A stretch of DNA of 25,946 nt from positions 1 through 25,946 of IMG/VR virus record IMGVR_UViG_3300009151_005385. One strand, written 5' to 3'. Origin of the DNA: a virus. This document shows positions 1-25,946 of the stretch, one piece after another. Positions within the stretch are counted from its first letter, which is position 1. Every line of letters begins with the position of its first letter. The position numbers were made by a program, and so were the translations under genes. The notes below the pieces were generated by a model. That model saw only the letters and a program-made list of their open reading frames with translations, was not told the DNA's origin and did not search any database.

Positions 1-60
1 GAATCGGTTCTGACGTTTCGGTTCGTAAGGAATCGGCATTTTCATTAGTAAATCAGCCAT
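1..60 (-). CDS. Probable tail tube protein (gp19-like), N-terminal fragment
   Basis: Reading the minus strand from the ATG at 58-60 gives 20 residues (MADLLMKMPIPYEP...) with no stop before the window edge, so only the N-terminus is present. The Pro-rich start followed by a basic Pro-Lys-Arg-x-Asn-Arg-Phe segment resembles the beginning of T4-type tail tube proteins in environmental myoviruses. The tail tube gene also normally follows the sheath gene, as here, with one HAD-like gene in between. The tube polymerises inside the contractile sheath. The identification rests on position and a very short peptide; any other structural protein is possible. Confidence 0.45.
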   Translation of the reverse strand, partial: MADLLMKMPIPYEPKRQNRF

Positions 61-94
61 GTTATTTAAATTTTGTTTTTTTTATTTTATATCT

Positions 95-102
95 TATAAA
101 TA
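95..102 (-). promoter_or_regulatory. TATTTATA octamer upstream of the tail tube start
   Basis: On the minus strand this reads TATTTATA and ends 34 bases before the ATG at 60. The same octamer in the same orientation precedes several other genes in the window. It is the reverse complement of the T4 late promoter core TATAAATA, so a promoter role is an inference from recurrence only. Confidence 0.3.
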
Positions 103-154
103 TAGTCTTCTCAAAAATTTTTTCTATTTACTTTATTTTTAAAAAGAATATTCA

Positions 155-994
155 TTATATATATTCTTCTTTATATTCTTGCTTAGTTCCTCCAGCAGTA
201 GAATAAGTTTTAACTATATTATCTGGTTTATCTTTAAAATGCTTACTTATTGTTTCAACATTCTTTAAATCATCATCTGAAAATCCTATTTTAGGTTGCG
301 TTGGTATAAAATTATTACTAATATCTTTTTTCAGAAATGCTTTTTTATTAAGAAATGCTGCAAGACCTTTAACATAATTCACAAATTCGTCCATTGCCAT
401 AACTTTTAATTCCTCAGGACTAGCGGCACCATTATTAGTTCCAAAAGATACAGGATGATATTTGTTAAGATCTAAATATGACCTAATTAAATCATCATCA
501 GACATGTCTTCTTCATCCGAAAATGTTCTATACTTTCTAAGATTTTTAACTAATTGGTTTTTATCTATACCACCAAAACCATTTATAATATAATTATAAA
601 CTGCTTGTTTTAGGGTATTTGGATTATGACCTCTAGCTGTGATGATAGAAAAAATAGACCCATTATCTATCGCCTCTTTAAAATCATCAAACGCAGGACC
701 TTTTTTAGCAGTCATTGCATCTATTAAAAAATCTTTATCACCTTTAGTTTTAAAATTCCTAAATGCATCATCAGCATATCCAATAATTTTTTCACCTTTA
801 TAGTTTACAGGTTTTTTTCCTATGTCGTGTCTATATTCCGCAAAATCATCAGTACTCATTCCAACCTCATCACCATCTTCAGTCTTTAAGATAATTTTAG
901 TTGGCATATGAACAATATTATCATCCCAATCAAATGCATAATATTTCATATCCGGTGTATGTTCTGACTTGAATCCTTCTATTATTCTTTTCAT
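155..994 (-). CDS. HAD-superfamily-like phosphohydrolase, unknown substrate
   Basis: The 279-residue protein has FDWDDN at about residues 21-26, matching HAD motif I (catalytic DxD at D22 and D24), and an IITARG segment ending near 121 that fits motif II (Thr119). Clear motif III lysine and motif IV acidic residues were not identified with confidence, so activity is uncertain. HAD enzymes dephosphorylate sugars, nucleotides or nucleic acid ends; the substrate cannot be told here. It lies between the tail sheath gene and the probable tail tube gene, in the same orientation, but behind a hairpin terminator at 1001-1026. An internal Met16 just before motif I is an alternative start. No signal peptide or membrane segment is visible. 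Confidence 0.55.
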   Translation of the reverse strand: MKRIIEGFKSEHTPDMKYYAFDWDDNIVHMPTKIILKTEDGDEVGMSTDDFAEYRHDIGKKPVNYKGEKIIGYADDAFRNFKTKGDKDFLIDAMTAKKGPAFDDFKEAIDNGSIFSIITARGHNPNTLKQAVYNYIINGFGGIDKNQLVKNLRKYRTFSDEEDMSDDDLIRSYLDLNKYHPVSFGTNNGAASPEELKVMAMDEFVNYVKGLAAFLNKKAFLKKDISNNFIPTQPKIGFSDDDLKNVETISKHFKDKPDNIVKTYSTAGGTKQEYKEEYI

Positions 995-1000
995 ATTGGC

Positions 1001-1026
1001 AAATAAAGGGGAAGATTAACTTCCCC
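1001..1026 (-). terminator. Intrinsic terminator after the tail sheath gene
   Basis: A perfect 7-bp stem (GGGGAAG at 1008-1014 with CTTCCCC at 1020-1026) with a 5-base loop is followed on the minus strand by TTTATTT. It lies 11 bases beyond the sheath stop codon. The T-tract is interrupted by one A, so termination may be partial, allowing read-through into the HAD-like gene. Confidence 0.65.
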
Positions 1027-1036
1027 CGTATATATT

Positions 1037-4000
1037 TTAAATATTCTCAAACGAAGCACCTGTTGGAGTTATGAAGAATTCAATATCTATGAACTCTAAA
1101 GCCTTCGTTGGTTTAAGGTATATTTTACCTACTAATCTATTTGCATCTAAGTCTTCAGGTGTTGAAGAAACTGTTACACGGAAATCGTATAAACCTCTAT
1201 CTCTTCTAATTGAATCTAAGATTGGATTAACACTATCTAAGAATTGTTGTCTTACGATTTGGTCGTTTTGTTCAAACAATAATCTAACAGCGACAGCAGA
1301 TATTAACTTACGAGCTTGTAATAATAATCTTCTTACATTTAATCTATTCAAAGCTGAATCAGCAACTTGTAATGTTTTATTACCCCAAATTACAGTACCA
1401 ACATCAGAGAAAGTAGCGATAGGGTTAATTCTACCTTGATACAATGTATCTCTATTTTCTTGTGTTAATTTTTGTCTAGCTTTAATTGAATTTACAAGAC
1501 CTCTTGTGTAACCCGCTGATGCGAACCAAGGGAATGCAATATTATCTGTTAGAGCTAAGTTTCTACAAACTTCACCTGTAGCTGGTAAATAAATTTGTGT
1601 ATTATTTACAGTATCTCTTGTTAAAATCCAAGGATAATAAGTTGCAGTATAGTTAGAATCAATTCCTGTATTATTTAAGTTATCAACAGCCTCTTGTGAG
1701 TAGATAACATCATACTGATTTGAAGCATCTGGAACAAACATATTATAGTCAGGAGTTGTTACAATATAAACTGAGTCAGCTCTTGAATATTGAATCATAT
1801 CAATAGCTTCTTCACATAAGTTAGAGTTATTAACGTAATCAATACTTGCAGTTGCAAAAATATTTATGTTTGTAGATTCAGGATTTGCGAAACTAAGAAT
1901 ACCAAGTAAGTAAGCATAGTAGTCAGTATTTCCAAAGTCTTGAGTATTATTTTGTACAACAATTCTTTTGAATAAACCATCTCCTGTTGCGTTTGGATAT
2001 CTTGAAGAAGGATAAGCACCAGCTAAATAACCACTTGATCCTAATTGGAAATTATCCGTATTTGTTCTGTGTTCTCTGTATATATCCCATCCATCAAATC
2101 CACCCGCAAAACATACTGTGTATTTTCTAGCATAAATAAAGTAATAAGGATTTTCTTGAGACTCAGGGTCAAATCTAAAATCTGCTGTACCACATTCAAA
2201 AGCTGTTTGACCACTTGTTTGATAAGTATTTGCAATTGTTACAACCGTTGCCCCAGAATCCATATGGAAACCTTTACTTTGAATATTCCAAGGTTCTGCT
2301 GCTTGAGTTGGGTTTGAAATCCAATTAGCTGGTGTTTGTTTTCCTTTATAAGTTAAGAATGACTCATCAACACCATATTGAGTTGAGAAACCTAAATAAG
2401 ATCTTCTAACAATATCTCCCGCAGATTCTGTTGTGTTTGCAGAACCACCAAATGGAGGATCAGTAATTGTTTCACCTGGATAAAAATATTTTGTTTTATA
2501 TTGAATATATGGTGATGGATACTCAGAAACATTATCATATTCTCTTTGAATATATCCACGGAATCCACAAGGAATTGCATCTATAGGTGCTCCGTCAGCT
2601 AATTCAACCATAATATATTTTGAAATCAACGCATATTCACCATTTGAAGTACCAATTTTAACACCAATAAAGTTGTTAGAACCTGGATCCATATTACAAT
2701 TGGTGAATTTTTCAATTACAACAGGAGCTGAATCAGTATCGTAGAAGTTTCTAACTAATACATCAAATGACATATTATTAAATGAAAGATTAGCAATTGA
2801 AACTTTAACTTCCATATTTGCAGAATCACCATCAGAAATTGATATAAACTTAAATAAATTATAAACTTTATTACCTCTTAATTCTGAAACCAAAAATGGT
2901 GTTTCAGGTGATTGGTATTTTTCCAAATTATAAGCAATCGATGTATTATTTTCACTTCTAGCATCTGGAAGACTAATTAAAAAACAATTCAATCCTTTAA
3001 TGTAACCTTTTTGATAAGCAATATTTAATGATGATTGATAAGATTCTTCAACAAATACAGGTACTGAATATCTTGATTTACCAAAATTATCTTCACCAAA
3101 TACTTTTGTAATATATTTTGAAGAAGAAGCTAATAATGAAGTTTCAAATTGGAATGTTGTATTATCTTTAGTTGCCCCTGATAATAAAAATGTTCCATAA
3201 GGATTTGTACTTACACCAGAATATGAACCATCACAAACCATAGTTAATCCCGTTGTTTCATATTTAGGTCCATGATTTTCAGAATCAGCGTTGTTAGTAT
3301 ATTCTGAAATACCTCTTGAACGTAAAGTAGCAACAACCATATTATTATATTCACTATATGCAGTTCCTGAGAAAGTATATATTGTACCTGATATTGATCC
3401 TGAATATGAATCATTAGATCCTGATACTATAGAACTAACAATATAATCAAAAGAATAACCTGAATAGTTATCACCACGTGGTTCAGTAAGAATATTATCA
3501 AAATTTGCATAATACCAAGGGTCATTTGAACCTGAACTTAAATCATTATATTCAATATCACCACTTCCTGGTACACCATAAACATTTTTTACATTTGGAT
3601 ATGCATTTACCAATGAATACCAATCCTCAGCAGGTATTGACCCATAAATTACACAAGTATTACCTGAAGCACCTGAAGTATCAGCAATATTACTAATGTA
3701 ATTATTAAAATCAGTCTCTAAAGTTGAAACACTACCATCACTTAATCTATATTGATTAGTGTAACTATCTTGGATTGTAGCAGGTAAAGTTGAAGTATTT
3801 AATGTAACCGTATTTGCAGAATTACTACCTGTAAAAGTAGCGGTAAATACAGTTCCCGCAGAAGCTTCAGTAAACCCAATTGTTAAAGGGTCAACATTCG
3901 CAGATACGGTGATTGTCCAAGAAGGACCCGCATCGTATCCCGATAACCCTAATACTCTTGTTACAAAAAGTTGGTTTGATTGTTGCAAATATGATTTAGC

Positions 4001-4249
4001 AATATAAGCCGCCTCATATTTTGGAATTTGTGTATTTACAAATTTAACAGGTTCCGTTCCACCAAAATAGGCTTGAAACTCATCATAGTTAGTTATGAAA
4101 ATTGGTTCAAAAGCTGGACCTTTAATTGTTTCTCCAACTATACCCAACGTCGTTACACCGACACTCTGAGCTACGAATGATAAATCCGTTTCGGATGTAT
4201 ATACTCCAGGTGATACGAATACTTTTTTGTTTGCTTGTGCTGTTGCCAT
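1037..4249 (-). CDS. Contractile tail sheath protein (T4 gp18-like), enlarged
   Basis: This protein forms the contractile sheath around the tail tube. The N-terminus (KVFVSPGVYTSETDLS, then GIVGETIKGPAF and a TNYDEFQAYFGG segment) is the classic sheath start. The C-terminal part has the conserved sheath core, including an LNVRRLLL segment and a final beta-rich region (TPEDLDANRLVGKIYLKP then IEFFITPTGASF). At 1070 residues it is far longer than T4 gp18 (659). The extra length lies in the middle and is rich in Ser, Thr, Gly, Asn and Tyr, consistent with inserted surface domains. A segment LVRNFYDTDSAPVVIEKF is typical of marine T4-like sheaths. No frameshift is seen. The upstream leader contains the plus-strand RHH gene at 4370-4531. 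Confidence 0.93.
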   Translation of the reverse strand: MATAQANKKVFVSPGVYTSETDLSFVAQSVGVTTLGIVGETIKGPAFEPIFITNYDEFQAYFGGTEPVKFVNTQIPKYEAAYIAKSYLQQSNQLFVTRVLGLSGYDAGPSWTITVSANVDPLTIGFTEASAGTVFTATFTGSNSANTVTLNTSTLPATIQDSYTNQYRLSDGSVSTLETDFNNYISNIADTSGASGNTCVIYGSIPAEDWYSLVNAYPNVKNVYGVPGSGDIEYNDLSSGSNDPWYYANFDNILTEPRGDNYSGYSFDYIVSSIVSGSNDSYSGSISGTIYTFSGTAYSEYNNMVVATLRSRGISEYTNNADSENHGPKYETTGLTMVCDGSYSGVSTNPYGTFLLSGATKDNTTFQFETSLLASSSKYITKVFGEDNFGKSRYSVPVFVEESYQSSLNIAYQKGYIKGLNCFLISLPDARSENNTSIAYNLEKYQSPETPFLVSELRGNKVYNLFKFISISDGDSANMEVKVSIANLSFNNMSFDVLVRNFYDTDSAPVVIEKFTNCNMDPGSNNFIGVKIGTSNGEYALISKYIMVELADGAPIDAIPCGFRGYIQREYDNVSEYPSPYIQYKTKYFYPGETITDPPFGGSANTTESAGDIVRRSYLGFSTQYGVDESFLTYKGKQTPANWISNPTQAAEPWNIQSKGFHMDSGATVVTIANTYQTSGQTAFECGTADFRFDPESQENPYYFIYARKYTVCFAGGFDGWDIYREHRTNTDNFQLGSSGYLAGAYPSSRYPNATGDGLFKRIVVQNNTQDFGNTDYYAYLLGILSFANPESTNINIFATASIDYVNNSNLCEEAIDMIQYSRADSVYIVTTPDYNMFVPDASNQYDVIYSQEAVDNLNNTGIDSNYTATYYPWILTRDTVNNTQIYLPATGEVCRNLALTDNIAFPWFASAGYTRGLVNSIKARQKLTQENRDTLYQGRINPIATFSDVGTVIWGNKTLQVADSALNRLNVRRLLLQARKLISAVAVRLLFEQNDQIVRQQFLDSVNPILDSIRRDRGLYDFRVTVSSTPEDLDANRLVGKIYLKPTKALEFIDIEFFITPTGASFENI

Positions 4250-4339
4250 TATTAATTAATTCTATTGCAGATTTATTTTAATGATAAATATTAGGAAGGC
4301 TGTGAAAAAACTTGACTTTTAGATATGTATTTGTAAACG

Positions 4340-4375
4340 GTATGAAATTATTCTACCTTTTTTCATACTATGAAA
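4340..4375 (+). promoter_or_regulatory. Operator-like set of three TATGAAA half-sites
   Basis: Three copies of one heptamer alternate in orientation: TATGAAA at 4341-4347, TTTCATA at 4361-4367 and TATGAAA at 4369-4375. The outer pair gives a perfect 8-bp inverted repeat (GTATGAAA at 4340-4347, TTTCATAC at 4361-4368). The inner pair forms a near-palindrome with a single central base. The last half-site overlaps the start codon of the RHH gene at 4370. Small RHH proteins commonly bind such tandem inverted sites to control their own gene, so autoregulation is inferred. The spacing also allows a weak RNA hairpin. Confidence 0.4.
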
Positions 4376-4531
4376 ACAAAGAAGGAAATAAAGAACATAA
4401 AGATATCACCTGAATCACATAATATATTGAAAATATACTGTGATAAAAGAGGAATTAAAATTTATAAATTTCTTGAGAACTTAATTATAGAAAAGTGTAA
4501 AGAGAAGAAAGATATTTATGGTGAAGGTTAA
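4370..4531 (+). CDS. Small ribbon-helix-helix (Arc/MetJ-like) DNA-binding protein
   Basis: A 53-residue plus-strand gene starts at ATG 4370 and stops at TAA 4529-4531. Its pattern is a short basic N-terminus, a beta strand (IKISPES), an amphipathic helix (HNILKIYCDKRG), then IKIYKFLENLIIEKCKEK as a second helix. This is the usual layout of RHH proteins with a SPES-type turn before helix 1. RHH proteins act as dimers that insert a beta ribbon into the DNA major groove. The gene sits alone in the leader of the tail sheath gene, on the opposite strand. Its stop codon is interlocked with the stop of the gp15-like gene through TTAA at 4528-4531. No Shine-Dalgarno is seen, and the start codon lies inside an operator-like repeat. 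It could be a repressor acting on itself and on the sheath gene. Confidence 0.6.
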   Translation: MKTKKEIKNIKISPESHNILKIYCDKRGIKIYKFLENLIIEKCKEKKDIYGEG

Positions 4532-5568
4532 ATAAGTTTGTTCTCAAACTGAATTACTGACTGTAAAGTATTGTCTATTTTTGTAACTTCTATCCTTAAA
4601 GTATCATTAGTTGTTATTTGTATAAGATTAACATCACTACCATAATAATCATTATTGATATACACATCATAACTTTCAACATTATCTGTATCAATCAAGC
4701 TCATATTTGCGGTAAACTCAATAACATCAACTAGTGTGGTAACACCAGAAACAAAAAGAAAATTAAAATCAAATTCATCAGGATTTTTTGGAAACTTATT
4801 TCTTTTTTTATTTGGAACTCTTGTATCAACTTCAAATAATTGTGTAACTCTTTGAATTGCTGGTTTAACTTGAAATTCTTCTTCATCAATCAAATAACCT
4901 AACATTGTAAAATCATAAGATTGGACATAATATTTTCTTGATTCGGTTCCCATTTGAGATTCATCTGAAACATTATTCATAATGATTGGAACATATTGTC
5001 CTTTAATGAATGTATATGCCTGTCTTGATGAAAACTTTTGCATCACAATTTTATTAAGTTGATTCAATTCTCTCATTCTATTACAAACAATCTTAACACT
5101 ATAATTGATATCAACGGGGACGGGTTGAGGGATAGTGTAGATATCCATACCTTGTTCATTACCGTTCCAAGTTGGAACTGAGGCATAATAAAATTGTTTT
5201 CTATTTGGTATTGTATATTGAAGTGATGGATTTGTACCATATTTAACTTCGGGGCTTCTAACAACTGTAATAAATGGCGGTTCAGGATTATTATCCATAT
5301 CAACAAATTGTGCTGTTTCAACATACTGTGACCAGTTTTGTGTTGTAATTAAAATATCCAACATCGGAACAATTTTTCCTGCAGTTACAACTTGTAAATC
5401 CCCTTTAACAAAATCTAACATACCTCTATCCAAATCAGCATGCAAAACTGACTTAGGTAAATAAGTACCATCTTTGTTGATGTATTCCAATAATTGCTCT
5501 CTACGAGAATATAATGTTTTTTTTGGAACTAATGGTAATGTTTTTTTTATTTGTTTTGGAAATGGCAT
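4528..5568 (-). CDS. Tail completion / sheath-stabiliser protein (gp15-like)
   Basis: The 346-residue protein has a central region (about residues 110-240) with VDINYSVKIVCNRMRELNQ, then LNKIVMQKFSSRQAYTF, then VPIIMNNVSDESQMG and VQSYDFTMLGYLID. This succession resembles T4 gp15: a bilinear beta strand, a helix running along a multi-subunit ring, then beta strands of the terminator fold. gp15 caps the tail tube and sheath and joins the tail to the neck. The C-terminal 90 residues (after a KKRNKFPKN linker) look like an extra beta-rich domain absent from T4 gp15 (272 residues). It is the last gene of a gp14-like/unknown/gp15-like operon, one base after the preceding stop. A TATTTATA octamer lies 13 bases before its ATG. 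Another tail-terminator family member is possible. Confidence 0.6.
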   Translation of the reverse strand: MPFPKQIKKTLPLVPKKTLYSRREQLLEYINKDGTYLPKSVLHADLDRGMLDFVKGDLQVVTAGKIVPMLDILITTQNWSQYVETAQFVDMDNNPEPPFITVVRSPEVKYGTNPSLQYTIPNRKQFYYASVPTWNGNEQGMDIYTIPQPVPVDINYSVKIVCNRMRELNQLNKIVMQKFSSRQAYTFIKGQYVPIIMNNVSDESQMGTESRKYYVQSYDFTMLGYLIDEEEFQVKPAIQRVTQLFEVDTRVPNKKRNKFPKNPDEFDFNFLFVSGVTTLVDVIEFTANMSLIDTDNVESYDVYINNDYYGSDVNLIQITTNDTLRIEVTKIDNTLQSVIQFENKLI

Positions 5569-5569
5569 C

Positions 5570-5983
5570 TTATTTCTTTACTATAAATATTTTATTATCG
5601 GAATTAACCATATCAACTTCTTTTGCATGATATATCGGTGTTTTGTCGTTCTTATAAACAAATGAATCGTATTTGTATGGATTATATGTTATCACATGTT
5701 CTCCGTTCGGTCTTGGAATATCATAACAAGGATATTCACAATAATCTAATAACCTTCCAATAACAAATGCATGAACATTCTTACTTTTATCCGATCTAAC
5801 TTTTAATTTACCACCTTGTCTAACTCTAAATTCAACATCTTCAAGTTTAACATAATCTGCATGCATAATAACTTTACTATCATATGTAACTGAAAAAGTA
5901 TGTTTGTGTAAATTATAATACACCATAACTTTCTTACCAATAAATAATGAATCAAATTGTGATTCTGTTATAATAACTTTCAT
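5570..5983 (-). CDS. Hypothetical protein in the neck-gene operon
   Basis: This 137-residue protein is not recognised. Its N-terminus (MKVIITESQFDSLF) resembles the short I-x-E-S-Q leader seen on various small proteins of environmental T4-like phages, but that does not give a function. The body alternates beta-strand-like and charged segments and has two close cysteines in a CEYPCYD segment. No membrane segment or signal peptide is visible. Its start codon overlaps the stop of the gp14-like gene as TAATG (5981-5985), and the gp15-like gene starts one base after its stop. It is therefore probably translated with both neck genes and may be a virion or assembly protein. Confidence 0.55.
   Translation of the reverse strand: MKVIITESQFDSLFIGKKVMVYYNLHKHTFSVTYDSKVIMHADYVKLEDVEFRVRQGGKLKVRSDKSKNVHAFVIGRLLDYCEYPCYDIPRPNGEHVITYNPYKYDSFVYKNDKTPIYHAKEVDMVNSDNKIFIVKK
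5582..5589 (-). promoter_or_regulatory. TATTTATA octamer upstream of the gp15-like gene
   Basis: On the minus strand this reads TATTTATA, 13 bases before the ATG at 5568. It lies inside the 3' end of the preceding gene, which would allow independent transcription of the gp15-like gene. The promoter role is inferred only from the repeated placement of this octamer in the window. Confidence 0.3.
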
Positions 5984-6495
5984 TATATTCCTCTAAATTC
6001 GTTAGTACTGGCCCATGTAGCCGTTATTGTGCGATAGAATGGTTTAACACCACCATAGGTATGTTTATTATCGGAAACAACAAGACCGTCATCAATTACG
6101 GTATAGTATCTAACTCTACTTTCAGTTTCATAATATCCAATATAATCTCCCATAAAAATATTCACACTAAGGTCATCCAAAGTTTTTTGATAAATGGAAA
6201 ATTTCATATTACCTGGTTCATCTTGTTTAACTTTTGAGTTACCCAATAATTTGTTTGTTGGAGCCATTATTTGAACAAGACCCTTTAATTCAACAGGTGC
6301 CAAAAATTGAATCCCATCTTCAAGAACTTCACCATAGACATCATCTGTTTTTGTTTTATACCTATCAATACGATAAAGAATAACTGTGAAATTCATATCA
6401 CCGAGAAGCCATTCTTCTCCCATACCAATATCAAGTGAGAGATCTTCCCCACCAAAGAATTTTCCTAAACGAGTTATAGGTACTAAATTTTCCAT
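5983..6495 (-). CDS. Probable neck protein (gp14-like)
   Basis: The 170-residue protein has DDVYGEVLEDGIQF (about residues 51-64), a central strand segment with KFSIYQKTLDD, then IFMGDYIGYYE and VRYYTVIDDGLV. T4-type gp14 proteins contain a D-x-x-YGE motif near the start, an LxFxI/L strand and a GDxIxYxE...YYxVxxV pattern in this order. That order and the operon with a gp15-like gene support a neck role, linking the gp13 ring to the tail. It is shorter than T4 gp14 (256 residues). It starts 52 bases from the divergent helicase gene, so the 6496-6547 gap should hold promoters for both. The call is an inference from pattern and context. Confidence 0.45.
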   Translation of the reverse strand: MENLVPITRLGKFFGGEDLSLDIGMGEEWLLGDMNFTVILYRIDRYKTKTDDVYGEVLEDGIQFLAPVELKGLVQIMAPTNKLLGNSKVKQDEPGNMKFSIYQKTLDDLSVNIFMGDYIGYYETESRVRYYTVIDDGLVVSDNKHTYGGVKPFYRTITATWASTNEFRGI

Positions 6496-6547
6496 ATTGA
6501 TAAATAGTCAAAAGATAACTATATTTAATACAAACATTTTTTAATAG

Positions 6548-8299
6548 ATGGAAATAAGTTTAGAATCAAGAGCAATGTCCTTATTGGAAACATATGAGGG
6601 TGCAAATAACTATTTGCTTGAGATAAAAAGAAAATCCCAAATTAATAAAAAATTCTACCCAACAAGAAGTCAATCCGAATATATTATTGCCAATTATAAT
6701 AAGACACCCAAGGTTGCCAAAAAGTGGGTTATACTTGACGCTTACTTCGCACAAAAACTTGCTGATGATAAATTATTAACTGTAGTTCCTGAAAAGATAT
6801 GGGTTGAAAAGTTATTGGTTGAAAAGGAAACATCGTTTCATATTTGGGGTAAGATAACTGAAAAACAAGAACTCCATGATTTTTGGTTACCGAAAGCGGC
6901 AATTATAAAAGATAATACCGTTAAAAATGTTGTAATTAATTATGAAAAATATTCTCACCGTCCACCATTATCTCACCAAAAAGAGGCAATCCAAAAATTG
7001 GTTGAAAATAAAAAGTTTATACTTGCCGACGATATGGGTCTTGGAAAAACTACTTCAACTATTATTGCTGCTATAGAATCCAACTCAAAAAAAGTTTTAA
7101 TTATTTGTCCGGCAACACTTAAAATTAACTGGAAACGAGAAATTGAAAACTACTCCGATAAATCTGTCTACATTGCTGAAGGAAAGAATTTTAGTTCAGA
7201 TGCTGACTATGTTATCATAAATTACGACATTATAAAAAATTTCCATGAAATTAAGAAAAAAGATGACTCGAAAATTCTTAACTCCAATTTTGATTTGGTT
7301 ATCGTTGACGAAGCACACTATATCAAAAATGGTTCCGCCCAAAGAACAAAACTAATAAATGACCTTGTAAAAAAAGTTGATAGACTTTGGTTATTATCAG
7401 GAACTCCAATGACCTCAAGACCAATGGATTATTTTAATCTATTAAGTTTAGTTGATTCACCCGTAGCCAAAAACTGGTTAGCTTACGCAGTAAGATATTG
7501 TAGTGGGTATCAATTTAATGCTGGTGGTAAAAAGATATGGAATGTAACAGGTGCTAGTAATCTTGAAGAATTAAGAGACCGAACATCAGGAACAATATTA
7601 AGAAGATTGAAAGAAGATGTTCTTGAGCTTCCTGATAAAATTATAACTCCAGTATATTTGAGATTAAAATCAAAAAATTATGAGGAAGTTATGGGAGAAT
7701 ACTATGATTGGTATGATAAAAATCCTAATGAATCCAAATCATTAACAGTTCAGTTTACCAAACTAACCAAGATAAGACAAATTATTGCTGATGAAAAAAT
7801 TTCACAGACAATTGAATTGGCAGAAAATATTATAGAGCAAGGTAAAAAAGTTATTATATTTTGTAATTTTACTGACTCACTTAATAAAATCGCAGAACAT
7901 TTTGGAAAAATTGCAGTTAAACTTGATGGGTCTATGTCTAAACCAAACAGACAACATAGCGTAGATGAGTTCCAAGATAATGAAAAGGTAAAAGTATTTG
8001 TTGGAAACATTAAAGCCGCAGGAGTCGGTATCACCTTAACCGCTGCTGAAGCAGTTATCATGAATGACTTATCATTTGTACCTTCAGACCATGCCCAAGC
8101 AGAAGACAGAGCTTATAGATACGGGCAGAAAAACAACGTCTTAGTATATTATCCCATCTTTGAAAATACTATTGAAGGAATTATCTACGACATATTAAAC
8201 AATAAAAAACAAGTGATTGCCACTGTGATGGGGGACAATCAAGACAGCGGTGATGTTGCTGAAGAAATCTTAAAGAGAATTAATGAAATGCGTCGTTAA
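6548..8299 (+). CDS. SNF2-family DNA helicase/translocase (SMARCAL1-like)
   Basis: This 583-residue superfamily 2 ATPase has Walker A DDMGLGKT (residues 161-168), motif Ia around IICPATLKINW (about 185-195), Walker B DEAH (254-257), motif III SGTP (284-287) and a C-terminal lobe ending in QAEDRAYRYGQ (517-527), the SNF2 arginine-finger motif VI. The compact lobes without a long insert resemble SMARCAL1/HARP-type annealing helicases and those of T4-like phages. It probably acts on replication forks or recombination intermediates, a role like that of UvsW, though it is not a UvsW-type sequence. Residues 1-135 are an uncharacterised accessory domain. It is followed after 42 bases by the superoxide dismutase fusion gene, with a TATTTATA element between them. 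Confidence 0.9.
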   Translation: MEISLESRAMSLLETYEGANNYLLEIKRKSQINKKFYPTRSQSEYIIANYNKTPKVAKKWVILDAYFAQKLADDKLLTVVPEKIWVEKLLVEKETSFHIWGKITEKQELHDFWLPKAAIIKDNTVKNVVINYEKYSHRPPLSHQKEAIQKLVENKKFILADDMGLGKTTSTIIAAIESNSKKVLIICPATLKINWKREIENYSDKSVYIAEGKNFSSDADYVIINYDIIKNFHEIKKKDDSKILNSNFDLVIVDEAHYIKNGSAQRTKLINDLVKKVDRLWLLSGTPMTSRPMDYFNLLSLVDSPVAKNWLAYAVRYCSGYQFNAGGKKIWNVTGASNLEELRDRTSGTILRRLKEDVLELPDKIITPVYLRLKSKNYEEVMGEYYDWYDKNPNESKSLTVQFTKLTKIRQIIADEKISQTIELAENIIEQGKKVIIFCNFTDSLNKIAEHFGKIAVKLDGSMSKPNRQHSVDEFQDNEKVKVFVGNIKAAGVGITLTAAEAVIMNDLSFVPSDHAQAEDRAYRYGQKNNVLVYYPIFENTIEGIIYDILNNKKQVIATVMGDNQDSGDVAEEILKRINEMRR

Positions 8300-8312
8300 A
8301 CAAAAACTGGAT

Positions 8313-8320
8313 TATTTATA
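8313..8320 (+). promoter_or_regulatory. TATTTATA octamer upstream of the SOD fusion gene
   Basis: A plus-strand TATTTATA ends 21 bases before the ATG at 8342, in the 42-base gap after the helicase stop. Orientation relative to the gene matches the other copies listed. Inferred promoter element. Confidence 0.3.
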
Positions 8321-8341
8321 TGAAATGAATAGTCCAAAAAT

Positions 8342-9880
8342 ATGAAAAAAATAGAAGAAAAAATAATACAACTTGAAACACAAATACTTGAGACCCAAAT
8401 CATACAAGAAAAAGAGTTGTTATTAACCGAAATGAAAAAGATTGGGATTGAAAAACTTCCTTACTCTTACTCCGCCCTCAAAACATTTATTGATCCACAG
8501 ACAATGAAATTACATTACACAAAGCATTATTTTGGCTATGTGGATAAATTAAATGACGCATTGTCTAAAAAGAAATATGGCGATTTAGAGTTAGAACAAA
8601 TTATCAAAAACATAAGTCGTTATGATAAAACAATCAGAAACAATGCCGGTGGGGCCTTTAATCATGCGTTGTTTTGGAATTTTTTAACCCCAACACCAAA
8701 AAAATTAGGAGGTGAACTCTACAAAAAACTCACAAAACAATACGGGACATTTACGGCATTCAAAAAAGAATTTGATAAAGTTGCCAAAGAAAGATTTGGT
8801 TCTGGGTGGGTTTGGTTGGTATTAACTGCAAAGAACACATTCAAGATTATGTCTACACCAAATCAGGATAATCCGTTAATGAATGTTATTGAAGGTGGCG
8901 GATTCCCATTATTGGGATTAGATGTTTGGGAACATGCTTATTATTTGAAATATCATAACAAGAGAGATGAATATATCACAAACTTTTGGAAGGTAGTAAA
9001 TTGGGATTTTGTTTCCAAGATGTATGAAATGAAAACTGAAACAAAATTAATGGAATCCGTTAATTTTGAAAAATTATTGACCGAGTCTGTTGAAGCAAAA
9101 TTCTGTGAACCTAAAGAAGTTTTATTTTATAAAGAATTAATAAACAATTCTCAAATTAAGAAAATATATCAAAACGGAGTTACAGATTCATTAAAACAAG
9201 TATTCCACCAATTTTGGGTAGATGGAACAAGTAGTGAAATGGCAGGATTTTATGGTGTTGAATCAAAAGAAGGTAGGTCAATATTAAATAATCTTAATAC
9301 AAACTTTAATACGTTTTGTCTTCTTGTTAAAGCAGTTAACAAAGAAATTATAAAAATTGGAAAAGAAGAAAAAATGTTTGATTTTTCTAAAAAAGAAAAA
9401 AGAACAGTATCTGAAATCACAAGATTTGTTAAAGCATTAGACCATTTCAAAAAAAATATTTTTACCAAAAATAATGAAGATTTTCTTAATATTATTAGAG
9501 TATTAAAGAAACTATGGGATAGAGGTCAAAAATCTGAAGATAATGTATTAAATAAAGTAGAAGATTATTTTGAAGGAAATGCCAAATTAATTAAAGTTGG
9601 AGGACATGGACAAAAAAATGACGCCATTAAAGGTATTGATTTGAAAATAGAAATGGATGGAAAAATCCATACCGCACAAGTAAAACCATATTCAAATACA
9701 TCACTTGATGGTGATAAAGTTAAAATATATGATACTGGAAATGTTAAACCATATAATGTAGATTGGTTAATTTTTATTCAAACTAAAACAAAGAAAATTT
9801 TAATATTTAAAAATAATCCAATAAGTAATGAGAATGTTTATGTATTTAAGATAAATTCTCTATTATACGAAATAGAATAG
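8342..9880 (+). CDS. Fe/Mn superoxide dismutase fused to a nuclease-like C-terminal domain
   Basis: A 512-residue fusion. Residues 1-35 form a Glu/Lys/Gln-rich helix, probably coiled coil. Residues 39-230 are a complete Fe/Mn superoxide dismutase. The four metal ligands are present: H58 (LHYTKHY), H108 (NNAGGAFNHALFW), D194 and H198 (LGLDVWEHAYY). The gateway Tyr66, the FGSGWVWL segment and an NQD segment (Q175) of the Mn-type also appear. SOD converts superoxide to oxygen and peroxide. Residues 240-512 do not belong to that family. Their end (about 398-450) has SEDNVLNKVEDYF, then GIDLKIEMDG (D433) and AQVKP (Q446, K448), fitting a PD-(D/E)xK-type nuclease core with QxK instead of ExK. No stop or frameshift separates the parts. 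No signal peptide is seen, so it is cytosolic or virion-borne. The nuclease call is inferred; the SOD call is firm. Confidence 0.85.
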   Translation: MKKIEEKIIQLETQILETQIIQEKELLLTEMKKIGIEKLPYSYSALKTFIDPQTMKLHYTKHYFGYVDKLNDALSKKKYGDLELEQIIKNISRYDKTIRNNAGGAFNHALFWNFLTPTPKKLGGELYKKLTKQYGTFTAFKKEFDKVAKERFGSGWVWLVLTAKNTFKIMSTPNQDNPLMNVIEGGGFPLLGLDVWEHAYYLKYHNKRDEYITNFWKVVNWDFVSKMYEMKTETKLMESVNFEKLLTESVEAKFCEPKEVLFYKELINNSQIKKIYQNGVTDSLKQVFHQFWVDGTSSEMAGFYGVESKEGRSILNNLNTNFNTFCLLVKAVNKEIIKIGKEEKMFDFSKKEKRTVSEITRFVKALDHFKKNIFTKNNEDFLNIIRVLKKLWDRGQKSEDNVLNKVEDYFEGNAKLIKVGGHGQKNDAIKGIDLKIEMDGKIHTAQVKPYSNTSLDGDKVKIYDTGNVKPYNVDWLIFIQTKTKKILIFKNNPISNENVYVFKINSLLYEIE

Positions 9881-9886
9881 TCAATA

Positions 9887-9894
9887 TATTTATA
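9887..9894 (+). promoter_or_regulatory. TATTTATA octamer upstream of the gp13-like gene
   Basis: Plus-strand TATTTATA inside the 32-base gap between the SOD fusion and the neck gene, ending 18 bases before the ATG at 9913. Inferred promoter element on the basis of recurrence upstream of other genes. Confidence 0.32.
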
Positions 9895-9912
9895 GATAAT
9901 ATAGTTATAATT

Positions 9913-11037
9913 ATGGCAGTTATACCAGAACCAGAAAGGTCAAAAATTTATACGAGAATCAAACATCTCTTAGGTGCACCACTTAGAAGTGTGGAGGTTG
10001 AAGATGAAATGATGGATTCTTTAATGGAATTATCTATTCAAGATTACGAAGAATATATTCTACAATGGCTAATTGATAGTCAATGGGTTAACCTTGTTAA
10101 TTTGAATATGAGCGAGAAATCTGTTGCTAAAGCATTGGTAACAAGAACAATGGATTTTGAACAACAATTTTCATACTCATACTCTAAAATTGTAGGTCTT
10201 CAAACTATGGGTCCTTGGGTACTTAAAAAAGATTATTTTACTTTAAGTGCTAACACACAAAACTATGAAATTCCTGCAGGAAGAGAGGTTAATGAATTAT
10301 TATGGTTTAGTGACCAAGCTTGGACGGCATTTGGATTAGGTGGAGTTTCTGGATTTGGAGCTGGTGTAGGACTTGGTGCTGAACAACCAGGATTTGCTCA
10401 AATGGGTAATCAAGGTTCTTATTATATGATGTCAGGATTTGATTATTTAATTAGAATGCAAGAAGCCAACATTCTTAATAGAATATTAGGTGGATCTTTA
10501 ACTTATAGAATTACAGGATTACCTGATGGTAAAAAAAATATTTTCTTATATAATACTCCAGGTGGTAAATTTAGTTGGAGCACTTATAGCAACTACGTAG
10601 GAAAGGCTGTTTGGTATTGGTATTATGATGTCGGTCCTGATGATAGAGCAGCATGTTTAAAGGCAAATAAAGACATTATTTTATTACCTACTGATGTTCC
10701 TCTTGATGAATTATCGTGGGAAGATTTGAATGTCCCTGCTAAACAATGGGTTAGAAGATGGTTTACGGCATACGTGAAAGAAACTTTGGCGAGAGTGAGA
10801 GGAAAATATAGTGGAAACTTAAAAACTCCTGATTCTGAAATAACAATGGATTACCAAAGTTTATTAACTGAAGCTAAAGATGAAAAATCAAAATTATTGG
10901 AAGAATTAACTGGCGCTGAAGGTTGGTTAACAAGGTTAAGACCAGAAAAGGTCATGGAACGCGAAGCCCTTATTGCGGAAAATCTAAATAAACAAATGAA
11001 GTTCAGAGCAATGCCTCGTCAAATATATGTAATCTAA
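9913..11037 (+). CDS. Neck / head-completion protein (gp13-like)
   Basis: The 374-residue protein opens with YTRIKHLLGAPLRSVEVEDE (about residues 12-31) and a following acidic helix, DYEEYILQWL. This is the RLGAP...VELTDEQ arrangement of T4 gp13 and its cyanophage relatives. gp13 forms, with gp14, the neck ring that closes the DNA-filled head and receives the tail. The middle is Gly-rich (about residues 140-170, GLGGVSGFGAGVGLG), and the C-terminus is a charged helical region ending in a basic MPRQIYVI. It is longer than T4 gp13 (309 residues). It lies on the plus strand, divergent from the gp14- and gp15-like genes, with the helicase and SOD genes in between. The next small gene starts four bases after its stop. 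Confidence 0.65.
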   Translation: MAVIPEPERSKIYTRIKHLLGAPLRSVEVEDEMMDSLMELSIQDYEEYILQWLIDSQWVNLVNLNMSEKSVAKALVTRTMDFEQQFSYSYSKIVGLQTMGPWVLKKDYFTLSANTQNYEIPAGREVNELLWFSDQAWTAFGLGGVSGFGAGVGLGAEQPGFAQMGNQGSYYMMSGFDYLIRMQEANILNRILGGSLTYRITGLPDGKKNIFLYNTPGGKFSWSTYSNYVGKAVWYWYYDVGPDDRAACLKANKDIILLPTDVPLDELSWEDLNVPAKQWVRRWFTAYVKETLARVRGKYSGNLKTPDSEITMDYQSLLTEAKDEKSKLLEELTGAEGWLTRLRPEKVMEREALIAENLNKQMKFRAMPRQIYVI

Positions 11038-11041
11038 TTTT

Positions 11042-11377
11042 ATGGCAATAGTAAAAACAATACCCTCAAGAAGAATTATTAACGGAATGGCAATTGATAC
11101 ATCAGAAGTTTCAATGGTGTCTGAATTAGATTATCGTACAAATGGAGAAGAATGTATAATTGTTAGAGGTATTCCATTTTCTGTAATTATTCTTGACTCA
11201 AGAACTACTGACCATGTTGTAATTAAATCAATGACTCATCTAACAATCAAACCAGATGTTGGTAAGATTGATGAAGATTATGATGAATTAGTTATGGATA
11301 GATTCGCTTGTGTTGAATTTAGATATGTTGGAGGTAACTGGTACATACTTTCCAGTGACGGATTGAAAGGTTCTTAA
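11042..11377 (+). CDS. Hypothetical protein downstream of gp13-like gene
   Basis: The 111-residue protein is not recognised. It is beta-rich and ends with an aromatic segment, VEFRYVGGNWYILSSDG, a form common at the C-terminus of phage virion proteins with a compact beta domain. With only four bases between it and the gp13-like gene, the two are almost certainly co-transcribed, so a head-tail connector or decoration role is the best contextual guess. No membrane segment, signal peptide or cysteine pair pattern is seen. It converges on the DNA polymerase gene, whose stop lies 15 bases away. Confidence 0.55.
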   Translation: MAIVKTIPSRRIINGMAIDTSEVSMVSELDYRTNGEECIIVRGIPFSVIILDSRTTDHVVIKSMTHLTIKPDVGKIDEDYDELVMDRFACVEFRYVGGNWYILSSDGLKGS

Positions 11378-11392
11378 AGTATTTTATCTCCT

Positions 11393-14170
11393 TTAAATAT
11401 ATTTTTCCCACCCTTCTTCAGCCAAATGATACATATAAAAAGGATTTAATCCTCTTTTTACCCAATAACTTAATTCCTGTTCGGTAATATCCAAAACATC
11501 TTTTTGTAAATCATCTTGGTCTCCATCACCTAATGGATGTCCATTAATTAATTCACATTGTGCTGTTGTAAAAATACCTCTTTGTTCTGGATCCGTAACA
11601 AGTAATCCGTTTCTAACATCATCTTGAAACACAACCATTAAAGGTTCCATTCTTTTATTAAATGTTGCTATTGCTTTTGGAACATTATAATCACCTGTTA
11701 AATTAGGATTTTTATCTAAAATATCTTTATCCAACATATAACAATTAATCTGAATCCCTGCTTCTACAATAGTAGGTTTACGAGTAGTTTCAAATAAAAA
11801 TTCTGATTGATTTGTTATATTAACTTTTTTTTCTGCGGCTTTCACAACGTCACCTTGTGATGCCTTTGTTCCATTATTAACATAAAATATAACATCTCCT
11901 AAATTAACATTTAACTTATTTTGTATTGCCAATTCCATATGAGCCATGCGACTCATACTATTCCCTGACTTAGTTTTTGTATTTAATCTCGCCTTATAAT
12001 CTTCAATACTTAATTTAACTTTTGCTCTTTGAGCAATCTTACTTAACGCAATTTCTTTATCAAATATCTTTTGAAGATATTCATAATAATATTCCACAAA
12101 TGCTTTTCCATTACCTTCCAATAACAACTTAACACCCTTATCCAAAAATTCTTCAATATACAATGGAAGTTTTTTAGATTTTATACTATTGCCAGTTAAC
12201 TTTATCTTTCCTTTAGCATCCATAACGGCATAATTTTTTCTGGCAAGATTTATACATGACGGCCATACACCATCGGTATCTAACGCCATTTCGCCGCGCA
12301 TGAATACATCATTATATTCTGCAACATCTGCCTCAGGTCCATAATACTCCTTACCCTCTTTAACTTTCCAATTTAATCCACGACCAACATAAACTCGGTC
12401 TTTGGCTTCATCGGGAGTAGAAAAGTTTACACCGTCAGTGTCCATTACTAACGGAACATATCCTTTTTTCATAAAGAATTTTAACATCTGCCTTAAGTAT
12501 TGTCTCGCAGTACAGGTAATTTGTTCACCCATAAACATATCACCCCAAGCATAAACCTGTGGTGCGGACAATGCTCCAAACATACTGTTTATAAAAATCT
12601 TAATAGGTAACTGTTTGTTTCCATATGATGCTGATTTATCTGGATCGGTTACATAATACTTCTCTGCAAGTTCTTTATATTTGATACGAGTATTACGGAA
12701 ATAACTTAACATACCTTTCATCGCGCCTGTTACATCACAATCAGGGAAAACATCATGTACAAGTTGAATAGAGGGGTATAGAGAGGAGAAATCCAGTTTA
12801 AGTACATTCTTACTATAACCAACCTTAAGTAGTCTGGAAAGACCTCCTACGAAGTCTGTCTTTGATTCTTTGGCGGGTATTGCTAATCCATGTTTATGAG
12901 AAAACGCTAACATTAGCATTTTCCAGAGGGTAGCTGTGCCCATTGTTGATACCCTTTCATATGTTGTTGGAATCATCGCAGCCAACAAGAATGAACCCTG
13001 ATTAAATTCTTGGTCAACTTTTAATGTTTCATCCAAATCATCATCAAGGTACATTTCAACCAACTTATCACCAGTAATCTTCTTATATACACCAGGAAAC
13101 TTTATATCCAAATCTTGATAATCTACCGCCTTCTTATATTTTCCGTTATTAATATTTAACCAATATTCTTCTCTATTTAAGAACATCTTACCAATATTCT
13201 CGTGGTCAATATAAACACGGTCAGCAGCCTCAGCGTTAATATATTTTGTAATGTATTTTAAACCCGCGGCTTTAATACTTGAGTTAATTGCTTGTGCTCT
13301 CCGAACGGCATGGATAATATCAATTACATTATAACCCCAAATTGAAGTTTGGGTAAAACTCTCAACTTCATTTGCGAGTTTTAACATACTATCCTTTCTT
13401 GTAAATGAATGTTGTGGATGTAATGACCTACAAATCTTTTTTGGGTCAAGATTTAAAATTCTACACCTTTCAAATATCCAATGCCAATCAAAGTTTGCCG
13501 AATTATATCCACCAATAATACTTGGTTTAAGTTCGTCAATAACTCTGAAGAATTCAATGATAGCATTTCTTTCTTCGGATTCATCCATACACTCAATCAC
13601 TCTATGATATCCTTTATTTGTTTTAATTCCAATCATAAAGATACGTCCGTCCTTTGGGTCAAGAGCAGTAGTCTCCAAATCATAAACAAGTCTTGTGACT
13701 TCATTATAATTCTCAAATCCTTTGAATAATCTTTTTTCTTTTGAAATTAAATATTGTTCTACAGGAGGTAGAACAATTATCTTATCTTTTGTCTTTTCAC
13801 CCCACGGATCACAACCACCATCTCTAAAAAATTGAATAAGTTCTCTATAACCATTTAGGGATCTAACCATGAAGGTCATACCTTTTTGTAATCTTTCATT
13901 ACCATGAGTTTCTAACTTATCTATGGTAATACCATATTTTGTCATGGCAATTTTTTGGGCTTCTTTAGAATCTCCATAAAACTTTATACCACGTAAATCT
14001 CCCACCCATGCGAATGCTATAAATGAGTCCTTTCGGATTTCTTTTCCTTTACCGGGTATTTCTTTTATTTTAAAAATGGAATTTGATGCATAGTCATACT
14101 CAATTGCAACTATAAATTCTTCAGGATCATTTCCGTGAAGGAAAGATTCTATATCTTCATTAGATATCAT
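11393..14170 (-). CDS. Family B DNA polymerase (T4 gp43-like)
   Basis: This replicative polymerase has 925 residues, close to T4 gp43 (898). The 3'-5' exonuclease motifs are visible: Exo I VYDLETTAL (D164, E166), Exo II GGYNSANFDWHW (D228) and an Exo III candidate DYQDLD (Y351, D355). Polymerase motif A is LDFSSLYPS (D460), motif B is KIFINSMFGALS (K524, N528) and motif C is MDTDGV (D577, D579). All catalytic acids are present, so both activities should be intact. It is a single uninterrupted reading frame with no intein or intron. Its leader carries a TATTTATA element and a 7-bp palindrome at 14199-14215 that could form an RNA hairpin. T4 gp43 is known to repress its own translation through a hairpin operator near its start. 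Confidence 0.95.
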   Translation of the reverse strand: MISNEDIESFLHGNDPEEFIVAIEYDYASNSIFKIKEIPGKGKEIRKDSFIAFAWVGDLRGIKFYGDSKEAQKIAMTKYGITIDKLETHGNERLQKGMTFMVRSLNGYRELIQFFRDGGCDPWGEKTKDKIIVLPPVEQYLISKEKRLFKGFENYNEVTRLVYDLETTALDPKDGRIFMIGIKTNKGYHRVIECMDESEERNAIIEFFRVIDELKPSIIGGYNSANFDWHWIFERCRILNLDPKKICRSLHPQHSFTRKDSMLKLANEVESFTQTSIWGYNVIDIIHAVRRAQAINSSIKAAGLKYITKYINAEAADRVYIDHENIGKMFLNREEYWLNINNGKYKKAVDYQDLDIKFPGVYKKITGDKLVEMYLDDDLDETLKVDQEFNQGSFLLAAMIPTTYERVSTMGTATLWKMLMLAFSHKHGLAIPAKESKTDFVGGLSRLLKVGYSKNVLKLDFSSLYPSIQLVHDVFPDCDVTGAMKGMLSYFRNTRIKYKELAEKYYVTDPDKSASYGNKQLPIKIFINSMFGALSAPQVYAWGDMFMGEQITCTARQYLRQMLKFFMKKGYVPLVMDTDGVNFSTPDEAKDRVYVGRGLNWKVKEGKEYYGPEADVAEYNDVFMRGEMALDTDGVWPSCINLARKNYAVMDAKGKIKLTGNSIKSKKLPLYIEEFLDKGVKLLLEGNGKAFVEYYYEYLQKIFDKEIALSKIAQRAKVKLSIEDYKARLNTKTKSGNSMSRMAHMELAIQNKLNVNLGDVIFYVNNGTKASQGDVVKAAEKKVNITNQSEFLFETTRKPTIVEAGIQINCYMLDKDILDKNPNLTGDYNVPKAIATFNKRMEPLMVVFQDDVRNGLLVTDPEQRGIFTTAQCELINGHPLGDGDQDDLQKDVLDITEQELSYWVKRGLNPFYMYHLAEEGWEKYI

Positions 14171-14198
14171 AATATATTTTTTAGATTGACCTATTTGC

Positions 14199-14215
14199 TT
14201 TCACAATATGTGAAA
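14199..14215 (-). promoter_or_regulatory. Palindrome in the DNA polymerase leader
   Basis: TTTCACA at 14199-14205 and TGTGAAA at 14209-14215 form a perfect 7-bp inverted repeat with a 3-base centre, ending 28 bases before the polymerase ATG. As RNA it gives a short hairpin; as DNA it could be an operator. No T-tract follows it in the coding direction, so it does not look like a terminator. An autoregulatory operator for gp43 is an analogy with T4, not shown by the sequence. Confidence 0.35.
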
Positions 14216-14227
14216 TTTGTCTTCCTC

Positions 14228-14235
14228 TATAAATA
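14228..14235 (-). promoter_or_regulatory. TATTTATA octamer upstream of DNA polymerase
   Basis: Reads TATTTATA on the minus strand, 57 bases before the polymerase ATG and 25 bases after the preceding stop at 14261. If it is a promoter core, the transcript would include the 14199-14215 palindrome in its leader. Confidence 0.3.
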
Positions 14236-14260
14236 TAAAATTTATTGTTTAATAATCAAA

Positions 14261-14641
14261 TTAGCAACAAGCACTTTCTGAAATAAAACTATCTTGGATA
14301 TTGATAAATAACTCTTCTCTGATAGGTAAAATTAAACTACCCTCATCATTCTTAATTAAAAATTGTCCCTGAAACCTACCAACAGTATTTGTATCTCTTG
14401 AGTTAAACTGATAATAAATGTAATATTCTGGTTGAGCCCCATCTTCAGCAAAAATAAGTGGAACAATATAACAAGGTGCCGAAACAATTTTCGGAATACC
14501 GTTATAAACATCCACCATTGAGAAAAAAATCTTGGATACTTCTAAGTCTTGCATTAATTGGATATAACCCGCTCGCCCATCTCGAACTATTTGCATTTTC
14601 AAAACTGGTAACGTTGCATTCTTCTTAATGTACCACTCCAT
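14261..14641 (-). CDS. Putative baseplate protein with BppU-N-like fold
   Basis: The 126-residue protein starts MEWYIKKNATLPVLKMQIV and has an FFSMVDVYNG segment, an EYYIYYQF strand, then DTNTVGRFQGQFLIKNDEG and a LPIREELFINI end. This order (polar start with a thr-leu-pro strand, F-x-M strand, Y-strand, DT-x3-GRFxGxF, G...LP) resembles the N-terminal Ig-like domain of siphophage BppU upper baseplate proteins and similar domains in other tailed phages. It would then be a small virion adaptor. It ends in SESACC, a double cysteine at the C-terminus. It stands alone upstream of the DNA polymerase in the same orientation. A TATTTATT variant (14657-14664) lies 15 bases before the ATG. The fold call is an inference from pattern. 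Confidence 0.45.
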   Translation of the reverse strand: MEWYIKKNATLPVLKMQIVRDGRAGYIQLMQDLEVSKIFFSMVDVYNGIPKIVSAPCYIVPLIFAEDGAQPEYYIYYQFNSRDTNTVGRFQGQFLIKNDEGSLILPIREELFINIQDSFISESACC

Positions 14642-14646
14642 ATTTT

Positions 14647-14677
14647 CTTGTTTATTAATAAATATATTGTAAATTTG
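14647..14677 (+). promoter_or_regulatory. Possible Bacteroidota-type promoter for the RHH-HNH pair
   Basis: CTTG (14647-14650), a 19-base spacer and TAAATTTG (14670-14677) resemble the Bacteroidota sigma consensus TTTG-N19-TANNTTTG, with one mismatch in the upstream box. It lies about 47 bases before the RHH start. The DNA is very AT-rich, so a chance match is quite possible. Confidence 0.2.
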
Positions 14678-14694
14678 TTTTATAGAGTATAACT

Positions 14695-14729
14695 TTTCAT
14701 ACTTTATACGATATTTATAGTATATGAAA
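14695..14729 (+). promoter_or_regulatory. Operator-like TTTCATA / TATGAAA pair before the second RHH gene
   Basis: TTTCATA at 14695-14701 and TATGAAA at 14723-14729 repeat the heptamer found before the RHH gene at 4370, and again one copy overlaps the start codon. A TATTTATA (14712-14719) lies between them. Wider spacing than at 4340-4375. Shared control by RHH proteins is inferred; part of the match comes from Met-Lys codons at both starts. Confidence 0.3.
14712..14719 (+). promoter_or_regulatory. TATTTATA octamer before the second RHH gene
   Basis: Plus-strand TATTTATA ends only four bases before the ATG at 14724. If it works as a promoter core the transcript would be nearly leaderless. 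On the minus strand the same bases read TATAAATA, the T4 late core, 70 bases from the start of the BppU-like gene, so direction is unclear. Confidence 0.25.
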
Positions 14730-14876
14730 CCAAGAAAAAAAGAAGAAGATAAAAAAATTAAATTTGCGATTAGTTTAGACCCTAAATTATTTAAACGAAT
14801 GGAAGAAGATATTACTAATAAATCAGGGCTTATTGAAAAATTACTTAGAGAACACTATGGAAAAAAAGATTTGTAG
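14724..14876 (+). CDS. Small ribbon-helix-helix DNA-binding protein
   Basis: A 50-residue protein with a basic tail (MKPRKKEEDKK), a beta strand IKFAISLDP, helix 1 KLFKRMEEDI and a second helix after TNKSG (LIEKLLREHYG). The strand, the DP/SP turn and the Lys/Thr-Asn-Lys-Ser-Gly helix turn are typical of CopG/Arc-type RHH repressors. It overlaps the HNH gene that follows by 20 bases, so the two are translationally coupled and probably act together, the RHH protein perhaps limiting nuclease expression. It shares an upstream heptamer with the RHH gene at 4370 but is not closely similar to it in sequence. No clear Shine-Dalgarno is seen. Confidence 0.6.
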   Translation: MKPRKKEEDKKIKFAISLDPKLFKRMEEDITNKSGLIEKLLREHYGKKDL

Positions 14877-15600
14877 TAAATGTAAAATTGAAAAAGATGT
14901 TTGTGAGTTTTATGTTGATAAAACAAAAATAGACGGGAAATATTCTTGTTGTAAATTATGTAAAAAATCTTATTCTAATACAAGAACTGACGAAATAAAA
15001 ATATACTTAAAAAAATGGAGGCTAGATAATCCTAATTTTGGTAAAGAGTATCGTAAAAAAAACCCTAATTATGTTAAAGAATATTACCAAGATAATAAAG
15101 ATATTATGTTATCAAGAGTTAAAAAACATTATCACGATAATAAAGAAAAAAATTTGGACAAATTAAGAAAACGTAGTAAAGAATATTATGAAAATAATAA
15201 AAAAAACCGTTTAGAATATAGTAAAATTTATCGTAAAAATAACCATAATAAACGCAATGAATATGTTAAAAATAGAAAGTTAACCGACCCCATTTATCGT
15301 CTATCGTCTATAGTAAGAAATAGAATAAGAACATTTCTTAAATTAAAAAACATAACAAAAAATAACCCCACATTTAATATTGTTGGTTGCCCGCCAGAAT
15401 TTTTAAAAGAATATTTAGAGAAACAATTTACTGAAGGAATGACTTGGGAATTAATGGGTCAAGATATTCATATTGACCATATAATGCCTTTATCTTCCGC
15501 AAAAACTAAAGAAGAAATTTATAAACTTTGTCATTATACAAATCTTCAGCCCTTATGGGCTGAAGATAATTTGAAAAAAGGAGCTAAGATAAAATCTTAA
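14857..15600 (+). CDS. HNH endonuclease with N-terminal zinc ribbon, homing type
   Basis: A 247-residue protein. Cysteines C6, C9, C32 and C35 form a zinc ribbon at the N-terminus. Residues 40-150 are a long Lys/Asn/Tyr-rich region with repeated EYYxxNK-like units, probably a DNA-binding helical array. The C-terminus is an HNH core: IHIDHIMPLSSA (D207, H208), then YTNLQPLW (N229) and DNLKKG. This layout is typical of free-standing phage homing endonucleases, which cut DNA and spread their own gene. ATG 14857 was chosen over a TTG eight codons upstream because MEKKICSKCK is the usual start of this family. It sits between two minus-strand blocks. Its stop interlocks with that of the glycosyltransferase gene at 15597-15600 (TTAA). 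Confidence 0.85.
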   Translation: MEKKICSKCKIEKDVCEFYVDKTKIDGKYSCCKLCKKSYSNTRTDEIKIYLKKWRLDNPNFGKEYRKKNPNYVKEYYQDNKDIMLSRVKKHYHDNKEKNLDKLRKRSKEYYENNKKNRLEYSKIYRKNNHNKRNEYVKNRKLTDPIYRLSSIVRNRIRTFLKLKNITKNNPTFNIVGCPPEFLKEYLEKQFTEGMTWELMGQDIHIDHIMPLSSAKTKEEIYKLCHYTNLQPLWAEDNLKKGAKIKS

Positions 15601-17270
15601 CTCTCTTTTCTTAATCCATCAGCATAAAATTCAAAACGGTCATGCTCTGTTGGTGTTAATAACAAAATACCTGGTTTAATATTACCTTTAACTGTTTCTT
15701 GATAACAATACGACATAAGAGTTTGTTCGAATGGATGTGCCCATTTTGTTTCTAAATAACATTTATAATTACCTGGTTTACTTAACACAATTGGCCAGTT
15801 AGACAGATAGATTTCACCGTCAACATATGGTAATCCTTGATGTATTTTAATGTTATTAAATTTAGTTCTTGGAGCGTTGGGGTCTAAACCTTGAACAGGT
15901 AAAGATGATTTTTCAGGAAATAATTCTACCCTAACATGTTGAGGCACATTATACCATGAAAATTGTATATCATTTGATCCATAAAATTCAGTAAAACTTA
16001 ATTTTAAAAAATCAAAATTTTCATTTTTCATGATTTGTAATGATTTTGAATATAAGTTTGGAACAAATCTATTAAAACCATTTCTACACACTTCACCTTT
16101 TTTAGGATAAAACGCCATATCATCTTCAAACCAGTAACAGAAATCTAATCCTGTTTCATCAAAATGTTCTGCAACAAATACTCTACCACCAACAATTCCA
16201 ATATTATCTTTTTTAATATGTTCAAATCCATATTCTTCACAAAGTTCTTTATATCTTGGAGTTGTTGATAAATCGGTTGAATTGTCTAATAAAAATTTCT
16301 TAGGTTTAAGAATAAAATCTTTATCATATTCTAACATTGATTGGATTAATGTTTGAAATTGATTTGGGCTATTAAATGTGATAACATATAGACCAACTTT
16401 ATTGGTATCCAAAGTATTTTCAAGAGATATTTTACCTTCAGATTTAACTTTTAAAGTATCATTTTTTAAATCTTCAAAAAACTTATTAATTAAACCATTT
16501 GATTCAATTTCAAAATAATTAATTAAATCTGAATGTTTATAAGTCATAATGGAAAAAATACTTTCTTCAGTGCCCATATAACCTTCATCTAAAGTAGATT
16601 TTAATACACTATAATATATTCCATTAATATCTGATATTGTATGTTTTGGACCACCGAAGAATCCTCCACGAGCAACTTTATTTACTTTATCACCAGCAAT
16701 TGAATTTAATTTATTATATTCAAATCCGTGAATTTCTGTTTCGGCATCATATGGAAAACATATAAAAGAAAATTTTGAAATGTATTTGGATAATTTATCT
16801 AAAACCTTATCATGCGTAAAATATCCTGGATGGACGGTATTGGATAATCCTCCGTCAATCCAAAACATATATTCAGAATCAAATTTATCCATTATCCTGG
16901 CGTCATTTAATAAGAATAGTTTAGACATTACAAGTGGATTATAATTTTCCAATCTTGCTTGGGTAGATTCTTTTAACCACCCTGATCTGTTTAACCAATC
17001 TTCTTGGGTTCTTATTTTTTGAATCTTATCAAAAAATTCATTATCTCTGAACCAAGATAATGATCTTACAATGAATTGAGTGTTTGAATCACTTCTTCTA
17101 TCAAAAACAAACTTTTTAAGTTCCTCATCACCAAAAATAATAAGATTATTATCAACTTCTAAAAGTTTCTCAAATTTATCTAAATAATGTTGGTATGATC
17201 TTGACCATCCTTCAGATAATTCTCCTCTTCCAATATCCCAAATACCGGTTACTAATGTTATATTACTCAT
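15597..17270 (-). CDS. Two-domain glycosyltransferase (HtrL/WlaTC-like plus GT-A)
   Basis: A 557-residue protein of two parts. Residues 1-255 resemble the HtrL/WlaTC glycosyltransferase family: an N-terminal VTGIWDIGR strand, NPLVMSKLFLLNDA, FWIDGGLS (D139), GGFFGG and GTEESIFSIMTYKH. Residues 290-557 are a second GT-A-type domain starting VGLYVITFNSPNQF with an FEDDM metal-binding motif (E382, D383, D384). Two catalytic domains in one chain suggest consecutive sugar additions. The N-terminal half is a relative of the next gene upstream (shared WID-x-GLS and GG-x-FGG). It is the last gene of the glycosylation operon; its start overlaps the preceding stop by eight bases. Sugar donors and acceptor are unknown. 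Confidence 0.72.
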   Translation of the reverse strand: MSNITLVTGIWDIGRGELSEGWSRSYQHYLDKFEKLLEVDNNLIIFGDEELKKFVFDRRSDSNTQFIVRSLSWFRDNEFFDKIQKIRTQEDWLNRSGWLKESTQARLENYNPLVMSKLFLLNDARIMDKFDSEYMFWIDGGLSNTVHPGYFTHDKVLDKLSKYISKFSFICFPYDAETEIHGFEYNKLNSIAGDKVNKVARGGFFGGPKHTISDINGIYYSVLKSTLDEGYMGTEESIFSIMTYKHSDLINYFEIESNGLINKFFEDLKNDTLKVKSEGKISLENTLDTNKVGLYVITFNSPNQFQTLIQSMLEYDKDFILKPKKFLLDNSTDLSTTPRYKELCEEYGFEHIKKDNIGIVGGRVFVAEHFDETGLDFCYWFEDDMAFYPKKGEVCRNGFNRFVPNLYSKSLQIMKNENFDFLKLSFTEFYGSNDIQFSWYNVPQHVRVELFPEKSSLPVQGLDPNAPRTKFNNIKIHQGLPYVDGEIYLSNWPIVLSKPGNYKCYLETKWAHPFEQTLMSYCYQETVKGNIKPGILLLTPTEHDRFEFYADGLRKES

Positions 17271-18144
17271 AAATTCTATTTAATTCTTCTAAAATTTTAT
17301 AAAAACTTTTATTTTGTTCAAGTGTTTCATCCGATACTCCTTGTGGAGAATTACCTTTAAACCACCATATATCAAAATCTTTTCTTTCGAATAATTCTCT
17401 ATGGTTTACACTCATTAAACTCATAATAACTTCTTCATGTAAAATTACTTTATCCTCACTTATAATCTTTTGAAGATAGTCTTCAAATATATTTACAACC
17501 TCATCCCACCTATCTCTATGACCTCCGAACAGTCCTCCGATAATATGAATATTTCTATCGTATTCTTTATACCATTTAGGGTCAACAGTTCCAGACCAAA
17601 AATTTCTATCATTTTCTTTACCAATAAGTAAAAATTTATCTCTTGTATCTTCAATTACATTATGTAAAAAATCATTATTAAATAAATTACTTTCATAATA
17701 ACATCTCATTGGACCAACCGCAGTTAAGTATTTATTAGGGATTAAACCACAATGAGATAATCCTGCATCAATCCAATAATAATAATCATAACTCTTATCT
17801 TCTTTCCACCACCAATGAAATTTACTGTATTGTATTTCAACACATCTATCAGAGTGTTTTGCCTCATCAATATTTTTATATTGATTAATTAAATCTTTAA
17901 ACTTGGTATTTGATATATCAAACACTTCAAATACTAATTTATCTGAAGATATGTTATGTTGGGTATAAAAAAAATCTTTTAAATCTTCAATTTCTCTATC
18001 TGAAGTATAACATAAAAAGTCCGCGTCACTCATTTTTAATAAGGATAATAAACTCCATTTGTAATGTCCCCCCCTACTTGGTCTTCCTCCAAATTCGGTT
18101 CCATGTAAATCACTATAAATCGATGTTATAAATTTAATTTTCAT
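17263..18144 (-). CDS. HtrL/WlaTC-like glycosyltransferase
   Basis: A 293-residue protein of the HtrL/WlaTC type, paralogous to the N-terminal half of the downstream gene: FITSIYSDLHG at the start, YWIDAGLSHCG (D126), GGLFGG and HEEVIMSLMSVNH. WlaTC is linked to sugar-chain synthesis in Campylobacter and HtrL to the E. coli LPS core region; donor and acceptor are not known here. The ATG at 18142-18144 was chosen because it overlaps the TGA of the upstream gene as ATGA, which indicates translational coupling, and because residue 2 onward begins the domain. A frame-open extension of 14 residues to 18186 is not needed. Several Trp-rich segments (HWWW at about 110) are present. Cytosolic, no signal peptide. 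Confidence 0.72.
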   Translation of the reverse strand: MKIKFITSIYSDLHGTEFGGRPSRGGHYKWSLLSLLKMSDADFLCYTSDREIEDLKDFFYTQHNISSDKLVFEVFDISNTKFKDLINQYKNIDEAKHSDRCVEIQYSKFHWWWKEDKSYDYYYWIDAGLSHCGLIPNKYLTAVGPMRCYYESNLFNNDFLHNVIEDTRDKFLLIGKENDRNFWSGTVDPKWYKEYDRNIHIIGGLFGGHRDRWDEVVNIFEDYLQKIISEDKVILHEEVIMSLMSVNHRELFERKDFDIWWFKGNSPQGVSDETLEQNKSFYKILEELNRIYE

Positions 18145-18866
18145 ATACTTTCTGTAAATCTTTGTGAATAATTTATATTTCCCCAATCCGAAAAATGTGG
18201 TAAATGAAATGGGGCAAAATTATTTGTTGGTTTAATTTTATGTGGAATTTCTGAATAGTAAACTCTATCCATCATATCTCCGTCTTCGGCGCCCCATCCA
18301 ACATATTTTTCATTGAATCCGCCTAAAGATGTTAATAAATTAGTGTCGGAAATATAAACGCCGCCTAATCCACCAGTATGGTGTCTTAATGGTCCATTTT
18401 CTTTAGCACCTGAATATGCGTAAGACCAATCAGCTTTATCAATGATAAAAGTATCATCAACAATATAATCCGAAACATTGTCATTTAATTTTGCCAAATC
18501 AAAAGTGCAAACATCTCCTTTATTTAGGGATTTAATTAATTCCAAAAGTTTTTCATAATCTTGTTCGTGAAAAAATGCGTCACAATCTATAATCATAAAA
18601 AAATCATAATCTTGTTTATCTTTTAGAATTATGTTAGTTTTTTCTGCTTTTTTATAGACACCCAAGGGGTATGATATGTGAATTGCGTCAGAGATTATTT
18701 GTTCAGGGGAAAAATCGTATAGAGATGCTTTTGCGGTAATTCCGTTTGAGTTAAGATAATTTGATAATTTTTTTAATTCTTTCCAAGAAAAATTAACATT
18801 TCTTATTCTGGTTGAATCAGGTTGACCATCATCCCAAAATTTCATATTTAAAGAGATACTATTCAT
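18141..18866 (-). CDS. GT-A glycosyltransferase, GT7-like C-terminal motif
   Basis: The 241-residue protein has a DxD-type motif in MIIDCDAFF (D94, D96) and a downstream GGFNEKYVGWGAEDGD segment (about 182-197). The W-G-x-E-D-x-D element is the acceptor/metal signature of the galactosyltransferase GT7 C-terminal domain and of related GT2/GT27 enzymes. It probably transfers a hexose or HexNAc from a nucleotide sugar onto a growing glycan. The start at 18866 overlaps the preceding gene by eight bases; Met8 (18845) is an alternative start. Its stop is interlocked with the next start. The exact donor cannot be read from sequence. Confidence 0.7.
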   Translation of the reverse strand: MNSISLNMKFWDDGQPDSTRIRNVNFSWKELKKLSNYLNSNGITAKASLYDFSPEQIISDAIHISYPLGVYKKAEKTNIILKDKQDYDFFMIIDCDAFFHEQDYEKLLELIKSLNKGDVCTFDLAKLNDNVSDYIVDDTFIIDKADWSYAYSGAKENGPLRHHTGGLGGVYISDTNLLTSLGGFNEKYVGWGAEDGDMMDRVYYSEIPHKIKPTNNFAPFHLPHFSDWGNINYSQRFTESI

Positions 18867-19794
18867 TTACTAATATTTTAATTGTTTCCCAAATATTATA
18901 TTTAGGATTTATGAAAAAATCTTTTTTTAATTTTTTTATGTTATCAGAGTATTGTTCGTATAGTCCTGATTCATTTTCTACTATAGATTTAACTTTATTA
19001 ACCATTTCATCCATAGTCATATTATTAAGAGAGATGTAACAATTATCGGGTATCAATTCATTAATGTTGGAACATCCTAAATAAATTGGAATGGTATTTG
19101 TTAAAACAGCGTCCCAAAATTTTTCACTAATATAATTTTTTTGAATGGTATTTTCGCAAGCCACGGAAAATTTATAGTCATCAAGACCAGCGTGTTTGTT
19201 CCACACCTCTCCTTTAATATTTTCACCATTAGATTCCCAATAAGTTCCGTAAACATCAATCCTTTTATCTTTAGATAATTCAATACCTAAATTGGTTCTT
19301 TCTTCATAATTTATCTTATGAGTATTTGGATTCTGTAAATGATTGTAATGACTGGAATAATCTTTTCTAACTATGATTGAAACTGACTTGTTTTTTGAAT
19401 AGTCTTTATCTTTTAATTTAGAAGACCAATCCCACTCTTCTCTATGGTCATTCTCGCCTCGACCTGCATAAAACATTGGCAATAATGTTTCAATATATTC
19501 TTCTCTATCAGGGTATTCTAATTTGTCCGATACTAATATTTTTGAACAGTAATCGTGTATACCATCTTTTGGCTGATTTGGAGACCATAAAGGTTCTTGT
19601 GAAACATAAAAAGTCCTTTCTTTTGGGGTCTCAATTTTATCCCAATCGGTTCTGCCAAAAACTATGGTAAAATCAGGGTTTTCTGTAACAAATGAATATT
19701 GATTTAAATCATCATTTGGTACAAATTGTCTTATCATTCTTGCATTTAACAAGGGTGTATTTGTCCACCAGCATTCTAATTTTATTTTAATCAT
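18859..19794 (-). CDS. GT10 (alpha-1,3-fucosyltransferase-like) glycosyltransferase
   Basis: The 311-residue protein carries the GT10 C-terminal donor-site motif: YKFSVACEN (207-215) followed by YISEKFWDAV (221-230) and TIPIYLG. This matches the YKFxLAFEN...YxTEKLxxAL...PVxxG signature of alpha-1,3/1,4-fucosyltransferases. These use GDP-fucose to decorate GlcNAc- or Glc-containing chains; other members act on other acceptors. The N-terminal half (a GRTDWDK segment, YVSQEPLW) is the variable acceptor domain. GDP-fucose synthesis genes are not in the window, so the donor must come from the host or other phage genes. It lies 17 bases after the preceding gene in the operon. No transmembrane anchor is present, unlike eukaryotic members. 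Confidence 0.8.
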   Translation of the reverse strand: MIKIKLECWWTNTPLLNARMIRQFVPNDDLNQYSFVTENPDFTIVFGRTDWDKIETPKERTFYVSQEPLWSPNQPKDGIHDYCSKILVSDKLEYPDREEYIETLLPMFYAGRGENDHREEWDWSSKLKDKDYSKNKSVSIIVRKDYSSHYNHLQNPNTHKINYEERTNLGIELSKDKRIDVYGTYWESNGENIKGEVWNKHAGLDDYKFSVACENTIQKNYISEKFWDAVLTNTIPIYLGCSNINELIPDNCYISLNNMTMDEMVNKVKSIVENESGLYEQYSDNIKKLKKDFFINPKYNIWETIKILVNE

Positions 19795-19811
19795 AACTTA
19801 TTTTATTTTAA

Positions 19812-20411
19812 TTATATAATATCTAATGATAAACTGTTATATCTCACAAATTTATCAGGACAATATTTAAAAATATGGTCATTTTGTAATTGTCTAATAT
19901 CTAAAGCATAATGTCCGTCGGCATTCCTATAACTAATATTATGTATACATGTTTTTTTTAACATACGATATCTCATCATACAAGATCCAATATCAAAAAG
20001 ACCTAAATCAAATCTATGTTCACCATCACCATACAATCTAATTTTTTCCGTTAAACCTGCTTTTTGTGAAAATAAAACTAAATCAACATCAGAATCTTTT
20101 TCTTCATTATATGTTGAAATTAAATCCCAAGTAACGACATTATCGTCGTCTAAAAAATAACACCAATCATTATTATCTACAGGTATATCAGTAATAAAAT
20201 AATTCCTTTGTTCATGACCCCAAATATGTGAAGTGTCTATCTTATAAAATTTAACTCTATTATCCCCTTCAAGGAAACTAACATCTTCTTCACCAATGCT
20301 ATTACTACCCTTAATTAAATGCCAATTAAAATCCTCTACTTGATGTTTAATTGTTGAATATACTGCTCTTAAATTATTATACCGATAAAGTGGGGTAATA
20401 AAATGTATCAT
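19812..20411 (-). CDS. GT-A (GT2-like) glycosyltransferase
   Basis: A short (199 residue) GT-A protein. It begins with MIHFITPLYRYNNL, a typical strand-loop for the nucleotide-binding domain, has an EQRNYFI acceptor helix, and an FLDDDN metal motif (D88-D90) after WCY. It lacks the long C-terminal region of larger family 2 enzymes, so it may be a minimal transferase. Its start overlaps the upstream gene by four bases (20408-20411, ATGA). A DGHYALDIRQL segment lies near the C-terminus, where the catalytic base of these enzymes is usually found. Donor and acceptor unknown. Confidence 0.7.
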   Translation of the reverse strand: MIHFITPLYRYNNLRAVYSTIKHQVEDFNWHLIKGSNSIGEEDVSFLEGDNRVKFYKIDTSHIWGHEQRNYFITDIPVDNNDWCYFLDDDNVVTWDLISTYNEEKDSDVDLVLFSQKAGLTEKIRLYGDGEHRFDLGLFDIGSCMMRYRMLKKTCIHNISYRNADGHYALDIRQLQNDHIFKYCPDKFVRYNSLSLDII

Positions 20412-21256
20412 ACTATATAATTTTTGAAAATTGAAAACATTTCATTATCTGAATCGGTCTTCATTTTTTTTATTGTTAAATCTAAATTAGTTAAATATTT
20501 TTGTCTAAAAAAATCGTAATTCTCTAAAACATTATTTATAGTTTCAACTATCGTATCATATGGTGACCATATAATGTGTTTGCTAATTGGGATATGTTCT
20601 TTATATGGAGAGTCTTCACTAATAACTAATATACCCGTCAATAACGCTGGTAAAACCCTTAATTCTTCTAAAGTACTATACCTGTCTGTTTGATGAATAT
20701 TAACCAATACTTTATATTCATCCATAACTTTTTTTATGATATTTTTACAATATATGTTGCCAACACCATAAACATTATGGTAATAATCCATATCAACTTT
20801 TTGATGAATATTATTTCTTCTTGAAGTTGAACTATGAATTGTTAAACAATTTTTAAATCTATTATCACTGTTACTAATATCATATAGTAATGGTGGATAA
20901 TATCGAAAAACATCCGAATTTTCTTTAAAATAATCGGATGTTTTTATATGATTTAGATTAGCATTTGAATACTCAAAAACTGATTGTAATTTAATTAGTT
21001 CGTCAAATTTATTTACAGTACAAGAATAACCATTATTATACTCATTTTTAATAAACGTATGTTCGTACTGAAAATCTAAATTAATGTCTTTTAATACATT
21101 ATTACACCCAAAATTAACTGAATATGGAACATTATTATTTGTTAAAAATAATGTTATATCATTAAGTATGTATTGATAATATTCGTTTAGATTTCCATTG
21201 TTCCATTTTGTATCATAAAATAACTCACTATTATTAATTATTTTACTTTTAATCAT
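20408..21256 (-). CDS. GT-B-like glycosyltransferase, group 1-type C-terminal domain
   Basis: The 282-residue protein has no DxD motif. Residues 182-235 form a Rossmann-like half: YKVLVNIHQTD, then STLEELRVLPALLTGILVISEDS and a WSPYDTIVETI segment. The pattern of a conserved Glu-Glu-x-Arg helix followed by a strand with VISED matches the C-terminal nucleotide-sugar site of GT-B enzymes of the group 1/CgeB-like type. Residues 1-130 are a divergent N-terminal acceptor domain, very Asn-rich. Overlaps both neighbours by four bases, consistent with translational coupling. The sequence is diverged, so a non-catalytic role is possible. Confidence 0.55.
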   Translation of the reverse strand: MIKSKIINNSELFYDTKWNNGNLNEYYQYILNDITLFLTNNNVPYSVNFGCNNVLKDINLDFQYEHTFIKNEYNNGYSCTVNKFDELIKLQSVFEYSNANLNHIKTSDYFKENSDVFRYYPPLLYDISNSDNRFKNCLTIHSSTSRRNNIHQKVDMDYYHNVYGVGNIYCKNIIKKVMDEYKVLVNIHQTDRYSTLEELRVLPALLTGILVISEDSPYKEHIPISKHIIWSPYDTIVETINNVLENYDFFRQKYLTNLDLTIKKMKTDSDNEMFSIFKNYIV

Positions 21257-22014
21257 AAATTTTCTTTATTATCCATAAAAAATTTTTCATAAGGATATAA
21301 ATTAATGTCAGGTAATACTTTATCACATGGCATACCAAACATACCTGAAATATTACTTTTAGGATTATTACAATTGTATTTTGAACCAAAAGTAAAATTT
21401 CTATTAAAAAATGAATATTTGCCGACTCCTGGTTTTATGTGTGTATGTCTAATATCAGAAACAATATTATAAACTCCTTGTACATATAATTGATAAACGT
21501 CTTTATTTTTACTTTCTAACATTCTATATGTGATGTCTCCGTCCTCTTCACCAAATCCTAATAATCGTTCATCAAAATAACCTAATTCATCAATAAGATT
21601 TTTGTTAACTACAAAAAATGAAAATGTGCCATTTATTTTTGAGATGCCGTAATATTCTTCGGATTCAATATGAGAAGAAACAACCTCAAACATATTTTCA
21701 TTGACTAAATCAATATCGTCATTTAATAATAAAACATTCTCTTTAGTTGAGTGTATTAACAATGTGTTCCACATTTTAGATAGTCCTCTTGTTTCTACAA
21801 AAAATATTGGGAATATGTTAGGATGTGATAAGCAGAGGGTAAGTATTTTTTTTCTATATTCTTCGTCAAAATTAGAATCCTTTTCACCGTTTATACATAA
21901 ATAAATGTTATTTGGAACATTTAATTCTTTAATTTTGTTAATTAATTTTTCAATAAAATCATATCTTAATGAAAATGTTGTAATACCTATATCATAATTA
22001 TTTTTCATATTCAA
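21253..22014 (-). CDS. GT2-family glycosyltransferase
   Basis: A 253-residue GT-A enzyme with an N-terminal DIGITTFSLRYDF strand, a LCINGEKD donor loop, the LLNDDID metal motif (D99, D100, D102) and a GYFDERLLGFGEEDGD segment (145-160), the family 2 acceptor-site signature, with E156 or D158 a likely catalytic base. It adds a sugar from a nucleotide donor. It shares the G-F-G/W-G-x-E-D-G-D theme with the protein at 18141-18866. The given ATG (22014) overlaps the upstream methyltransferase by 17 bases; Met3 (22008) is an alternative start. Cytosolic; no membrane segment. Confidence 0.75.
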   Translation of the reverse strand: MNMKNNYDIGITTFSLRYDFIEKLINKIKELNVPNNIYLCINGEKDSNFDEEYRKKILTLCLSHPNIFPIFFVETRGLSKMWNTLLIHSTKENVLLLNDDIDLVNENMFEVVSSHIESEEYYGISKINGTFSFFVVNKNLIDELGYFDERLLGFGEEDGDITYRMLESKNKDVYQLYVQGVYNIVSDIRHTHIKPGVGKYSFFNRNFTFGSKYNCNNPKSNISGMFGMPCDKVLPDINLYPYEKFFMDNKENL

Positions 22015-22558
22015 AATTTGTTTGTTTTCTATGAATTAAAAGTTTATTGTTATTATGTAATTCAAAAGGAATATTTTTTTCTTTAAACCATTCTATGGTA
22101 TTAGCACTATCATGTGCGTGTAAATCTTCGATAATGTATAAACCATTTTCTTTTAAATGAGGATATAATGATTCAAAACTTTTAATATGGTGAAAATGGG
22201 TATGAAGTCCGTCATCAATGATAATATCGTAATCACTACCATATTCATTTACACATTGGGTTAAATCTTCAGTTACGCTTTGGTCACCAATGAATATTCG
22301 GACATTTTCTTTTTCATATTTTTTACAATCTTCGTTAATATCAAAACCAATAAAATCTATGTTTGAAAAAAACTCAGTCCACATTTTAATTGAAGCTCCA
22401 GGAAATCTTGGATCTGCAACTCCTATTTCTAACATCTTAATTTTTTCGTCTTTTAATGGATAAAATAATTCTTGATATGTTTCGGTATAAGAGTGATATT
22501 CAAAATGTTGAGTACCTTTATCGGTACCAAGTCTATTTGCCATTTCTGTTAGCGTCAT
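21998..22558 (-). CDS. Sugar O-methyltransferase-like class I SAM enzyme
   Basis: A 186-residue class I methyltransferase. Its N-terminus (ANRLGTDKGTQHFEYHSYTE) with a following LEIGV SAM-binding loop (43-47), PGASIKMW, FDI, IIDDGLHTHFHH (113-124) and YIIEDLHA (141-148) match the pattern of metal-dependent deoxysugar O-methyltransferases of the MycE / ElmM-type family (GTDKG...YxxxY...LEIGV...PGASxxMW...IDDGSH...EDLH). Those enzymes methylate sugar hydroxyls on antibiotics. Here the substrate is likely a sugar made by the neighbouring transferases. It is a paralogue of the next gene upstream in the operon and starts 14 bases after it. The exact substrate is inferred. Confidence 0.72.
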   Translation of the reverse strand: MTLTEMANRLGTDKGTQHFEYHSYTETYQELFYPLKDEKIKMLEIGVADPRFPGASIKMWTEFFSNIDFIGFDINEDCKKYEKENVRIFIGDQSVTEDLTQCVNEYGSDYDIIIDDGLHTHFHHIKSFESLYPHLKENGLYIIEDLHAHDSANTIEWFKEKNIPFELHNNNKLLIHRKQTNFEYEK

Positions 22559-22572
22559 AAATTAATAGGTTA

Positions 22573-23178
22573 TTATTTCTTTTTTATTATTGATGTAACA
22601 CTTTGGTTATAATCTGGAGTTTTAGACCATATTCTAATATCAGCAACATTATTTTTTATGTATTCTTTTTCGTCATCTAAGATATGATTGGATGCAATGT
22701 TATTAGTAAATTTAAATGATTGTAACATATCTAAAGTGGTTATTAAATCATCAGGAAAAATAGTTCCAAAATTTTCTAATCTTGATGTATGTAAATCTTC
22801 TAAAATATAAATTCCACCTTTTTTTAATCGACTGAATAATGCTCCAAATGATACTTGTTGTTGTTTCATTGTGTGTCCACCATCATCAATGATTATATCA
22901 AATTCGACATTAGTTTCTTCTAAAAATCTGTTTAATGCGTCTCTATCTTCTTGATTAACAATATATGTTTTAACTCTCTTATCGTCATACTGGGTTTTAT
23001 CCTCAATGTCGATTCCATATATATTACCATCCTTAAACTTATCTGATAGATATTTAAGGCTACCGCCATAATATATTCCAATCTCTAATATGTGTTTACT
23101 ATCACTCATATCATTAAAATATGGTTCGTAAACATCTATGAATCCGTGTAGATATTTATCCGTATTATATTCTTCCAT
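22573..23178 (-). CDS. Sugar O-methyltransferase-like class I SAM enzyme
   Basis: A 201-residue relative of the downstream methyltransferase. It starts EEYNTDKYLHGFIDVYEPYF, then LEIGIYYGGS (31-40, SAM loop), YGIDIEDK, IIIDDGGHTMKQQ (95-107) and ILEDLHTS (125-132). These are the same landmarks (TDK, LEIG, IDDGxHT, EDLH) seen in MycE/TylF-type sugar O-methyltransferases; the Asp and Glu-Asp residues would hold the divalent metal. Two non-identical copies in tandem suggest methylation at two positions or on two sugars of the glycan. It begins ten bases after the GT60-type gene. Protein-independent small-molecule methylation cannot be excluded. Confidence 0.72.
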   Translation of the reverse strand: MEEYNTDKYLHGFIDVYEPYFNDMSDSKHILEIGIYYGGSLKYLSDKFKDGNIYGIDIEDKTQYDDKRVKTYIVNQEDRDALNRFLEETNVEFDIIIDDGGHTMKQQQVSFGALFSRLKKGGIYILEDLHTSRLENFGTIFPDDLITTLDMLQSFKFTNNIASNHILDDEKEYIKNNVADIRIWSKTPDYNQSVTSIIKKK

Positions 23179-23188
23179 TTTATTTTTT

Positions 23189-24457
23189 TTAACTAACGCT
23201 ATTATGGTTTAATTGACCTGTAATTCTATCACACCATCCTTTTGATTCTGAGTGAGGCCAAACAACCCAGTATTGAGGTAATTCATCAGTTTGGAATTCT
23301 CTCCATACTTTACAATAATTATCAGGGTCTCTCATAAATCCTGCAATTTCGTTTTTATCGGCATCTTTTCTATATAATGTTTTCTCATCTTTACCGTGAA
23401 ACGCAACAACCCAATAGTCATAATCAGTTTCAGTAACTTGGGAATACCCGATATCAATACAATGTTTGAATATCATACAGAAATTATCTTTCCATTCCTG
23501 TTCTGTTTCAAAATTGTATGGGTTTGGTGGATAATTTTTATCTAGTGTGTATTTATCAATTGCTCTTTTTTCAAACAAAAGACCTGAATATTTTTCATAA
23601 TCTCTTAAAGTTCTAACTGTACCAAATCCATATGGTCCATCATGACCTTCTTGAATTTCACCATCCATTCCAAATAACTTTCTATTAGTTAAATGAGAAA
23701 CTCTATTTTTTTCTCCCCACGCCTTATCATCATCCCATTGTTTTGTGCGACCTTTACGAGTATACTCATGATAAACAACTGGAATATGTGGATGGAATAA
23801 ATCATAGCCCCATGTGTAAGCTCTTGCAGCGATTGAAATTTCTTCTCCGTGAAAATAGTATTCTGGATTATGTTGAACTTCTGTTGAAAATTGACCTAAT
23901 GTGAAACAGAAGTGAGCTGAATAAAATCTTGCTGTAACAGGTTTTGTCATTTCTCTCCAACCTGGAATTGTTTCAGGTAAAAAGAATACAGCACCTTCAG
24001 GGATGAATCTATCGAACACCATTCTCCAAGCATCTTGTGATCGTCCTGCAGGGTCATTTTCAGGGTCGAAGGATGGTACATATCCCGTAAGTAAAGGTTT
24101 TTCATACCCATCCTTTTGTAGTCCTTTTATCATCTTGATTAGGATTTCGTCCCAATCTTTAACAAACCTCATATGAGAGTCTATTTGTAATGTATATGTT
24201 TCACCATCATAAAGTTGTTGCGTAAGATTTCTGGCCCAACAAACTCCTTTGGCATCTTGATAAGGAATGTCTAAGATTTTAAATCTTTTATCATTTCTAT
24301 ATTCATCTAAATTATCAAATCCATCGGTTTCATTGAATTGTCTTGCGATTGCGAATACAAGGTTTTTTGGTTTTTTTGCATTTTCCAACATATCTTTAAT
24401 TGTTGGAATTAATTGTGGATCTCTATAAGAGGCGCATTGAATGAAAATTTTGCTCAT
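23189..24457 (-). CDS. GT60-type N-acetylglucosaminyltransferase-like protein
   Basis: A 422-residue protein beginning SKIFIQCASYRDPQLIPTI, with a DSHMRF metal motif (about 93-98), an ARNLTQQL segment, and YFHGEEISIAARAYTWGYD further on. This set matches the 'Glycosyltransferase (GlcNAc)' family GT60. Characterised members add GlcNAc to hydroxyproline of Skp1 or to Thr residues of mucin-like proteins in protists. The C-terminal 120 residues (from about YPPNPYNF) are extra. ATG 24455-24457 was chosen: the longer in-frame start at 24493 lies inside the terminator hairpin of the upstream gene. It is the first gene of the glycosylation operon and the neighbour of a Thr/Pro-rich protein, a likely acceptor. 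Donor sugar is inferred from the family. Confidence 0.8.
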   Translation of the reverse strand: MSKIFIQCASYRDPQLIPTIKDMLENAKKPKNLVFAIARQFNETDGFDNLDEYRNDKRFKILDIPYQDAKGVCWARNLTQQLYDGETYTLQIDSHMRFVKDWDEILIKMIKGLQKDGYEKPLLTGYVPSFDPENDPAGRSQDAWRMVFDRFIPEGAVFFLPETIPGWREMTKPVTARFYSAHFCFTLGQFSTEVQHNPEYYFHGEEISIAARAYTWGYDLFHPHIPVVYHEYTRKGRTKQWDDDKAWGEKNRVSHLTNRKLFGMDGEIQEGHDGPYGFGTVRTLRDYEKYSGLLFEKRAIDKYTLDKNYPPNPYNFETEQEWKDNFCMIFKHCIDIGYSQVTETDYDYWVVAFHGKDEKTLYRKDADKNEIAGFMRDPDNYCKVWREFQTDELPQYWVVWPHSESKGWCDRITGQLNHNSVS

Positions 24458-24478
24458 AATATTATTTTTAATAAACAT

Positions 24479-24508
24479 AAAAAAACCCCTCATAAAATGA
24501 AGGGTTTT
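24479..24508 (-). terminator. Strong intrinsic terminator after the Thr/Pro-repeat gene
   Basis: On the minus strand AAAACCCTTCAT and ATGAGGGGTTTT pair as a 12-bp stem (one G-U pair) with a 3-base loop and run into seven Ts. It lies 22 bases after the stop codon of the repeat protein and separates it from the GT60-type gene, whose transcription needs read-through or its own promoter in 24458-24478. Confidence 0.85.
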
Positions 24509-24529
24509 ATTTGTATATTTTTTTTCTTT

Positions 24530-25946
24530 TTAAGAGATGTAAAACTCAACTGTATCACTTGGTGATGCATTGTTAATACCTGAAATACTAAAATTAAGTG
24601 TGTTGGTTCCAGCGTAACAACCTTGACTTGTTTGTTGTATGAATGAATTATTTTTATAATAACCAATGGTAACTGAACTACCTCCATTTCCTGTGCTTGT
24701 TATTTCAAATGATACCGTAACACCTGACAATCCTGAATGAGTACCATAATTAGTACCACCTGACCAAGCTAATGGGTATGAACCAGTTGTTCCTGTAAAT
24801 CCTACACCAGATGTTCCAACATATGGAATCTCTGTTAATATTAAGTCATTTAATGTAACACCTGTACTACCAGAGTAGAAATGAACTTTAAATGTGTTAG
24901 TTCCAAAACTTGAAGGTGTTGGAGTTGGTGTAACCGCTGGTGTTCCTGATTGAGTCGGTGTTGGCGTTTGAGTATTAGTTGTAGTAACGGTTGGTGTTTG
25001 TGTTTGTGTTACGGTATTGGTTGGAGTGTTGGTTGGAGTTTGAGTGGTAGTTGGAGTTGGAGTTGGAGTTGATCCACATAATGAAGAGTTTAATACAACT
25101 CCTGTAGAATTTAATTGGTAAACAATACTATTGTAAACATAATATCCTGCCAAATCTACACCAGGACAGAATCCTGTTGCACAACCATAAAAGAATGTGT
25201 TACTTTCGAATACTGAACTTTCACCAAATATAGTTGTAGTGGTTGAAGTACTACAAGCACTTATTGATGAAATATTATTATAACTTGTAATAAACGGATA
25301 TCTTGATGGTTGAGGGTCAGTTGGTGATGGAGTTGGCGTATGTGTTGGAGTTTGACTTGGGGTATGTGTTGGAGTTACAGTATTAGTTGGTGTATTTGTG
25401 GTTGTTGGTGTCGGTGTTACTAAAATTGAACAACCTGTATCAACTTTTTGAGTAATTTGTCCAGATCCTCCTGATACTAAGTACCAAGCAATTCCATTAG
25501 AATAGTACCCATTACTAACTGCTAAACTTAATGTTGCGTCGGTATATAAGTAATCACCAACACTAAGAGTTGATCCTTGAGTTCTTGATATGTAACGGAA
25601 TGTTTCTGTTGCAACACAAGCGGCATTTGGTGTATCACCAGAACCTAATAAGAAACTATAATTATACGGTGTTGGCGTTGGTGTTGCTGTTGGTGTTGCT
25701 GTTGATGTTGGTGTTGAAGTATTAGTTGAAGTGTTTGTTGGAGTTTCGTTTGGAGTTTTAGTTTGGGTATTAGTTGGAGTATTTGTTGGAGTATTTCTTG
25801 GAGTTCCAGTATTTGTTGGAGTGTTGTTTGGAGTTGGAGTAATCGTTGGTGTGTTTGTTGGAGTAATCGTTGGTGTTGGTGTTAATCCTATTGGAGGAAA
25901 CGCACCCAAGTTAGTTAAAACAATACTGTTTGGAAATGCAGTTGAA
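24530..25946 (-). CDS. Thr/Pro-repeat (mucin-like) fibre or adhesin protein, 5'-truncated
   Basis: The frame is open to the window edge, so the N-terminus is missing; no ATG is present and the apparent TTG start at 25909 is unnecessary. The visible 471 residues alternate three Thr/Pro-rich linkers ([12 protein letters not shown] units) with globular parts. Two Cys-bracketed domains (DNA about 25422-25640 and 25077-25270) share a GYY-x6-[WY] strand and end in a Cys, so they are probably copies of one module. The C-terminal domain (from [11 protein letters not shown]) is beta-rich with a Gly/Ser-rich sheet and one Cys. No enzyme motif is seen. Such architecture suits a virion surface fibre or adhesin. 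The Thr density makes it a plausible target for O-glycosylation by the adjacent operon; this is inferred. Confidence 0.65.
24910..25070 (-). repeat. Thr/Pro codon repeat, block C
   Basis: Degenerate ACT/ACA-CCA/CCT triplet repeat encoding [12 protein letters not shown] and TQTPT units between the second Cys-bracketed domain and the C-terminal domain. On the plus strand it appears as GTTGGAGTTGG and GTTGGTGTT units. Confidence 0.85.
25318..25420 (-). repeat. Thr/Pro codon repeat, block B
   Basis: Short linker repeat encoding [14 protein letters not shown] and [17 protein letters not shown] between the two Cys-bracketed domains. Same codon pattern as blocks A and C, with His and Ser substitutions. 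Confidence 0.85.
25669..25885 (-). repeat. Thr/Pro codon repeat, block A (longest)
   Basis: About 72 codons of Thr/Pro/Asn/Ser with [17 protein letters not shown] and [10 protein letters not shown] units. The imperfect nature and mix of synonymous codons suggest long-maintained repeats rather than a fresh expansion, but slippage could still vary the length. Confidence 0.85.

Follow-up and report, generated by a model that had tools for sequence, protein, structure and literature searches.

Why should a phage encode a superoxide dismutase (SOD) and a nuclease in one polypeptide, and does such a chain act as a single enzyme? The question is raised by an ORF at positions 8342–9880 (forward strand) of a 25,946-nucleotide stretch of viral DNA, here called the window (positions 1 to 25,946 of IMG/VR record IMGVR_UViG_3300009151_005385). 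The ORF starts with ATG and encodes 512 amino acids in one unbroken frame. From the N-terminus, the protein comprises a helical leader (residues 1–35, 8342–8446), an Fe/Mn SOD domain (36–230, 8447–9031), an inter-domain linker with two candidate protease sites (231–256, 9032–9109) and a mobile module, which consists of a helical region seen in a structure model (257–390, 9110–9511) and a predicted PD-(D/E)xK nuclease core (391–512 plus stop codon, 9512–9880).

Relatives of this protein are encoded on hundreds of IMG/VR contigs. A first scan of IMG/VR kept 80 loci, nearly all full-length, and scans by alignment gave at least 584 and at least 447 confirmed relatives. SOD, middle region and nuclease occurred together in 271 ORFs on many contigs, representing 111 unique proteins; this count was made from the loci in hand at that stage, some of which overlap. 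Overall identity among the 111 fused homologues falls to 43%, and H58, H108, D194, H198, E399, D427, G431, D433, Q446 and K448 are unchanged in all of them. Only a handful of broken versions were present, either frame-shifted or at a contig edge. As 271 homologous ORFs from many contigs keep this frame open, chance and an assembly chimera could be ruled out, and the single uninterrupted frame noted in a preliminary description of the locus was confirmed. In a literature search, no paper describing an SOD–nuclease fusion was found.

The SOD domain was recognized by Pfam as Sod_Fe_N (residues 37–115, E = 2.6e-21, 76.3 bits against a curated cut-off of 27) and Sod_Fe_C (residues 124–226, E = 4.9e-39, 132.9 bits against 20.9). 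Sequence matches to MnSODs in the PDB extend over residues 38–230 with E-values up to 5e-59, the best being bacterial Mn-type enzymes. The metal ligands H58 (8513–8515), H108 (8663–8665), D194 (8921–8923) and H198 (8933–8935) and the second-sphere residues are invariant in 111 of 111 fused homologues. A glycine in the segment NNAGG and a glutamine in NQDNPLM follow the Mn-type pattern (SodA as opposed to SodB). The fold was matched with a Z-score of about 17, but the full-length model is weak in the N-terminal part of the domain (pLDDT under 50 at residues 30–99), so that the case for the SOD rests on sequence. With this evidence, a complete, active-looking Fe/Mn-SOD of the predicted Mn type is well supported. 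The bacterial SodA of Sphingobacterium sp. T2 (PDB 6gsc/5a9g) has the same full domain, ligands and second-sphere residues, whereas the phage protein carries in addition a leader and a 280-residue tail and belongs to a phage-only clade. Unfused SODs of other large phages (the Pseudomonas phage MIJ3/PA5oct group and Vibrio phage 2.275.O) share the Fe/Mn-SOD fold, but are stand-alone, far diverged and have other gene neighbours. A tree of the SODs was left out of the argument, as long branches made its root uninformative.

Residues 236–512 were modelled with AF2 from 42 sequences (pLDDT 85, pTM 0.79). With this model, Foldseek returned the homing endonuclease I-Ssp6803I first (E = 5.8e-4) and Hjc second, and VIA-align gave Hjc (Z 8.4), I-Ssp6803I (8.2), SPARDA (8.1) and NhoI (8.1), with RecU, DpnI, PvuII and EcoRV in lower rows. 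The VIA matches with Z-scores of 8.1–8.4 span 91–114 residues; although such scores are moderate, the top rows are consistent with one another. Among the matches listed by both programs, the PD-(D/E)xK superfamily is overwhelmingly represented. In the model, E399 (9536–9538) lies in the first helix, D433 (9638–9640) at the start of a strand, and Q446 (9677–9679) and K448 (9683–9685) form a Q-x-K motif in the next strand. All four residues are invariant in the 111 fused homologues, and the E..D..QxK pattern holds over the 42 aligned rows, separate fusions included, as well as in more distant copies. An alignment across divergent copies of the module, at about 20% identity, retains G, E, G, D, G, D, Q and K, and in their middle region N, T/S and G positions are conserved. 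Since the active-site pattern is invariant while identity falls to about 20–24%, it is not due to chance. A Z-score near 8 is by itself modest, but the dominance of one superfamily and the fitting active site lead to the assignment of the module as a PD-(D/E)xK nuclease; this assignment is well supported by the model, and metal-dependent cleavage is predicted.

Both domain claims of the preliminary description, namely an Fe/Mn SOD with the four ligands listed above and a nuclease with the pattern D433...Q446-x-K448, were borne out, and E399 was added to the latter. Structure prediction and a fold search, which it had proposed for the C-terminal region, recovered a nuclease core. It had named the lack of such a core, or loss of the D/Q-x-K residues in homologues, as grounds against a nuclease; neither occurred. 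A virion-attachment role had been set against the nuclease as well; virion association is plausible, and it would not refute the nuclease. A glutamine in this position also serves the experimentally active nuclease SPARDA DREN, whose active site is D41, Q60 and K62 (PMC12205087). The core fold and the D..Q-x-K arrangement of the phage module resemble those of SPARDA DREN, I-Ssp6803I and archaeal Hjc, from which it differs by an identity of about 12–14%, an extra helical region in front, the lack of a recognizable Pfam family and its place behind an SOD.

Outside this group of phages, the module appears isolated. No bacterial relative was found in a scan of one genome each from 84,980 species, on which basis a host-encoded origin was rejected, and among cultured phages no convincing relative was found; weak matches in LR756501 (E = 2) and an Exiguobacterium phage (E = 0.4) were set aside. 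None of Pfam, PHROG, NCBIfam and PADLOC assigned the module to a family, with phrog_5018 recurring too weakly to be accepted (E 0.04–1.8), and a profile search of the PDB by sequence gave chance matches only. In BFVD, A0A6J5L953, a 501-aa ‘superoxide dismutase’ of an uncultured Caudovirales phage, matches the module with a TM-score of 0.80 by query and 29% identity. Judged by this model match, it is evidently the same architecture, already deposited; it is named for its SOD part alone, and no paper on its nuclease was found.

In related phages, the module occurs in other contexts. It is fused to a Phage_L5_gp82-like gene in L061 (1159–2646, reverse strand) and L070 (1121–2629, reverse strand), and likewise in L332, L334, L337 and L342–L348, frequently with an additional zinc ribbon (CDKCGWSW..CHKCGHNN) close to the N-terminus. 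The window has its own Phage_L5_gp82-like gene at 5570–5983 (reverse strand, Pfam E = 5e-29). As a standalone nuclease of 334–336 aa, starting with MK.I(I/M)LSESQY, the module takes the place of this gene in L323 (4998–5999), L328 (4986–5993) and L287 (3259–4254), all on the forward strand. The SODs of these three carry a zincin-like domain (HEWVHEYQ..) at the N-terminus, and in L323 and L328, whose SOD genes are complete, no nuclease follows the SOD. A 582-aa protein of L349 (4989–6734, forward strand) runs from the nuclease module through a zinc ribbon to a second zincin-like domain (HEIRHEEQ); its gene adjoins a ClpA-like gene.

The zincin-SOD proteins differ in what follows the SOD. The shortest tails have 0–8 residues, and tailless forms stop 5–8 residues past the SOD match. 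Tails of 151–264 residues hold a small domain, which is repeated in L365, and tails of about 350 residues a diverged nuclease. For another two kinds of tail, one of about 343 and one of 378–384 residues, the libraries gave no convincing match. The unrelated tail families that lack a Pfam or PHROG match lie in L375 and L382 (6069–7097, forward strand) and in L412 (6063–7214) and L436 (6063–7205), both forward; the first of them contains DFEG..FDVSTPAGDKISCKIV and might be another nuclease.

The domain borders share a short motif. Ahead of the SOD, (L/I)28-x-E30 followed by M31 (codons 28–31, 8423–8434) is kept in 111 of 111 fused homologues, and in the linker the candidate sites are L236-x-E238|S239 (9047–9058) and L246-x-E248|S249 (9077–9088). 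E238 is conserved in 111 and E248 in 108 of the 111, the P3 and P1 positions being fixed while P2 varies; the rest of the linker is variable and modelled with low confidence. More widely, 166 of 168 proteins have [LI].E immediately ahead of the SOD, including 55 of 57 zincin-SODs, and tailless zincin-SODs end before the junction motif that would follow. It also precedes non-homologous tails. All 20 tail representatives have the motif within 35 residues after the SOD, against a background of 0.31 per 35 residues, and 19 of the 20 have its strict form [LI].E[SNQAG], against 0.08; these representatives were chosen at 60% identity and are not fully independent, since the motif that comes first behind the SOD may have been passed down within one gene family. 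Eight neighbouring protein families, about 3,900 residues, contain three comparable sites only.

In phage T4, the gp21 prohead protease cuts after L/I-X-E (PMC9026906). A gp21-type protease (PF03420) was detected in 10 of the 17 contigs searched, including that of the closest relative, G015, and the gp23 capsid protein (PF07068) in 12 of the 17; the window is no more than a 26-kb piece of its genome. The capsid protein of these phages contains FLINE|ASS at the position where T4 gp23 is cut, and their gp21 homologue starts with MKKLRILE|A. Among the proteins of one relative, (L/I)-x-E[SAGQ] is enriched at the N-termini too modestly to count as proof (4.3–4.8 against 2.6 per 1000 residues). N-terminal stretches such as MKVIITESQ, MKKNRINEA, MEFLISESQ and MNKVIKLTER recur in unrelated phage proteins, among them the Phage_L5_gp82-like protein of the window and those of L304 (439–1122), L316 (15601–16218) and L313 (16697–17158); such stretches are possible capsid-targeting sequences.

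The gene lies among conserved neighbours. Upstream is a SNF2/UvsW-like helicase (6548–8299, forward strand, Pfam/PHROG), which precedes 112 of the 117 unique fusions, and 32 bases downstream on the same strand an Ad2-like head-tail adaptor gene (9913–11037, phrog_211, E = 4e-11), which recurs behind every one of the 114 unique fusions whose contig reaches far enough downstream. In 109 of the 117, helicase, SOD and head-tail adaptor follow one another in this order; among the remaining eight, a contig end intervenes in three, and no helicase was recognized upstream in five. Elsewhere in the window, a tail sheath of 1070 aa (1037–4249, reverse strand) is matched by T4-type sheaths mostly over its last 400 residues or so, which implies a long N-terminal extension or insertion. 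An endonuclease VII/HNH-like ORF (14833–15600, forward strand, phrog_1035, E = 7e-17) is possibly a free-standing mobile endonuclease. About ten genes at 15597–24493 (reverse strand) look by eye like glycosyltransferases and methyltransferases, and a protein rich in TPTPTNTPT repeats (24530–25909, reverse strand) is perhaps a fibre or adhesin. As phages of Flavobacterium and Salinibacter, among others, are relatives by sheath and polymerase, a host in or near the Bacteroidota is possible.

The explanation that we favour, by a modest degree of confidence, is a modular polyprotein of a T4-like phage that would be cleaved by the prohead protease and travel in the virion, with a Mn-type SOD and a PD-(D/E)xK nuclease, both of them probably active. 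The domains, invariant active sites, module swapping and conserved junction motif are results of the computation; from them we infer cleavage, packaging, injection and the biological roles. During head assembly, a gp21-type protease would cut at E30|M31 and at E238|S239 and/or E248|S249, freeing the SOD (about residues 31–238) and the nuclease (about 249–512) as separate enzymes in the head. Both would reach the host together with the genome, in the manner of Alt and the internal proteins of T4; there the SOD would clear superoxide at an early stage of infection, and the nuclease would cleave DNA of the host or competing DNA. Cutting of such a precursor inside the head would account for the junction motif, for the swapping of unrelated domains and for where the gene lies. 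The likeness to the gp21-processed internal head proteins and Alt of T4 lies in the T4-like phage with gp21 and gp23 homologues, the (L/I)-x-E sites at domain borders and the candidate cargo enzymes. Unlike them, the present proteins hold several enzymes per chain with candidate sites in between and have no clear dedicated capsid-targeting sequence.

Several points count against this explanation. The 30-residue leader, a helix ending in LTE, aligns without gaps with the linker of zincin-SODs (KINLINEQLILEEKKTIRKEFLLEMKKIGIEK in L389 against KINLITEELKKVETYENQQMFINEMKKIGIEK in L063) and looks more like a remnant of that linker than like a dedicated capsid-targeting sequence, which would have 10–20 residues; the zincin-SODs for their part open with the zincin itself. 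The (L/I)-x-E motif is short and common in K/E/L-rich proteins, its strict form is only modestly enriched at the N-termini of phage proteins in general, and the P1' residue at E30|M31 is methionine, which gp21 may not accept.

The same data were weighed under other readings. The module could be a mobile element of the homing endonuclease kind, sitting at the 3' ends of genes (SOD, gp82) and spreading by cutting alleles that lack it, with no functional link to the SOD. I-Ssp6803I as nearest solved fold in Foldseek, the presence of the module both in several genes and as an ORF of its own, and the existence of SOD genes with and without it agree with such an element. We nevertheless consider it rather unlikely: Hjc and SPARDA fit about equally well, the module is kept with the SOD and with an invariant active site in all counted unique fused genes of the window's clade, the slot behind the SOD is also filled by modules not recognized as nucleases, and the (L/I)-x-E junctions are left unexplained.

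Alternatively, the SOD might be an ordinary auxiliary metabolic product at work in the infected cell and the nuclease serve replication, recombination or host-DNA degradation, with no role in the virion and the chain either staying whole or being cut by a host protease. An Hjc-like fold would suit recombination, and unfused SOD genes are found in other phages, some near heat-shock and ClpS-like genes; the conserved place beside the head-tail adaptor gene and the prohead-protease-like junctions make this improbable. The preliminary description had suggested joint functions (a redox-triggered nuclease, protection of DNA ends or a superoxide-based device), that is, one bifunctional enzyme whose nuclease would be controlled or protected by redox state or by the activity of the SOD. 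This would account for one frame with both domains conserved together on hundreds of contigs in one clade. These functions were not upheld, as related phages split the domains, fuse the nuclease to a different gene or replace the tail, and this separability argues against an obligatory redox coupling; the linker, of low confidence and variable except for (L/I)-x-E, also speaks against it, and we regard a bifunctional enzyme as improbable.

A broader form of the favoured cut precursor, which we put forward tentatively and would not quite expect to hold, is an exchangeable effector polyprotein locus next to the neck genes of a large uncultured T4-like phage group, in which zincin, SOD and nuclease or other units are cut by the protease in the capsid for delivery to the host. 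Even otherwise, the module represents a nuclease family that was found in phages only, has an invariant active site and lacks a Pfam entry, and as such it is new to the annotation libraries searched. A virion-borne SOD, if true, would point to superoxide as a danger at infection. If the cut precursor is correct, T4-like phages would package multiple enzymes in a single precursor that has protease sites in between, the unit after the SOD being exchangeable, and the conserved (L/I)-x-E joints would give a sequence rule by which virion-delivered enzymes may be found among uncharacterised phage proteins.

Follow-up and report, generated by a model that had tools for sequence, protein, structure and literature searches.

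Gene content of the locus

The window analysed here, a 25,946-nt stretch of viral DNA (IMG/VR record IMGVR_UViG_3300009151_005385), contains a cluster of genes that all lie on the minus strand: a Thr/Pro-repeat, mucin-like protein, followed by a GT60 family transferase, two methyltransferases and seven further genes. Rechecking of the open reading frames confirmed the gene order, strand and coordinates of a preliminary description of this DNA, as well as its overlapping starts and stops, with short overlaps of 4 to ~17 bases at six junctions. The Thr/Pro-repeat protein (24530–25945, minus strand; phrog_15511), which we propose as the acceptor, is the sole ORF of its type in the window. Its 471 residues, which lack a start codon at the contig end, include 114 Thr and 49 Pro and form tracts at residues 14–100, 168–223 and 280–354, with small globular modules between them. 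Homologues with a complete N-terminus occur in related loci (L004 and L032), and since the relatives are about 50 residues longer at that end, the contig end falls inside the repeat gene. We do not retain 'fibre' as an established identity for this protein: the cultured phage XacN1, which has the same gene pair, is described in the available portion of its report as lacking tail fibres by microscopy (PMC5852040).

The GT60 gene (23189–24493, minus strand), the proposed chain initiator, matched PF11397 with E=9.4e-65 (219.8 bits against a cut-off of 21) in the profile search that the preliminary description had called for, was also recovered in a genome search, and matched phrog_24687 with E=2e-165. 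An internal Met at 24457 is a possible true start. Next come MT201 (22573–23178, minus strand; PF13578, E=1e-7; phrog_21658, E=1e-20), with a 72% homologue at the equivalent site in locus L225, and MT186 (21998–22558, minus strand; phrog_21658, E=1e-22), with a 92% match in L049. Both had been called sugar O-methyltransferase-like; they are supported as class I methyltransferases, with sugars as their presumed target.

The remaining seven genes, again on the minus strand, had all been taken for glycosyltransferases, a reading that family evidence supports for five. HtrL557 (15597–17270), the last gene of the locus, matches PF09612 (HtrL/YibB family; E=6e-20) over residues 3–252, and its model comprises two GT-A domains whose fold matches LH3, chondroitin polymerase and LARGE1. 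GT307 (17263–18147 with the ATG at 18147 taken as its start; the longest ORF extends to 18186) has no Pfam match but is profile-related to HtrL557 (hhalign 98.6%, E=6e-16). GT7_241 (18141–18866) carries a GT7 C-terminal domain (PF02709, E=2e-9), GT10_311 (18859–19794) belongs to the GT10 fucosyltransferase family (PF00852, E=6e-17), and GT253 (21253–22014) is a weakly supported GT2-like transferase (PF10111, E=5e-4, below the cut-off; phrog_29879 galactosyl transferase, E=3e-5). The other two are only plausible glycosyltransferases: GT199 (19812–20411) has a WCYFLDDDN motif without a family match, and its profile comparison with GT253 was negative, while GT282 (20408–21256), a putative transferase by its position, has no Pfam match and a 53% homologue in L225. 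Beyond the cluster, on the opposite strand, lies an HNH-type, endonuclease VII-like gene (14857–15600, plus strand; phrog_1035, E=7e-16; HIDH...N motif), whose start is overlapped by a 50-aa CcdA/ribbon-helix-helix-like ORF (14724–14876, plus strand) that was assigned by eye and has no Pfam match.

The GT60 enzyme and its mucin-like neighbours

The predicted structure of GT60 (pLDDT 92, pTM 0.87) has a GT-A fold, and the best 31 PDB matches to the model were all mucin-initiating polypeptide GalNAc-transferases (best E=9e-11). Sequence searches against solved structures with GT60, GT307, HtrL557 and GT253 gave no match, so that the fold search was the informative comparison. Where a DxD motif would stand, GT60 has a DxH motif (D105-S106-H107, DSH) that is invariant in 43 homologues; this motif and Ser/Thr O-glycosylation are common to the GT60 and GT27 families (PMC7185993). 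By predicted fold and motif, the enzyme is placed in the polypeptide-transferase clade. Both hydroxyproline and Thr glycosylation are represented in the GT60 family (PMC8724618, PMC6939170), and for the phage enzyme we consider transfer of alpha-GlcNAc to Thr as the first sugar most likely.

The preliminary description had staked its reading on the co-occurrence of GT60 and mucin repeats in related genomes, and a survey of relatives found it. In 114 of 161 viral loci, the gene directly upstream of GT60 is a mucin-like ORF. When these were clustered at 80% identity, the adjacency was seen in 10/42 clusters vs 20/612 distant genes (p=5e-6), and it was weaker in the most divergent clusters (2/16 at 70% identity, p=0.07); among bacteria it was seen in 7/46 independent genome clusters vs 1/246 distant genes (p=1e-5), most bacterial GT60 genes having no mucin-like neighbour, and all of these p-values assume more independence among related loci than exists. 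Comparable Thr/Pro tracts were found in none of 961 genes from 80 random viral loci and in none of 20 random 20-kb bacterial stretches, so the presence of such a protein at the cluster exceeds chance. In the reverse direction, GT60 was present in 14/25 large viral records chosen by TPTPTNTPT vs 0/25 chosen by an arbitrary 14-mer (p=5e-6, with the same caveat about relatedness); the 11 Thr/Pro-rich records in which it was not found may be fragments or use other enzymes. Mucin adjacency recurs in unrelated lineages. A parallel exists in the bacterium Jiulongibacter sediminis, whose mucin-like protein bears a Tat-like signal and adjoins a carbamoyltransferase, an FkbM-HtrL fusion and GT60.

Candidate acceptors also occur away from GT60. 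A 321-kb relative has nine candidate Thr/Pro ORFs, including ones far from GT60, and one glycosylation pathway may therefore serve several virion proteins. XacN1 encodes homologues of GT60 (ORF334, 46% identity), GT307 and HtrL557, and has a Thr/Pro tail on a protein matching the phrog_10938 virion structural protein (E=6e-73); in XacN1-like phages such tails are located elsewhere in the genome rather than at GT60.

Exchange of the genes between GT60 and HtrL557

Across 79 complete loci the two ends of the transferase cluster are nearly constant (HtrL557 is present in 79/79 and GT307 in 71/79, and GT60 is 84–93% identical across 80 viral loci), while the genes between GT60 and HtrL557 vary and fall into 35 families. 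In the window the variable part comprises MT201, MT186, GT253, GT282, GT199, GT10_311 and GT7_241. In most relatives one GT25 gene stands where the window has its GT10, GT7 and methyltransferase genes, which are therefore optional, and XacN1 has a carbamoyltransferase there; with GT10 missing from most relatives, we reject the 'fucosyl cap' as a general feature. The replacement is clearest between the window and loci L004/L005, where seven cassette genes are replaced by one while the flanks are 88–99% (about 95%) identical, GT60 92–93%, HtrL557 and GT307 74–75%, and the DNA polymerase 94–96%. On the basis of these sequence comparisons, the genes between GT60 and HtrL557 form exchangeable cassettes, a feature new in this analysis. 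Bacterial O-antigen and capsule loci similarly have constant flanks that enclose swappable transferase genes, but the present locus is phage-borne, has a soluble polypeptide-initiating enzyme and is without flippase, polymerase or lipid carrier genes.

The HNH-type endonuclease of the window lies at the distal cassette border, and its relatives lie at the same border in other loci, while L004 has a junction free of the endonuclease. Endonucleases of this type sit at the cassette borders in 13/17 cases (p=2e-9, a value that overstates the independence of related loci), and, judging from this position, they probably promote cassette exchange. The preliminary description had missed the cassette exchange, the border endonucleases, the genome-wide Thr/Pro proteins and the bacterial versions.

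A proposed glycosylation pathway

We favour, with a probability of about three in four, cytoplasmic mucin-type O-glycosylation of virion proteins by a large tailed phage, with serotype-like exchange of cassettes. Working in the host cytoplasm, soluble GT60 would place the first sugar on threonines of virion Thr/Pro tracts. That sugar would be extended by the products of the genes between GT60 and HtrL557, with up to six transferases, including the GT7 and GT10 members, and two methyltransferases, and the conserved transferases of HtrL type, GT307 and the two-domain HtrL557, would finish the part of the chain that is shared. The resulting virions would show heavily glycosylated, mucin-like linkers, presumably including those of the Thr/Pro protein described here, which could serve shielding or adhesion, and closely related phages would show differing glycans by way of the exchangeable middle, much as with an O-antigen locus. 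The preliminary idea that GT60 primes Thr and the other enzymes extend the chain draws support from co-occurrence, predicted fold and the glycoproteins of XacN1; its linkage, sugars, donor, acceptor residue and order of steps are our inference. A broader version, which we consider evenly balanced, is that a prokaryotic form of mucin-type O-glycosylation is common to large phages and some bacteria, in which GT60 initiates on the Thr/Pro tracts of many virion proteins, HtrL enzymes complete the shared portion, and cassette exchange is driven by homing endonucleases at the borders, yielding switchable glycan serotypes.

The chemistry known for GT60 (PMC8724618, PMC6939170) also allows for action on hydroxyproline, as by Skp1 Gnt1, with Pro in the tracts being hydroxylated and then glycosylated. 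Five of 13 records (G001, G002, G005, G008 and G009) encode PF13640 2OG-Fe oxygenases that could do so, but PF13640 was not found in the other eight (XacN1, RAS14, G003, G004, G006, G007, G010 and G011); in two of these, G006 and G007, the GT60 locus includes a mucin-like ORF. A prolyl hydroxylase as a universal requirement is thus unsupported, and even allowing for a hydroxylase supplied by the host we think this reading unlikely. We give slightly less credence still to remodelling of LPS or capsule on the host surface, for instance as a block to superinfection, with an incidental Thr/Pro neighbour. The annotation of the GT25 and HtrL families derives from LPS biosynthesis loci and the variable cassette resembles O-antigen loci, yet the sole confident initiator is a relative of polypeptide transferases, mucin adjacency is repeated in unrelated lineages, and none of the cassette enzymes has a predicted transmembrane segment, which speaks against a route through lipid-linked intermediates.

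Modification of phage DNA, as by the T4 alpha- and beta-glucosyltransferases, seems very improbable. DNA glucosylation is the first-mentioned role for the four putative core-genome glycosyltransferases of moraphages, which are aquatic jumbo phages that also have CcdA-like ORFs beside homing endonucleases (PMC12619734). Against this, GT60 groups with polypeptide transferases by fold and motif, the same combination of GT60 and HtrL genes is found with mucin-like proteins on bacterial chromosomes, and the DNA polymerase remains 94–96% identical where the cassette differs.

Mucin-type O-glycosylation is usually regarded as a eukaryotic trait, and to our knowledge few cases of phage virion glycosylation have been described. 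Mycobacteriophage transferases reportedly glycosylate capsid and tail proteins, with the glycans at subunit C-termini in the capsid and tail tube (Freeman et al. 2023, as cited in PMC12619734); the citation makes no mention of GT60, mucin tracts or cassette exchange. Protists use the same family for the first enzyme (Skp1 Gnt1 of Dictyostelium and Toxoplasma; the mucin polypeptide alpha-GlcNAc-transferase of Trypanosoma cruzi), likewise with Thr/Pro-rich, mucin-like proteins as likely acceptors, and the Skp1 chain is lengthened by cytoplasmic Gal and Fuc transferases. The phage locus differs in having a single operon that encodes every enzyme next to the substrate, an exchangeable cassette, and extension enzymes of the HtrL, GT25, GT10 and GT7 families plus methyltransferases. 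Animal GT27 GalNAc-transferases share the predicted GT60 fold, the DxH motif and the Thr/Ser-Pro style of acceptor; in contrast to them, the phage enzyme would be cytoplasmic rather than Golgi-based and would presumably use UDP-GlcNAc, and it has no sequence match to solved GT27 structures.

The claim that such a pathway had not been described holds in part. Proteomic analysis found at least two glycoproteins in XacN1, which the available paper text does not map to ORFs, and its authors suggested the phage's own transferases as their makers, naming ORF328 and ORF334, the latter being the GT60 homologue (PMC5852040). The GT60 assignment, the Thr/Pro link and the cassette concept are absent from that portion of the paper. 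Searches for literature on phage GT60, or on jumbo phages and mucin-like proteins, found none, and by their titles the PF11397/GT60 papers were unrelated, algal or protist, apart from a study of the GT-A fold.

If the proposed pathway is correct, phage glycoproteins would be common in fresh water, given that hundreds of viral contigs pair a compact GT60 system with its probable substrate. The pathway would provide a genetic basis for phage surface variation, predict which proteins and residues bear sugars, and suggest a function for prokaryotic GT60 and the uncharacterised HtrL/YibB family. The system may also hold clues to where eukaryotic GT60 enzymes came from, and could lead to soluble bacterial tools for the synthesis of mucin-like glycopeptides. 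The model is testable in cultured XacN1, RAS14 and J. sediminis. As for the moraphages, a mucin-like protein or glycan locus was not found in the text of their description, and HSP70, which is linked to some of them (PMC12619734), was found in only one of eight relatives.

The GT60 locus and its mucin-like neighbour

The window, a virus record of 25,946 bases that also encodes tail sheath and neck proteins and a family-B DNA polymerase, carries the GT60 locus on its minus strand. Reading from the right end, a Thr/Pro-repeat protein (24530-25945, truncated at that end) is followed by GT60, two methyltransferases, GT253, GT282, GT199, GT10, GT7, GT307 and finally HtrL557, which ends at 15597. 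The window and an identical 69.9-kb relative (L003) both stop inside the repeat gene, probably through an assembly break at the repeats. The GT60 assignment made in the preliminary description is certain; of the seven further transferases it listed, five have family, profile or model support, and GT199 and GT282 are left without assignment.

The structure model of GT60 (pLDDT 92, pTM 0.87) has polypeptide GalNAc-transferases as its 31 best solved-structure matches, and DSH at residues 105-107 is invariant across 43 diverse homologues. GT60, distributed in prokaryotes and protists, has been grouped with GT27 by its DxH motif and Ser/Thr O-glycosylation (PMC7185993). The HtrL557 model contains two GT-A domains whose mutual arrangement is uncertain (pTM 0.53), and it matches LH3, chondroitin polymerase and LARGE1. 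A simple hydropathy scan predicted membrane segments in none of the cassette proteins.

Searching viral contigs with the GT60 protein gave 328 encoding stretches, the best 80 of the 328 at at least 84% identity and one contig identical; more distant loci came from a second viral scan and a scan of bacterial genomes. A tract counted as mucin-like if 40 residues contained a minimum of 8 Thr, 8 Pro, 12 Thr+Ser and 24 Thr+Pro+Ser. The proposed co-occurrence of GT60 with Thr/Pro repeats held whether the search began from GT60 or from the repeats. The gene directly upstream of GT60 is mucin-like in 114/161 viral loci, the one directly downstream in 0/162. With viral GT60s clustered at 80% identity, the upstream gene is mucin-like in 10/42 clusters versus 20/612 genes at least four places away (p=5e-6), and at 70% in 2/16 (p=0.07); in bacterial genomes, 7/46 clusters have such a neighbour versus 1/246 distant genes (p=1e-5). 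Random backgrounds yielded no tracts among 961 genes in 80 viral loci or in 20 bacterial stretches. Conversely, GT60 was found in 14/25 large viral records picked by a TPTPTNTPT-coding motif versus 0/25 picked by an arbitrary 14-mer (p=5e-6), a contrast somewhat favoured by the shorter average length of the controls. Since the other 11 of the 25 Thr/Pro-rich records had no detected GT60, glycosylation may also be initiated by other enzymes. Viral contigs commonly encode long mucin-like Thr/Pro ORFs (L284-L363). Some genomes have two GT60-like genes close together (loci L093, at 5948-6868 and 7971-9233, L216 and L217, and record G033), possibly with different acceptors.

Cassette exchange and border endonucleases

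HtrL557 is the last gene in 79/79 complete loci, completeness being defined by reaching it (contig ends cut two more), and GT307 is present in 71/79. Between GT60 and HtrL557 lie 35 gene families. A GT25 gene occurs there in 60/79 loci, nearly always alone before GT307; the remaining loci hold sets of two to eight genes of the types GT10, GT11, GT25, group 1, GT7 and methyltransferase. Identity of the window to loci L004 and L005 is 94-96% for the polymerase, 97-99% for the neck gene and 92-93% for GT60, but only 74-75% for GT307 and HtrL557, and in both loci a single gene takes the place of the window's seven cassette genes. In a divergent phage (L225), most genes of the window cassette recur at 53-72% identity and with little change of order.

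HNH-type endonucleases adjoin HtrL557 or sit directly upstream of GT60 in 13/17 distinct cases against an expected 12% (p=2e-9), and are commoner with unusual cassettes (7/18 versus 3/57, p=0.001, after de-duplication by eye). The window has one beside HtrL557 (14857-15600, plus strand). A 50-aa CcdA/ribbon-helix-helix-like ORF overlaps its start (the pair spanning 14724-15600, plus strand), resembling a pairing in moraphages (PMC12619734).

Candidate acceptors and the proposed pathway

The cultured phages XacN1, CM1 and RAS14 encode GT60 homologues at 43-46% identity. XacN1 and RAS14 share a frame of GT60, a large second gene (a carbamoyltransferase in XacN1) and GT307-like and HtrL557-like genes. 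Proteomic analysis of XacN1 found at least two glycoproteins, which its authors suggest are made by the phage-encoded transferases ORF328 and ORF334 (PMC5852040); ORF334 is the homologue of the window GT60. XacN1 ORF325 matches phrog_10938, a family of virion structural proteins (E=6e-73); both ORF325 and its counterpart in RAS14 have C-terminal Thr/Pro tails. XacN1 ORF350 contains a long Thr/Pro segment. One pathway may serve several proteins, because a 321-kb relative (G001) has nine mucin-like ORFs at six places. One mucin-like protein of this relative (L263:5338-8187) contains SprB repeats (PF13573), a kind known in surface proteins of Bacteroidota, which hints at the host phylum.

On the chromosome of the cultured bacterium Jiulongibacter sediminis, GT60 precedes a carbamoyltransferase and an FkbM-methyltransferase/HtrL fusion, with a divergent mucin-like gene on the flank; a Saprospiraceae contig is similar. 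The N-terminus of the J. sediminis mucin-like protein (NRRLALRELF...) looks like a Tat signal, and Tat export of an already folded protein would be compatible with cytoplasmic glycosylation. A Sphingomonas-binned contig encodes, 5 bases from GT60, a 1202-aa protein (L124:4382-7990) in which Thr/Pro linkers accompany a domain resembling glycoside hydrolases (PF08924); by eye the protein looks tail- or injection-system-like.

Most likely, GT60 would add alpha-GlcNAc to Thr in Thr/Pro tracts, cassette enzymes would extend and methylate the glycan, HtrL enzymes would add common sugars, and the product would be displayed on virions. Hydroxyproline, the other acceptor considered, is less likely because eight records, two of them with mucin-like ORFs at the locus, gave no PF13640 oxygenase match. 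Modification of the host surface or of DNA by the locus fits the evidence less well than glycosylation of virion Thr/Pro proteins. GT60 chemistry in protists and phage virion glycosylation are already known, as are the XacN1 glycoproteins (PMC5852040) and the core-genome transferases of aquatic jumbo phages (PMC12619734); the literature searched yielded neither a phage or bacterial GT60 tied to mucin-like proteins nor, in phages, endonuclease-bordered glycan cassettes between constant flanks.

Elsewhere in the window, a 512-aa protein (8342-9880, plus strand) is a fusion of an Fe/Mn superoxide dismutase domain at residues 37-226 (E=5e-39) and some 290 further residues of unknown function, and relatives keep it at 56-96% identity.
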